DNA of 51,968 nucleotides from Gracilibacillus oryzae (GTDB taxonomy: Bacteria > Bacillota > Bacilli > Bacillales > Amphibacillaceae), in NCBI RefSeq assembly GCF_009498735.1, contig NZ_ML762424.1:458383-510350 (forward strand), read 5' to 3'. This document shows, one piece after another, positions 1 through 51,968 of the stretch. The translations under genes were made by a program, and so were the position numbers. How positions within the stretch are numbered: the stretch's first letter is position 1; the number at the start of each line of letters is the position of its first letter. Under the pieces are notes generated by a model. It was not told where the DNA came from and searched no databases. It worked only from the letters and a program-made list of their open reading frames with translations.

Positions 1-428
1 GGATATGTATCATTGGAACTCTGAGACTTGTTCACATCATCATTAGGATGTAATCGAAGTTCACTATCTTTTTCTTCCAGCCACTTGTTTCCTGCATAGG
101 CGATTACTTCATTGACATTCATATTAGATTGCGTACCACTGCCAGTTTGCCATACTACTAATGGAAAGTGGTCAAAAAGTTCCCCTGCCAGAATCTGGTC
201 AGCTGCATAGGTAATGGCATCAGCTTTTTCTTTTTCCATTAATCCTAGTTCGCTGTTTACAATTGCTGCACTTCTCTTTAGAATGGCAAATCCTTCAATA
301 ATTTCTGCCGGCATTAATTCATTTCCAATTGGAAAATTTTCTTTACTGCGCTGTGTTTGCGCCCCCCAGTATTTGTCATTTGCTACTTTTATTTCACCTA
401 TAGTATCACGTTCGATACGATAATCCAT
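1..428 (-). CDS. fumC: Fumarate hydratase class II, N-terminal part (runs off the left edge)
   Basis: Class II fumarase interconverts fumarate and L-malate in the TCA cycle in the cytoplasm. The reverse strand reads from ATG at 428 for about 142 residues without a stop to the window edge. It begins [13 protein letters not shown] and contains the family landmarks [28 protein letters not shown] and, at the edge, the substrate-binding region [14 protein letters not shown]. These match the N-terminal third of the roughly 460-residue FumC/aspartase superfamily. The HPNDxVNxxQSSND form favours fumarase over aspartate ammonia-lyase. A GGGGGAGA ribosome binding site lies just upstream of the ATG. The remaining two thirds, including the GSSxMPxKxN signature, lie outside the window. 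Identification is firm; only the C-terminus is unseen. Confidence 0.95.
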
Positions 429-554
429 CACAGTCTCCCCCTTTAATCTGATTTCCCCTATATTGTATCAAAAAATGCGGGCAAAGTAGTAATAAAAATA
501 ATACTTATGTGCAAACAATTATGTCAGACTCATTCAAACTCGCCTGTTTCTTAC

Positions 555-586
555 AATAAAAAATAGCGACAATTTGTCGCTATTTT
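555..586 (-). terminator. Intrinsic terminator of yabG
   Basis: An 11-bp perfect stem (arms 560-570 and 576-586, loop AATTT on the + strand) is followed on the minus strand by a run of T. The stem begins inside the stop codon of yabG at 580-582, so the gene ends within its own terminator. Confidence 0.85.
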
Positions 587-1461
587 GTCTCTACATATGG
601 CAGGCCTGTGCGGAAAAGACCTTTTGTTTCCATTCCGCCCAGCCCTTTTTCACCTGTCAGGGTATTTTTTAACACTTCATAAACATTCACTTTCTCCATA
701 AACGGAGTGTAGGCTACTTTTGCCACAACATAGACTGGATCTAATGCATGAATATTGACACGGTCTGGGGAACTTGCAAAGTTTGCGCCTGCCCGGATAA
801 TCGACTCAAAGTGTGATTGACAAGCACCAGCAAAAATAATTAACTGATCAAGATTCGGCTCCCAATTCCTAGCCTTTCTGACTGTTTCTACATAATACTT
901 GGAGTTACGATAGGCAGCTAACTCTTTTTTCGATCCTTTCGCCTCTGAATAAGCGTCATGACCTGTCACCACTAAAATCTCCGGCTGAATCTTTCGTATA
1001 ATGTCATCAATTTCTAATGGAAATTCATTTTCCTGTAAATAGACTCCATGAACTTGCAATCCCAGCCTTTGATATAAATCAATACACTTTTTTAAGTAGA
1101 GTCGGTCACCGTCAATGTGCAGTACTTTTACAGGCAACTGAAATCGCTGAATGTCTCTCGGTTCATTTTTTCTATGTTCATATTCTTTTTTATCTTTCAT
1201 TAATTGATAATCCTGGCGAAAAAGACGGTAAGAATACTCTTCCTTATCCTTCATTTCCTCTTGCCTTTCCCTTAAGAGATCTTCAGGCAATTCCCTAACA
1301 TCATCAATTGGTGCATCTGCTTCTAATCGCAAATCTTCTCCATGTAAAATTACCGTTTCCCCTGTAATCTTCTTAATACGGAATACGATATCATGTTCGT
1401 GGGAGTAACGGGTAACCAGCATTCCTGTTGTCAGTTTTTTCACCAAATCACCAACCTTCAT
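580..1461 (-). CDS. yabG: Sporulation-specific protease YabG
   Basis: YabG is a sigma-K-dependent cysteine-type protease that trims spore coat proteins in the mother cell during late sporulation. The 293-residue product has the usual family length. The conserved C-terminal half contains VVTGHDAYSE (His168), IIFAGACQSHFES (Cys214), RAGANFASSPDRVNIHALDPV and EKGLGGMETKG, all hallmarks of YabG. His168 and Cys214 are the likely catalytic pair, inferred from family conservation. The N-terminal 60 residues resemble a small beta-barrel (KVGDLV...VILHGEDLRL). The middle (residues 60-105) is charged and probably helical. The ATG at 1461 sits close to an AGAAGG sequence, a tight but usable spacing. The gene appears monocistronic, between the lipoprotein gene upstream and its own terminator. 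No sigma-K promoter was delimited with confidence. Confidence 0.96.
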   Translation of the reverse strand: MKVGDLVKKLTTGMLVTRYSHEHDIVFRIKKITGETVILHGEDLRLEADAPIDDVRELPEDLLRERQEEMKDKEEYSYRLFRQDYQLMKDKKEYEHRKNEPRDIQRFQLPVKVLHIDGDRLYLKKCIDLYQRLGLQVHGVYLQENEFPLEIDDIIRKIQPEILVVTGHDAYSEAKGSKKELAAYRNSKYYVETVRKARNWEPNLDQLIIFAGACQSHFESIIRAGANFASSPDRVNIHALDPVYVVAKVAYTPFMEKVNVYEVLKNTLTGEKGLGGMETKGLFRTGLPYVETK

Positions 1462-1518
1462 AACCTTCTAATACTAGGCTATGATCAGGATGGTGATTCT
1501 GTGAAATTTATTTATTAT

Positions 1519-2493
1519 TTAAGGATAAAGTCCGAAAAACTCTTCCAGTGTTGTTTGCTGTTCATATACTTCTGTTGCTAATTCTTTCCCGACATATCGA
1601 ACATGCCATGGTTCATAGCTATACCCAGTAATACTTTCTTTCCCTTCCAGGTATCTTATAATAAAGCCGTAATTATGTGCATTCTCAGCAAGCCACTGGC
1701 CTTCATCTGTTTGAATAAAACCTGGTTCAAGTACTGCAACTAATGCTGCTGAGGCTACATCCATCGCCAGTCCTGTTTGATGTTCACTCGTACCTGGTCT
1801 CGCAGAATATCGATCTGCATGTTCCTGTCCATTTTTTGCCACATTATTTTCATAAATGACTTTTTGGCGATCATATGAACGATAACCGGAAACCGCAACA
1901 AATTCTAACCCGCTTTGTTTGGCATCTGCAAATAATTGCTCCAATGCAGTTGCTGCAACTTGTCGCATAAGACGTTTCGGATCCCCTTCTGCCGCATAAA
2001 ATGATACATTTGGTTCCACTAAGTCAGCTGGTTTATATCCATCAGGCAATTTCCTTTGTTTATTAACGATAACTTCCACACTATCCGGATCTTCAACTAC
2101 AGTCAGTGTATTCTCGATAGTTGTTTTATTGTCTGGAACAGCTACCGCTTCATCTGCTTTTTCTTCTGACTGATTTTCATCATTATTTTGCTCTGAAGTT
2201 TCCGTCTCCTTTGATTCGGATTCTTTGTCAGCCTCTTGTTTTTCAGTTGTTGTGTCTGCTTCTGAATCTTCTTCCAATTCTGGTGTCTCTGGGATTTCCG
2301 CATTGTCTTCCGATTGTTTGTCCGTTTCCTCTGTTGTTTCCTGTTCCGGCTCTGCTTTACCAGCATCTTCCGTATTCTCTTCAGTCACTTGTTCATCATT
2401 ACTCGATTCCTCTGCCGGCTGTTCTGATGTTTCGTTCTGACAGCCGATTAAGATAATCCCCATCAATATCAAAAGATATATTGTTTTTCTCAT
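1519..2493 (-). CDS. Lipoprotein D-alanyl-D-alanine carboxypeptidase, VanY/LdcB type (YodJ-like)
   Basis: The product is probably a zinc D,D- or L,D-carboxypeptidase that trims peptidoglycan stem peptides outside the membrane. From the ATG at 2493 it starts MRKTIYLLILMGIILIGC, a lipoprotein signal peptide with the lipidated Cys at residue 18. Next is an acidic, Glu/Asp/Thr/Ser-rich low-complexity linker of about 110 residues, which would span the wall. The C-terminal M15B peptidase domain has SGYRSYDRQ, the metal motif SEHQTGLAMDV (His and Asp ligands) and EPWHVRYVG (catalytic Glu, third His ligand). An upstream in-frame ATG at 2517 would add eight residues before the signal peptide. I prefer 2493 because it gives a canonical lipoprotein start behind an AGAGAGG sequence. 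The length with its linker is near that of B. subtilis YodJ-like proteins. Physiological substrate is not determined here. Confidence 0.9.
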   Translation of the reverse strand: MRKTIYLLILMGIILIGCQNETSEQPAEESSNDEQVTEENTEDAGKAEPEQETTEETDKQSEDNAEIPETPELEEDSEADTTTEKQEADKESESKETETSEQNNDENQSEEKADEAVAVPDNKTTIENTLTVVEDPDSVEVIVNKQRKLPDGYKPADLVEPNVSFYAAEGDPKRLMRQVAATALEQLFADAKQSGLEFVAVSGYRSYDRQKVIYENNVAKNGQEHADRYSARPGTSEHQTGLAMDVASAALVAVLEPGFIQTDEGQWLAENAHNYGFIIRYLEGKESITGYSYEPWHVRYVGKELATEVYEQQTTLEEFFGLYP

Positions 2494-2548
2494 CTCTATA
2501 AAATCCTCTCTATTCATTACTCATTCTAATATATCATAAATTCCGCCA

Positions 2549-2588
2549 AAAATTAATAAACCCCGTCCTTTACTTTCAGACGAGGTTT
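2549..2588 (-). terminator. Intrinsic terminator of the IDEAL-domain gene
   Basis: A 10-bp stem (arms 2558-2567 and 2579-2588, one G-U pair in the minus-strand RNA) is followed on the minus strand by a TTTATTAATTTTT tract. It lies directly after the stop of the gene at 2593-2838. Confidence 0.8.
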
Positions 2589-2592
2589 ATAA

Positions 2593-2838
2593 TTAAGCTT
2601 CCCAGATATACTGCTTATATTGTTTACTAAGGGTCTCAAATGCTGGCTTGTCATTGCGATCTATCGCTAGATTGATTTGCTCTTCTAAGCGTGCTTTGTT
2701 CCAGTTAAAACAAAGATCATCTAGCATTAACTGTGAAGCAAGCTTAATTTCATAAGATATTTCCCTTCTTGCTAATATAGCTTTTTTACGGTTTCTTTCA
2801 AACGAAATCAATCGGTAACTAATCTTTTGTTTTTTCAT
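2593..2838 (-). CDS. IDEAL domain-containing small protein
   Basis: This is an 81-residue basic, soluble protein. Residues about 33-75 (LASQLMLDDLCFNWNKARLE followed by a DRNDKPAFETLSKQY helix) match the IDEAL domain, a short helical motif found at the C-terminus of several Bacillaceae proteins and named after its Ile-Asp-Glu-Ala-Leu-like core. The N-terminal 30 residues are Lys/Arg-rich. IDEAL proteins such as ComK-region and YpiB relatives are thought to mediate protein contacts; no specific function can be given for this one. A GGAGGCGTG ribosome binding site precedes the ATG. It is transcribed alone, divergent from the CDF exporter, and ends at its own terminator. Confidence 0.8.
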   Translation of the reverse strand: MKKQKISYRLISFERNRKKAILARREISYEIKLASQLMLDDLCFNWNKARLEEQINLAIDRNDKPAFETLSKQYKQYIWEA

Positions 2839-3104
2839 GGAGCACGCCTCCTTTTAACTATATGTTTATTAAGCAATTCCCATTTTGGTGCCTGTCTAAA
2901 CCTATGTTTAATTGAAAAGCCTGTCATTTATTTCAAGTTCACTTATTTCATGTGTTTTTTTCTGCAATTGGACAGACTATATCTAGACTTTTCATTTCAG
3001 TGTGTGTTCAAGAAGTCGGTTTTTGGACATCCTCTATCAGTATTTGATAAGCTTATAGTACAAACATTCAGTCTCTATTCTTTAGAAAGTGCGGGGGACA
3101 AATC

Positions 3105-3986
3105 ATGGATCAATATGATAAATATAAAGAGGGAGAAAAAGGTGCCTGGATTAGTATATTCGCCTATTTAATTCTTGCCAGTATTAAACTGATAGCTGCT
3201 GCATACGGAAATTCAACAGCATTGCGTGCAGATGGCCTGAACAATTCAACAGATATAGTCGCCTCTGTCGCTGTACTTATTGGGTTGAGAATTTCCAGAA
3301 AACCGCCTGATGAAGATCATCATTACGGGCATTTTCGAGCTGAGATGATTGCTTCTCTGATAGCAGCATTTATTATGATCACAATCGGCATCCAAGTGTT
3401 AGTTGGAACAGGAAAGTCAATTATACTTCAGGAATTCAGCGAACCTGAGCTATTAACTGCATGGGTGGCGCTAGGTTCTGCGATTGTTATGTTCGGTGTA
3501 TATTTTTACAATCGGAATTTAAGCAGACGGATAAACAGTTCTTCACTGAACGCTGCAGCACAAGACAACAAATCAGATGCGTTAGTCAGTGTAGGTGCCT
3601 TTATTGGGATAACTGGCGCTCAATTTGAATTATACTGGTTAGATCCTCTTGCAGGAGCAGTTGTTGGATTCATTATATGCAAGACAGCCTGGCAAATATT
3701 CCGGGATGCTACTCATACATTAACGGACGGATTCCAACCTAAGGAGTTAACGAAAATAAAAAAGAGTATTCATTCCCATCCAAATGTATTAGAAATAAAA
3801 GATGTCAAAGGCCGGATTCATGGAAATCAGTCACTGATAGAAGCAACAATATTTGTTGATCCCCAACTGACAGTAGAAGAAAGCCATCATATTACAGATG
3901 ATATTGAAGAGAAATTAAAGGAAGAACATGACATTCCAAGTGCCCATATTCATATAGAACCATATGAGCAGAATAGGTTTGATTAG
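3105..3986 (+). CDS. Cation diffusion facilitator, manganese-type exporter (MneS/MneP/MntE-like)
   Basis: This 293-residue CDF antiporter should export a divalent metal, most likely Mn2+, across the cytoplasmic membrane in exchange for protons. Six membrane segments span roughly residues 14-200. A cytoplasmic ferredoxin-like C-terminal domain follows (HPNVLEIKDVKGRIHGNQ, then AHIHIEP). The metal site can be read directly. TM2 has ADGLNNSTDIVAS, giving Asn46-x3-Asp50, and TM5 has QDNKSDALVS, giving Asp-x3-Asp. Zinc CDFs carry His or Asp at the first position. The Asn/Asp plus Asp/Asp arrangement is the one reported for MntE-like manganese exporters. A GGGGG tract upstream of ATG 3105 serves as ribosome binding site. 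No MntR box or yybP-ykoY riboswitch was recognised in the 266 bases upstream. Family assignment is firm; substrate is inferred. Confidence 0.9.
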   Translation: MDQYDKYKEGEKGAWISIFAYLILASIKLIAAAYGNSTALRADGLNNSTDIVASVAVLIGLRISRKPPDEDHHYGHFRAEMIASLIAAFIMITIGIQVLVGTGKSIILQEFSEPELLTAWVALGSAIVMFGVYFYNRNLSRRINSSSLNAAAQDNKSDALVSVGAFIGITGAQFELYWLDPLAGAVVGFIICKTAWQIFRDATHTLTDGFQPKELTKIKKSIHSHPNVLEIKDVKGRIHGNQSLIEATIFVDPQLTVEESHHITDDIEEKLKEEHDIPSAHIHIEPYEQNRFD

Positions 3987-4012
3987 GAGTATGGGGATAA
4001 ACTGGTATAATT

Positions 4013-4043
4013 ATCCGAATGATCTGATCATTTCGGATTTTTT
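4013..4043 (+). terminator. Intrinsic terminator of the CDF exporter gene
   Basis: Arms ATCCGAA (4013-4019) and TTCGGAT (about 4032-4038) form a hairpin followed by a T run to 4043, 27 bases after the CDF stop codon. Confidence 0.75.
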
Positions 4044-4186
4044 GTTTCCTTATAATCAATTCTCAGTGATTATAAGCAATTAATCTTATGGGGAGGGTCA
4101 AGTTCTTTGAGGATTCGTACTTCTTATAAGTGGATGCACGTTAATGTTGCATTGAATATCTGGAGTAGAACGAAAACCTCCTTAAA

Positions 4187-4231
4187 AACCAAGAAGATTT
4201 CGCATTAATATCCATTCAAAAACGAAATCTT
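4187..4231 (-). terminator. Hairpin, probable terminator of map-azlC-azlD
   Basis: Perfect 9-bp arms AAGATTTCG (4194-4202) and CGAAATCTT (4223-4231) flank a 20-base loop. On the minus strand the stem is followed by CTTGGTTTTTAA. The large loop and delayed T tract make it a moderate rather than strong terminator. Confidence 0.55.
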
Positions 4232-4257
4232 CCGATGAATTAGTTGTGTATACACTG

Positions 4258-4551
4258 TTAAATGGTTAATACCAAAACAGTCATTATGGAACTTAGGACA
4301 ACGAGGATGATATGGACTCTCAACCATGCCAATATGATAGCAACAGCTCCTGCAATCAAACCAATGTATGGCTTTTCGGGCACTACTGTCATAATCCCCG
4401 GAAAAACTAATGCTCCTAATGCAGCGTAGGGGATTGCCTGAAGCCATTTATTCATCCATTTGGGAAAACGTATGTAATCGACAATAAATGGTGGAATTAT
4501 TCTGGGGATAATTGTCACAAGTGCCATCCCAATGATAATCACCCAGATCAT
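4258..4551 (-). CDS. azlD: Branched-chain amino acid transport protein AzlD
   Basis: AzlD is the small subunit of the AzlCD exporter for branched-chain amino acids or their analogues. The product is 97 residues with about four hydrophobic segments (IIIGMALVTIIPR, AIPYAALGALVFPG, LIAGAVAIILAW, VVLSSIMTVLVLTI), as expected. The family motif NKWLQAIPYAALGALVFPG is clear. I start it at the ATG at 4551, MIWVIIIGMALVTI. That codon forms an ATGA overlap with the azlC stop (4548-4550) and has a GAGGAGGAAAG ribosome binding site inside azlC. The longer open frame to 4620 encodes a cysteine- and arginine-rich leader that is only a shadow of azlC. Translation is probably coupled to azlC. Confidence 0.9.
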   Translation of the reverse strand: MIWVIIIGMALVTIIPRIIPPFIVDYIRFPKWMNKWLQAIPYAALGALVFPGIMTVVPEKPYIGLIAGAVAIILAWLRVHIILVVLSSIMTVLVLTI

Positions 4552-5267
4552 ATTCTTTCCTCCTCTAAGACAAATACACCTGCTAAACCACCTATTATGG
4601 TTCCAGCAACAATGCCCCATCCTTGTCCAATAACAGGACTAAGAATATAATTTACAAGCATCGCGACAATACTGATAACAGCAATTCGATGGTATTTTTT
4701 AATGGATGGTATTAAAAGTCCGATAAACATGGCATAGAGAGCAACTCCCATACTCTGGCTTAAAACAGCAGGAATAATATCACCTAACACTCCCCCTAAC
4801 AATGATCCTAAAACCCAGGACAGATAAGAAGTGAGCATCAGTGTTCCATAGAAATAATAACCATATTTGTTATCAACTTGTTTATGGAAAATGGAAGCTA
4901 CCGAAAATGTTTCATCTGTTAAACCTAATGCTAGTGGAAACTTCCATCTCATCCTGTACCTTTTTATTTGATTGATAAAAGAAAGACTCATAATAAAATG
5001 CCTTAAATTTAAGACAAATGTGGCGACAATAATTTCGGCAGCACTTACACCAAGTCCAATCATATTCGCTCCCATAAATTGAGATGCACCAGCATAAACA
5101 AACAAGCTCATTCCTGTTAATTCTGCCAATGTCATCCCAGATTGCTTTGCAAGTACACCATAAGCCAGGGCAATCGGTAAATACCCAACAGCAATGGGAA
5201 CACCTGCAATCATCCCATCCCTTATCTGGCTTTTTATTAATTGTTTTCTTTCTGTGTCCATAACCAT
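4548..5267 (-). CDS. azlC: Branched-chain amino acid permease AzlC
   Basis: The large subunit of the AzlCD export system is 239 residues with about six to seven transmembrane helices. Recognisable AzlC stretches are AGVPIAVGYLPIALAYGVLA, SLFVYAGASQFMGANMIGLG, VLNLRHFIMSLSF and LGLTDETFSV. All are conserved in the family (VP..GYxPxGxAFG, AGASQF, N.RH). The ATG at 5267 lies six bases after the map stop codon, so the two genes are cotranscribed. A second ATG two codons in (5261) is also possible. Leucine/isoleucine export and azaleucine resistance are known for B. subtilis AzlCD; here the substrate is inferred by homology. No Lrp-like regulator is adjacent, unlike in B. subtilis. Confidence 0.92.
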   Translation of the reverse strand: MVMDTERKQLIKSQIRDGMIAGVPIAVGYLPIALAYGVLAKQSGMTLAELTGMSLFVYAGASQFMGANMIGLGVSAAEIIVATFVLNLRHFIMSLSFINQIKRYRMRWKFPLALGLTDETFSVASIFHKQVDNKYGYYFYGTLMLTSYLSWVLGSLLGGVLGDIIPAVLSQSMGVALYAMFIGLLIPSIKKYHRIAVISIVAMLVNYILSPVIGQGWGIVAGTIIGGLAGVFVLEEERI

Positions 5268-5273
5268 TCTCCG

Positions 5274-6038
5274 TTAAATTGATTCTTCTGTATCTTGATC
5301 CGTTAAAATAACCGGACCTTCCTTCGTGATAACAATGGTATGTTCAAACTGAGCAGATCTTCCGCCATCAATGGTTCTGGCAGTCCACCCATTGTCATCC
5401 ATTTTGCTTTTCCAGTCACCTTCATTAATCATTGGCTCAATCGTTACAACCATTCCTTCTTTCAGGCGCGGTCCTTTACCTGGGAGTCCATAGTGCGGGA
5501 TATGAGGCTCTTCATGAATAGTACGGCCAATTCCATGACCCGTAAAATCTCTCACAACAGAAAAACCTTCCCCTTCAGCATATTGCTGAATGGCATGGCC
5601 GATATCGCCAATTCTGTTACCATGGATCGCTTGTTCAATTCCTTTATATAAAGAAGTTTTTGTCACTTCTAATAATTTCTCTGTCTTTTCATCAGCTTCC
5701 CCAACCACATAAGTCCAGGCAGAGTCTGCTAAACCGCCATTCAGGTTTACCACCATATCAATTGTTACAAGATCACCTTGAACTAATTTCTCATTACGAG
5801 GAAACCCGTGGCAAATCTCATCATTAATGGAGGCACACGTTGCATATTCATATCCGTTATATCCTTTTTGTTCAGGTGTTGCCCCATGCTGTTTCAGAAA
5901 TTTCTCAACAAATTGATCAATTTCCTTTGTCGTAATGCCTGGCTTCATCATTTTAGCAATTTCTTTATGACACTTTGCTAATACTTTACCTGCTTCATGC
6001 ATCATTTCTATTTCACGTTTGCTTTTTCTTGTAATCAT
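5274..6038 (-). CDS. map: Type I methionine aminopeptidase
   Basis: This enzyme removes the initiator methionine from nascent proteins. All five dinuclear-metal ligands of type I enzymes can be located: Asp94 (VTIDMVV), Asp105 (LADSAW), His168 (TGHGIGR), Glu201 (VTIEPM) and Glu232 (QFEHTI). The substrate-contact His77 (ICHGFP) is also present. The 254-residue length is that of a minimal type I enzyme without a zinc-finger extension. It lies outside the ribosomal protein cluster where the essential bacillar mapA sits, and heads an operon with azlCD. It therefore most resembles the second paralogue (MapB/YflG) of B. subtilis. The ATG at 6038 follows an AGGAAG ribosome binding site. Confidence 0.95.
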   Translation of the reverse strand: MITRKSKREIEMMHEAGKVLAKCHKEIAKMMKPGITTKEIDQFVEKFLKQHGATPEQKGYNGYEYATCASINDEICHGFPRNEKLVQGDLVTIDMVVNLNGGLADSAWTYVVGEADEKTEKLLEVTKTSLYKGIEQAIHGNRIGDIGHAIQQYAEGEGFSVVRDFTGHGIGRTIHEEPHIPHYGLPGKGPRLKEGMVVTIEPMINEGDWKSKMDDNGWTARTIDGGRSAQFEHTIVITKEGPVILTDQDTEESI

Positions 6039-6155
6039 TCATAACTTCCTTTCTTACCACTTCTTTTCACACTTCTAACAAGTTTATCATATTTCCTTTA
6101 GATGGAGAAGCAAGACTAACTTGTATTCCTGCAAACTTTATGAACCGATTGAATG

Positions 6156-6190
6156 GAAAAACTGACGAAGGACAGTTGCCTTCGCCAGTT
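6156..6190 (-). terminator. Intrinsic terminator of the yjcZ-like gene
   Basis: A 12-bp stem (arms about 6160-6171 and 6179-6190, one wobble) encloses a short loop and is followed on the minus strand by CAGTTTTTCC. It lies 27 bases after the small-protein stop codon. Confidence 0.8.
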
Positions 6191-6216
6191 TCTGAATCGC
6201 TCTTATGTTGAATTGC

Positions 6217-6327
6217 TTAGTAACCGCCGTAACCCCAAGAAGCACCGATAATAATTAATAGAATGAATAATACGACGATTAAAGCAAAACCTGAGCCGTA
6301 TCCACCACACGCTTGTGCACCCATCAT
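6217..6327 (-). CDS. YjcZ-family sporulation-associated small membrane peptide
   Basis: This 36-residue peptide is too short for most ORF callers. It starts MMGAQACGGYGSGFALIVV, continues FILLIIIGASWGYGG and ends in Tyr. A Gly/Tyr-rich head, one strongly hydrophobic helix and a WGYGGY tail are the signature of the YjcZ/YhdX family of tiny proteins expressed in sporulating bacilli. An excellent ribosome binding site (AAAGGAGGGA) precedes tandem ATG codons at 6327 and 6324, and the gene has its own terminator. Function is unknown. Expression during sporulation is known for family members and only inferred here. Confidence 0.88.
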   Translation of the reverse strand: MMGAQACGGYGSGFALIVVLFILLIIIGASWGYGGY

Positions 6328-6411
6328 TTATCCCTCCTTTATTTCGTACACTTATAACGTATGTAGGATGAGGATAAATGGTCCATTAATTTCATGAAAA
6401 TGGGTACTTAC

Positions 6412-7170
6412 CTACTTAAAAATATCTTTCACACTATAATATTCACCGTTCTTTATATTATCTGCATCTAACAGACGATCAACAAGAACCTGTGCAACAA
6501 CATCAGTATCACGTAAGCTGTTATTTGTCTTATATGCCTTAAATTTCTCTACATCAGCAAATTGCGTTTTGTCTGCTGAACGGATTTCTCCCTGCATCTC
6601 TGTATCCATAATACTGGGATCAAATAAAAATACTTTATTACCTGTATTCAGTTCATCCTGTTCTAACGCCACAGTGGCAGTATAACGATCCAGACCAGCT
6701 TTTGTACTGCCATAAGCATTCCAGCCGTAAACAGATCTATTGGCTGCACCTGAAGTTACATTTGCTATCACTAATGGAAAATTACTGTCCCGAAAGGAAT
6801 CCAGCCATAAGTTTGTTATGATCATCGGAGAAAGAAGATTAACATGCACATGATTGACCAGCTGACCTGTGTTTTGTTTTCCTGCTTGCTCAATCGGTGT
6901 TACTAAAGCTGCATTCTGTACTAATAATAATGACTCCATATCTCCCTTTTCTTTTACATCATCAATAATTGATTTAAAGATATTCTCCGTTTGGGATAGG
7001 TCTGATAAGTCTGCTTGATAATAAGAATAGGTACCGGGAAGTTCAGCGTCAGTGAGTGATTGATTATTATTTCTTGCTATACCAATAACATGACAGGAAG
7101 CCTCCATCAGAAGCTTTGCAATAGATGCTCCTAATCCTTTAGATGTACCAGTTACGACAGCATATTTCAT
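6412..7170 (-). CDS. Short-chain dehydrogenase, (S)-benzoin-forming benzil reductase type (YueD-like)
   Basis: This 252-residue NADPH-dependent SDR has a Rossmann fold. The cofactor motif is at the N-terminus (VTGTSKGLGAS, residues 7-17). The catalytic segment has Ser in NVTSGAA and the YxxxK pair in AYGSTKAG. The overall spacing and the FDPSIMDTEMQGEIR segment after the active site resemble sepiapterin-reductase-like SDRs, including B. subtilis YueD, which reduces benzil to (S)-benzoin. The natural substrate is unknown. The gene starts 12 bases downstream of the PLP-enzyme gene, so both are probably one transcript. No strong terminator follows; the next structure is the yjcZ-like gene. Confidence 0.85.
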   Translation of the reverse strand: MKYAVVTGTSKGLGASIAKLLMEASCHVIGIARNNNQSLTDAELPGTYSYYQADLSDLSQTENIFKSIIDDVKEKGDMESLLLVQNAALVTPIEQAGKQNTGQLVNHVHVNLLSPMIITNLWLDSFRDSNFPLVIANVTSGAANRSVYGWNAYGSTKAGLDRYTATVALEQDELNTGNKVFLFDPSIMDTEMQGEIRSADKTQFADVEKFKAYKTNNSLRDTDVVAQVLVDRLLDADNIKNGEYYSVKDIFK

Positions 7171-7182
7171 TCCTTTTCACCT

Positions 7183-8262
7183 CTACTTTTTTGCATTATC
7201 TAATGCGTGGTTTAATGTTGAAATAATGTCTTCCACATCTTCAATACCAATGGAAATACGGATCAGCCCTTCGGTGATGCCAAGCTTTTCCTGCGTTTTC
7301 TTCGGTAAACTGCGGTGGGATGTACCAAGCGGGTAGGATACCGTTGTTTCCACTCCTGCCAATGTTGCCACAATCTTAATCCAGCCTAATGATTGCAGAA
7401 ATGTCTTAATATCTGCATTTTCAGTTATATCAATCGTAACAATGGCTCCTTTCCCTTGCTCTGATACATATTCTGGATAATAGACTCTATCAACAGCAGG
7501 GTGAGCCTCTAACGCTTTAGCAACTTTCTCTGCATTCCGAACATGGCGTTCCATTCGTACTGCTAACGTCTTTAAACCTCTTACAGTAAGCCATGCTTCA
7601 AATGGACTTAAATTGCTGCCAAGATTAACACACTTTTGACGTGCCTTTGCGATTAAGTCATCATTTCCAACCAGTACTCCTGCTGTAATATCACTATGGC
7701 CGCCAATATATTTGGTTGCACTGTGAACGACTAAATCGATACCTAATGTATAGGGACGAACTAAATATGGTGTTGCAAATGTATTATCAACCATTGTTTT
7801 TAACTGATATTTTTTAGCGATTTCTATAACTTTAGTCAAATTCTCCACGCGCAATAATGGATTGGTAATAGATTCTGTATATAACAAGACCGTGTTAGAT
7901 TGGATATGTTGCTCGAGATCCTCTTCAAATGATACAAAGCTCACTTCAATTCCGAACCCTGTTAATTCATTCGCTAATAATTCATATGTACCTCCATATA
8001 AATCATGTGAAGCTAATACATGGTCACCAGACTTTACTATTGATAAAATTCCTGCCATGATTGCAGATAAGCCAGAAGAAGTTGCTATCCCTGCCGGTGC
8101 CTCTTCAAGATCAGCTACAGCCTGTCCTAATTCATCAGTATTTGGGTTCCCTACTCTCGTATATAAGTAATCCCGCTCACCTGTATAGAAATTTTCAATA
8201 TCCTCCAGGTCATTTCGTTTCATTGTAATATGTACAGACTTCGTATCAAACCCTTGTCCCAT
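7183..8262 (-). CDS. PLP-dependent Cys/Met metabolism enzyme (cystathionine gamma-lyase/synthase family)
   Basis: This 359-residue fold-type I PLP enzyme catalyses gamma-replacement or elimination on sulfur amino acids. Key sites are YTRVGNPNTDELGQAVA (PLP phosphate contact from the neighbouring subunit), SSGLSAIMAG, DNTFATPYLVRP (Asp that binds the pyridine nitrogen) and the Schiff-base lysine in HSATKYIGGHSD. The C-terminal domain has TTVSYPLGTSHRS and GLIRISIGIED, typical of the family. It is somewhat shorter than the usual 375-400 residues, mainly at the N-terminus. Sequence alone does not separate methionine gamma-lyase, cystathionine gamma-lyase and gamma-synthase. No SAM riboswitch or T-box was recognised upstream, so methionine-biosynthesis regulation is not evident. 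Confidence 0.9.
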   Translation of the reverse strand: MGQGFDTKSVHITMKRNDLEDIENFYTGERDYLYTRVGNPNTDELGQAVADLEEAPAGIATSSGLSAIMAGILSIVKSGDHVLASHDLYGGTYELLANELTGFGIEVSFVSFEEDLEQHIQSNTVLLYTESITNPLLRVENLTKVIEIAKKYQLKTMVDNTFATPYLVRPYTLGIDLVVHSATKYIGGHSDITAGVLVGNDDLIAKARQKCVNLGSNLSPFEAWLTVRGLKTLAVRMERHVRNAEKVAKALEAHPAVDRVYYPEYVSEQGKGAIVTIDITENADIKTFLQSLGWIKIVATLAGVETTVSYPLGTSHRSLPKKTQEKLGITEGLIRISIGIEDVEDIISTLNHALDNAKK

Positions 8263-8382
8263 TCTAATCTCCCTTTCTATGTTCTCTCAGTATACTTTGT
8301 CGTAATTCAACTGTATTTATATGAAAAGACTTCAATGTCCTTTGCAGGAGTCCATTATTTATTATATCTATTAATATAACGG

Positions 8383-8422
8383 AAAAAAAGCCGAAAAATT
8401 TAAAAATACCAATTCTCCGGCT
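8383..8422 (-). terminator. Intrinsic terminator of the degV-family gene
   Basis: Arms 8389-8400 and 8411-8422 (AGCCG/CGGCT core plus A/T pairs) are followed on the minus strand by seven T residues, just after the DegV stop at 8429. Confidence 0.8.
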
Positions 8423-8428
8423 AACTTA

Positions 8429-9271
8429 CTAATCTCTAAGCCATGTTAAACATAATGTTCCATGACCTGTATGGACCCCTGCAACAGGGACTAATGTTTG
8501 AATTTTGATTTTAAGCTGTTGATGTTTCTTTTCAAGCTCTTCTTTCCACTGTTGTGCATGTTCCTTAACACCTGCATGTAAAATACATACCTCTTTTAGA
8601 TGATAATTATCCATTGCCTCATCAAACAATTGAAACATTCTCTGTTTTGCCCGTTTCTTAATTCTTACTTTATCCTTTACAACTACTTTGCCATTATCAA
8701 AACCTAATATTAAGTGAATCTTTAATAAGGATGCAAAAATAGACTGTGCAGCGCTTACTCTTCCACTTCTTCTTAACTGTTCAAAACTCTGTGGCATTAA
8801 ATACATTTGCGCTTTATCTGTATAGGATTGCAGCACTTTTACTACGTCTTCCAGTTCACGACCATCTTTTGCCATGTTAATTCCGTTTTCGATCATTTTT
8901 CCAAGTGCATAATCTCCAATTTTTGAATCAATCACCTCAACAGGAAAACCCACCATTTCTGATGCTGAAACAGAACTTTGATATGTTCCTGTTAGCTGGC
9001 TTGACGCATGCAGTGCAATCCCACAGTCGTATTCTTCCTTTAATTTCTCATATAGTGTAATAAAATCACCATAAGCAGGCTGACTTGTTTTTGCATTATT
9101 GCCATGTGTCTGAAGTAAATGATAAAATTCATCTTTTGATAGATCAACGTCTTCTTTATATGTTTTGCCACCAATAATTACATTTAAAGGTAGTATATAA
9201 ATATCATTTTCCTCTGCAAACTCTTTTGAAAGTCCTGATGAGCTATCTGTAATCCATGCAATCTTCTTCAA
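8429..9271 (-). CDS. DegV family fatty-acid-binding protein
   Basis: DegV/FakB proteins bind a fatty acid and present it to the FakA kinase for incorporation into phospholipid. The 280-residue length is normal. The N-terminal EDD-type fold begins MKKIAWITDSSSGL, with the acyl-carboxylate-contacting Ser cluster. It continues with LPLNVIIGGKTYKEDVDL and TSQPAYGDF. The second domain contains SSQLTGTYQS, which is the usual xxLSGTYxS motif, and RRSGRVSAAQ. The gene stands alone between two terminator-like structures. No fakA gene lies within the window. Which lipid is bound is unknown. Confidence 0.92.
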   Translation of the reverse strand: MKKIAWITDSSSGLSKEFAEENDIYILPLNVIIGGKTYKEDVDLSKDEFYHLLQTHGNNAKTSQPAYGDFITLYEKLKEEYDCGIALHASSQLTGTYQSSVSASEMVGFPVEVIDSKIGDYALGKMIENGINMAKDGRELEDVVKVLQSYTDKAQMYLMPQSFEQLRRSGRVSAAQSIFASLLKIHLILGFDNGKVVVKDKVRIKKRAKQRMFQLFDEAMDNYHLKEVCILHAGVKEHAQQWKEELEKKHQQLKIKIQTLVPVAGVHTGHGTLCLTWLRD

Positions 9272-9380
9272 CGACCTTGCCCCATTTCCTGCACAATTGT
9301 GCCTCTATATGTGTATGAATTAATTTTAACGGATGCATATTAGGAAGTAAAATGATTTCGACAATTATTCACAAAGGATC

Positions 9381-9413
9381 GAAACAACCCCACTGATCAA
9401 AGTCTCACTTTAT
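9381..9413. repeat. 33-bp direct repeat, copy 1
   Basis: Identical over 33 bases to 9526-9558, with 112 bases between the copies. This copy is noncoding. Confidence 0.9.
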
Positions 9414-9426
9414 CACAGCGCTAAGT

Positions 9427-9489
9427 GTCAGTAATTCCCCCGCTTTTTATTTCGATTATATATAGAAAGTAATTGGGGGCATAACTGAC
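9427..9489. repeat. Interrupted inverted repeat between the direct repeats
   Basis: GTCAGT (9427-9432) and CCCCC (9437-9441) are mirrored by GGGGG (9475-9479) and ACTGAC (9484-9489), with AATT next to each C/G run. The centre is A/T-rich. It may be the relic of a hairpin or terminator; no T run follows on either strand. Confidence 0.5.
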
Positions 9490-9525
9490 TCTATGCATCC
9501 TGATAAGTTTCGCTAATGATCAGTG

Positions 9526-9558
9526 GAAACAACCCCACTGATCAAAGTCTCACTTTAT
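9526..9558. repeat. 33-bp direct repeat, copy 2, overlapping the stop codon of the DoxX-like gene
   Basis: This copy covers the stop codon at 9555-9557. Its left part also forms a perfect 9-bp hairpin, GATCAGTGG (9518-9526) with CCACTGATC (9535-9543), which copy 1 lacks. The hairpin lies just after the stop codon on the minus strand and could protect the 3' end, though no T run follows. Confidence 0.85.
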
Positions 9559-10559
9559 GCGAATCGATAATATATTAATATAAATGTTGCTAAAACAAAG
9601 AGAAAGTTTAAAAAGACAAAAATAAACTGATCTACTTTTGTTTTATGAATTCTGATTGGCGGGTGATAGAAAGAAACCCCTTCAATTATAAAGATTAATA
9701 ACACAATATGAATCATGGCATGACCAACAATTTCTGTCATCCCGAACAACATACTTGTTAAAATGAAAATGACTGTTACTACTAACCCCAGTATACGATT
9801 TAAGATACCGACAACTAATAAATAGCCGACAACAAATTCAACAAATGCTGCCATTACAATAAAAATCTCCGGGTCAAAACCAAATGTAGGTACATTATGA
9901 TTCATCACAATATCTAATGTCATACCAGGATAAACCCATTTTTCCACAGCTACCCAGCATAAACTTAGCCCTGTTCCCAGATAAAGAAAGGGAAATCCCC
10001 AATTCTCAAATCTTGTACTGCCTATAAGTAATACAAAGATAATGGCTAAATAAAACCCGTAATCCAGCATGTAAAACCAGCCAAAATCAGCCCATACTGT
10101 AATAAATAACACGGACATTAATATTGCAGCAACTTTTGTACTGTAATGAATTGGTATAAGCAGTGCCACAATGATAAGTACCATCATAACGGTTTGCCAA
10201 GTATCCGTTATAATAAATTCTGGTGCAAACATTGTTCCTGAAAAAAACTGAATAATAAATGCTAATGCCGTACCGTATTTAAGAATGTAACGGGAGTATT
10301 TACGAAAGCCGTTCAAAAAATGATCTAACTTATTTGCATACGGAATCTTTAATAAATATCCCATAATTTGTGGTAATATTGCTAATATGATAGCTACAAT
10401 CAGTGCAAACGTAATGAAAAATGGACTTAGTATTTGTTCCACAGAGACTTTCTCTGGCTCTACTTCAGCAAACCACTTTACATGAGCATAAGTAGTTATT
10501 GGCGCTGTGATGGTGAATGCTATGAATATGGACAGTAAACCTTTGTTCGTTTGTTTCAT
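9555..10559 (-). CDS. DoxX-like multi-pass membrane protein
   Basis: This 334-residue, very hydrophobic protein has about eight to nine predicted membrane helices. The N-terminus (MKQTNKGLLSIFIAFTITAP, then ITTYA) looks like a signal peptide whose cleavage after TYA would expose the sequence HVKWFAEVEPEKVSVEQILSP outside the membrane. The C-terminal half, with its GYLLVVGILNRILGLVV and EIVGHAMIHIVLLIF segments, resembles the DoxX/SURF4-like fold, and I assign it there with moderate confidence. The function of this group is unclear; DoxX relatives have been linked to respiratory quinol or thiosulfate oxidation and to redox stress. It lies two genes from qoxABCD but is separated from them by the HAD gene. 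A ribosome binding site AAGGAG precedes the ATG at 10559. Confidence 0.65.
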   Translation of the reverse strand: MKQTNKGLLSIFIAFTITAPITTYAHVKWFAEVEPEKVSVEQILSPFFITFALIVAIILAILPQIMGYLLKIPYANKLDHFLNGFRKYSRYILKYGTALAFIIQFFSGTMFAPEFIITDTWQTVMMVLIIVALLIPIHYSTKVAAILMSVLFITVWADFGWFYMLDYGFYLAIIFVLLIGSTRFENWGFPFLYLGTGLSLCWVAVEKWVYPGMTLDIVMNHNVPTFGFDPEIFIVMAAFVEFVVGYLLVVGILNRILGLVVTVIFILTSMLFGMTEIVGHAMIHIVLLIFIIEGVSFYHPPIRIHKTKVDQFIFVFLNFLFVLATFILIYYRFA

Positions 10560-10643
10560 TTTATTCTCCTTTTATATGCAGGATTAATGCTGATACTTAT
10601 CAGAGCGCTAACCAATTTTCTAAGTGAAAGGACTTGATAATTA

Positions 10644-11192
10644 ATGAACAAAACCCAACTTGTTCTTGATATAGGTGGTGTATTAGCTACTGACCTGGAC
10701 GATTTCTGGTATACATTGTCTAATGAAGCGAGACTTCCATTAGAAGAAGTTCGGTCCATTTACAAGGTAGAAATCAGACAGGACTTATGGCGTGGAAATA
10801 TTACAGAACCTGAGTTTTGGACATGGCTTACCACTACTTTTCCCAAAATTAACGAAGATTATTTAAAAGAGTGTTTAATGAATTGTTTAACTCCTTTAGA
10901 AGCAATAAACTATCTTAACCGCTGGGCAAGTAATGCTGATATTCATATACTGAGTAACCACCGTGCAGAATGGATTTACCCACTTCTTCAGCCATTTAAA
11001 CATTTGCTTTCAAGTATTACCATCTCTTCAGAAGCTGGAGTTGGAAAACCCGACAAACGGATTTATAAATTATGTATGGATCAAATTGGTGACAAACATC
11101 CTGTCATTTTTGTTGATAATAAGATGGAAAACCTTGTTCCTGCAAGAAAAATCGGCTGGCAGACAATACTCGCTGATTCCAGCAACCAGTGA
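10644..11192 (+). CDS. HAD-superfamily hydrolase (YihX-like)
   Basis: This 182-residue HAD subfamily IA phosphatase-like protein carries motif I as VLDIGGVLATD (nucleophile Asp9). The usual second Asp of DxDxT is replaced by Gly, as in YihX-type enzymes (DxGxV). Motif II is HILSNH, motif III is GVGKPDKRIY (Lys) and motif IV is IFVDNKMENL. The helical cap lies between residues about 15 and 90. Substitution of the second Asp, normally the general acid/base, occurs in active sugar-phosphate phosphatases of the YihX group but also in inactive members. The substrate therefore cannot be named. The gene is divergent from the DoxX-like gene and convergent with qoxD, sharing the terminator between them. 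Confidence 0.85.
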   Translation: MNKTQLVLDIGGVLATDLDDFWYTLSNEARLPLEEVRSIYKVEIRQDLWRGNITEPEFWTWLTTTFPKINEDYLKECLMNCLTPLEAINYLNRWASNADIHILSNHRAEWIYPLLQPFKHLLSSITISSEAGVGKPDKRIYKLCMDQIGDKHPVIFVDNKMENLVPARKIGWQTILADSSNQ

Positions 11193-11243
11193 TCACAAAA
11201 GTGGAGAGTGCCCTAATCAGCTAACATTCTTTTCCTCTTATAT

Positions 11244-11272
11244 AAAAAAAGCAGGGTTGCCCCTGCTTTTTT
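11244..11272. terminator. Bidirectional terminator between the HAD gene and qoxD
   Basis: AAAAAAGCAGGG and CCCTGCTTTTTT form a symmetric hairpin with a 4-base loop and a T run on both strands. It ends the HAD gene on + and the qoxABCD operon on -. Confidence 0.92.
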
Positions 11273-11288
11273 AAATAAACTTATATTC

Positions 11289-11597
11289 TTAATGCATTGC
11301 AGCATGACCTGATGTTAATACCCAGATAGATCCGAACACAATGACAAGTGCCAGAAATACACTGTAGATCATGTTCACAACATTTATCCAGCCTTCTTTA
11401 CCTTCTGTAACGTGCATAAACATAAACAGCTGAATCAATGCCTGGAAAATAGCTAATGTACCGATAATCCAAACAACGATACTATCTGAAAAGCTCGTAT
11501 AGAATTTAACAAACACTGCTAACAATGTTAGTGCGATCGAAAGGATAAAGCCAATTAAATGGTTCCACGGAAAACGACTGCTGTGTGTACTGCTCAT
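11289..11597 (-). CDS. qoxD: Quinol oxidase subunit IV
   Basis: The fourth subunit of the aa3-type menaquinol oxidase has 102 residues and three transmembrane helices (HLIGFILSIALTLLAVFV, VVWIIGTLAIFQALIQLFMF, MIYSVFLALVIVFGSIWVL). The family motif ALIQLFMFMHVTEGKEG between helices 2 and 3 is conserved. It begins two bases after the qoxC stop and is the last gene of the operon. Subunit IV has no cofactors; it is thought to assist assembly of the CuB centre. Confidence 0.93.
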   Translation of the reverse strand: MSSTHSSRFPWNHLIGFILSIALTLLAVFVKFYTSFSDSIVVWIIGTLAIFQALIQLFMFMHVTEGKEGWINVVNMIYSVFLALVIVFGSIWVLTSGHAAMH

Positions 11598-11598
11598 T

Positions 11599-12195
11599 TT
11601 ATCCCACCATTCCTTTCAAATACACGAATGTAAAAATGAAAATCCATACAACATCCAAGAAGTGCCAGTATAGACTTGCAATAAAGAATTTACTAGAAGT
11701 CTTTTCTGTAATCCCGCGTTTTGCTATTTGGAACAGCAATAAACTAATCCAGATAATTCCAAACGTTACGTGAGCTCCGTGTGTTCCCAATAGTGTGAAG
11801 AATGCAGCTGTAAATCCACTTGTTTGGATTGTTGCACCTTCATGGACATAATGAATAAATTCGTTAATCTCCATATAAAGGAACCCGGCACCTAATAACA
11901 AAGTAACGATAGTCCATACGATCATATCATTTTTAGCGTTGTTTCTCATAAAATGGATTGCAAGGCCTGCCGTAAAACTGCTTGTTAATAACAGGAAGGT
12001 TTCGATCAAGACATCCTTCAAAATAAAGATGTCTTGACCTGCAGGACCTCCTGCTGTATTGTGTTCCAACACAAAGTAGGAAGCAAACAATGTGGAGAAA
12101 AGCACAATTTCAGCACCCAGGAATATCCAGAAACCTAATATATTCATTTGACTCTGATGTGAGCGGTATTCTAACGGCGTATTCGCTTGTGTCAT
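11599..12195 (-). CDS. qoxC: Quinol oxidase subunit III
   Basis: Subunit III has 198 residues and five transmembrane helices, the short form without the two N-terminal helices of mitochondrial COX3. Diagnostic segments are NILGFWIFLGAEIVLFSTLF, FTAAFFTLLGTHGAHVTFGI and LYWHFLDVVWIFIFTFVYL. The conserved HGAHV and WHFLDVVW motifs are those of heme-copper oxidase subunit III. Its ATG overlaps the qoxB stop in an ATGA arrangement (12192-12195), indicating coupled translation. Confidence 0.95.
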   Translation of the reverse strand: MTQANTPLEYRSHQSQMNILGFWIFLGAEIVLFSTLFASYFVLEHNTAGGPAGQDIFILKDVLIETFLLLTSSFTAGLAIHFMRNNAKNDMIVWTIVTLLLGAGFLYMEINEFIHYVHEGATIQTSGFTAAFFTLLGTHGAHVTFGIIWISLLLFQIAKRGITEKTSSKFFIASLYWHFLDVVWIFIFTFVYLKGMVG

Positions 12196-14138
12196 TTCAA
12201 TTCACCTCTCCACTCTCGTTCTTCTTCTTCTAATTCATCCACTGGAATGTGGTAACCATCATCATAATCAAAACTGTTGGCAACTAAACCAATGACAATT
12301 AAGATCGATGAAATTACCGCCAATGTAAACCATTCGAATACAAGGAAGAAACCAACAATACCGAAGGCAACACCCAGGAATATTGGTGTCCAGCTATTGC
12401 TTGGCATATGAACAGGTTTTAAATCAGATTTCTTAATCCCTGTTTTTCCTTCTTTTTTCTTATACCAGAAATCATCTATACGGTCCACTTCAGGAACTAC
12501 CGCAAAATTATAATGTGGTGCTGGTGAAGCTGTAGCCCACTCAAGTGTACGACCATTCCATGGGTCACTTCCTACATCTCTTGATGCATAACGGAAGCTC
12601 CAGTAAATGTTATAACATAATGCAGCAAAACCTGCCGCCATAACTACTGAACCTACTGCTGAGAATCCTAACCATGGAGCCCAGCCTGTGCTTTCTGAAT
12701 AAGTGTACATACGACGAGACATACCGTCTAAGCCGACAAAGAACATTGGCATAAATGTCATATTGAATCCAATTACGAATAACCAGAAATGCCATTTACC
12801 AATTTTCTCATTCAATTTAAAGCCAAACATTTTTGGCCACCAGTAGTATAGTCCAGCAAATACAGCGAATACTACACCTGGAATTAATACATAGTGGAAG
12901 TGTGCCACTAAGAACATTGTATTATGATACTGATAATCCGCTGCTGCCATTGCAAGCATAACCCCTGTTACCCCACCGATAGTGAAACATGGGATAAATG
13001 CTAATGACCAGAGCATGGCATTCGAGAATTCAATTCGTCCTTTTCTCATCGTGAACAGCCAGTTAAAGATCTTCACACCAGTCGGTATGGCTATCATAAT
13101 TGTTGTTAATGAGAAGATAGAGTTAACTGCCGCACTGTTCCCCATTGTATAGAAGTGGTGAACCCATACAAGCATACTTAAGAATGCAATACCTGCAACT
13201 GCATATACCATCGATTTATAACCGAATAGATTCTTGCGGGAAAATGTTGCAATAACTTCTGAGAACATACCGAAAGCTGGTAATACTACAATGTAAACCT
13301 CAGGGTGTCCCCATAACCAGAATAAGTTAAGCCATAACATTGGATCTCCGCCAGCTGCTACTGTAAAGAAATGTGTACCAAACAAGCGGTCTAATGACAT
13401 AAAAGCTAATGCTACAGTAAAAATTGGGAATGCTGCAACAATAAGTATGGATGTAACGAATGATGTCCATGTAAAGATCGGCATTTTCATCCATGACATA
13501 CCTGGTGCACGCATTTTAATAATTGTCACAACAAAGTTAATACCTGTTGCAAGTGTACCAATACCTGCTATCTGTAATGCAATAGCATAATAGTTATTCC
13601 CGACACCTGGTGTAAACTCTTTCCCTGCTAGCGGGAAGTACGAAGTCCAGCCTGCATCAGGTGAACCGCCAATAACGAAGGAGATGTTAAATAACATTGC
13701 TCCGACAAAGAATAACCAGAAACTTAGCGCATTTAACTTTGGAAAAGCAACGTCACGTGCCCCGATTTGCAGTGGGACAACAACGTTCATAATTCCGATT
13801 AACAGCGGCATTGCCATGAACAGAATCATGATAACACCGTGTGTTGTAAATATCTCATCATAGTGCTGGGCATCAAGGAAACCTAATTCAGGTCTTGACG
13901 TTTGTGCTTTCATAAGGAGACCGTCAACGCCACCTCTAAAGAACATCAATACACCTGCTAAGATGTACATGATACCGATTTTCTTATGGTCAACTGTTGT
14001 GAACCATTCTCTCCACAACCATTTCCATCTTTTTAAATATGTGATTAACGCGACAAGCCCTACCATTGTCAATCCAATTGCTATTTGTGATCCAAGGATC
14101 AATGGGTCGCCTGTGACAAAAAATTCATCTAATGACAT
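12192..14138 (-). CDS. qoxB: Quinol oxidase subunit I (heme a / heme a3-CuB)
   Basis: This is the catalytic proton-pumping subunit that reduces O2 to water. From ATG 14138 it has 648 residues and starts MSLDEFFVTGDPLILGSQIA, close to Bacillus QoxB. The heme-copper core is intact: WGHPEVYIVVLPAFG carries the CuB His-Tyr pair, VHHFYTMG has two further CuB histidines, and AHFHYVLIPG has the heme a3 and low-spin heme a histidines. The D-channel (NALSFWLFFVGAML) and the K-channel Lys region are typical of A-type oxidases. In-frame GTG codons extend to 14147, but the GGCGG ribosome binding site fits only ATG 14138. The C-terminal extension of about 100 residues, with two extra helices, is typical of quinol oxidases. 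Confidence 0.97.
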   Translation of the reverse strand: MSLDEFFVTGDPLILGSQIAIGLTMVGLVALITYLKRWKWLWREWFTTVDHKKIGIMYILAGVLMFFRGGVDGLLMKAQTSRPELGFLDAQHYDEIFTTHGVIMILFMAMPLLIGIMNVVVPLQIGARDVAFPKLNALSFWLFFVGAMLFNISFVIGGSPDAGWTSYFPLAGKEFTPGVGNNYYAIALQIAGIGTLATGINFVVTIIKMRAPGMSWMKMPIFTWTSFVTSILIVAAFPIFTVALAFMSLDRLFGTHFFTVAAGGDPMLWLNLFWLWGHPEVYIVVLPAFGMFSEVIATFSRKNLFGYKSMVYAVAGIAFLSMLVWVHHFYTMGNSAAVNSIFSLTTIMIAIPTGVKIFNWLFTMRKGRIEFSNAMLWSLAFIPCFTIGGVTGVMLAMAAADYQYHNTMFLVAHFHYVLIPGVVFAVFAGLYYWWPKMFGFKLNEKIGKWHFWLFVIGFNMTFMPMFFVGLDGMSRRMYTYSESTGWAPWLGFSAVGSVVMAAGFAALCYNIYWSFRYASRDVGSDPWNGRTLEWATASPAPHYNFAVVPEVDRIDDFWYKKKEGKTGIKKSDLKPVHMPSNSWTPIFLGVAFGIVGFFLVFEWFTLAVISSILIVIGLVANSFDYDDGYHIPVDELEEEEREWRGELK

Positions 14139-14156
14139 GTTCTTCACCGCCTTTTA

Positions 14157-15143
14157 TTAATGATGTGAATGTCCTTCATGACTGGAAGATTCACTTGCGT
14201 TTTCTTCCGTCTCTACCTGCTCTTGCTCAGTATTCTCTGTCTGTTCATCTGCAGCGGGTTCTTCCCCACCGTGATGAATCTCATACAGTTCAGGATTTAA
14301 ATACTTTTCAGACCCGCCATGAGCATGATCAATCCATTGCAAGTGTGTCTGATTATAGGTTTTCCGTCCAATAATGGTCGGTTTTAATAACTCTGCATAC
14401 TCATCTTCTGTTAATTGATTTGCCGTATCTTTTACTTCCTGAACCCACTCATTAAAGTCGTCTCTCTCTAATGCCTGAACTTCAAAATCCATATGGGCAT
14501 ATCCGCGACCATTGAAGTTCGTATTTCGTCCATAGTAAGACCCTGGATTATCAGCGACCATATACAATTTAGTCTGCATATTTGCCATCGTATATTTCTG
14601 GCCAGCCAGTTCAGGTACCCAGAATGACTGCATTGTTCCTGCTGATGTCATTTTAAATTGTACTGGGTGATCTGCCGGAATATTGACATAATTGACTGTT
14701 TCAATATCCTGGTCAGGATAACTGAAGATCCATTTCCAGTCAGCTGATGTAACATGGATAACAAGAGGTTCCTCCTCTTCATATCCCTGAGGCACATCTT
14801 CTACTTCATAGATCGTCTTCGTTGTTGGAATCATTAGTGCAATAACAATAACAATAGGAATAGCGAACCAGATAATCTCAAGTGTGTGATTCCCTTTTTC
14901 TTCTTTCGGTTCGAAGTCACCATCGTCTTTTCTTGCCCGGTATTTCCAGACAATATAGCCGAATAGTACAAATATAACAACAACGATAACTAGCATAAAA
15001 ATAATTGAATAAACGATTAAATCTGTTAAACTTCTTGCAATCGGCCCCTTAGGGTCAAAAACAATCAGTCTATCACATCCAGCTAAAAATAGTGGAATGG
15101 CTAACATTGTTAACAATAACATTCCTCTTTTTAATGCCTTCAT
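14157..15143 (-). CDS. qoxA: Quinol oxidase subunit II, lipoprotein
   Basis: Subunit II receives electrons from menaquinol. It has 328 residues. The signal peptide ends in FLAGC (lipidated Cys23), followed by DRLIVFDPKGPIARS, a motif characteristic of QoxA. Two transmembrane helices (about 43-67 and 88-108) lead to an extracellular cupredoxin domain. In that domain the Cys-x3-Cys, His and Met CuA ligands of cytochrome c oxidases are absent; the region reads TMQSFWVPELAGQKYTM. The operon is therefore a quinol rather than a cytochrome c oxidase. The C-terminus is a Glu-rich tail ending in a His-rich stretch (SSHEGHSHH). It is the first gene of qoxABCD, 18 bases from qoxB. Confidence 0.96.
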   Translation of the reverse strand: MKALKRGMLLLTMLAIPLFLAGCDRLIVFDPKGPIARSLTDLIVYSIIFMLVIVVVIFVLFGYIVWKYRARKDDGDFEPKEEKGNHTLEIIWFAIPIVIVIALMIPTTKTIYEVEDVPQGYEEEEPLVIHVTSADWKWIFSYPDQDIETVNYVNIPADHPVQFKMTSAGTMQSFWVPELAGQKYTMANMQTKLYMVADNPGSYYGRNTNFNGRGYAHMDFEVQALERDDFNEWVQEVKDTANQLTEDEYAELLKPTIIGRKTYNQTHLQWIDHAHGGSEKYLNPELYEIHHGGEEPAADEQTENTEQEQVETEENASESSSHEGHSHH

Positions 15144-15313
15144 ATCACGTACCCCTCTCCAACCTTTTCTATAGTAAAGATACCTTTTAGTATGAAAAAG
15201 TCAATGAACTTTCAACATCATTGTTTATTTTTACATGTAAATATGATGAAATTATGATGAAATCACTTACTTCACAAAAAGTTCAAAAATTCACGTACTA
15301 TCAAACACAACAA

Positions 15314-15341
15314 TTGACAAACGGCTATCCTTTACTATTTT
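15314..15341 (+). promoter_or_regulatory. Candidate sigma-A promoter of the two-component operon
   Basis: TTGACA (15314-15319) and TATTTT (15336-15341) are separated by 16 bases, about 55 bases upstream of the response regulator start. The -35 box is perfect and the -10 box imperfect. Confidence 0.5.
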
Positions 15342-15397
15342 AGTGATTTTCTATACTATTTGAATAGAGAACAAAATTGATGAACGAGAGTGATATT

Positions 15398-16105
15398 ATG
15401 ACGGAAAAAACTGTTTTAATTGTTGATGATGAAATCCAAATGCGGACAATGCTTAAACTTTATCTGAGAAATGATTTTCATATAATGGAAGCAGTTAATG
15501 GAAGAGAAGCAATTGATCTGGTGATGAAAGAAGATATTGATATTATTTTGTTAGATATTATGATGCCTGTTTTAGACGGTATCGAAGCATGTAAACAAAT
15601 CAAAGAAAGAAAACCAAATATTCCAATTATTTTGTTAACAGCTTTAAATAATACATCAGATAAAGTGGAAGGACTTTCAATAGGGGCTGACGATTATATT
15701 GTGAAGCCGTTTGAACCTGAAGAACTGCTCGCAAGAATCCGTGTACAGCTGCGCCATTTTTCAAATACCAGCAAAGAAAGCTTCCATAAATTAAGTTTTG
15801 CGGACTGGTTTATTGATGCTGACTCAAGAACAGTCATTGCAAACGGGAAGGAATTAAAATACAGCCCAAAAGAATTCGACCTGCTTTATTTATTTGCCTC
15901 TAATCCAAACAGGGTATTTACAAGAGATCAGTTATTGGACAATATCTGGGGAATTGACGAGGTTGTTGATATACGGACAGTTGATTCACATGTCCGGTAT
16001 GTTCGTGACAAGTTAAAGAAAGCAGGAATTAACCATCAGCCAATTGAGACAATTTGGGGTGTCGGATATAAATTCACAAGGGAGGGTGCCAATGAAGTTA
16101 AATAG
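15398..16105 (+). CDS. OmpR/PhoB-family response regulator
   Basis: This 235-residue response regulator has an N-terminal receiver domain with acidic pocket DDE at 10-12, phospho-acceptor Asp53 (LLDIMMP), Thr in ILLTAL and Lys in VKPF. A C-terminal winged-helix DNA-binding domain follows (about 135-230), with SPKEFDLLYLFA, VFTRDQLLDNIWG and RTVDSHVRYVRDKLKK. I start it at ATG 15398 (MTEKTVLIVDDE), which gives the normal N-terminus. Upstream in-frame TTG and ATG codons at 15377 and 15380 would add seven residues and have weaker ribosome binding sites. It overlaps the histidine kinase gene by 14 bases. The regulon is unknown. The qox operon lies divergently upstream, so control of qox is possible but untested. 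Confidence 0.93.
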   Translation: MTEKTVLIVDDEIQMRTMLKLYLRNDFHIMEAVNGREAIDLVMKEDIDIILLDIMMPVLDGIEACKQIKERKPNIPIILLTALNNTSDKVEGLSIGADDYIVKPFEPEELLARIRVQLRHFSNTSKESFHKLSFADWFIDADSRTVIANGKELKYSPKEFDLLYLFASNPNRVFTRDQLLDNIWGIDEVVDIRTVDSHVRYVRDKLKKAGINHQPIETIWGVGYKFTREGANEVK

Positions 16106-17492
16106 TGTTATTTTCAAATTAGGTGCTACGATCCTTTTTTTACAACTAATTATCCTCATTCCGTTAGGATACATTATTTTGCAATTGTTATTAAATTATT
16201 CGGTTAACCAAACGGAGTCACAGCTCGTCAAGTTATCGGAAAAGTATGCAACACAAGTCCATCATCTTGATGATCCTGAAAACCTGCAGCTGTTGGATCA
16301 CCTGACAGATATGACAGATACAAGTGCTGTCATAATCGATCAAAATGGCGAGATGATTTTTGAAACAAATTGGGATCAAAGTATCACTGATCAGATCTTA
16401 ACAACTAATCAGAAACAACAATTAGCTGATGGGAACACCGTTATCGAGGAATATACAAATAATGGCAGCACGTATTTAAAAGTGGCTCAGCCTATTTCTG
16501 ATGACTCTGGCGAAAGAGCAAGTGTTGTTCTTTTCTCTTCCTTTGGTTTAATCAGCAGTTCGATCCATAATATTGTCATACTGGTAATTTTAGCAAGCCT
16601 TGGTGCCGTCGCACTTGCCATTGGTTTTACTATTTTCATTTCCAAGAAACTGGGAGCACCACTTATCGCAATGGAAAAAGTGGCCAAACAAATTGCTGAG
16701 AAAAAAGATTTCTCCCTAAGAGTAGACTACAAAGCTAATGACGAAATTGGTTCTTTAGCGACGGCAGTGAATCACCTTTCTCAAACATTAGAACGATATC
16801 AGACGAATCGTAATGAATTCTTTTCTAATATTACGCATGAATTGAAAACACCATTAACCTATGTGAAAGGATATGCGAATGCTGTCAGACATGAAATGTA
16901 TCAGTCGGAAAGTGAGAAGGATGAATTCTTGGAGATTATTGAGAATGAAGCCGACCATATTAGTAATTTGATGGATGACCTTATGGATCTTTCCAAAATT
17001 GAAGAAGGCAAGATTGATTTAAATAAGGAAAGCTTTGATATAAATAATCTTGCGGAGGAAATGGTCAGAAGATCTCATATCAGGGCGACTCAAAAAGGAT
17101 TGGATTTATATGCAGTCACCCCTCCTCATCCTGTTAAGATGATGGCAGACAAAAGCAGAATGGAACAGATTCTGACTAATTTAGTCGAAAATGCTGTCCG
17201 TTATACGGAAAATGGTGAGATAAGGGTCGAAATTTCAGAAAATGATAAAAATGTAGAAGTATTTGTGCAAGATACGGGAATAGGAATAAAAAAAGAAGAC
17301 ATTCCTTTTTTATTCGAACGCTTTTATCGTGTAGATAAATCAAGGTCACGTGCAAATGGAGGTACTGGATTAGGGTTATCGATTGTCAAAAACCTTGTGG
17401 AACTTCATGAAGGCAGCATAAAATTTGATAGTGAGCTAAATAAAGGAACAACAGTGAAACTAACATTCCCAAAGTTTGAAAAGGAGGATTAA
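16092..17492 (+). CDS. Membrane sensor histidine kinase
   Basis: This is the partner of the preceding regulator. From ATG 16092 (GGAGGG ribosome binding site) it has 466 residues. Its layout is TM1 about 10-34, an extracytoplasmic sensor of about 120 residues (35-158), TM2 about 159-184, a HAMP domain about 185-240, and a HisKA domain with phospho-acceptor His249 in SNITHELKTPLTYVKG. A HATPase domain follows with the N box (NLVENAVRYTENG), G1 (VQDTGIGIKKED), F box (LFERFYRVDKSRSR) and G2 (GGTGLGLSIVK). All catalytic boxes are intact. The sensor domain has a dCache/PhoR-like size but no recognisable ligand signature, so the stimulus cannot be named. An SDR gene follows after six bases and is probably cotranscribed. 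Confidence 0.93.
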   Translation: MKLNSVIFKLGATILFLQLIILIPLGYIILQLLLNYSVNQTESQLVKLSEKYATQVHHLDDPENLQLLDHLTDMTDTSAVIIDQNGEMIFETNWDQSITDQILTTNQKQQLADGNTVIEEYTNNGSTYLKVAQPISDDSGERASVVLFSSFGLISSSIHNIVILVILASLGAVALAIGFTIFISKKLGAPLIAMEKVAKQIAEKKDFSLRVDYKANDEIGSLATAVNHLSQTLERYQTNRNEFFSNITHELKTPLTYVKGYANAVRHEMYQSESEKDEFLEIIENEADHISNLMDDLMDLSKIEEGKIDLNKESFDINNLAEEMVRRSHIRATQKGLDLYAVTPPHPVKMMADKSRMEQILTNLVENAVRYTENGEIRVEISENDKNVEVFVQDTGIGIKKEDIPFLFERFYRVDKSRSRANGGTGLGLSIVKNLVELHEGSIKFDSELNKGTTVKLTFPKFEKED

Positions 17493-17498
17493 CAGGCA

Positions 17499-18221
17499 AT
17501 GTCGTTTCAGAACAAAGCAGTAATTGTAACAGGGGGATCCAATGGGATTGGCGAAGCTGTAGTCAAAGCATATCTGGCTGAAGGGGCATTTGTTATCAAC
17601 GCAGATAAAGAGGAGCCAGCTTTCCATCATGCCAATCTGTACTATATTAAAACAGATGTTAGTAACCCGAATGATATTGAGCAACTCTTTTCACAAATAG
17701 ACAACCAATTCAATCAAATTGATATTTTAATTAACAATGCTGGAATCTCAAGATTTTCCTCCTTCTACGATCTGACTGTAGAAGAATGGGATCAAGTAAT
17801 AAACACTAACCTGAGATCTGTTTTTCTATGTTCCCAAGCAGCAGCAAGAAGGATGCGGAACAATAAAAACGGGGGTAGCCTTGTTCATATTGCCTCCACT
17901 CGTGCATTCATGTCAGAACCTGATACAGAAAGTTATGCAGCAAGCAAAGGTGGTATCTATGCCTTAACACATGCACTTGCCATGACATTACAGGAGGATC
18001 GTATCACGAGTAATTCGATAAGTCCTGGCTGGATCGAGACAACTAATTATGATCAGCTGCGATCCATTGACCATGAGCAGCATCCTTCCAATCGCGTCGG
18101 TAATCCAGAAGATATTGCAAAAGCATGTTTATTTTTAACAAATTCGAGTAATAATTTTATTAATGGTGAGAACCTGACTATTGATGGTGGCATGACAAAG
18201 AAAATGATTTATGAACACTAA
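17499..18221 (+). CDS. Short-chain dehydrogenase/reductase
   Basis: This 240-residue classical SDR has the NAD(P)-binding motif TGGSNGIGEA at residues 11-20, an acidic residue after beta-2 (NADKEEP) suggesting NAD(H) preference, and NNAGIS. The catalytic Ser lies in HIASTRA and the YAASKGG motif carries Tyr and Lys. SPGWIET and a terminal GENLTIDGGMTKKM follow. Substrate cannot be inferred. It starts six bases after the histidine kinase stop with an AAGGAGG ribosome binding site overlapping the end of the kinase gene. It is therefore the third gene of that operon. Confidence 0.9.
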   Translation: MSFQNKAVIVTGGSNGIGEAVVKAYLAEGAFVINADKEEPAFHHANLYYIKTDVSNPNDIEQLFSQIDNQFNQIDILINNAGISRFSSFYDLTVEEWDQVINTNLRSVFLCSQAAARRMRNNKNGGSLVHIASTRAFMSEPDTESYAASKGGIYALTHALAMTLQEDRITSNSISPGWIETTNYDQLRSIDHEQHPSNRVGNPEDIAKACLFLTNSSNNFINGENLTIDGGMTKKMIYEH

Positions 18222-18259
18222 TCTTTTGTTTCTAGCACCTGAGGAAGGAACAGAGACGC

Positions 18260-19261
18260 ATGGAGCTTCAATTGATCGAAGTATACATTCCTACTGACAG
18301 ATTTACTGCCTTTCAAAAAGAGATTGAAGAATACAGCATACTAGCGAAATGGCACTCTAAAGTATCCGATGAGGAACAGCTTGTGAAAATATTAATTGAT
18401 AAAAAAAATACAGAAGAAATCCTAGATTTTCTTGAAATAAACAATAGAAACCCAAAAGAAATACGGGCACTGCTTTACAATATTTCGACATACTTACCGC
18501 GAATAGAACCAGAAGAAGAAGATAAGGAACTCGATGAGGAAGAAAAGCAGAAAGAAATCACCAGAGCCAGCAGGCATGAACTCTATAATGTTGTGCAGAC
18601 ATCGAGCAAAGCTAGTATAAATTTTACATGGCTGCTTATCCTTTCAGCGATTGTGGCGACAGCAGGCATTGTAAAGGACAGTGCCGCTATTGTAATTGGA
18701 GCAATGGTGATTGCTCCTTTAATTGGACCTTTTACGGCGTTGTCATTTTCCGCCATATTAGGTGACTATAAATTAATGAGAAGATCTGTGCTGACTTCTT
18801 TATTTGGACTTGCTGTACCAATCGGAATTGCCGTTATCTTCGGATTTCTTTTCCCATTGCCAATTAATAGCCATGAATTTCTGGCAAGAACGAACATTGA
18901 ATTAATGGATATTGTTGTCGCGATCGCTGCAGGGACAGCGGGAGCCATGTCTTTTGCCAAACGAGTATCTGAAACATTGGTTGGTGTTATGGTATCTGTT
19001 GCTCTGTTACCTCCTGCAGTCGTGCTGGGCATGATGATTGGTGCGATGGAATTCGCCGCAGCAGTTACACCGCTTCTTTTGTTGCTTGTCAATATTAGCG
19101 CGATTTTACTTTCTGCTATTATTGTGTTTTGGACAAGCGGAATTCAGCCTGTGAATTGGAGTGAGATTCAAGTTGCCAACACTTCCAAAACCTATGCACT
19201 ACTCTCTGTTTCTGGTGTTATTATTATTTTGGCTGTCATGATTTATCTCATTAATTTTTAA
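18260..19261 (+). CDS. DUF389 / TIGR00341 family membrane protein
   Basis: This 333-residue protein has a soluble N-terminal domain (residues 1-85), a charged Glu/Lys-rich linker (about 76-105) and a hydrophobic core of about six to seven transmembrane helices. The core carries the DUF389 signature: SSKASINFTWLLILSAIVAT, GIVKDSAAIVIGAMVIAPL and IGPFTALSFSAILGD, then AGAMSFAKRVSETLVGVMVS and VALLPPAVVLG. The family is widespread and of unknown function. It sits 38 bases after the SDR gene and could be its read-through partner, but no common function is evident. An AGGAAGGAA ribosome binding site precedes ATG 18260. Confidence 0.88.
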   Translation: MELQLIEVYIPTDRFTAFQKEIEEYSILAKWHSKVSDEEQLVKILIDKKNTEEILDFLEINNRNPKEIRALLYNISTYLPRIEPEEEDKELDEEEKQKEITRASRHELYNVVQTSSKASINFTWLLILSAIVATAGIVKDSAAIVIGAMVIAPLIGPFTALSFSAILGDYKLMRRSVLTSLFGLAVPIGIAVIFGFLFPLPINSHEFLARTNIELMDIVVAIAAGTAGAMSFAKRVSETLVGVMVSVALLPPAVVLGMMIGAMEFAAAVTPLLLLLVNISAILLSAIIVFWTSGIQPVNWSEIQVANTSKTYALLSVSGVIIILAVMIYLINF

Positions 19262-19291
19262 ATAAGTACCCTTAACTTTTTGGAAAATAGC

Positions 19292-19338
19292 TTGCACATA
19301 TTGCAGCTTATTATTATAATATGAATATATGTTCATAT
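19292..19338 (+). promoter_or_regulatory. czcD promoter with overlapping CzrA-type operator
   Basis: TTGCAC (19292-19297), a 17-base spacer and TATAAT (19315-19320) form a near-consensus sigma-A promoter. A perfect 7-6-7 palindrome, ATATGAA (19319-19325) and TTCATAT (19332-19338), overlaps the -10 box and the expected start site. This is the TGAA-n6-TTCA form recognised by ArsR-family zinc repressors such as CzrA, and an ArsR gene is the second gene of the operon. Zinc-relieved autorepression follows by inference. Confidence 0.85.
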
Positions 19339-19361
19339 ATATTTAATGAGGGGGATTCAGC

Positions 19362-20291
19362 ATGGGACACTCACATTCTCATGACCATGGACACAGCCAC
19401 GGCCACCATCATCATCACACAAACAATAAAAAAGCGCTTTTTATCAGTTTTCTGTTTATTACAGCTTTCATGGTGATTGAGATAATCGGAGGAATATTTA
19501 CAAACAGTCTTGCATTATTATCAGATGCCGGTCATATGTTTAGTGATGCCTTTGCACTTGGTTTGAGCTTATTCGCATTTAAACTTAGTGAAAAGGTTGC
19601 AAATGGCGAAAAGACATTTGGCTATAAACGGTTTGAAATATTAGCAGCATTTATTAACGGGATTAGCCTTATTGCGATATCCTTATATATCTTCTGGGAA
19701 GCATATCACCGCTTTTTAGAACCGCCTAATGTTAGTGGCACAATGCTGTGGATTGCTGTTATTGGCTTTATCGTAAACATTATCGTTGCACTGATTTTAA
19801 TGTTTAGTGGAGATACCGAAGATAATCTTAATATGCGCAGTGCGTTACTACATGTGCTTGGCGATTTACTTGGTTCAGTTGGTGCGATAGTTGCCGGGAT
19901 ATTAATCCTTTTATTTGACTGGAATATAGCCGACCCGATTGCAAGTATTATAGTTGCCATTTTGATACTGATCAGCGGTTACCGTGTTACAAAGGATTCC
20001 ATTCACATCTTAATGGAAGGAACACCTGACAACTTGTCGTTTGAAGAACTGGAAAGCAGACTGGTGCAGTTAGATGGTGTTGTAGGTATTCATGATTTAC
20101 ATGCATGGACAATTACATCTAATTTTCCTGCATTCAGCTGTCACATGGTTGTTTCAGAAAATACAGACCGTGATATGATATTGAAACAGGCCGCCAAACT
20201 ACTTCATGATGAATTTTCGATCCATCACTCGACAATTCAAATTGAAGGGATTCATGCAAATATTGAGAAGGATGAAGATTGCTGTAATTAG
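19362..20291 (+). CDS. czcD: Zinc/cadmium/cobalt CDF exporter CzcD
   Basis: This 309-residue CDF antiporter exports Zn2+, and probably Cd2+ and Co2+, in exchange for protons or K+. The N-terminus is strikingly His-rich ([19 protein letters not shown]), a cytoplasmic metal-binding tail. The transport site is the zinc type: TM2 [15 protein letters not shown] (His-x3-Asp) and TM5 [12 protein letters not shown] (His-x3-Asp). Six helices and a C-terminal ferredoxin-like domain follow ([15 protein letters not shown]). A Cys pair (EDCCN) closes the protein. It is the first gene of a two-gene operon with the czrA-like repressor. Confidence 0.95.
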
Positions 20292-20302
20292 GAGGAATCA
20301 TT

Positions 20303-20611
20303 GTGGAAGAGAACAAAATTGCAGAACTGGATGAAGAAACACTCTTTTTAGTTTCTCAAACATTCAAGGCCCTGGCAGATCCGACACGTATTCGTATTCT
20401 CCATCTATTGTTTAATGGCGAACTAAGTGTCTCCAATATTGCAGAAACATTGGATTTGAACCAGTCTAATGTTTCTCATCAATTACGTTTTCTAAAAAAT
20501 CTCAGGCTGGTAAAATACCGTCGTGATGGGAAAACGATCTATTATTCGCAAGATGATGAGCATGTTATGAAAATCCTGCAGCAATCCATCGACCATGCGA
20601 GCCATCATTAA
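20303..20611 (+). CDS. czrA: ArsR/SmtB-family zinc-responsive repressor (CzrA-like)
   Basis: This 102-residue winged-helix repressor dissociates from DNA when zinc binds. The start is GTG 20303, behind a TAGGAGGAATCATT ribosome binding site and 11 bases after czcD. The DNA-recognition helix is [20 protein letters not shown]. The C-terminal alpha-5 helix carries the full zinc set: Asp and His in DDEH and the two His in DHASHH. These correspond to the Asp84, His86, His97 and His100 sites of S. aureus CzrA. No alpha-3N Cys motif (ELCVCDL) is present, so it senses Zn/Co rather than Cd/Pb or As. Its likely operator overlaps the czcD promoter. Confidence 0.92.
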
Positions 20612-20630
20612 GTGCAAGAAGATTAAATAA

Positions 20631-20669
20631 GCCATAAGGATAACGGAAATATCCTTATGGCTATTTTTT
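20631..20669 (+). terminator. Terminator of the czcD operon
   Basis: A perfect 12-bp stem (20631-20642 and 20650-20661) is followed by TATTTTTT. It abuts the stop codon of the convergent gene that ends at 20668. Confidence 0.9.
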
Positions 20670-21129
20670 ATACACAGGTAAATGATTGGATTCGATCAAG
20701 GTCGATTCCGAAATATACCCAGTTAAATCCTGTCCAGCGGTATCCTGCAACAGATCTTCTGCCTACAAATGTCGGGTAGAACCAAAATGCATTAAATCTG
20801 CTTAACCAAACATACGTGTAACGATACATGCAACCTCTTATGGAACCTGGGTCCACTGCCTTCACTTGTGCACCTTGTGCCTGTAATGGTTGCTGTGGAA
20901 TTTGCTGTGGCGGCGGTCCTAGCGGTGCACCACCTTGCTGTCCCTGCTGTGGTGGCCCAAACGGCGGGAAGCCTTGCTGTCCAGGTCCTGGTCCCTGCCC
21001 TGGGGGAAAGCCTCCGCCTGTACCTGGAAATCCTCCTTGAAAAAATGGGAAAAACGGAAACTGGCGCTCATCATACATATTGCCATAATAATCATAATAC
21101 TCTGTGTTGGATGGATAAATGTATTCCAA
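20668..21129 (-). CDS. Pro/Gly/Gln-rich protein with a conserved aromatic C-terminal domain
   Basis: This 153-residue protein has three parts. Residues 1-30 are Tyr/Phe-rich (YIYPSNTEYYDYYGNMY). Residues about 31-90 are a low-complexity Gly/Pro/Gln/Phe stretch (FPPGQGPGPGQQGFPPFGPP). A compact C-terminal domain of about 60 residues follows, with two Cys and many Trp/Tyr/Phe (GCMYRYTYVWLSRF, WFYPTFVGRRSVAGYRW, YFGIDLDRIQSFTC). There is no signal peptide or membrane helix. The C-terminal domain recurs in hypothetical Bacillaceae proteins, as far as I recall. Composition suggests a spore-coat or other structural surface protein, but no function is established. The gene has a GGAGG ribosome binding site. 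Confidence 0.75.
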   Translation of the reverse strand: MEYIYPSNTEYYDYYGNMYDERQFPFFPFFQGGFPGTGGGFPPGQGPGPGQQGFPPFGPPQQGQQGGAPLGPPPQQIPQQPLQAQGAQVKAVDPGSIRGCMYRYTYVWLSRFNAFWFYPTFVGRRSVAGYRWTGFNWVYFGIDLDRIQSFTCV

Positions 21130-21245
21130 TTTTACAACCTCCTATCCATACCACTATATGATGTGCGCCTATTTGGGTAATTTGTCCAAAAGAAAATAGG
21201 CAAACACACAATTCTTCAGCATTTCTTTATCATAACCAGTGTTCT

Positions 21246-21533
21246 TTACGGTCTGTATGCACAAAACGGACAGTTTTTTCTATCTGATTCAAACTTTTTT
21301 CCACACTGCGGACATGGGATAAATTCCTTTGGTCCTTTTTCCTCCACTTTGTAAATTTGTGACATAATCCAATCTTGTCCTATTATTGTATGGGCAAGTC
21401 CTAACAATATTGCAGAACCTGTCAATCCAAAGATAATGTGAAGCAAAAATGTTATAAAACTACCGCTTAACAAACCGAGAATGGCAAGCGTAAGAAAGAA
21501 TAGTCCTGCGACCAAATTTAAAAATATTGGCAA
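21246..21533 (-). CDS. Small membrane protein with a C-terminal zinc ribbon
   Basis: This 95-residue protein has two to three hydrophobic segments at residues about 3-50 (FLNLVAGLFFLTLAILGLL, FITFLLHIIFGLTGSAILLG). A cytoplasmic zinc ribbon follows with two Cys pairs, PCPQCGKKF and NCPFCAY (Cys-x2-Cys, about 11 residues between pairs). No specific family is recognised. An AGGAG sequence lies just upstream of ATG 21533. It is apparently monocistronic, between the Pro/Gly-rich gene and spoVR. Confidence 0.8.
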   Translation of the reverse strand: MPIFLNLVAGLFFLTLAILGLLSGSFITFLLHIIFGLTGSAILLGLAHTIIGQDWIMSQIYKVEEKGPKEFIPCPQCGKKFESDRKNCPFCAYRP

Positions 21534-21620
21534 GATTACATACTCCTTTCTTCAAAAAAATAAGCAACAAGCAAAATTGCTTATTACTTATTTCGATAAA
21601 ATATACAAATGCCCTTCTGC

Positions 21621-23027
21621 TTATAAATATTTTTTAACAACTTTTGTACCATCAGAGGAGAACAGACAAGGTTTATCATCTAAAATTGTCTCAATATGAA
21701 CTTCGCGTCCCCATAGTTGATGGATATATGGCAATGTTTTCTCTAAATATTTTAAATCAAGTTCTATCCCTTCAAAATGATGATGTATATACAGCTCACC
21801 ATTTCGCAGATAATCCCCATTATCTACTGTTAAATAAGGAAACCCTCCATTTAATCTGCTGGAAATTAATTGATCTCGGACTTCTTCCCAATTCTTGTTC
21901 GTTACTTCATATTGGTTGCCTTTCTTCTGGAAAATATACAAATCCTCTCGTTCCACTAAATCTTTTGTTAAGTAATTTCGCATAAAAGAGATATCTGATT
22001 CTAATTCCCTTACTTCAAACATCTTCTCTCTCCCGGTTCCTTCTTCTGCACCAAATCGCTTCATTTCTTCGGTTGGATGATTATATCGTTCTTCAATATC
22101 CTCGAACATCTTTACACCTAAATAATAGGGATTTATATGCGTTTTGGCTGGTTGAACTACGCCGGCGTTAAGGGAGGCAAATTCAATCATTTCATCACTC
22201 GTTAAGTCTAACTCACGCAGAATTCGCTGATGCCAATAGGATGCCCAGCCTTCATTCATTATTTTTGTTTCTAGTTGTGGCCAGAAGTAAAGCATTTCTT
22301 CCCGCATCATTGTTAAAATATCACGCTGCCAATCTTCTAATTCTTTACTATGTTCTTCAATAAATAACAGAATATCTTTTTCCGGGCTTGGTGGAAAAGC
22401 TTTTTTCCGTTTCACTTTTTCCGGTTTCTTCTCGTTTTTATCATCTAATTCCCATAAATCATCAAACTCGCTACGTTTAGGCGGCTTCTCTTCATCTTCT
22501 TCTTTATCCCAATTCAACTTTGGCTTTAAAATGGTCGGATCAATATGTTCCTGAATAGCAAGTACGGCATCAAGAAATTCTTCCACTTCTTTAATTCCGT
22601 ATTTCTTCTCATAACTTGCAATACGATCAGCTGTTGCTGACATACTTTCCACCATATCTCTTTTGGTATTCTGAAAACGGACATTGTTTTTGAAGAAATC
22701 ACAATGGGCCAGAACATGGGCAACAATTAATTTATTTTGGATAAGAGAATTGGAATTCAGTAAAAAAGCATAACAAGGATCTGAATTAATAACAAGTTCA
22801 TAAATTTTACTTAAGCCTAAGTCGTACTGCAGCTTCATCCTGTGAAATTGCTTCCCAAAACTCCAATGGGAGAATCTTGTCGGCATTCCATAAGCACCAA
22901 ATGTGTAGATGATCTCTGGTGGGCAGATTTCATATCTCATTGGATAAAAATCCAGTCCAAAGCCTTCCGCCACTTCGGTAATTTCTTTTATTGCATATTC
23001 TAATTTCTCACTATCTTCACGTCGCAA
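21621..23027 (-). CDS. spoVR: SpoVR family protein
   Basis: SpoVR is needed for normal spore cortex formation in B. subtilis; its biochemical role is unknown. The family signature near the N-terminus is complete: [20 protein letters not shown] and [20 protein letters not shown], then [16 protein letters not shown] and [26 protein letters not shown] and [19 protein letters not shown] follow. The frame is open to 23090, but I start at TTG 23027. GGAGGTG lies eight bases upstream of it, the resulting 468 residues equal the B. subtilis length, and the longer leader would overlap the hemAT terminator at 23077-23108. Residues about 180-225 form a charged insertion ([13 protein letters not shown]). 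In other bacteria SpoVR sits beside prkA and yeaH-like genes, none of which is here. Confidence 0.94.
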
Positions 23028-23076
23028 TGCTTCTACACCTCCACCATACGGATTGGTATAGTATATGAAAGAATAT

Positions 23077-23108
23077 AAAAAAAAGGACATCCGATTATCA
23101 GATGCCCT
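23077..23108 (-). terminator. Intrinsic terminator of hemAT
   Basis: Arms GGACATC (23085-23091) and GATGCCC (23101-23107) form a 7-bp stem with one G-U pair in the RNA. It is followed on the minus strand by eight T residues, eight bases after the hemAT stop. Confidence 0.85.
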
Positions 23109-23115
23109 AACAAAT

Positions 23116-24414
23116 CTATCTGTTGGTCATTTCCACCAAATCATCTATTATCTTCGAGATTTGCTGCATTGATTGGTTCATTCCATCTAAATTGTTAAAA
23201 AACACACTGATTTCTGACTCCACTTTTGTATTATGTCCTTTTGAATCTTTCATTTGCTGGACAAGCTCTTCAAAGAATTGGGAAATTACCGTCATTTGAT
23301 CCGTACTACTTCTCACAGATTGCTGAACATCAGCGACATATGTGGTTACCTTTGTAACCTGGGAATTTGTTTGCTCAATTAATCCTGTCACATTACTAAC
23401 AGAGCTTTTCGTCTGCTCGGCCAGTTTTCGTACTTCATCTGCTACGACTGCGAAACCTTTCCCTTCTTCCCCAGCTCTGGCTGCTTCTATAGCAGCATTT
23501 AATGCCAGCAGATTCGTTTGTTCAGCAATCTCTGTCACCATACTGACAATTGATTCTATTTTGCCAGAGATTTCTGCAAGGCTTTGACTTTCTTCTTTGA
23601 TTCCTTTCATTTTCTTATCCATTTGGATCATCTGCTCCTCTTGAAGCTGTAATTCACTCTTTCTTTCTATTGATGATTTTTCTACAGCTTCTGAAGTCTT
23701 TGTCCCATTATGAGCATTCGCTAAAATATTGTCCAATTGGCTGACGAGGGAACAAGTATTGTCAACGGATTGCTGAATGATTTCCGCTAATTGTTCTGAT
23801 GTTAATTTAATTTGACGATGCAACTCATTTTTACTGTCTTCCTGCTGTTTGTGTACACGATTGACTTCCTGATGATAAGCATCGAGCACTAATTGCTGTT
23901 CCAGATTCAATATTTTCGTTGCAGAAGAAATGGATTGAAAAAATTCGCTTTTTTCCTCTATTACTCTATTTAATATTTCAATTAAGGAATTGAGTAAATC
24001 TTGAAAGGCACACATATACCATTTCGGTTCTAAACCGATTTGAAAATGAATATGAGCAATTCTGATTCTTTTGTTATAAAAGTCCTGATCAATCTGCCCG
24101 TCAAACATCTCCTGTATGTGTCTTGTCAATGTTTGTTTCAGTCGATCTACGGAACTGTTCTGTTCTATAATCTGCATCAGACTGCATTCATGCTCCAGAT
24201 TCTTATAAAATTGGCTGACAATTTCGTCGATATTCTCTGTAACAAACGGTTTAATTGTTCTAAGTATAATCAAATCATTTTCTATTAAATTCACCATTTT
24301 GATCTGTTTATCAAAAGAACCACCAGCATCTACTTTGATATAAACATTGCTGCCTTCTGTTGTTGGACGGAAAATTTTCTTTTCCTTTTTCTTCTTGTTA
24401 AAGATGCTTCCCAT
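23116..24414 (-). CDS. hemAT: Heme-based aerotaxis transducer HemAT (globin-coupled sensor)
   Basis: HemAT is a soluble chemoreceptor whose globin domain binds O2 and signals through CheA/CheW. From ATG 24414 the protein has 432 residues, the same as B. subtilis HemAT. The proximal heme ligand His123 ([10 protein letters not shown]) and distal Tyr70 (SQFYKNL) fall at the same numbers as in the B. subtilis protein. The globin domain spans about 15-180. The signalling domain (about 200-432) has the MCP hairpin tip [20 protein letters not shown] and [20 protein letters not shown]. There are no transmembrane helices. The longer open frame to 24543 adds a hydrophobic leader and overlaps the upstream gene and its terminator, so it is rejected. 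No other chemotaxis genes are nearby. Confidence 0.96.
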
Positions 24415-24483
24415 ATAAATACCCCACTTTTTTCTATTAAATGTATATAATAGTCCCTTTTTACTAATATACCATAAGAAAAG

Positions 24484-24527
24484 GTAAAAAAAAGACTTTA
24501 CAAACATAATCGTTTGCAAAGTCTTTT
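24484..24527 (-). terminator. Intrinsic terminator of the rhodanese-like gene
   Basis: A long hairpin (arms about 24491-24505 and 24512-24526, one mismatch) is followed on the minus strand by eight T residues. Confidence 0.88.
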
Positions 24528-24535
24528 CCATTTTC

Positions 24536-24907
24536 TTAAGCATAATTCTCTATTTTCTTTTTACACTTACAATTCGTTATGGTATAGCCTATTACTTCAA
24601 AACCTTTATTTTTTAGAAAGCGGATAGCGATATTTTTTTCTAAATGATCTGTTGCAACGATATGAACTTTCCTTGCAGGGATTTCATGATAATATCTCTT
24701 TAAATATGGAACTGGAATTACGATAGCATGAGCAATTTCATCACTGAAGGAATACTGATAATCCCGAATGTCTAATGTAACAATCTCCTGATCTGAATTA
24801 TTTGTGGATTCTAGACATGGTATGCCTTTGATTGGAACATATCTCACATATACTAATTGTATACTCAAAGCTAAAATCGCCAAACCAGCAATAATTAATA
24901 ATAGCAT
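24536..24907 (-). CDS. Membrane-anchored rhodanese-like protein, catalytic Cys absent
   Basis: This 123-residue protein has one N-terminal transmembrane helix ([20 protein letters not shown]). A degenerate rhodanese domain follows: [51 protein letters not shown], then FEVIGYTI. In active rhodaneses the loop after the central strand begins with the persulfide-carrying Cys (often VYCxxGxRS). Here that position reads VATDHLEKN, with no Cys. Two Cys occur instead at the C-terminus (NCKCKKK). Sulfurtransfer by the canonical mechanism is therefore unlikely. It resembles membrane-bound YqhL-type proteins in layout. The gene is transcribed alone and ends at its own terminator. Confidence 0.75.
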
Positions 24908-24955
24908 TATTTTTCCTCCATTAGTAAAGGTGGATGGTGCCCATATGTTGAAACT

Positions 24956-26326
24956 TTAGCTGTTCGTACTCACTTTATTCCAATAATTCGCAATTGTTTG
25001 CATCCCTTTTTCAAAATGGTCAAGTGGAAAACTCTCATTTGGTGAATGAAGACGGTCATCTGGTGTACCAAAGCCCAACAATACAACTGGAACTTGATAA
25101 ATACTATCTAACCATTCTACAACAGGAATGGAGCCTCCCATCCTGACATAAACGACCTCTTTATTAAATGTCTCCTCAAAACTTTCAGCAGCTTTTTTTA
25201 TTAATGGGTGGTCTGGGTCGACGCGGTATGCTTTAGCTGATAGTGGCTCCTTCTTAATCGACACTGTCACACCTTTTGGTAAATGATCCTCAATATGTTT
25301 AACTAACAGCTGCTGAATGGCATCAGGATCTTGCCCTGGCACCAAACGGCACGTTAGTTTGGCAGTAGCTGTGGAAGGGATGATGGTTTTCGTCCCTTCT
25401 CCCTGGTAACCGCTGTATAGACCATTAATTTCCAGGGTAGGACGTGCCATAGTATGCTCTTTTGCTGTATACCCTTGTTCTGAAACCGTCTCCTTTGCAC
25501 CAGTTGATACAGCAAAGTCTTCACTCGGTGCCTGGCGGATAAGTTCACGCTCTTCCTCTGTTATATCCTCTACATCATCATAAAAACCATCGACTAATAC
25601 TACTTCCTCTTCATTCTTCATCGAAGTTAGTATATGCGCCATTGCCATTGCTGGATTACGGATGGCACCACCATACATCCCTGAATGCAAATCATTATCC
25701 GGTCCTTTGATAGTAAATTCTAAACCAGTAAATCCTTTTAAGCCGTACAATATTGTTGGCTGATCATTTGCTACCATTCCTGAATCAGAAATAACCGCAA
25801 AATCCGCTTGATACTTTTCTTTATTGCTTTGTAATAATTCATAAAGATTTGCACTGCCTATTTCTTCTTCTCCTTCAATGCAAACCTTCATATTGACAGG
25901 AAGCTCGCCAGTTGTCTGTAAAAATGCTTTAAATACTGCCAGATGCATGAACACTTGGCCTTTATCATCACTTGCACCACGGGCATATATTCTATTATCT
26001 CTGATTTCCGGATTAAAGGGTTCACTTTTCCATTCATGCAGCGGCTCTGCAGGCTGTACATCATAATGTCCATAAAACAAAACAGTAGGTGCCTGTTCGC
26101 CAGCTTCTAACCACTCAGCAAAAACAAGTGGATGACCTTTTGTTTCTTCCACTTCCACATGCTTGAACCCTGCTTCTCTCAAATAATCGGCAACGAAATC
26201 TGCTGCTTTTTTTACATCTTTTTTATATGTAGAATCAGTGCTAACACTCGGTATCTTTAAAAATTGCTGTAACTGATCAAGATTAGCCTGTTTATTATCG
26301 TTTAAATATTGAAATACTTTATCCAT
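24956..26326 (-). CDS. M20-family dipeptidase (CNDP2-like)
   Basis: This cytoplasmic metallopeptidase probably hydrolyses dipeptides or small amidated substrates. From ATG 26326 it has 456 residues. The zinc-binding residues lie in VLFYGHYDVQP (His), YARGASDDKGQ (bridging Asp) and IEGEEEIGSANL (catalytic Glu and metal Glu). ISDSGM (Asp) and a late His in DRLHSPNESF complete the set. The dimerisation domain begins LKGFTGLEFTIKGPDNDLHSG. These features place it with the M20 dipeptidases related to mammalian cytosolic nonspecific dipeptidase. The open frame to 26374 adds 16 residues, MLNYKMVRKGKERE and so on; the downstream ATG fits the family better. A ribosome binding site AAAGGAACGTGAG is within range. 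Confidence 0.92.
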   Translation of the reverse strand: MDKVFQYLNDNKQANLDQLQQFLKIPSVSTDSTYKKDVKKAADFVADYLREAGFKHVEVEETKGHPLVFAEWLEAGEQAPTVLFYGHYDVQPAEPLHEWKSEPFNPEIRDNRIYARGASDDKGQVFMHLAVFKAFLQTTGELPVNMKVCIEGEEEIGSANLYELLQSNKEKYQADFAVISDSGMVANDQPTILYGLKGFTGLEFTIKGPDNDLHSGMYGGAIRNPAMAMAHILTSMKNEEEVVLVDGFYDDVEDITEEERELIRQAPSEDFAVSTGAKETVSEQGYTAKEHTMARPTLEINGLYSGYQGEGTKTIIPSTATAKLTCRLVPGQDPDAIQQLLVKHIEDHLPKGVTVSIKKEPLSAKAYRVDPDHPLIKKAAESFEETFNKEVVYVRMGGSIPVVEWLDSIYQVPVVLLGFGTPDDRLHSPNESFPLDHFEKGMQTIANYWNKVSTNS

Positions 26327-26446
26327 GTCATACTCACGTTCCTTTCCTTTTCTAACCATTTTATAGTTTAACATGGAACCGTATATATATTCATCATTTT
26401 TGTTTTGCTTGGCTACTTACTAATGTACTAATTCAGATGGGGGAAC

Positions 26447-26576
26447 GCAGCCGCTGGGGAAAAACATTCGCTTTTCGTGGGCACGGCTTCAGCTAACTTG
26501 TTAAAGAAACCCACTTTAACAAGTGGATCTTCAGCTCGCGCTGTTCCCACAGAAGTCTCATGTTTTTCCCCAGCTA
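26447..26576. repeat. Large palindromic intergenic element, copy 1
   Basis: Outer arms are a perfect 15-bp inverted repeat: GCTGGGGAAAAACAT (26453-26467) and its complement (26560-26574). Nested inside are GTGGG/CCCAC (26478-26482 and 26546-26550) and a perfect 10-bp pair CTTGTTAAAG (26497-26506) / CTTTAACAAG (26514-26523). The whole can fold into one branched stem. It is much more G+C-rich than its surroundings. It resembles the dispersed palindromic repeats found between genes in many Bacillaceae genomes, from general knowledge of such elements. Confidence 0.8.
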
Positions 26577-26776
26577 GTTATTGTGTCCTTCACAGATAAG
26601 AGGAACGAATAGTTTGCGGTTTTCCCTTAAATAGGATCATTGACTAATTAAAATAGCGCTAAAATGTCGTTCCGTAAATTAACTGCGCTTAAAATTCAGC
26701 TCTGCAAATTGCAAATGCTGATATTACAGGGGTTAAACTATGAGCATCGAATTATTGACAATACTATAGTAAGAAT

Positions 26777-26829
26777 AGCGTGAGCTGAAGATCCCGATGG
26801 AAAAGCGATTATTCTATATCAGCGGCTGC
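26777..26829. repeat. Decayed inverted copy of the palindromic element
   Basis: AGCGTGAGCTGAAGATCC (26777-26794) matches the complement of the right half of copy 1 at 17 of 18 bases. The following 30 bases (26800-26829), beginning GAAAAGCGA and ending AGCGGCTGC, match the complement of its left end at roughly 24 of 30. The central stem of copy 1 is missing, so this is an internally deleted copy in the opposite orientation. Confidence 0.7.
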
Positions 26830-26863
26830 AAAGCTCTTATTATTAGTACATAATAAATCATAA

Positions 26864-26911
26864 CAAAAAACCTATAGCGTAAACTAAAGAACTTGTTTAC
26901 GCTATAGGTTT
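26864..26911 (-). terminator. Intrinsic terminator of luxS
   Basis: A perfect 17-bp stem (26868-26884 and 26895-26911) with a 10-base loop is followed on the minus strand by a T run, eight bases after the luxS stop. It is one of the strongest hairpins in the window. Confidence 0.93.
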
Positions 26912-26918
26912 GGTTTGT

Positions 26919-27386
26919 TTATTCGGCAAATACGATGTGCCATTGGTCTTTTCCTGCTAACATTTCCTTGGCGATTTGTTTGGCACCTTCAAGGCTGTGA
27001 TTGGCTGCCCAGCCGCACTGTACTTCGTTACACGCTGGTACTTCTGTTGCGTTCAATACGTCATTTAATGTTTTATCAAGGGCTTCGGCCACATCATCGA
27101 AACTGTCATTATTTAAAATAGCTAAATAAAAGCCTGTCTGACAACCCATTGGACTAATATCTAAGACGTTGTCCATGTGATTACGAATATTCTCCGCCAT
27201 TAAATGCTCAATGGAATGAAGTCCAGCCATTTCCATATGATCTTTATTTGGCTGACAGAAACGAATATCATATTTGTAAACTTTATCCCCATTTTGACCT
27301 GTAGTCACACCAACTAGTCGTATATATGGCGCTGCTACTTTCGTGTGATCTAAATTAAAGCTTTCCACATTCATCTTTTTTACCAT
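26919..27386 (-). CDS. luxS: S-ribosylhomocysteine lyase LuxS
   Basis: LuxS cleaves S-ribosylhomocysteine to homocysteine and DPD, the precursor of autoinducer-2, in the activated methyl cycle. The 155-residue product has the metal ligands His57 and His61 ([10 protein letters not shown]) and Cys124 (EVQCGWA), plus the catalytic Cys82 ([11 protein letters not shown]). Start at ATG 27386 is supported by GGAGAGTG ten bases upstream. A second in-frame ATG lies four codons on. The gene is monocistronic; no pfs (mtnN) neighbour and no SAM riboswitch were seen. Homocysteine recycling may connect it to the PLP sulfur enzyme at 7.2-8.3 kb, but there is no genetic linkage. Confidence 0.97.
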
Positions 27387-27563
27387 AATAGCTCACTCTC
27401 CTGCATCTATTCTAAAATTTATCATCGGAATGGTTAACATAAACTATATATAGTATAACATATTTGCCTTCTGTTGAGTGCAGGTATGGGCGCTTCTTTC
27501 AAGCGTTAAGGTAATAAATGCCTCGAGGTCACGAAATAGCACCCCTGTAGACATTAACTATGT

Positions 27564-27589
27564 AAAAATCCCCGCTAAAAATAGCGAGG
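27564..27589 (-). terminator. Intrinsic terminator of the YhcN-type lipoprotein gene
   Basis: CCCCGCTA (27570-27577) and TAGCGAGG (27582-27589) pair around a 4-base loop, followed by ATTTTT on the minus strand. Confidence 0.88.
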
Positions 27590-27597
27590 AGAGTATT

Positions 27598-28305
27598 TTA
27601 TGATTCATTGTTCGGGAAAACTCGTTCAATCATATTCCCCATTCGATTAAACATGCCTTCGACTGGTTCACCTGATTCCACATCCTCTGAATAGCGGTTA
27701 ACTAAATCAAGGAAATCAGGATTTGTTGATACATACACATTATCAATTTTATTATTTACTGACTTAACAGATTGTACAATTCTCTGGCGGACCGCATCTG
27801 ATAATTCATTTTCATTTGTCTCTGTATTTTTATTTTTGTCCCATGATGCTGCAACATAGGCATTGTTCTCTGTTGTTAAAACATATACATTGTTGATTTC
27901 AGGGATATCTTTTTTGATTTGTTCCTGAGCTTTGTCTGCTATTTCATATTCGCCATTTTCAGTATTCCCTTGCGTTGTGTTGTTGTTATTACCCTGATTG
28001 TTGCCTCTTAGTGCAGCGTTATTGCCCTCTGTATTGGCCATATCCCGTGTCGCGTCATTATCATTCATGCCTCGTTCAAACATATATTGGTTATTATCAT
28101 CTAAGCGAGTATCTCGATCGATATTATTCATTCGATTATTATTTCGATCGGTCATCGGTTGATTAGATGTTTGATTATATCCGATAGGACGAACATTGTT
28201 TGTACCGTCTCTCTGGTCTCCCTGACCGTATTCATTATTGCCGCAAGCAGTCAATGATAGTGCTGCTGCTAAAGAAACGACGATCACTGGGTTTCTAAGC
28301 TTCAT
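27598..28305 (-). CDS. YhcN/YlaJ-family sporulation lipoprotein
   Basis: Proteins of this family are spore-associated lipoproteins; B. subtilis YhcN is found in the inner spore membrane and made in the forespore. The product has 235 residues. Its signal peptide ends SLTAC (lipidated Cys21) and is followed by an Asn/Asp/Gly/Arg-rich disordered stretch of about 85 residues (NNRMNNIDRDTRLDDNNQYM). The C-terminal YhcN/YlaJ domain begins about residue 118: IADKAQEQIKKDIPEINNVYVL, VAASWDKNKNTE, RIVQSVKSVNNKIDNVYVST. A GAGG-type ribosome binding site precedes ATG 28305. Forespore expression is inferred from family knowledge only. Confidence 0.9.
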   Translation of the reverse strand: MKLRNPVIVVSLAAALSLTACGNNEYGQGDQRDGTNNVRPIGYNQTSNQPMTDRNNNRMNNIDRDTRLDDNNQYMFERGMNDNDATRDMANTEGNNAALRGNNQGNNNNTTQGNTENGEYEIADKAQEQIKKDIPEINNVYVLTTENNAYVAASWDKNKNTETNENELSDAVRQRIVQSVKSVNNKIDNVYVSTNPDFLDLVNRYSEDVESGEPVEGMFNRMGNMIERVFPNNES

Positions 28306-28508
28306 TTGAATTCCTCCTTCTTAAAATAAGGCGATACAGTTATAGTATGAGGAACTCATTTAGGATTATCCTTCTTATCAATGGCTAAATAATTGGCAAT
28401 TTCACCACAAAACAAACAGTGTAAAAATGATAAAATCCGCTCAAAATAGGATGGCAAAAGTAAAGAGAAATCTCCTCCACTACTTACTAAAAAAAAGGGG
28501 GAAAAAAG

Positions 28509-28733
28509 GTGAGAAGTATTGATTATGATAAAGCCTTATACTTTACTTTATGGGGACAGTGGGATGACTTATTAGTTTTAATGGTGCGTACGAAGGATGA
28601 CATTTTGGCAAAAAAAATTGAACATTTTCTCCACGCTTATCATTATCCGATCTCACGAGAATGGCTCCATAATTCACATGACGCATTACTGCATTATATT
28701 GACCATGCTCTTGTTAATGAATTCTATACGTAG
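28509..28733 (+). CDS. yhdB: YhdB-like small protein
   Basis: This 74-residue soluble protein reads RSIDYDKALYFTLWGQWDDL, then LVLMVRTKDDILAKKIEHFL, then HAYHYPIS. This resembles the YhdB family of Bacillaceae (pattern YDxALYxTxxxxWDxLLxLMVRTxDD.LxKxIEHFLHAYH), recalled from memory and not checked. The start is GTG 28509, preceded by an AAAGGGGG ribosome binding site at good spacing. Function is unknown. In B. subtilis yhdB lies near spoVR; here spoVR is about 6 kb away, which fits partly conserved gene neighbourhood. Confidence 0.7.
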   Translation: MRSIDYDKALYFTLWGQWDDLLVLMVRTKDDILAKKIEHFLHAYHYPISREWLHNSHDALLHYIDHALVNEFYT

Positions 28734-28780
28734 ATGGACAACCGTCTCTCCACCATAACACTCAGAAATGATGACAATTT

Positions 28781-28818
28781 AAGAAGCAAGCAGAGCTTCT
28801 GGGCTCCACTTGCTTCTT
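28781..28818 (-). terminator. Hairpin downstream of yhcX, probable terminator
   Basis: Perfect 10-bp arms AAGAAGCAAG (28781-28790) and CTTGCTTCTT (28809-28818) lie between the convergent yhdB and yhcX genes, directly after the yhcX stop. The T tract is short on both strands, so termination strength is uncertain. Confidence 0.6.
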
Positions 28819-28819
28819 C

Positions 28820-30370
28820 TCATTCAATCCTGTTATATTTTATTTCAAACAGATCTTTTCTTCGGTCTCTTAATTGTCTAACAGTTCCTGACTTGCGTTG
28901 TCTTCGCAGAATTTCTAAGTCAACATCTCCTACAACCACTGTCTCAATATTTGGATTACATTCACCAATAATACCGTCGCGTGCAAATTCAAAGTCAGAC
29001 GGGGTGAAAATACCAGATTGTGCGTATTGGATATCCATATTTTCTACTTGTGTCAGGTTTCCGACCGTTCCGGCGATTACTGTATACACCTGATTCTCCA
29101 CAGCACGCGCCTGAGCACAATATCTAACCCTCAGATAGCCTTGGCGATCATCCGTACAGAACGGAACAAAAATAATATTTGCCCCTTGGTCAACAGCATA
29201 GCGTGTAAGTTCCGGAAACTGAATATCATAACAAATTTGAATTGCAATTTTGCCACAATCCGTGTCAAAAACATTGACTAAGTCACCCGGCTGGATTCCC
29301 CACCATTTTCGCTCATTTGGAGTTACATGAATTTTATATTGCTTTTCTATTGTACCGTCGCGTCTGAATAAATAGGATATATTGTATACATGATCATCTT
29401 CTTCCACGAAGTGTGATCCACCAATAATGTTGACATTATATTTAACAGCTAAATCAGTAAACAGTTCAATATAATCTTCTGTATATTCTGCCAGTTTACG
29501 AATAGCTTTGGACGGTACCTTTTCATCTAAGAATGACATTAACTGTGTTGTGAAAATTTCTGGAAAAACAGCAAAATCCGAATCAAAATCATAGGCAACA
29601 TCAACATAATATTCTACCTGTTTGGCAAATTCTTCAAAAGAATCAATCTGTTTCATCATATACTGAATAACCGTAATTCGTACAGGATAAGAAGTCTTAA
29701 AGTGGCGCTTGGATGTTGGGCGGTAATCTATATTGTTCCATTCCATTAATGTAGCATACTTGGCTGATGCTTTATCATCTGGCAAGTAGCCTGGATTAAT
29801 TCTCATCACAGAGAAACCGTTCATTATTTGAAATGTCAAAACAGGATCAAAAATATTTTTATTTGTTACTTCTTCAACATATTCTCTTGGTGACAGTTCA
29901 CTTTCATATTTATGATAATTTGGAATTCTGCCGCCAATAATGATACTTTTTAAATTTAATTGTCGTGCTAAATCTTTTCTGGCTTCATAAAGACGTTTTC
30001 CAATTTTCATTCCCTGGTATTCAGGGTGAACCATCACTTCGATTCCGTAGAGATTATACCCATCCGGATTATGATTGGTTATATATCCTTTATCCGTTAT
30101 ATCATCCCATGTATGTTTATCATCATATTCATCAAAATTAATGATTAAAGAAGAACAACTTCCAATAATCTCTCCATCATATTCAACACAGAACTGACCT
30201 TCAGGGAATAATTTCAGATGGCTTACTAAGTGTTCGATTTTCCATGGTTCCATATGTGGAAAACAAACCTTTTGCAATGCAATAATTTGATCAAAATCAT
30301 CATATGTAATGTTCCGCACAATGATTTTTTTTTCAAAATGAGATAGCTCAATTTTCGACATGTTGTTCAT
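28820..30370 (-). CDS. yhcX: GNAT acetyltransferase-carbon-nitrogen hydrolase fusion (YhcX)
   Basis: This is a two-domain protein of 516 residues, like B. subtilis YhcX. The N-terminal GNAT domain (about 15-215) has the acetyl-CoA-binding loop VHPEYQGMKIGKRL at 114-127. The C-terminal nitrilase-superfamily domain (about 228-500) carries an intact Glu-Lys-Cys triad: Glu271 (VFPEIFTTQ), Lys346 (QYKIHVTPNE) and Cys380 (IAIQICYDIQFPEL). It belongs to the nitrilase branch associated with N-acyltransferases. YhcX has been placed in indole-3-acetic-acid-like or amide metabolism in annotation, without firm proof. Substrates of both domains are unknown here. The ATG at 30370 follows GAAAGGATG, with a second ATG three codons later. 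Confidence 0.93.
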   Translation of the reverse strand: MNNMSKIELSHFEKKIIVRNITYDDFDQIIALQKVCFPHMEPWKIEHLVSHLKLFPEGQFCVEYDGEIIGSCSSLIINFDEYDDKHTWDDITDKGYITNHNPDGYNLYGIEVMVHPEYQGMKIGKRLYEARKDLARQLNLKSIIIGGRIPNYHKYESELSPREYVEEVTNKNIFDPVLTFQIMNGFSVMRINPGYLPDDKASAKYATLMEWNNIDYRPTSKRHFKTSYPVRITVIQYMMKQIDSFEEFAKQVEYYVDVAYDFDSDFAVFPEIFTTQLMSFLDEKVPSKAIRKLAEYTEDYIELFTDLAVKYNVNIIGGSHFVEEDDHVYNISYLFRRDGTIEKQYKIHVTPNERKWWGIQPGDLVNVFDTDCGKIAIQICYDIQFPELTRYAVDQGANIIFVPFCTDDRQGYLRVRYCAQARAVENQVYTVIAGTVGNLTQVENMDIQYAQSGIFTPSDFEFARDGIIGECNPNIETVVVGDVDLEILRRQRKSGTVRQLRDRRKDLFEIKYNRIE

Positions 30371-30424
30371 CCTTTCTGTTTTCTAACTAGATTATATTGA
30401 ACAAAATGGGAAAAGGCTAACCAT

Positions 30425-31555
30425 TTACTTCTTTTCTTTTCCATTCGGATGATTATTTGATGGATGATTCGGGGATTTTTCCGGCCCATGTCCTTTATCT
30501 TTATTCCTTTTGTTCTTGTCATTCTTCTTATCAGATTTATTTGGATGTTTTTTATCAGCTTTATCCTTTTTTTCAGCATGCTTGTCGACTACATGTTCGT
30601 TCTTGGATTGTACAGAATGCTTCCTTCTGTTTTCTTTGGCAACATCACTGGCCTGTTCGGGTAAAGCTGGCTTTGTTTTAATTACTGGCTCATTTTGAAC
30701 ACTTTGTTTTACTTCCGTCTTTATACTGCTCGGAGCTGTTGGATTTTTTGTTGATGATTCCTCTGTTTCAGAAGCTTCTTCCTGTTCAGGTTGAGATGGA
30801 TAATAAAAATTATAAATTAGTTCTCTTTCCTTTTCATTTAATTCCGGAAGCTCTTCTCTGGATTCATCTGCTTTATTTGAACTATTATCTGCTGAGATCA
30901 CGACAGTTCTCTCATCCTCTATCTCTTTTGCCATCATTTTATTTAAGGATATATTTTCTTTTTCAGCCTTTGTTCTTAATGATCTGGATACCTCATATAT
31001 GGCTACAGGATATTGTTTTTCCATATAGTACTCTTCCAGATTTTGAACGACCTGTTTTTGATTATTTGTATCATTATAATAACTTACGGCCATTAAAATA
31101 GGGGAATTATTCTTTAATTCTAATTGCTCATGAGAATATTGAATAATTTCTTCTGATACCTCAGTTAATGTCTTATTTTCTACCTTTATGCTTTTTAATA
31201 ATGTTTTAGCATCCTCATTCATTGGCTGAATATCGATAATACGATAATTTTCATCAATCTCAATATTTACGCTCGGATTGATATCAAGACTTACAATGGC
31301 ATATGCCTCATTCGTATTTGACCATAAAAAAAAAGGTGTGACCAGAGATAGACAGAGTATCACCATTGCTGTAAGTCTAAAGTTCCTTTTGTGACTCCAC
31401 AATAAAAAAGACGACCACTTACCTTCCTTTTCTTCGAATATTACTTCCGCACCAATTTCACTTTCTTTCACTGTTTTTGCTTTATGGAATATCCCTTGAC
31501 GATCAACAACAATCATATAGCCGCGTTTACGTTCAACAACTATTCCTTTTTTCAC
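30425..31555 (-). CDS. rsgI: Anti-sigma-I factor RsgI
   Basis: RsgI is a single-pass membrane anti-sigma factor that holds SigI. The N-terminal RsgI domain (1-50: MKKGIVVERKRGYMIVVD) is cytoplasmic. One transmembrane helix spans about 61-79. The conserved extracellular start AYAIVSLDINPSVNIEID follows at 85-102, with a juxtamembrane domain to about 230. The rest is a Glu/Ser/Pro-rich and then very Lys/His/Asp/Asn-rich low-complexity tail (KADKKHPNKSDKKNDKNK) with no carbohydrate-binding module. The total of 376 residues is close to B. subtilis RsgI. The ATG overlaps the sigI stop (31552-31555), so translation is coupled. The tail probably reaches into the wall. Confidence 0.93.
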   Translation of the reverse strand: MKKGIVVERKRGYMIVVDRQGIFHKAKTVKESEIGAEVIFEEKEGKWSSFLLWSHKRNFRLTAMVILCLSLVTPFFLWSNTNEAYAIVSLDINPSVNIEIDENYRIIDIQPMNEDAKTLLKSIKVENKTLTEVSEEIIQYSHEQLELKNNSPILMAVSYYNDTNNQKQVVQNLEEYYMEKQYPVAIYEVSRSLRTKAEKENISLNKMMAKEIEDERTVVISADNSSNKADESREELPELNEKERELIYNFYYPSQPEQEEASETEESSTKNPTAPSSIKTEVKQSVQNEPVIKTKPALPEQASDVAKENRRKHSVQSKNEHVVDKHAEKKDKADKKHPNKSDKKNDKNKRNKDKGHGPEKSPNHPSNNHPNGKEKK

Positions 31556-32283
31556 AAGTCTACCCCCTCGAGGTATTCTCTTAAATACATATAATCACCT
31601 GTTAGGATAATGAAAATCGTTAAGATATATTTACGATTTCGTTCAAGTGTTTTCTTACTAACTGAAACCAGCTTCAGTAATTTCTTAATCGGGACTCTTT
31701 TCTTTTCCATTACGTATTCTCTTAATTCTGTGTCTTCCACTAATTGTTTCGCCGCAAACACCGCTGATTCTCTCGCATCACGATGCTTAGGTGAGATCTC
31801 GGTTAATTCCTGAAAAGTAATTTTATACTCTGCCAGCTTTTGGGAAAGATCGATAATTTCTTGTTTCCGATGCCATGTATCTTCCTCCAATTGGAAAACT
31901 TTTTTTGCCTCAGAAGCTTCCAGCGGATTTTCTCCAATTTCATCACTATCATGGGAATCCAATGATTGATAGACATTTTGACGTTGTTCTTTTCGAATAT
32001 AGTCAATGACTCTTCTCTTAATAATAACCTGAGCAAACGATAAGAAAGACGATCCTTTCTCTCTTGAGAATCCTTGGATTGCTTCATGAAATGCTATGAG
32101 CCCGACACTGAATTCATCATTCTCTTTCTCTATGTACCTCTTGCAAACTTCTGATACACATTTGGCGATGAATGGCTGGTATGCTTTAATTATTTCATCT
32201 TGTAATTGCTCATCACCTCGCTGAATAATTTCAATTTGCTCTTCTAATGTATATTTTCTATCCATTAACTTGCTTTCCATCAT
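31552..32283 (-). CDS. sigI: RNA polymerase sigma factor SigI
   Basis: SigI is a sigma-70-family factor that in B. subtilis responds to heat and cell-wall stress and controls wall genes. From ATG 32283 it has 243 residues. Region 2 is recognisable: LQDEIIKAYQPFIAKCVSEV, CKRYIEKENDEFSVGLIAFH, FSREKGSSFLSFAQVIIKRR, VIDYIRKEQR. The SigI-specific C-terminal region replaces region 4: ELTEISPKHRDARESAVFAA and VPIKKLLKLVSVSKKTLERN, then RKYILTIFIILTGDYMYLREYL. In-frame GTG codons extend to 32295; the GGTGGTG sequence six bases before ATG 32283 looks more like the ribosome binding site, but the start is uncertain by a few codons. It is cotranscribed with rsgI. Confidence 0.95.
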   Translation of the reverse strand: MMESKLMDRKYTLEEQIEIIQRGDEQLQDEIIKAYQPFIAKCVSEVCKRYIEKENDEFSVGLIAFHEAIQGFSREKGSSFLSFAQVIIKRRVIDYIRKEQRQNVYQSLDSHDSDEIGENPLEASEAKKVFQLEEDTWHRKQEIIDLSQKLAEYKITFQELTEISPKHRDARESAVFAAKQLVEDTELREYVMEKKRVPIKKLLKLVSVSKKTLERNRKYILTIFIILTGDYMYLREYLEGVDL

Positions 32284-32295
32284 TTTCTGCACCAC

Positions 32296-32583
32296 CAGTC
32301 CTTATATTATTCGTATGATATTCTCTATTTTTGTCAGTATCATTTAATATAATTTTCATTTTATTTATTCTTTTTCACCAGTTATCATTTTTCACTTTAT
32401 TCAGAATATACGAATCAATACTATTTATCTACCATATAATGATTACAAATAATTAAGATTTATTTTCAAATTATAGTTCTATATATCTACTATGATTATA
32501 TTTTCTTAAAATTTAGCTATATCATAAGTTGCAGCACATTTTGCATAAATACCCTAAACTTCGTATAAATAAACCTCTTTTTA
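32296..32583. other. A/T-rich intergenic region upstream of sigI
   Basis: About 290 bases of very A/T-rich sequence hold no gene. I looked on the minus strand for a SigI autoregulatory promoter (C-rich -35, CGAA-type -10) and found no convincing one. No riboswitch was recognised. Confidence 0.5.
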
Positions 32584-32634
32584 TAAAAAAAATGAAATAG
32601 AAAGAGAAAATGGGTTTCATTCTCCTTTCTATTC
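32584..32634 (-). terminator. Intrinsic terminator of the protease gene
   Basis: A long imperfect stem (about 32594-32611 with 32617-32634) overlaps the protease stop codon at 32629-32631. It is followed on the minus strand by CATTTTTTTTA. Confidence 0.82.
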
Positions 32635-33444
32635 CATATATTGATGAAAATAATCAATTGGTACTGCCAGCCCTACTTTGCCGTGCTGCTCATTTCTTTG
32701 AGTAGCAAAAATGACAGCAATCACTTCACCTTCTGAATTCATGACAGGACTGCCGCTGTTGCCCCGATAAACAGGTGCTTCCAGCATATATACTGGTTTA
32801 GCCCAACTATCAAGCTGTGTCTCCCCGATCAGATCTCCCTGATTGGCAATCCCGTTAAAACGCAGCGGGTTTCCAATGAACAGGACATCTTTTACACTGG
32901 AGTCTGTTGGTAGCTCTTTCAATTTCAAATGCGGCAGATTGTCTCCATCGACTTTTATTAATGCTAGGTCTATATCCGGATATTCCTCGATAACTTTGCC
33001 GCTGAATAATCCTTCCTCTTGAAATGCAACAGTCAGTTGGAATTGATCTTCAATAACATGATGGTTTGTCAGAATATAGCCATCTTCCGAAATAGCAAAC
33101 CCTGTCCCCTTGTTATCATCACCTTCAATAACAACAACGGCTTTGCGGTAATCTTTCACTTCATCATTTTGCAATAATGCGGCAGATGTTTTTAGAAATT
33201 CGATTGCCGGAATGGAAAATGTTTGTGGCAGAATCGCTAAAACCTGAATAATCATCGCTATCGCAATAACCCATCCTAACCATTTGGGAAATGGTCTTTT
33301 GTTCTGCTTTTCTTCCTCTTGCTGTTTTTGTTTTAATTTTTGTTTTTCCTGCTGCACAAGTTCATACATTTCCTCTTGATCAATCTCTTCATAGAGATCT
33401 TTATCAATAATATCCAGCTCTTTTTCTTCCTCTGATTTTCGCAT
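32629..33444 (-). CDS. Membrane-anchored trypsin-like serine protease (HtrA-type without PDZ)
   Basis: This 271-residue S1C-type protease has its active domain outside the membrane. The cytoplasmic N-terminus (1-52) is highly charged and Glu/Gln/Lys-rich, probably coiled coil. One transmembrane helix spans about 54-74. The catalytic domain follows with His129 (ILTNHHVIE), Asp159 (YPDIDLALIKV) and Ser230 (YRGNSGSPVMN). The chain ends after the protease domain, without the PDZ domain of HtrA/DegP. I start at ATG 33444 behind GTGAGGTG; an in-frame GTG at 33456 lacks a ribosome binding site. It probably processes or degrades extracytoplasmic proteins; its target is unknown. It stands alone and ends in its own terminator. 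Confidence 0.9.
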   Translation of the reverse strand: MRKSEEEKELDIIDKDLYEEIDQEEMYELVQQEKQKLKQKQQEEEKQNKRPFPKWLGWVIAIAMIIQVLAILPQTFSIPAIEFLKTSAALLQNDEVKDYRKAVVVIEGDDNKGTGFAISEDGYILTNHHVIEDQFQLTVAFQEEGLFSGKVIEEYPDIDLALIKVDGDNLPHLKLKELPTDSSVKDVLFIGNPLRFNGIANQGDLIGETQLDSWAKPVYMLEAPVYRGNSGSPVMNSEGEVIAVIFATQRNEQHGKVGLAVPIDYFHQYME

Positions 33445-33564
33445 GCCACACCTCACTAATGCAGACTATCCTCTTGTTTATTATAGCATATTAACATTTT
33501 CTTTCATTGCCTGATCGACAAACTTGTTTTATTATATATTTAGACAAGAAAAGGAGTGGGAATT

Positions 33565-34110
33565 ATGTTATTAGACGAAATTTTGACATTTAACCAGCAG
33601 TTTGTGGAAAATAGAGACTATCAAGTATTCGAAACAGATAAGTTCCCAAATAAGCGGGCTGTCATTTTCACTTGTATGGACACAAGATTAATCGAGCTCT
33701 TGCCAAATGCATTAAACCTAAAAAACGGTGATGTTAAAATGGTGAAGAATGCTGGTGCCATTTTAAATGATCCTTATGATAGTACTATGAAAAGTATTCT
33801 CGTTGCTATCTATGCTTTACAAGCAGATGAGGTATTTGTTATTGCACATCACAGCTGTGGAATGAATCATTTCGACACGCAAGGATTTATTGATTTAATG
33901 AAAGAAAGAGGAATCAATCAAAAAGAGATTGATAATATGGAAGTAGATGCAGAAAAATGGCTGGTCGGCTTTGATGATCCGGCGAAATCTGTAGAAAAAT
34001 CAGTACAGATTATCGAAAACCACCCTCTTTTACCAGAAGGTATTCCTGTTCATGGACTGGTAATTGACCCGGCAACAGGTAAACTGGATTTAGTGAAAAA
34101 AGGATATTAA
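33565..34110 (+). CDS. ytiB: Beta-class carbonic anhydrase (YtiB-like)
   Basis: Beta-carbonic anhydrase interconverts CO2 and bicarbonate. From ATG 33565 it has 181 residues. The zinc ligands are Cys37 (FTCMDTRL), His95 and Cys98 (IAHHSCGM), with the catalytic Asp39-Arg41 pair. VKNAGAIL follows the first motif as expected. Overall similarity is to B. subtilis YtiB, which starts LLxxILxFNxxF in the same way. The in-frame GTG at 33556 is less likely; AAGGAG lies nine bases before the ATG. The gene is monocistronic, with a strong terminator 20 bases downstream. Confidence 0.92.
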   Translation: MLLDEILTFNQQFVENRDYQVFETDKFPNKRAVIFTCMDTRLIELLPNALNLKNGDVKMVKNAGAILNDPYDSTMKSILVAIYALQADEVFVIAHHSCGMNHFDTQGFIDLMKERGINQKEIDNMEVDAEKWLVGFDDPAKSVEKSVQIIENHPLLPEGIPVHGLVIDPATGKLDLVKKGY

Positions 34111-34126
34111 CAGGTATTTGATTCTG

Positions 34127-34174
34127 AAAATACCCCATCCCGGACGTTAAAATCTCCGGGATGAGGTATTTTTT
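34127..34174 (+). terminator. Terminator of the carbonic anhydrase gene
   Basis: Arms of about 15 bp around a 10-base loop (core CATCCCGGA with TCCGGGATG) are followed by TATTTTTTAT on the + strand. Confidence 0.92.
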
Positions 34175-34343
34175 ATATCTATTCGTCTATATGTTCTATA
34201 TATGCTTGATTAAGGCCTCTCCATCATTGCCTCATATTTCATCTCGTTTTTCATAGTAAAATAACCATCACCTTTATTCGAAATTATCATAATCCTACAT
34301 AGAGCCTGATTTATCATTCAATAGGAATTGAGCCTCATTTTTA

Positions 34344-34404
34344 GGGAGTGTAATAAACTTTGTTAGCAGGAATTGCGTAAAGTTTCATACCACCTTACAC
34401 TCCC
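34344..34404. repeat. Nested inverted repeat downstream of vwa1
   Basis: GGGAGTGTAA (34344-34353) pairs perfectly with 34395-34404. Inside it AAACTTT (34355-34361) pairs with AAAGTTT (34379-34385). There is no T run on either strand, so it is not an obvious terminator. It lies eight bases after the stop codon of the VWA lipoprotein gene and may end or protect that transcript, or be a dispersed repeat. Confidence 0.75.
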
Positions 34405-34411
34405 AGTTATC

Positions 34412-35869
34412 CTAATTAACTACATTATCATTGTATTGTTCATAAATTTCATCAATTGCTTCTTCATAATTATTTTCGAGTTTTTCTTCCAAATAACGTT
34501 GCGCCTCATCACCATAATCCCCTATCACAGACGATAATGCGTTTATATTACCAAACAAGTAGGAATAATTCCCGCCAAGGTAATCATCCTCAAGTTGCAT
34601 TAACACTCTCTCCATTATATTTTTTTCATCAGATGCCAGGTAACGCCATTCGCTTCGCAATTCGAGAACTTTGCCCCTTACATCTCCTCTATCCTGATAT
34701 GCTCCTACTTCTGCAGAGCTTTTCCACTTCTTCCATTGCAGTAATAGTTCCTTCGCTTCTTCAAACACACGCTTGAGCTCATCTTCATTACCAACTGCCG
34801 TATAACTTCCTTCTCCTGCTTCTGCTAATGTCTGTAGTTCTTGCTCACCTTCCGCATCTACATTAAGACCAATTACATTAATAATCGGTTCAATATTCGA
34901 ATCTACTAATTCCTTCGCTACTTGTACTGGATCTCCATCACATGTTTCCACACCATCACTTACCACATAAACCAAATTGTTGTTCGTCTCACTTGAAAAG
35001 CCCTTAAAATCTTGTTTTGCCTGTTCGAGACTTAAGGCTATCGGTGTCCAGCCAGCTGGTTGAAAACTGTCCAGTACATTTCCAAAAGCACTCTGATCCA
35101 GCGGCTGAAGCGAGTATACCAGTTCGGACGCCTGACAAGATTGTGCCTTCATTTCCGCTGTATTTTCTCCTTCATGTCCATATACTCTTAACCCTACATT
35201 TGCTTCTTCCGGCAATTGAGTAACAAAATCGTGAATCGAGCTTTTAGCAATATCTATCATTGGTTCTCCATCTATCTCATTGATCATACTTTTGCTTACA
35301 TCTAATATTACTAATACATTGAATTGGTCCTTAAATGATATTGATTGATCACCTATTTGAGGTAAATCGGATTGGTCCACTTGGATCTCCGTTAGTATTT
35401 GATTAGGATCGGGATAGTCTTCAGCAAATAATGAACGATAAGCCTTGAACCATTGATCCAATTCCTCTTCACTTGCTTCTTCTGATAGAGCTGGTAATTG
35501 TTCCATCACATAGTCTGCCATCTCATGAACAGGCATTAATGGAGCCTCCCCTGTAATTCTTCCATTCCCAGCTAATGGACCAACAGGATATGCGATGATT
35601 TCATCTAAAGTTGCAGGCTCTTCCGGTGCACGTTTTATCAGGTTCTTTAATGGGTCACTATCTTCTTCACTAAAATTCTCCATCTCTTCTTCATCAGCTA
35701 TGTTGCTATCATCTTTTTCACTGCTTGTATCGGTTGGACTTACCTTTTCTTCCTCACTATTATGATCTGTGTTTTCTTCTATCGATTTATCAGAAAGTTC
35801 CTCTGCTTGGCATGCAACTAAGAGTAATAGAATGATAAGGACAGATACGAGATTCTTTTTCAATAACAT
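34412..35869 (-). CDS. VWA-domain lipoprotein, paralogue 1 of the Tad locus
   Basis: This 485-residue protein has a lipoprotein signal (LLLLVAC, Cys20) and an acidic Ser/Glu/Asp linker (about 21-72). The shared family block DPLKNLIKRAPEEPATLDEI and IAYPVGPLAGNG follows. A helical segment (about 110-165) ends FAEDYPDPNQIL. The VWA domain covers about 190-370. Its metal-ion-dependent adhesion site is intact: DVSKSM, then Thr in AGWTPIA and Asp in VVSDGVETCDGDP. Two Cys (QSCQAS and ETCDG) are conserved in all four paralogues and may form a disulfide. A helical C-terminal region follows (about 375-485). A GAAGGAG ribosome binding site precedes ATG 35869. Such proteins probably bind protein ligands outside the membrane; the role in the pilus is inferred from location. 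Confidence 0.85.
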   Translation of the reverse strand: MLLKKNLVSVLIILLLLVACQAEELSDKSIEENTDHNSEEEKVSPTDTSSEKDDSNIADEEEMENFSEEDSDPLKNLIKRAPEEPATLDEIIAYPVGPLAGNGRITGEAPLMPVHEMADYVMEQLPALSEEASEEELDQWFKAYRSLFAEDYPDPNQILTEIQVDQSDLPQIGDQSISFKDQFNVLVILDVSKSMINEIDGEPMIDIAKSSIHDFVTQLPEEANVGLRVYGHEGENTAEMKAQSCQASELVYSLQPLDQSAFGNVLDSFQPAGWTPIALSLEQAKQDFKGFSSETNNNLVYVVSDGVETCDGDPVQVAKELVDSNIEPIINVIGLNVDAEGEQELQTLAEAGEGSYTAVGNEDELKRVFEEAKELLLQWKKWKSSAEVGAYQDRGDVRGKVLELRSEWRYLASDEKNIMERVLMQLEDDYLGGNYSYLFGNINALSSVIGDYGDEAQRYLEEKLENNYEEAIDEIYEQYNDNVVN

Positions 35870-35992
35870 ATAATGAACTCCTTCGTTTAAAATGAGATAC
35901 CAGGTAAATTGAAATTATTATAATAAGGGTACTGAATTAATTCTACAAGCTTTGGAAAAACCCTTATTGATATAATGAAGAGAATCTGCTGA

Positions 35993-37459
35993 CTACAACT
36001 CTTCATCATATAATTGTTCGTATTCTTTGTTTATTTCCTCAAGATGCGATTCATAGTTTTTCTCAATATCATTCTTTAGTTGCTCAAATGCTGTCTTTCT
36101 AACTTCATCATAGAAATCTTTTTTTTCATTCATTTTTGTCCACATATAATCATAGGCATCCCTATTTATATAATCTTCGTCATAATGGAGTTTCCTCAAA
36201 ACCGCTAGATGATTAGAGAACTCATCTCGCAATATGTAACTCCATTCATTTCTATCTTCTGTAGCTTGTAAACGCTGATCACTCATTTGTTCATAGGCAC
36301 TCGATCGCTCTCCCTCTTTCCATTCCTTCCACTGTTGAATTAATGCTTCACCTCTTCCCAGTGCTTCTTTTAATTCTTCTTCATTCCCTGCATTTGTATA
36401 AATCCCACCTCCCGCTTCGGCAATTTCCCGTAAGTGGGCTTGGCCTTCGATTCCTACATTAAATCCAATCACATTGACAATTGATTGGATATTCGAATCC
36501 GCTAACTCCTTGGCAGCAGTTACAGGGTCTCCATCACACGTCTCTGCTCCATCACTGACTACATAGACTAAATTCGTATTATTCTCTCCAGGAAATGCAG
36601 TGAAATCCTCCTTCGCTTGTTCTAGACTTTGTCCAATCGGTGTCCATCCTGTTGGTGACAATGGATCAATCAGATCTTGAATATCACTTGTATTGGCTGA
36701 TTGAAAGTCATAGATTAAATCAGTAGCTCGGCATGACTCTTCTTTTGTATGTCCCGTACTTTTTCCTTCATGGCCGTATACCCGGACACCGATATTTGCC
36801 TCATCCGGAAGGTCGGACGTAAAATTGTAAATTGAATCTTTAGCCATTTGGAGCATCGTTTTACCATCGACCTCATTCGCCATACTTCCACTAACATCAA
36901 GGACAAGCAATACATTGATCTGGTCTTTAAAGCGAAATCGCTCATCTTCCAACACAGCATTACCAAAATGGGTATAATTTAATTCCTAAATGATCTGTCT
37001 AGGATCAGGATATTCTTCTGCAAATAAATAACGAAAAGCACGCCACCATTGATCGAAATAGGCTTCATCTTGTTGTTCTTCCTTAATTAGCGGTAACACT
37101 TCCATGACATATTCTGCCATTTCCTCTTCTCTCATTACCGGTTCAATGCCAGTTCTCGCTCCATTCCCAGCTAGTGGACCAACAGGATAGGCGATGATTT
37201 CTTCTAGATTAGCGGGCTCTTCTGGTGCTCGCTCTAAAAGGTCAGCTAGCGGATCAATGTCTTCTTCTTCTAGGTCATTATCTTCTTCATCAACTAAATT
37301 AGCATTCTCTGAATCACTAATGGTACTAACCGTTTTTTCATTCACACTATTCTGGTTTGTGCTTTCTTCTATTGATTCATCGGAAGGTTCCTCTTCCTGG
37401 CACGCCGCTAAAAGGAAGAAGATTAGGAGGATATATAAGAGATTTTTTCTATGTAACAT
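35993..37459 (-). pseudogene. VWA-domain lipoprotein, paralogue 2, interrupted by an in-frame amber codon
   Basis: The reading frame from ATG 37459 (GAAGGAG ribosome binding site; signal peptide ending FLLAAC) continues with no frameshift to a stop at 35993 and would encode 488 residues. The only interruption is TAG at 36986-36988, codon 158. The frame reads PDPRQII, stop, then ELNYTHFGN. In paralogue 4 the same place reads PDPRQVIKELNYTHFGN, so a Lys codon (AAG to TAG) has changed. The VWA domain after the stop is intact: LDVSGSM, SPTGWTPIG, VVSDGAETCDGDP. As written, only the signal peptide, linker and first helical block are made. Recent inactivation, read-through or a sequencing error are all possible. 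Its closest relative in the window is paralogue 4. Confidence 0.85.
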
Positions 37460-37510
37460 GGATTTAACTCCTTCCTTTAAAATTTAGTTATAGGAAGTGT
37501 GTTCACAATA

Positions 37511-37519
37511 TGGTATAAT
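37511..37519 (+). promoter_or_regulatory. Extended -10 promoter of the prepilin peptidase gene
   Basis: TGGTATAAT gives a TG-n-TATAAT extended -10 box 38 bases before ATG 37557. No good -35 box lies 17 bases upstream, as is common for extended -10 promoters. It lies in the 97-base gap between divergent tadV and vwa2. Confidence 0.65.
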
Positions 37520-37556
37520 TATGTATATGTTTTCATAAAATGGGAGGTATTTACAC

Positions 37557-37994
37557 ATGGAAGTTACTCTATTTATTGTTCCAATCGCTATTATTCTGGT
37601 AATCTCTATTTATACAGATTTAAAAAGCAAAAAAATATACAACTGGATAACATTCCCAAGCATGCTCTATTTTAGCCTTTTCCATCTTGTGTTCAATCTT
37701 GAAGAAATTCTTGCTTACATACTAGGATTTTTACTTGTTGGAGGTATTTGTTTCCTTATTGCTATGTTCACGAATTCATTAGGTGGGGGAGATATAAAAT
37801 TATTGGCACTGCTTGGTTTAGCCTTTGGAATTGATCCTGGCTTTCACATTTTATTATATAGTTATTTATTAACCGCATTTATTGCTGTTCCTATTCTTAT
37901 ATTGAAGAAAATAAATCCTGATAAAATGTACATAAAAGAAATCCCTATGGCACCGTTTATCGCGCTAGGGACCTTCATTGTTTATATAGCGTAG
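37557..37994 (+). CDS. tadV: TadV/CpaA-type prepilin peptidase (A24 family)
   Basis: This membrane aspartic peptidase cleaves the leader of Flp-type prepilins. It has 145 residues and about five transmembrane helices, the short form without the N-methylation domain. Both catalytic aspartates are visible: SIYTDLKSKKI (Asp22) and LGGGDIKLLALLG (the GxGD-type motif with Asp near residue 79). Its substrate is presumably the Flp pilin at 42389-42619, and perhaps the TadE-like proteins. It is the only gene of the Tad locus on the + strand and has its own promoter and a GGGAGG ribosome binding site. Its stop lies one base from the stop of the convergent gene at 37996. Confidence 0.93.
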   Translation: MEVTLFIVPIAIILVISIYTDLKSKKIYNWITFPSMLYFSLFHLVFNLEEILAYILGFLLVGGICFLIAMFTNSLGGGDIKLLALLGLAFGIDPGFHILLYSYLLTAFIAVPILILKKINPDKMYIKEIPMAPFIALGTFIVYIA

Positions 37995-37995
37995 A

Positions 37996-38319
37996 CTAGA
38001 TTTCTGTTACAACCTCTTTTTGTTCTTTCTGATTCTTGTAAGCATCCATTAGAAGCAAAATTGCGCTAATAATATGCATAATCATACCTAAGAAAATTAT
38101 CCAGCCTAAACAGGAGGTAACAATTCCAATAATACTACCGTGAAAACTCTTCTTTTCTTGAATAGAAAAAATTAATGTAACAATATGCAATATTAGCATG
38201 ACCAGTAAGGGGAGCCAGGCAAATCCTAAAATAATCGTACCACCAATAATGGGAATGCCCCAGAACGCTTCCAAGCCTCCAGTGATCCATTTAAAAAGGG
38301 TTGACACACTTGTTTTCAA
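37996..38319 (-). CDS. Small multi-pass membrane protein of the Tad locus, unrecognised family
   Basis: This 107-residue protein has about three to four hydrophobic segments (FWGIPIIGGTIILGFAWLPL, LVMLILHIVTLIFS, IIGIVTSCLGWIIFLGMIM, IISAILLLMDAY) and a charged C-terminus (KNQKEQKEVVTEI). I start it at TTG 38319, which has GGAGGG nine bases upstream and follows the vwa3 stop. The longer open frame to 38355 starts inside vwa3 without a ribosome binding site. No family is recognised. Position at the end of the tadE-tadG-vwa3 run suggests cotranscription and perhaps an accessory role in the pilus system, which is only inference. Confidence 0.65.
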   Translation of the reverse strand: MKTSVSTLFKWITGGLEAFWGIPIIGGTIILGFAWLPLLVMLILHIVTLIFSIQEKKSFHGSIIGIVTSCLGWIIFLGMIMHIISAILLLMDAYKNQKEQKEVVTEI

Positions 38320-38341
38320 AGATAATCCCTCCAATATATGG

Positions 38342-39655
38342 TTAATTATTCTCAATATCTTTGTTGATTAAATCGAATTGGGCTTTGAAATTTCCATTAA
38401 TTGCTTCTTTTAATTCAATGTATGAATTTTCACCAATTTCATTAAATAAATGGGATCTTTCCGTTCGTTTAATAGCGAAATACCTATGGGCAGCGTCTGT
38501 AATATAGCCAGAGCTTCTTAAATCATTAATAATCGAAAAAACACTGCTTCCTTCACGCTGATTCACTTCTTTCCACTTTTCTAAAAATGCATCTGCTTCC
38601 TCTAACTGTTCAATTTTATGTTCGGCAGCCCTATTCCCTGCAAGCTGTTGCCAATCCCTCCACTCGCTAATCATTTGTTCTGCCCGTTTAAATGCTCTCT
38701 GTAGTTCTTCTTCATTTCCGGCTGCAGTATATTCTCCTCGTCCTGCCTTTGCAATTTTTTGCAGTTCACTTTGTCCAGCCTGATCTACATTGAGACCAAT
38801 TACATTAATAATCGGTTTTATATTGGTGTCCTGGAGGGACTCTGCTACGGCAGCAGGATTACCTCCACATGTATCTAGTCCATCACTGACTACATAAATG
38901 ATGTTAGAGTTATGTTCGGAAGGGAACTCTGCCAGATCTTCTCTAGCTTGCTGAATACTTAAAGCAAGCGGAGTCCATCCTGCCGGCTCATATCGTTCGA
39001 TCTCATCATAAAATTCCTCTTCATCTAAAGGTTGCAACTCATAGACTAGCTCAGAGCTCTCACAAGATTTCTTCTCTTTATCTTTACTGCTATCTCCTTC
39101 ATGACCATATACCCTTAGTCCTACATAAGCGTCATCTTGTAATTCTTCTGTAAACTGTATAATAGAGTCTCTAGCTATATCTATCAATCTCTTACCATTA
39201 ATTTTCTTCTTCATACTTCCACTTACATCCATAACGATAAGTACATTCACTTGTTCTTTAAGTGGAATCGTCTCTTTCTCTTGTAATAATGGATGGGTAA
39301 ATGGTTCTAGTTGTTGTTCAACATATATATTCCGAGGATCTGGATAGTTTTCCTTGACTAAGGAATAATAAACATTCCACCAATCTTCTAAATACGCTTT
39401 CTCTTTCTCTTCATCAATTGGCGGTAAGATGGATTTAACCGTTTCTAACATTGATTCTTTATTTTCATCATACGAAAGCTCGGCTAAGGAACCCTTTGGG
39501 TATTCTAATATTCCCACCAAATCTTTAGGCATTTCTTCCACCAATTCCTTTTCTTTCGCAAATACTTCATGAACATCATTAGAGGAGCATGCAGTAGATA
39601 ATATCAAGAAAGTTATTGATGTTAATAGCAGGATGATTTTATGATTTAGCTTCAA
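38342..39655 (-). CDS. VWA-domain lipoprotein, paralogue 3 of the Tad locus
   Basis: This 437-residue protein is the most divergent of the four. The lipoprotein signal is MKLNHKIILLLTSITFLILS followed by TAC (Cys23). The acidic linker is nearly absent, and the shared block is reduced to VGILEYPKGSLAEL. The helical segment ends WWNVYYSLVKENYPDPRNI. The VWA domain starts near residue 137, with VMDVSGSM, PAGWTPLA and YVVSDGLDTCGGNP. The MIDAS residues and both family cysteines (KSCESS, DTCGG) are conserved. A helical C-terminal tail of about 110 residues follows. It lies 37 bases after the TadG-like gene and is probably in the tadE operon. A GAGGAGG-type ribosome binding site precedes the ATG. 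Confidence 0.85.
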   Translation of the reverse strand: MKLNHKIILLLTSITFLILSTACSSNDVHEVFAKEKELVEEMPKDLVGILEYPKGSLAELSYDENKESMLETVKSILPPIDEEKEKAYLEDWWNVYYSLVKENYPDPRNIYVEQQLEPFTHPLLQEKETIPLKEQVNVLIVMDVSGSMKKKINGKRLIDIARDSIIQFTEELQDDAYVGLRVYGHEGDSSKDKEKKSCESSELVYELQPLDEEEFYDEIERYEPAGWTPLALSIQQAREDLAEFPSEHNSNIIYVVSDGLDTCGGNPAAVAESLQDTNIKPIINVIGLNVDQAGQSELQKIAKAGRGEYTAAGNEEELQRAFKRAEQMISEWRDWQQLAGNRAAEHKIEQLEEADAFLEKWKEVNQREGSSVFSIINDLRSSGYITDAAHRYFAIKRTERSHLFNEIGENSYIELKEAINGNFKAQFDLINKDIENN

Positions 39656-39692
39656 TTAGCGTCCTCCTCTCTGACAATTGTGAAAATGAAAA

Positions 39693-40349
39693 TCAAAAGG
39701 TTTGATTTGGAAAGAAATTTAAACTGTCTAAAAATTTTATTTCGAGACCCATCCCAACGTTTTCGATATCTTCATTAATTTCCCCTAAGAAACTTGCTTC
39801 CATACTCTCATACTCGGCAGATGTCTCTACTTCTATACGATTGTTGCTATTAAAGTAAGTAATTATCGTGTCATTTTCATTACCTTTATTTTTTTCTACA
39901 ACTTCTTGTACGGCATTTTCCACTGCTGGTCTAGCAGAAAGTAAACTGCGCTGGACTTCAAATTCCAATAAGTAAACACTGTATGCTTTTCTTAATGACA
40001 GAATTGCTGAGTTTGAAAGAAATTTATCAATTGCCTCATGTTCAGATAAAGATGGATTGGACGCTTTCATTAATTCATACTTTTCTTTCAAAGGGCAGGG
40101 CACATCTACCCCTGCGATATTTCCACAGGCGTATTGAAATGTATTGATTAAATCCAACATTTCGTCATATACAACTGATGTTGCAGCTAAGCTCGCCTGT
40201 TCTGCTGATGTGTTCGACCGTTCCGCCACGATAAAGATCTTGGCATAATTAAAGAACAGGAAAATTAATATAATTCCAAAACATACAATTCCTAAAGTAA
40301 TAATTGAAGCATTGCCTTTTTCATCTTTTAATATATTTATTGCTCTCAT
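39693..40349 (-). CDS. TadG/TadF-like minor pseudopilin without a VWA domain
   Basis: This 218-residue protein has a class III prepilin-like N-terminus: KDEKGNASIITLGIVCFGII, with Gly followed by a polar stretch and then a hydrophobic helix. An extracytoplasmic, mainly helical domain follows (TSAEQASLAATSVVYDEM and so on), with a Cys pair in YACGNIAGVDVPCP. TadG proteins of many Gram-negative loci fuse such an N-terminus to a VWA domain. Here the chain stops at 218 residues with no MIDAS motif, so it resembles TadF or a truncated TadG. Its ATG overlaps the tadE stop (40346-40349), so the two are translationally coupled. The role in pilus assembly is inferred. Confidence 0.75.
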   Translation of the reverse strand: MRAINILKDEKGNASIITLGIVCFGIILIFLFFNYAKIFIVAERSNTSAEQASLAATSVVYDEMLDLINTFQYACGNIAGVDVPCPLKEKYELMKASNPSLSEHEAIDKFLSNSAILSLRKAYSVYLLEFEVQRSLLSARPAVENAVQEVVEKNKGNENDTIITYFNSNNRIEVETSAEYESMEASFLGEINEDIENVGMGLEIKFLDSLNFFPNQTF

Positions 40350-40726
40350 TCTATCATCCTGCTATATGTATAATGTGGTAACTCAAATAGGTCACGCCAT
40401 GAACTTGGTCCAATAAATATGCCGTGTTTCCCTGTGAAATTAACAGTGAAATAATTATCTCCTTCATTTTTTACATCAAAATCGGAATAACCTAAAAGAC
40501 TTGTAGAAGTAAATTCATCCAACACATCCCTTGCCTCTGATTCATTACCAGTGATTGAATAAACTTTAGCTGATTCATGGACTGCTTTTTGGGCAAGCAG
40601 AATGGAATACCCTGAAATGAGTACTTGAACAAATACGACAAATATAATAATGATAAACGGCAGCAGACCCATAAACTCAATATTTATGGAGCCTTTGTCA
40701 TCTTTCAGGTATTGTTTTGCTTTCAA
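40346..40726 (-). CDS. tadE: TadE-like minor pseudopilin
   Basis: This 126-residue protein carries the TadE signature: DDKGSINIEFMGLLPFIIII, with Glu at position +5 after the predicted cleavage site following Gly, then a long hydrophobic helix. The extracytoplasmic part is about 85 residues. A prepilin peptidase (tadV) in the same locus is the likely processing enzyme. The gene opens the tadE, tadG-like, vwa3 group and lies 87 bases after vwa4. A GGAGGAATCC ribosome binding site precedes ATG 40726. Confidence 0.87.
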   Translation of the reverse strand: MKAKQYLKDDKGSINIEFMGLLPFIIIIFVVFVQVLISGYSILLAQKAVHESAKVYSITGNESEARDVLDEFTSTSLLGYSDFDVKNEGDNYFTVNFTGKHGIFIGPSSWRDLFELPHYTYSRMIE

Positions 40727-40813
40727 CGGGATTCCTCCTTTGTTTATATTTTTAGGTTCTCACAACTAAGAGAAAAGTTCCTAAGGTAACCGTAAAAGTT
40801 AACATTCAGCGTT

Positions 40814-42277
40814 TCAACTTTCAATATTTTTATTATATTCCTTATTTATTCTTTCCAATGTTTCCTCATATTTCTTTTCTATTTCATCTAATAATTCTTT
40901 ATACTTTGTATCTCTAATTTCAATATACAGATCTCTTTTTTCCATCATCCTATCATATAAATAATCATATGCCTCTTGACTAATGTAACCTTCTTCAGCT
41001 AATGCATGAAGTACAGACCGATGATTTTCAAATTCATCAGAAATTGTATAGCGCCACTCATTCTCTTCAGATATAGCTTTTACCTCTTGTTCTCTTCTCT
41101 GCTCATAAATATCAGCTTTTTCCCCTTGTTTCCATTCATTCCATTTTTTAATTAATGCTTCTCCTTGCCCTAACGCTTCTTTTAATTCTTCTTCATCACC
41201 TGAATTGGTGTAAATTCCTCCACCAGCTTCGGCTATTTCACGTAAGTTATTCTGACCTTCAATACCTACATTGAAGCCAATCACATTTACTATTGATTGA
41301 ATATCGGACTCTGCTAACTCCTTTGCTACCATTGCAGGGTTTCCTTCACATGTCTCCGCTCCATCACTGACAATATAAATTAAATTTGTGTTACTCTCTC
41401 CAGGAAACCTGGAAAAGTCCTCCCTCGCCTTTTCTAAACTTAGGCCAATCGGTGTCCATCCTGTTGGTGACAATGGATCAATTACCTCTTGGATATCACT
41501 AGTATTTGCTGATTGAAAGTCATAAATTAAATCAGTAGCTTGGCATGATTCTTCTTTTGTAAGTCCCGTACTTGCTCCTTCATGACCATAAATACGAACA
41601 CCAACATTGGCATCCTCAGGTATATCAGAAGCAAAATTCAAGATAGAGTCTTTTGCTATTTGAAGCATCGATTTACCGTCCACTTCATTCGCCATACTTC
41701 CACTGACATCAAGAACAAGCAAAACGTTGATCTGATCTTTAAAGCGAAAACGTTCATCTTCTAATGCATCATTCCCAAAGTGGGTATAATTCAATTCTTT
41801 GATAACTTGTCTTGGATCAGGATAGTCCTCTGCAAATAAATAACGCAACGCACGCCACCATTGATCATAATACGTTTCATCCTGTTGTTCCTCAATTGGT
41901 GGTAATACCTCCATTACACGATTCACGAGTTCTTCTGTTTCCATGACAGGTTCTTTTCCAGTGATGCTTCCGTTACCCGCTAGCGGTCCAACTGGATAAG
42001 CTATAATTTCCTCTAAATTGCTTGGTTCTTCAGGTACTCGTTCTAGTAAGTTTGCAAGAGGATCACTTGTTTCTTCATTCGCTTCTTGCTCTTGTTCCGA
42101 ATTCTCCTCATTATTCTGGCTCTCAGAATCTTCAGTTGTGATTCCTTGGGATTTCTGATCATCCCTCTGTTCATCCTGCTCCACTTCTTTCTCTCCACTT
42201 AGACAACCTGAAAGTATGAGAAAACAAAAAAAAGTGAAAAAGACTACTATGAAGTTATTCATATTCCTAAGATTCAT
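40814..42277 (-). CDS. VWA-domain lipoprotein, paralogue 4 of the Tad locus
   Basis: This 487-residue protein has a lipoprotein signal ending FLILSGC (Cys25) and a Glu/Gln/Asn-rich linker (about 30-75). The shared block DPLANLLERVPEEPSNLEEI and IAYPVGPLAGNG follows. A Trp-rich helical segment (YYDQWWRALRYLFAEDYPDP) precedes the VWA domain (about 178-360). The adhesion site is complete: LDVSGSM, SPTGWTPIG, IVSDGAETCEGNP. The helical C-terminal tail is about 120 residues and highly charged. It lies directly after flp, so major pilin and VWA lipoprotein are probably coexpressed. It is the closest relative of the interrupted paralogue 2, nearly identical through the VWA core. A weak AGGAAAGTGGG sequence may act as ribosome binding site. 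Confidence 0.87.
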   Translation of the reverse strand: MNLRNMNNFIVVFFTFFCFLILSGCLSGEKEVEQDEQRDDQKSQGITTEDSESQNNEENSEQEQEANEETSDPLANLLERVPEEPSNLEEIIAYPVGPLAGNGSITGKEPVMETEELVNRVMEVLPPIEEQQDETYYDQWWRALRYLFAEDYPDPRQVIKELNYTHFGNDALEDERFRFKDQINVLLVLDVSGSMANEVDGKSMLQIAKDSILNFASDIPEDANVGVRIYGHEGASTGLTKEESCQATDLIYDFQSANTSDIQEVIDPLSPTGWTPIGLSLEKAREDFSRFPGESNTNLIYIVSDGAETCEGNPAMVAKELAESDIQSIVNVIGFNVGIEGQNNLREIAEAGGGIYTNSGDEEELKEALGQGEALIKKWNEWKQGEKADIYEQRREQEVKAISEENEWRYTISDEFENHRSVLHALAEEGYISQEAYDYLYDRMMEKRDLYIEIRDTKYKELLDEIEKKYEETLERINKEYNKNIES

Positions 42278-42388
42278 AAGAACTACCCACTTTCCTCAGC
42301 ATAATTTAAAGTAATATAGAATAATGTAGAATAACAATGAGGAAAATAATTTCCTCATTTGTTATTCTGTATTAATAATTATATATAA

Positions 42389-42619
42389 TTATCTAAAAGA
42401 AAATAATCCCGTTACGCCTTCTATAATACTTCCAAGTAAACCATCAATTAAACCTTCTCCTTGTCCACCATCAAAGAAATTCATAGCAATCATTATAATT
42501 ACTACTGCTACTGCTGCGATGCCCATAAATTCGACAGCTGTTGAACCTTCTTCATCTTTTCTTAAACGATTTACTGCAGTTTGACCTTTCACATACAATT
42601 GCTGACCTATTTTTGTCAT
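42389..42619 (-). CDS. flp: Flp-type major pilin
   Basis: This 76-residue Flp prepilin has a basic leader of about 25 residues (MTKIGQQLYVKGQTAVNRLR). The class III cleavage region KDEEG then STAVEFMGIAAVAVVIIMIA follows: cut after Gly, with the conserved Glu-Phe at +5 and +6 of the mature chain. A hydrophobic helix leads to a short Gly-rich C-terminus (FDGGQGEGLIDGLLGSI). Mature length would be about 51 residues, typical for Flp. An AGGAGGAATTTT ribosome binding site supports strong translation. It is followed by vwa4 and preceded, after 220 noncoding bases, by tadC. Confidence 0.92.
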   Translation of the reverse strand: MTKIGQQLYVKGQTAVNRLRKDEEGSTAVEFMGIAAVAVVIIMIAMNFFDGGQGEGLIDGLLGSIIEGVTGLFSFR

Positions 42620-42786
42620 AATAAAATTCCTCCTAAATAATAGATAAATTTTTAGTTCTAACTATTCCCTAAAACTATAAACATGTAGAGACAACAACTT
42701 AAAACCAGACAAACAATTTACTTGAATCTAACCACCTCCTTAAATTATAATTAAAAAAGATAAATCTATTCCCTAAAATAGTTTTT

Positions 42787-42842
42787 ATCTAAAGACCTGT
42801 GCTGCGATGCCCATACATTTGACAGCTCAAGGTCTTTTTTTA
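42787..42842 (-). repeat. Hairpin after tadC containing a 27-base echo of flp
   Basis: Bases 42801-42827 match 42513-42539 inside flp (codons of TAVEFMGIA) at 25 of 27 positions, on the same strand. The echo sits in a hairpin whose outer arms are AAAGACCT and AGGTCTTT on the + strand, directly after the tadC stop. The hairpin may terminate or attenuate between tadC and flp; the minus-strand T tract after it is weak. No start codon or open frame accompanies the echo, so it is not a second pilin gene as it stands. Confidence 0.75.
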
Positions 42843-43784
42843 TTAGTTGAATGACCCGAGTATACCGCTATCTAAAATATCATAAACGATGTTCAATAAT
42901 AATAATCCACCTATCAGAATAAAAGCAGTTGGCATAACAACAAACGTTGTTACCATCGTAACTTTTGGTGAAGCTTTAGCAGCAAGTTCCTTTGCTTTTT
43001 CTTTCCTAAGTTTTCTAATCTCTGCTGACTGAATCTCAAAGGTTGTTGCAACAGGTACTCCTAACTCAGCTCCCCGAATCAATGATTTAATTACTGTTTG
43101 AAACTCTGGTACATCGGTTCTATTAATCAGTTCCAAATACAATTCTTCCCTTGGTATTCCTAAATTAGCGCGGTGATTAAATCGGGAAAACTCCTCCTGA
43201 ATCGGTCCCTCAAAATAACGCGATATTTCCCTAAATGCTTGATCCAAGCTTGCACCAGCTTTTAATGTCACACTGACCATGTCTAAAAAATCCGGTAAGG
43301 CATAACTTAGCTCATCCTGACGTTTCTTCGCTTTATTTTTAATCCAAATGATCGGACCAAAGAAACCGACAAAAGGTAAAAGTACAATTAAAAATTGCCG
43401 AAATGGAAATCCAATTAAAAATGCAATAATCCCTGAAAAGAAACCAATTAATGTTAAAACTATTTTTAGACCATGAAATCTCTTTACTGTTAAACCAAAT
43501 GGATGATTGGCTTGTATTAACCATTTTGCTACATCATCTGTTTCACTGAAAAAATTAAATCGCTCTCCAATTTCAGAGAAGTCATCAGCAAATACTAGAA
43601 CTTTGGTGAAGATTTTGTGAAATACCCTCTGTTTCTTTTGTTTTTCTTCTTTACCACCATAATTTGTTTCTTGCAATTTCGCCTTCACTTCATTTTTCTG
43701 GCCAATATAGCGATACCAAGCACTAAGTGAAATCCCTAGTAAAAGAATAGAAAGAATAGCTATTAAAGTTATTAAATCCGTCAT
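42843..43784 (-). CDS. tadC: TadC-like pilus assembly platform protein (GspF domain)
   Basis: This 313-residue inner-membrane platform protein of the Tad machine has an N-terminal helix (DLITLIAILSILLLGISLSA), a soluble stretch and two central helices (LKIVLTLIGFFSGIIAFLIG, FLIVLLPFVGFFGPIIWI). The T2SSF domain follows: LPDFLDMVSVTLKAGASLDQ, then AFREISRYFEGPI, and FQTVIKSLIRGAELGVPVAT. A final helix is ATFVVMPTAFILIGGLLLL. The motifs are those of TadC. It begins four bases after the tadB stop. Together with TadB it transmits the motor force of CpaF to the growing pilus. Confidence 0.93.
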   Translation of the reverse strand: MTDLITLIAILSILLLGISLSAWYRYIGQKNEVKAKLQETNYGGKEEKQKKQRVFHKIFTKVLVFADDFSEIGERFNFFSETDDVAKWLIQANHPFGLTVKRFHGLKIVLTLIGFFSGIIAFLIGFPFRQFLIVLLPFVGFFGPIIWIKNKAKKRQDELSYALPDFLDMVSVTLKAGASLDQAFREISRYFEGPIQEEFSRFNHRANLGIPREELYLELINRTDVPEFQTVIKSLIRGAELGVPVATTFEIQSAEIRKLRKEKAKELAAKASPKVTMVTTFVVMPTAFILIGGLLLLNIVYDILDSGILGSFN

Positions 43785-43788
43785 ATAA

Positions 43789-44715
43789 TTACACCCTTAT
43801 ATTGGTTACTTTTTGAACAAGGATAAATGAAAGTACGGTACCTATTGCAAAGATAATTAATATAATTATCCCTGGTATTGTAAACAACACCTTGGTGAAA
43901 TCTTCCATCATCATATTAATACCTAATATCAAAACAATTGGAATGGATGGAATTACATATGAAATAAACTTCTGCTCTGATGTTAAGGTTTTAATCTCCT
44001 GCTCTAAGAATTTCCGTTCATCAAGCACCTTTGCCATTTCTTCCAGTGTTTCATGAAGATTTCCACCAGCTTTCTTTTGCGTTAGCAATGTAACGATAAA
44101 CAATTTATACTCTCTGCCTTTGATTTTCTTCTGAAATTTAAGTAAAGCATCTTCGAAATCCAATCCCAGACTAAGTTCATTAGATAATTGTTTAAACTCA
44201 CTTCTGGAAGGTTCACTTAATTCCCTGGCAACTAATTGAAATCCCTGAGAAAGTGTCATACCTGATCGTGTGGCATTGGCTAATGTGACACAAACTTCTG
44301 ATAATTGATTGTTTAATTTTTCTTGATATTTATTTTTCCGGATAAGGAAGATTAATTGAATAATGGCAGCAATAGCAATAACCGCAAATATAAAACTCAT
44401 AGCCAGGTTAAACTTTAACAGCATATTGAAAACTAAGGTCAAACCTAACCCTCCAACGAATAACATACTGCAAAATTCTGATGGAGTCAGAATAATATTA
44501 ACTCGCCTCAGCCTTAATTCGAGTTTTTTTCCATAATCTGTTCGGTCAAAGCGCTCTCCCCAAATTACAATAAAACTCTTTCTGTTTTGTGTATGTTCAA
44601 AATCTGTTCTCGTCTTCCCTTTCCATTTTTGCTTGTTAAGCCTGTAATCCAAATAACTGAATACTCCCCAAATCCCGAACATTGCCGATATACTAAATAA
44701 GACTGATGCTGTCAT
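43789..44715 (-). CDS. tadB: TadB-like pilus assembly platform protein (GspF domain)
   Basis: This 308-residue partner of TadC starts with a membrane helix ([20 protein letters not shown]). A basic stretch and two helices follow (MLFVGGLGLTLVFNMLL, LAMSFIFAVIAIAAIIQLIF). The T2SSF domain has LSEVCVTLANATRSGMTLSQ, GFQLVARELSEPSRSEF and KKAGGNLHETLEEMAKVLDE. Two C-terminal helices close the chain. ATG 44715 lies inside the end of cpaF (23-base overlap) and has GGAG ten bases upstream, indicating coupled translation. Confidence 0.93.
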   Translation of the reverse strand: MTASVLFSISAMFGIWGVFSYLDYRLNKQKWKGKTRTDFEHTQNRKSFIVIWGERFDRTDYGKKLELRLRRVNIILTPSEFCSMLFVGGLGLTLVFNMLLKFNLAMSFIFAVIAIAAIIQLIFLIRKNKYQEKLNNQLSEVCVTLANATRSGMTLSQGFQLVARELSEPSRSEFKQLSNELSLGLDFEDALLKFQKKIKGREYKLFIVTLLTQKKAGGNLHETLEEMAKVLDERKFLEQEIKTLTSEQKFISYVIPSIPIVLILGINMMMEDFTKVLFTIPGIIILIIFAIGTVLSFILVQKVTNIRV

Positions 44716-46063
44716 CTGTATTCACTCCTTCACCTGCCTCAAATAATGAATCTGGAACATCTTGACCAAACACTTGTAAACGATATTGATTTTTTGGAAT
44801 AATTCCTGTCGGAGTGAAGAACCCTTGTACTTTGCCATCCTTGCCCAGGCCTGTCCGTTGATATTTAAATATTTCCTGCAGCTTTACACCTTTTGTCTTT
44901 GTATCAACAACCACTTCAGATATTGACATTGTCTTTCGCTGACCATCTTGCAAACGTTCTATTTGGACAATGTAATCTAATGCACCAACAATATATTCCC
45001 GGATAATGGAACTTGGCAATTCCATCCCTGCCATCATAATCATCCCTTCCAAACGTCTAACTGCATCTAAAGGTGTGTTGGCGTGAACGGTTGTTAATGA
45101 CCCTTCATGACCTGTATTCATCGCCTGTAACATATCAAATGCTTCTGCCCCACGAACCTCACCGACAACAATCCGGTCAGGTCTCATCCTTAGAGCATTT
45201 CGAACAAGGTCGCGAATGGTGATGGCACCTTTTCCTTCCGTGTTTGGTGGACGTGCTTCTAACCCAACCACATTCGGTCTATCTAGCTTTAACTCGGCTG
45301 AATCCTCGATTGTTATTACCCGTTCACCTGGTGGAATGGACCGTGAAAGTGCGTTTAACAAAGTGGTCTTTCCACTACCAGTACCACCTGAAATGAGCAC
45401 ATTCATCTTTGCTGCAACAATCGATTGTAAGTAAGACGACATTGCTTCATCCATCGAGTTGAATTCGATGAGATTGTTCATTGTAAAAGGGTCTTTGGAG
45501 AATTTACGAATCGATACTAATGTTCCATTTAAACTAATTGGTGGAATTACTGCATTGACACGACTTCCGTCCGGGAGCCTTGCATCAACCATTGGAGAAC
45601 TTTCATCAATTCGACGTCCGATTGGTGCAACGACTCTGTCGATAATATGCCTAACGTGTCGCTCGTCTCTAAATTTTAAATTCGTTTGCGTCAATTGACC
45701 TTTTTTTTCGATATATACTTCCCCATGTCCATTAATAAGAATTTCTGTTATATCCAGATCATTCAGCAGAGGCTCTAATGGACCAAAACCAACCGATTCA
45801 TCTATAATTCGGGTTAACAAATGTTCTTTGTCCCGATGAGAGATTACTACTTTCTCTTCACTCATGAATTGAGTGATGATACGTTCAATTGCTTGTCTCA
45901 TTTCTTCTTGCTTCATACTTGTCAATCGATCAAGGTTTGTCTCATTAAGTAATCTTGCTTTGTAATGGTCACTTAATTCCTCGACATAAGGATTATCATA
46001 AGCGGAAAAAGTTGGTGCTTCTTTAGTTATTGTTTGAAACTGTTTTTTACTAAATAAACCCAT
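44693..46063 (-). CDS. cpaF: Tad pilus motor ATPase CpaF/TadA
   Basis: This 456-residue secretion ATPase of the VirB11/GspE class drives Tad pilus assembly. The N-terminal domain (about 1-185) contains [20 protein letters not shown] and the arginine-rich [20 protein letters not shown] followed by [10 protein letters not shown]. The ATPase core has Walker [18 protein letters not shown] (about residue 220), ITIEDSAEL with the Asp box, Walker [21 protein letters not shown] and the His box [12 protein letters not shown]. All catalytic elements are intact. It lies 13 bases after tadZ. The C-terminus has a Pro/Gly-rich segment, [11 protein letters not shown]. Confidence 0.96.
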
Positions 46064-46076
46064 TTCACTTCTCCCC

Positions 46077-47249
46077 TTACTTTAACTGTGTCAGCACATA
46101 CTTACGAACTTGCTTAGATAATGTTGGTATTTTCTTTTCTTTTGTTTCTTTTCTTAATGGTTCTCCCTTATTAATCAGCGGTTGTACCCCTTTTCGGTCT
46201 TCCTTAAATTTCGCAACAATAGGATCTACGATAAATTCTTTAACATCCGCTGTTGTCAATTCACTGCTCCGATCCATCCGGTTTACGATTACTTTCATCC
46301 GTCCTTCTGTATCCATTTGCAGGCGTTTAAGCAGGTTAGTAACTTGCTTATAATTGCTTATAGCAGGTGTATCTAAACTTAATACATAATGGATCACTTC
46401 AGATTCTTCTAATGCACTGAAGGTGATCGGATCCATATTTATAGGTAAATCGATTACCACCATATCGTAAGCTCTTCTGCACGTCCGAAGCAGGCGAACA
46501 ATATGCTCTTCGGTTATTGTCTCAGCAATTTCTGCATCCCGTGGGCTTAATAATAAATCCATTTTAGAATAGGTTTCTTTCATTACAACATTGTGGACAT
46601 GGTTTTCATTTAATTCATCAATAACCGGCAGTAAATCCGCAATTGAGCGTGCACTTTCTACCCCCAGATACTTCTCTGCCCCACCATATTGTAAATTCAA
46701 ATCAATAAATAAGACTGAAGCAGTTGATTCTAGTTTAATTGTTTGCGCAAAAAGTGTGGACAATAACGTTCGTCCAACCCCTCCCTTTCCACTGTAAAAG
46801 GAGATGATTTCACCTTTTCCTTTCTTCATTGCCTGACTTGATGGTAATGGCTGAAGCTCAGAATGCTGCCTTTCCTTAACAGTCAGTATTATTCTTTCTA
46901 ATCTTTCCAGGAAATTTGCCAATTCTTCAGGCAAAACAAAGAAATCATTTACACCTATTCGAATTAAATCACGTAATAACTGAAAATTTGCCTTATGAGA
47001 TAGATAGATAAATACCGGCAATTCAGCATCGCCGATCTCATCTTGGATATACTCTATCAGTTCAATACTTGATTCATCCTTCTCTCCATCTGTCATTATA
47101 ATAATTTGTGGAGATATTCGATCAATCTCTTTACGTACCTCAGAGCTTGTTATGGTCTCCACTTGTCCATACACTGGTAGAAGCTCTTCATGCAATTGAC
47201 TTTTCAGCTGTTTATTATCACAAACCAGCAGCATTTTGACTTGCTCCAT
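46077..47249 (-). CDS. tadZ: TadZ/CpaE-like protein (receiver-like plus ParA/MinD-type ATPase domain)
   Basis: This 390-residue protein is thought to localise the Tad machine. Residues 1-120 form a response-regulator-like fold (MLLVCDNKQLKSQL, IIIMTDGEKDESS, FIYLSHKANF). Asp appears at the phosphorylation region as in many TadZ proteins, but phosphorylation is doubtful. The ATPase domain (about 145-380) starts IISFYSGKGGVGRTLLSTLF. The deviant Walker A has the signature Lys (SGK) but Arg in place of the P-loop Lys of KGGVGKT. Further motifs are VLFIDLNLQYGGAEKYLG and MVVIDLPINMD. It lies between cpaB and cpaF, as in other tad loci, and its gene follows a GAGGAGGATT ribosome binding site. Confidence 0.88.
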   Translation of the reverse strand: MEQVKMLLVCDNKQLKSQLHEELLPVYGQVETITSSEVRKEIDRISPQIIIMTDGEKDESSIELIEYIQDEIGDAELPVFIYLSHKANFQLLRDLIRIGVNDFFVLPEELANFLERLERIILTVKERQHSELQPLPSSQAMKKGKGEIISFYSGKGGVGRTLLSTLFAQTIKLESTASVLFIDLNLQYGGAEKYLGVESARSIADLLPVIDELNENHVHNVVMKETYSKMDLLLSPRDAEIAETITEEHIVRLLRTCRRAYDMVVIDLPINMDPITFSALEESEVIHYVLSLDTPAISNYKQVTNLLKRLQMDTEGRMKVIVNRMDRSSELTTADVKEFIVDPIVAKFKEDRKGVQPLINKGEPLRKETKEKKIPTLSKQVRKYVLTQLK

Positions 47250-47267
47250 TTCTAATCCTCCTCTGTC

Positions 47268-47972
47268 TTAAGCCTCATTGTTTTGATCTGGTTCTTGTTC
47301 TGTTTCCTCAGTCACTGCTTCTTCGGTTACTTCTTCCTTGGTTTCTGATTGTGGCACTTCACTGTTGCCATTCGTTGATTTCAAAATATGTATATTATCC
47401 GCATAATGTTGCATATGAATTAGTTCAGGTGCCTGCTGTTTCGAAACTTCCAAAGCAACTCCCTGCCCAGTATCTGATGAAATAACTTTTTGGACAAGAA
47501 CATCTGACATGAATACTTCCGTAACTGGTTCTTCTTCAAAACTTTGAGAAACGACAATATCCACCCGATCTAAATGCTGCAATTCGTCATCAAAAAAAAC
47601 TTTGCTGTTATCTTCTAATAACTCCACCAACCGGTTCCCTTCATCGGTCAGTTCAGTAAAAGGCCTTAATATATTCTGTGTAACAAAGTCTCCTTCTTGT
47701 AAGGGAATTATGGAAACTTGACCTTCAATTTGCTCCATTGAAAGCACATGAGCATCTGTTACATAGCGATTGGGGATTTCAATTGTGGTTATTTGATCTG
47801 CAGATATCCGTTCCCGCGAGTTAATATTCTGTTCTACTACAAATACTTCTGACATCTCACCCAAATCTGCGTTAAGCTCATTGACATTGTTGTAAAAAAG
47901 TACACCTGCAAGAATTGCTAGAATAAAAGATAATGTAATAAATATGAGTGCTCTTCTTTTTGATTCAAACAT
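47268..47972 (-). CDS. cpaB: CpaB/RcpC-like pilus assembly protein (SAF domain)
   Basis: This 234-residue protein is the first gene of the minus-strand Tad operon. It has one N-terminal membrane helix (ALIFITLSFILAILAGVLFY) and then an extracytoplasmic SAF domain (VFVVEQNINSRERISADQIT, IEGQVSIIPLQEGDFVTQNI). The RcpC/CpaB C-terminal domain follows (HLDRVDIVVSQSFEEEPVTE). The last 30 residues are a Glu/Thr-rich tail (VTEEAVTEETEQEPDQ). In Gram-negative bacteria CpaB/RcpC acts with the outer-membrane secretin; in this monoderm the SAF protein probably binds the wall or guides the pilus. An AGAGGGAT ribosome binding site lies 11 bases before ATG 47972. Confidence 0.85.
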   Translation of the reverse strand: MFESKRRALIFITLSFILAILAGVLFYNNVNELNADLGEMSEVFVVEQNINSRERISADQITTIEIPNRYVTDAHVLSMEQIEGQVSIIPLQEGDFVTQNILRPFTELTDEGNRLVELLEDNSKVFFDDELQHLDRVDIVVSQSFEEEPVTEVFMSDVLVQKVISSDTGQGVALEVSKQQAPELIHMQHYADNIHILKSTNGNSEVPQSETKEEVTEEAVTEETEQEPDQNNEA

Positions 47973-48508
47973 TCGTTTTTTATCCCTCTTTCTTTCTATT
48001 GCTCTTCAATTATTGATAGAGCCTATTAAACTCACTCGTTGTAACATACTGTAATAATGTTACTAAACTTTTTATGATAAAATAAGCATAATTCCGCAAA
48101 AAGGTAAATTATACCTAAAATGTCGATATATATCTCGGATTCAATATATTCAATTTCAAACTTTTTAGTTTCACGCTATCTTTTTTTGTCGATTCATATA
48201 ACTTTTTGATGAGATTTAAAGATTAATTTGAAAAATTCATTAAAATTACTTTACATTATTTTCATATGATTCGTATTAATCATTTTTATAATTAGGTATT
48301 TATAACTATAATTTAATATTTTTAACATTAATGAAATATACTTGTAATATTAATATGTATTTCTTTACAAAAGAATTTGATATATATCCAATTATCAACA
48401 TTATTATATAAGTCCATTTATTTATGTTTTTAGGTTGTTAGTCATATTTTAGCCGAATGTTGGCGAATTTTCTGACCCCCATTATGCAAATTATGTAAAA
48501 TTAAAAAT
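47973..48508. other. Long A/T-rich region upstream of the Tad operon
   Basis: This stretch of about 535 bases has no credible gene. It must contain the promoter of the cpaB-tadZ-cpaF-tadBC operon. I see an inverted repeat GTAACAT (48041-48047) / ATGTTAC (48057-48063) about 70 bases upstream of cpaB, described separately. No promoter stands out from the A/T-rich background. Confidence 0.5.
48041..48063. promoter_or_regulatory. Inverted repeat upstream of cpaB, candidate operator
   Basis: GTAACAT and ATGTTAC are perfect 7-base arms with a 9-base spacer, 69-91 bases before the cpaB start. The location suits an operator for the Tad operon, but no matching regulator is known. Confidence 0.35.
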
Positions 48509-48546
48509 AAAACAGGCACATACGCCATTTAGCATGTGCCTGTTTT
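48509..48546 (-). terminator. Intrinsic terminator of the aldo/keto reductase gene
   Basis: Perfect 13-bp arms (48509-48521 and 48534-48546) are followed on the minus strand by ATTTTTAATTTT, 13 bases after the reductase stop. Confidence 0.92.
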
Positions 48547-48559
48547 ATTAGAATTTTAT

Positions 48560-49390
48560 TTATACTCCATAATCAAATTCATCTGGATGCTTTCCTAACC
48601 TTTTCTCTTCATTCATACCAGTCATTTTGTCCATATCTTCTGTTTCCAGCTCGAAATCAAATATATCCACATTTTCTTCCTGGCGATGTTTGTGTACTGA
48701 TTTAGGAATCGTGATAATACCACTCTGATATTGCCATCTGACAATAATCTGTGCAGGTGTTTTTTGATGTTTTTCTGCAAGTTCCTGCAATACTGGATGA
48801 TCAAAATAGCTTGCCTTTCCTAATGGTGCCCATGCTTCTATCAATATGTTATGCTCTTGGCAAAATGTTCTTGTTTCATCCTGTTGCAATTGCGGGTGCA
48901 GTTCAATTTGATTTACCATTGGTTTGGTCTCGGCTGCTTGAAGTAACTCTTCCAAATGATGTGGCAAAAAGTTGCTTACACCGATCGCTTTTGCTTTTCC
49001 GCTCTGATAGATCTCTTCTAATGCTTTCCATGTTTCCGTGAACTTTCCTGGTACCGGCCAATGGATTAGATAAAGATCAACATATTCCATTCCCAGACGA
49101 TCCAGGCTTCGGTCAATTGCTGCTTTCGCCTCTTCATATCCTTGCTCATCATTCCATACTTTTGTTGTAACAAAGATATCTTCCCGGGGAATGCCGCTGT
49201 CTTTAATCGCTTTTCCTACATCTTCTTCATTTGCGTAAAAGGAGGCAGTATCAATATGGCGATAGCCGATCTCCAGAGCGGATTTTACCGATTGATATGC
49301 TTCATCTCCTGCTTCAACTTTATATACTCCCAAACCGATTGCAGGAATTTTGGTTCCATTATTTAATGTACGTGTTGTCGTTAAACTCAT
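48560..49390 (-). CDS. Aldo/keto reductase (YvgN/YtbE-like)
   Basis: This 276-residue NADPH-dependent TIM-barrel reductase has the length of B. subtilis YvgN, a glyoxal/methylglyoxal reductase. The catalytic tetrad is visible: Asp in IDTASFYANE, Tyr in the same segment, Lys in VTTKVWND and His in YLIHWPVPG. The cofactor-binding C-terminal part has IPKSVHKHRQEENVDIFDF. I start at ATG 49390, MSLTTTRTLNNGTKIP, which has GGAGGT eight bases upstream. The open frame to 49429 adds residues that cover this ribosome binding site. Detoxification of small aldehydes is likely but inferred. Confidence 0.92.
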   Translation of the reverse strand: MSLTTTRTLNNGTKIPAIGLGVYKVEAGDEAYQSVKSALEIGYRHIDTASFYANEEDVGKAIKDSGIPREDIFVTTKVWNDEQGYEEAKAAIDRSLDRLGMEYVDLYLIHWPVPGKFTETWKALEEIYQSGKAKAIGVSNFLPHHLEELLQAAETKPMVNQIELHPQLQQDETRTFCQEHNILIEAWAPLGKASYFDHPVLQELAEKHQKTPAQIIVRWQYQSGIITIPKSVHKHRQEENVDIFDFELETEDMDKMTGMNEEKRLGKHPDEFDYGV

Positions 49391-49480
49391 CTTATCTACC
49401 TCCATATGCTTTATGTACTGTCTCTCCAATATAATTACCTTATCAGAAAATCATCAAACATAGATTATTGCTGGTTATAT

Positions 49481-50551
49481 TTACTTCGCCTCATTAAGGA
49501 TCGACTGGATCACTTGTTCTTTTGCTTCACTTGATTTGTACTGATTCATATTCTCTTTCATATCTATTTTCGCTTTTTTTAAATTGATTAGAGACTTGTG
49601 AAGTGACTCTGTTGTCAGTTGTTCTTCTTCTAATATATGAGCATATCCCTGTTTTTCAAATGATTGTGCATTAACTATCTGATCCCCTCTGCTCGCCTGA
49701 AGTGATAAGGGGATAAGCAACATTGGTTTATGTAAGGCTAAAAATTCAAAAATGGCATTTGATCCAGCTCTCGAACAAACAAGATCCGTCACAGCAAGCA
49801 TGTCTTTTAACTCATCCTTCACATATTCATATTGAACATATCCTGGACGATCATATTGTTCATCATAATTTCCTTTCCCGCAAATATGAATAATCTGGAA
49901 GTCTTTTAACAAGGTGTCTAATCCTTCTCTTACAGCCTGGTTAATTTTCTTTGAACCACCGCTGCCTCCCATAATTAACAGCACATTTTTCTCTGCATTT
50001 AGTCCAGTTAATTCATACCCTTTCTTTCGATTTCCTGTAAATAACTCTTCCCGAACTACTGCACCGATATATTCAGATTTTTGTTCTGGTAAGTATTTCA
50101 TTGTCTCAGGAAATGTTGCCAGCACTTTCTTGGCGAATGGGATGGCTAGTTTGTTTGCTAAACCTGGTGTGTAATCTGATTCATGAATAACTGCCGAAAC
50201 CCCGCGCATCCTTGCTGCAACTAAAACAGGAACAGAAACAAAACCTCCTTTGGAAAAAATAACAGCAGGTTTCTTTTTGCCAATAATGCGATAGGCTTGC
50301 AATGTCCCTTTCAGTACTTTAAACGGGTCTTTAAAGTTTTCTTTTGAAAAATAGCGGCGTAATTTCCCTGTCGAAATAGGATGATACGTTACACCACTCA
50401 ATCCTGAAATGAGTTCTTTCTCTATTCCATTTTTGGAACCAATATAATCGACAGTCCAGCCGTCTCTGATAAATTCCGGTATTATCGCAAGGTTTACCAT
50501 CACATGGCCCGCCGTCCCTCCACCGGTAAATATGATTTGTTTGTTTTTCAT
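49481..50551 (-). CDS. murG: MurG-family UDP-GlcNAc glycosyltransferase
   Basis: MurG adds GlcNAc to lipid I to make lipid II on the inner face of the membrane. This GT28 protein has 356 residues. The N-terminal G-loop is [20 protein letters not shown] (GGGTGGH in most MurG). The acceptor domain has [34 protein letters not shown] and [11 protein letters not shown]. The UDP-GlcNAc-binding domain has [32 protein letters not shown] and [16 protein letters not shown]. All are MurG hallmarks. It lies outside a division-and-cell-wall cluster and HESDYTPG differs from the common HExNxxPG. It may therefore be a second, non-dcw MurG, as some bacilli carry. Monocistronic; ribosome binding site AGAGAGGTAGG. 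Confidence 0.9.
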
Positions 50552-50683
50552 AGATTCCTACCTCTCTTTTTCATCCAAGCTTCTGCCAATGATATAGGCT
50601 TTTTATGAAGACTACTTATGATTATACTTATACCTATTCCGCTCATGCAAGTAAGTATGTCATTCACTTTTATATTCCAAAAA

Positions 50684-50720
50684 AATTCGAAGATATGTTT
50701 CAGAAACATATCTTCGAATT
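50684..50720 (-). terminator. Intrinsic terminator of the LOG-family gene
   Basis: A perfect 17-bp stem with a 3-base loop (50684-50700 and 50704-50720) is followed on the minus strand by TTTTTTTGG. It lies 155 bases after the LOG stop, leaving an unusually long 3' untranslated stretch. Confidence 0.9.
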
Positions 50721-50874
50721 TATCACACTGGATTGTGCAGGTTCATCACTAATATATTTCATGGGAAGTTGAACCAGCTGATTGCCCCAGCAATTTTAAT
50801 TGTAATCCCATTCCTGAATATGGTGCTGGCTCTATATGTATTCCACTGCTACTATCAACGAAATCACCCGAAGG

Positions 50875-51408
50875 TCAAGAAAAGCTGTTTAATAATGTGC
50901 CTGGATCACTTTCCAGTATGGTAAGTGATCGAAAATGTGCTTTAATAAATCCTTCTGTTACCATATGGTCAAGTAATGTTGATAAAGGTGCGTAATAATT
51001 ATGTATATTCAATAATCCAATTGGCTTGGAGTGAATGCCAATCTGAGCCCATGTGATAATCTCAAATAATTCTTCAAGGGTACCGGCACCACCTGGCATT
51101 GCAATAAACCCATCCGCTAAATCAGCCATTTTTGCTTTTCGTTCATGCATGGAATTGACTGTATAAAGTTGTGTTAATTTTTGATGAGCAATTTCTTTAT
51201 CACTTAATACCGTTGGAATCACTCCAATTACTTCTCCGCCATTTTCCAGCACCGTATCTGCAATTACCCCCATAAGCCCGACACTGGAACCACCGTAAAT
51301 TAATTTAATCTTTCGCTTGGCTAGTTCCTCTCCAAGCTTAATGGCGCCACGTTTATATTCTTCGGAATTGCCTAGACTAGAACCACAATAAACAGCGATT
51401 GCTTTCAT
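50875..51408 (-). CDS. LOG-family nucleotide 5'-monophosphate phosphoribohydrolase (TIGR00730, YvdD-like)
   Basis: LOG (Lonely Guy) proteins release a base from nucleoside monophosphates; plant homologues activate cytokinins. The 177-residue Rossmann-like protein starts MKAIAVYCGSSLGNSEEYKR and has the phosphate-binding LIYGGSSVGLMG. The signature MPGGAGTLEELFEIITWAQI (PGGxGTxxE) is complete, with the Arg and Glu of the active site. It is a few residues shorter than YvdD (about 190) at the C-terminus. Physiological role in bacilli is probably AMP turnover or nucleotide salvage. The gene is alone, with an AGGAGG-like ribosome binding site (GGGAGGATT). Confidence 0.93.
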   Translation of the reverse strand: MKAIAVYCGSSLGNSEEYKRGAIKLGEELAKRKIKLIYGGSSVGLMGVIADTVLENGGEVIGVIPTVLSDKEIAHQKLTQLYTVNSMHERKAKMADLADGFIAMPGGAGTLEELFEIITWAQIGIHSKPIGLLNIHNYYAPLSTLLDHMVTEGFIKAHFRSLTILESDPGTLLNSFS

Positions 51409-51451
51409 ACAAATCCTCCCATCTATCTATTGTCATTATATATAAATTTTC

Positions 51452-51484
51452 ACAAAAGAAAAACCCGGAAGGTACCTCAGGTTT
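51452..51484 (-). terminator. Probable terminator of a minus-strand gene beyond the right edge
   Basis: Arms AAACC (51461-51465) and GGTTT (51480-51484), extended by GAGG/CCTT pairs, are followed on the minus strand by TTTTTCTTTT. It lies upstream of the LOG start and so does not belong to that gene. Confidence 0.65.
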
Positions 51485-51564
51485 AAAATTTGTGTATTGC
51501 TAATATTTTTCGATTGGGATTAGAAATTTTTATATGAAGTGGTGTAAATATGTATATTTAATAA

Positions 51565-51968
51565 GGGAATCTCGAGACAGGTGGATCTGGATTTCCGCTT
51601 TATCTCATGATTAACGGGAAATCTGGGCTTCCGTGCAACTGGATTTCCGCTTTATCTCATGTTTAACGGGAAATCTCGGCTCTCGTGCAACTGGATTTCC
51701 GCTTTATCTCATGTTTAACGGGAAATCTCGGACCCCGTGCACTTTGATTTCCGCTTTATCTCATGATTAACAGGAAATCTCGGCTCTCGTGCACTTTGAT
51801 TTCCGCTTTATCTCATGATTAACAAGAAATCTCGGCTCCCGTGCACCTGGATTTCCACTTTATCTCATGATTAACGGGAAATCTCGGACCCCGTGCAACT
51901 GGATTTCCGCTTTATCTCATGTTTAACGGGAAATCTCGGACCCCGTGCACTTTGATTTCCGCTTTATC
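51565..51968. repeat. 52-bp tandem repeat array, at least eight units, running off the right edge
   Basis: The segment GGATTTCCGC or its variant TGATTTCCGC recurs with its first base at 51589, 51641, 51693, 51745, 51797, 51849, 51901 and 51953, an exact 52-base period. A degenerate lead-in occupies about 51565-51588. Each unit contains the inverted pair GATTTCC and GGAAATC around TCTCATGATTAAC. Units differ by a few substitutions only, mainly GGCTCTC versus GGACCCC and CAACTGG versus CACTTTG. There are no unique spacers, so it is not a CRISPR array. No open frame runs through it. Confidence 0.95.

Follow-up and report, generated by a model that had tools for sequence, protein, structure and literature searches.

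Predicted VWA lipoproteins linked to one group of Tad pilus loci in Gracilibacillus oryzae and other Bacillales, with a seemingly exchangeable flp-adjacent slot

PilY1 is a VWA protein that plays a role in priming or stabilising pilus assembly and carries a beta-propeller at its C-terminus. In those parts of the literature that are drawn on here, the VWA domains of pili are described as belonging either to minor pilins or to PilY1. The portion of PMC12607857 used here reports a disulfide of functional weight in the pilus-associated PilY1, and the portion of PMC6916266 used here describes PilB of Streptococcus sanguinis, a type IVa minor pilin with a VWA domain. Monoderm Tad pili are poorly known; the loci of Bifidobacterium and Micrococcus have a reduced Tad gene set, as does the locus described below, and a separate VWA lipoprotein goes unmentioned for them in the portion of PMC6916266 at hand. 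A limited literature search found no earlier description of Tad-linked VWA lipoproteins. The locus was analysed within a 51,968-nucleotide stretch of the G. oryzae genome (contig NZ_ML762424.1, positions 458,383 to 510,350; 'the window').

Positions 34412-47972 of the window hold a complete monoderm Tad/Flp locus, which is predicted to encode a surface pilus. On the minus strand lie genes for a CpaB/RcpC-like protein (47268-47972; TIGR03177 40.8 bits, below the cut-off of 71; SAF 28.4 bits), a TadZ/CpaE-like ATPase (46077-47249; AAA_31 55.9 bits; CpaE_hom_Actino 49.1 bits, below cut-off), a CpaF/TadA ATPase (44693-46063; T2SSE 217.5 bits; TIGR03819 350.9 bits, below the cut-off of 373.15) that falls in the VWA-associated group of the CpaF tree, and the platform proteins TadB (43789-44715; T2SSF 66.2 bits) and TadC (42843-43784; T2SSF 63.7 bits). 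On the same strand these are followed by the Flp pilin (42389-42619; PF04964, Flp_Fap, 20 bits, below the cut-off of 32.2), the VWA lipoprotein gene VWA1 in the flp-adjacent slot (40814-42277; VWA 38.8 bits), a TadE-like minor pilin (40346-40726; no Pfam family at cut-off) and a TadF/G-like minor pilin (39693-40349; PF13400 17.4 bits, below the cut-off of 22.3). Both Flp and TadE align with their relatives and carry the prepilin motif G-S-x(3)-E. Further along are VWA2, which has a short linker (38342-39655, minus strand; VWA 38.7 bits), the TadV prepilin peptidase on the plus strand (37557-37994; Peptidase_A24 62.2 bits), divergent to VWA3 (35993-37459, minus strand), and VWA4 (34412-35869, minus strand; VWA_2 28.2 bits). 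The gene set of a type IVc pilus is therefore present, namely CpaF with TadB and TadC, then Flp, pseudopilins and TadV, then TadZ and CpaB, and the full Tad set read from the letters in the earlier note is borne out, several of the family matches being weak or below cut-off. A VWA domain within the TadG-like protein was ruled out by the Pfam scan and by the predicted model, which has a single long N-terminal helix and then helices mixed with strands; its pilin-like look would lie in this helix-then-strands layout, and a fold search with the model gave no match at E<=0.001. A terminator-like repeat lies between flp and VWA1 (42359-42336), but such sites were not commoner than in shuffled sequence (10 found vs a mean of 7.3, sd 3.0). 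The promoter scan gave 66 sites vs 57.1 in shuffles, a PHROGs search gave no match, and none of 142 plasmid records covered 80% of the query.

The VWA proteins share a constant set of residues. In an alignment of 83 full-length members, picked by length and spread from those collected, the lipobox Cys25, a full MIDAS (D190, S192, S194, T275 and D305) and the pair Cys245/Cys310 are present in 83/83. A strict lipobox pattern was matched by 48/52 flp-adjacent copies, 40/49 other tad-locus copies and 31/35 other copies, some of the misses having a Cys after the helix, as judged by eye, and others having wrong or truncated starts. Cys25 is separated from residue 85 by an acidic, presumably flexible stretch (median 51 residues), and the model of VWA1 (pLDDT 85.7) predicts a signal helix, a disordered linker (29-67), a helical part, the VWA domain and a two-helix hairpin (362-485). 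Given the lipobox, the proteins are probably lipid-anchored in the membrane; the two cysteines may be bonded to each other and the VWA domain may bind a ligand. The VWA fold itself is generic. The VIA-align comparison covered residues 170-384 and no new fold is proposed here, a sequence search of solved structures matched a single weak chain, and Bacillus subtilis has YwmC and YwmD, which we take to be related short VWA lipoproteins.

Set beside the described systems, these proteins resemble TadG and CpaL in their complete metal site (DxSxS, T, D; 83/83) but differ in having the Cys25 lipobox (83/83) where proteins of that type have a prepilin leader and a pilin-like helix fused to the VWA domain. 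CpaL, as presented in the portion of PMC12607857 used here, is likewise a Tad component with a full metal site, but it has an N-terminal pilin-like module, whereas here a lipobox, a disordered linker and a helical part precede the VWA domain and a two-helix hairpin forms the C-terminus. PilB differs in being a minor pilin, the proteins here being predicted lipoproteins. With PilY1 they share a VWA domain, and they are pilus-associated by gene location; its beta-propeller is not seen here, the C-terminus being modelled as the helical hairpin 362-485, and its Pfam family matched 0/83 members. Mfa5, a tip protein of the type V pilus, belongs to another pilus system, and its alignment is limited to the VWA domain.

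Linkage was counted starting from CpaF, both per CpaF band among 299 genomes of the order and in a sample of 159 genomes of the family. In the order sample a VWA gene lies no more than 5 kb from 40 of the 41 CpaF genes in the band of the window (E<1e-180), and at the 41st a VWA gene begins at the contig end. Among the matches listed from the same 299 genomes, a VWA gene was found within 15 kb in 10/15, 0/79 and 1/15 cases in the further bands, although weak VWA relatives near the far bands may escape, the most distant band is partial, and in each genome the searches scored the 5 to 10 top candidates, with a VWA cut-off of E<=1e-35. As to the misses in the second band, G334, G273 and G163 show no VWA gene in the stretch read, G203 has one after all (L165 16263), and in G354 the CpaF match is partial and the VWA gene is on another contig. 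In the family sample a VWA gene lies within 15 kb of 26 of the 27 CpaF genes found at E<=1e-145. From these co-occurrence counts in the two samples the association is not due to chance, and with 40/41 and 26/27 CpaF genes linked, tad loci of this type genuinely include the VWA lipoproteins as a component. Tad-linked members occur in Brevibacillus, Paenibacillus, Planococcus, Sporosarcina and many Bacillaceae. It should be noted that the 77 named loci come from the best 80 of 382 relatives ranked by similarity to VWA1 and are biased towards tad, and that the CpaF tree has a midpoint root and a long-branch warning, takes most of its VWA rows from VWA-selected loci and gave a count that left out two contig-end rows and L091.

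Counted from the VWA side, a CpaF gene of this kind is at most 15 kb away for 78/150 matches listed in the order sample and for 42/98 in the family sample. Of the 48 family genomes in which a VWA match was found, 22 carry no such CpaF, and 7 of the 11 VWA copies in the genome of the window lie outside the tad locus; these unlinked copies, in its own genome and in both samples, rule out a family exclusive to tad. In the family sample 36 of the best 55 VWA relatives are linked to CpaF vs 6 of 43 distant ones. That homologues lie mostly away from tad loci, which the earlier note had named as grounds for abandoning its reading, is about half true, close relatives being mostly linked and distant ones mostly unlinked.

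Among the 52 VWA-selected loci with tadC, 50 have the VWA gene at its usual position, flanked by tadC/flp on one side and by tadE on the other; in L092 and L111 the gene lies elsewhere in the locus. Between the window and Gracilibacillus ureilyticus identity is about 100% for CpaF and 85% for TadF but 42% for the VWA protein in this slot, and the slot seems, from such comparisons, to be exchangeable, which seems to be a new finding here. In 28 of 33 pairs the slot VWA is not 20 points below TadF, and the pairs L125/L141, L116/L119 and L101/L147 keep it (96, 98 and 95). TadE and TadF have diverged just as far as the slot VWA in distant Brevibacillus pairs (46-55% vs 46-53%), and TadE/TadF, too, reject the machinery tree (deltaL 91) in an AU test of quick trees that used 2000 resamplings, below the number recommended for the program. 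Part of the tree discordance is therefore general.

Four like and intact VWA genes, each with lipobox, YPxGxLA block, YPDP segment, DxSxS site and two Cys, had been reported in the earlier note; this stands for three of them and fails for VWA3, where an in-frame TAG (36986-36988) after 157 residues leaves the VWA core cut off from the lipobox and the YPDP segment and so rules out four intact paralogs. The TAG may be a sequencing error. No supporting sign was found for its readthrough or recoding, and the copies at a like place in L169 (G. ureilyticus) and L067 are also decayed. In its 5' part VWA3 resembles VWA4 as well as the copy next to tadV in L169, and in its 3' part it resembles VWA1; the gene is probably a chimera of two copies. 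VWA4 shares 83% DNA identity in the core and 86% at the C-terminus with the flp-adjacent VWA gene of L169. Mosaic VWA copies are seen; of the triplets tested, 2/11 are not significant and 2/11 are so only at about 0.02, and uneven rates along the gene may feign such a signal. Tandem and broken VWA copies occur; inner stops, considered as a possible route to phase variation and scored by eye among the matches listed, were seen in 8/98 VWA genes of the family sample and 5/150 of the order sample, and in 0/27 and 5/150 CpaF genes, respectively.

On balance the earlier observation is partly confirmed and its interpretation, that the VWA lipoproteins serve as adhesin or assembly modules, partly supported; either function may apply. 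We think it somewhat more probable than even that they are a clade-specific, membrane-tethered ligand-binding module of the monoderm Tad pilus. In this view they are a dedicated accessory that one group of type IVc (Tad) machines has in monoderm Bacillales and their relatives. After export each would receive a lipid at Cys25, and the acidic flexible linker would hold it at the external side of the membrane. It would display a small helical region, the VWA domain, whose metal site is intact and which carries the conserved Cys pair, and the long hairpin of two helices. Through its metal site the VWA domain would most likely bind a ligand, which could be the pilus itself, a partner cell or some other surface, and the separate lipoprotein would supply in trans the job of the TadG/CpaL VWA domain, which is absent from the minor pilins of the locus. 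In some lineages paralogs maintained at other sites may have displaced the gene in the tadC/flp-tadE slot, or recombined with it, while the machine stayed alike, and because the exchange is on a like machine a recognition part fits better than a structural part. We counted against this reading the terminator-like repeat between flp and VWA1, the half or so of the VWA family that is off tad, the 22 family genomes with a VWA match but no such CpaF, the second-band loci without VWA, the retention of the slot VWA in many pairs, the general discordance, the weak mosaic triplets and the generic fold; a lipid anchor is also no obvious fit for a pilus-tip protein. More tentatively, and with some doubt on our part, the slot VWA could be the active copy in a system for generating diversity, in which recombination with paralogs, fragments and broken copies builds new versions, in which case a single conserved pilus machine would change what it recognises.

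The constant flp-tadE place in 50/52 loci, the near-total linkage to one CpaF band and the membrane tether suggested by Cys25 in 83/83 would also suit an assembly factor, a VWA lipoprotein at the pilus base that acts together with TadE and TadF to prime or stabilise assembly and has no outside ligand. Such a factor should co-evolve with the machine, however, and some pairs swap the slot VWA while CpaF, TadE and TadF stay alike; moreover, descriptions of minimal monoderm Tad machines do without a VWA lipoprotein (portion of PMC6916266 used here), and we consider this role unlikely. The invariant Cys pair and metal site (83/83) and the long hairpin of the VWA1 model would also be consistent with a tethered force sensor or retention hook, which answers pilus tension or surface contact and then signals or holds the pilus, much as has been proposed for CpaL and PilY1, the latter with its disulfide (portion of PMC12607857 used here); no obvious signalling partner was seen among the locus genes scanned, and we give this role little credence. 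Finally, the genes could belong to an expanding Bacillales lipoprotein family that came to lie beside tad genes by chance and is duplicating there, as the 7/11 unlinked copies in the genome of the window, the 72/150 VWA matches listed in the order sample that are not near such a CpaF, and the tandem and broken copies would allow. Set against this are the 40/41 linkage in one CpaF band vs 0/79 in the third, among the matches listed, and the recurrence of a single usual slot in Bacillaceae, Brevibacillus, Planococcus and others; it is largely refuted for the flp-adjacent copy but could hold for VWA2, VWA3 and VWA4 of the window, and as a general account we hold it to be very improbable.

As a ligand-binding module, a separate predicted VWA lipoprotein whose slot is constant in place and exchangeable in content would offer a tractable system, in largely environmental species, for studying target recognition by Tad pili and its evolution, and a so far generic gene could gain a pilus-system annotation in dozens of loci. 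The second copy in the window has its own conserved setting: an 81% identical protein stands at the equivalent place to VWA2 in L169, and the 119-aa ORF that overlaps VWA2 (37996-38355, minus strand; no Pfam family at cut-off) is kept beside VWA2-type genes in relatives, with homologs at 56-85% in L067, L087, L088, L089, L090 and L123.

The association of VWA lipoprotein genes with tad loci, for which the earlier note had proposed a co-occurrence test, was counted starting from CpaF rather than from VWA to avoid selection by VWA. CpaF matches listed for 299 genomes of the order were sorted into four bands by similarity to the CpaF of the window. In the first and closest band (E<1e-180) a listed VWA gene lay within 15 kb of 40 of 41 cpaF genes, and all 40 were within 5 kb; among the matches listed, the equivalent counts were 10/15 in the second band, 0/79 in the third, which served as control and takes in second cpaF genes of some of the same genomes, and 1/15 in the most distant. 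At the sole first-band miss (G217) a VWA-type lipoprotein gene could be seen by eye to begin after flp, the contig end cutting the gene. Among the second-band misses, one genome (G203) has a VWA gene on reading the locus, another (G354) has VWA on a different contig, and in three further genomes VWA was absent from the stretch of locus read. In the family sample (all 159 genomes) VWA was found within 15 kb of 26 of the 27 cpaF genes at E<=1e-145 (24 within 5 kb), and at the 27th (G043) flp is followed by a VWA gene that an in-frame stop interrupts and that is again cut by a contig end. By genome, 26 carried both, one CpaF only, 22 VWA only and 110 neither. As two changes suffice to account for VWA presence and absence over the 80 labelled rows of the CpaF tree, the link looks old and kept rather than the product of many separate gains.

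In the window, the full Tad gene set previously claimed was confirmed as one complete monoderm locus on the − strand running from cpaB (47972) to the last VWA gene, VWA4 (34412), with a prepilin peptidase gene on the + strand within it; the genome has a single CpaF match at E<=1e-30. VWA1 (40814–42277) follows flp, from which it is separated by a terminator-like repeat; after the TadF/G-like gene comes VWA2, and past the divergent tadV are VWA3 and VWA4. On one side the locus is flanked by aldo/keto reductase and glycosyltransferase-28 genes and on the other by genes for a carbonic anhydrase, a trypsin-like protease and a sigma factor paired with an RsgI-like anti-sigma protein, these two lying close by at 30425–32295.

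The position of VWA1 is the usual one. Among 77 named loci, a biased sample fetched by VWA similarity (the best 80 of 382 relatives), two or more core tad genes are present in 57 and tadC in 52, and VWA comes directly after tadC/flp in 50 of these 52. In 40 of the 47 loci where the distance from VWA to tadE was measurable, the interval carries genes missing from the window; these encode a secreted repeat protein, in many cases one to three ~275-aa proteins, and a membrane protein with distant similarity to UPF0259. The window has the compact form with tadE directly after VWA1, as do the other seven (L088, L093, L094, L113, L144, L159 and L161). At seven loci (L128, L140, L147, L099, L146, L143 and L124) there are two or three copies of the ~275-aa protein, for which no family matches were found, beside the secreted repeat protein, a multi-copy pattern resembling that of immunity genes. 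At seven others (L114, L122, L127, L138, L151, L155 and L160) a second secreted type with a Pro-Gly repeat substitutes for the Trp-rich repeat protein, with the same place and adjoining membrane protein but different other partners. At one locus (L077 7255–11931, genome G072) the flp-adjacent VWA gene is split over two frames and cpaF is split as well, so this locus may be decaying.

Comparison with the closest named genome, Gracilibacillus ureilyticus (L169), showed DNA collinearity from cpaB into flp (87%) and from tadE into VWA3 (82%), but the slot between these stretches is occupied by distant paralogs: VWA1 is best matched by a distal L169 copy (74%) and the L169 slot copy by VWA4 of the window (84%). 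Protein identities were CpaF 100, TadZ 93, TadC 85, TadE 77 and TadF 85% as against 42% for the slot VWA. A similar contrast was obtained for Rossellomorea L120 against L125/L141 (CpaF 96, TadF 89–90, slot VWA 51%) and Lentibacillus L136 against L148 (89, 78, 48%) and L099 (88, 74, 47%). Overall the slot VWA was at least 20 points below TadF in 5 of 33 pairs with CpaF at least 85% and both values known, these five coming from three groups and not being independent. Speaking against exchange, the slot VWA is kept in many close pairs (L125/L141 96, L116/L119 98, L101/L147 95%), and the divergence of TadE and TadF matches that of the slot VWA when distant Brevibacillus pairs are compared. Both the slot VWA alignment (by 225 log units, 467 columns) and TadE/TadF (by 91 log units, 346 columns) reject the machinery tree, so some of the discordance is general. 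Mapping place (slot, other tad locus or none) onto the VWA tree takes 40 changes against 63 in shuffles, a clustered but changeable pattern; tandem copies cluster together on this tree (L108, L113, L139, L146).

All four VWA genes had been described as sharing the same features; VWA1, VWA2 and VWA4 are intact, but VWA3 has an in-frame TAG (36986–36988). Its sequence suggests a chimera of a VWA4-like first part and a VWA1-like middle and later part: at the DNA level the first five 150-base windows are 57–71% identical to VWA4 against 35–66% to VWA1, and the next eleven 72–85% to VWA1 against 53–69% to VWA4. Over the positions that distinguish VWA1 from VWA4, VWA3 agrees with VWA1 at 30% ahead of alignment column 452 and at 75% beyond it (permutation p 0.0005). 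A truncated L169 copy at the same place is 92–95% identical to the first part over four windows. Of 11 triplets tested for mosaicism, seven gave p 0.0005, two p ~0.02 and two were non-significant.

Cys25, the complete metal site (D190, S192, S194, T275 and D305) and Cys245/Cys310 (VWA1 numbering) are invariant in 83/83 chosen full-length members, which have no other cysteine beyond residue 30 in VWA1 columns, and DxSxS is present in all 136 collected members. Over 1500 sampled pairs, median pairwise identity was highest for the VWA domain (51%), followed by the N-terminal part (25%), the C-terminal hairpin (22%) and the linker (14%). The VWA1 model (pLDDT 85.7, pTM 0.64) predicts a disordered linker (29–67), short helices to ~160, the VWA domain (181–361) and long helices (362–428, 434–485). 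A Pfam VWA family is matched by 83/83 members and any other family by at most two. Structural neighbours of the modelled VWA domain include Mfa5, SpaC and PilB, but as TFIIH and receptor VWA domains score at like Z the fold does not choose between functions. The model of the TadF/G-like protein begins with a single long N-terminal helix, after which come helices and strands; a VWA domain is absent from this model, and its fold search gave no PDB matches at E<=0.001.

The best-supported reading is that the VWA lipoprotein is a membrane-tethered ligand-binding module of one Tad group, which would stand in for the VWA domain of TadG/CpaL. The analysis shows the linkage, the slot, the invariance of the metal site and the difference in slot content, while lipidation, ligand binding and pilus contact are inferred. 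The apparent exchange in the slot, with the machine unchanged, favours recognition over assembly as the role. In passages from four papers (PMC6916266, PMC12607857, PMC12075869, PMC3244431), VWA domains of Tad or type IV pili belong to minor pilins or PilY1; 'VWA' and 'von Willebrand' do not occur in the last, a Gram-positive survey. A literature search judged by title and abstract, with limited coverage of subscription journals, listed no description of this arrangement.

The earlier note would have taken homologues lying mostly away from tad loci as evidence against the link, and this divides by distance: of the 98 VWA matches listed for the family sample, 42 are near cpaF, 36 of the best 55 but only six of the other 43, so distant members are mostly elsewhere and close members are not. 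Among matches listed for the order, 78/150 are near first- or second-band cpaF, and in the window's own genome 7 of 11 family copies are on other contigs or far off. At five loci (L117 1216–8426, L137 9962–11454, L132 9980–11712, L091 9989–11495 and L070 10288–18642) VWA genes lacking a tad core of this type nearby stand beside the secreted repeat protein or ~275-aa protein, as if the accessory cassette of the VWA–tadE interval moves; at most of 20 loci without tad genes such families are absent beside VWA. In L067 (equated with Oceanobacillus limi; 1392–7898) tadV, a 119-aa ORF, a VWA2-type gene and two more VWA genes lie ~17 kb from the tad core, unlike the window, where such genes adjoin it. 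No tad core genes accompany the VWA copies and 119-aa ORF of L090 within the 16 kb examined, and L171 (4579–15600, genome G194) has a six-VWA array by a contig end, the genome's listed CpaF being of the most distant band. The best match to VWA1 listed in the plasmid set comes from an unexpected host: a plasmid record named Klebsiella grimontii (CP079755.1, 211571–212689) encodes a VWA protein with 31% identity across 76% of the query.
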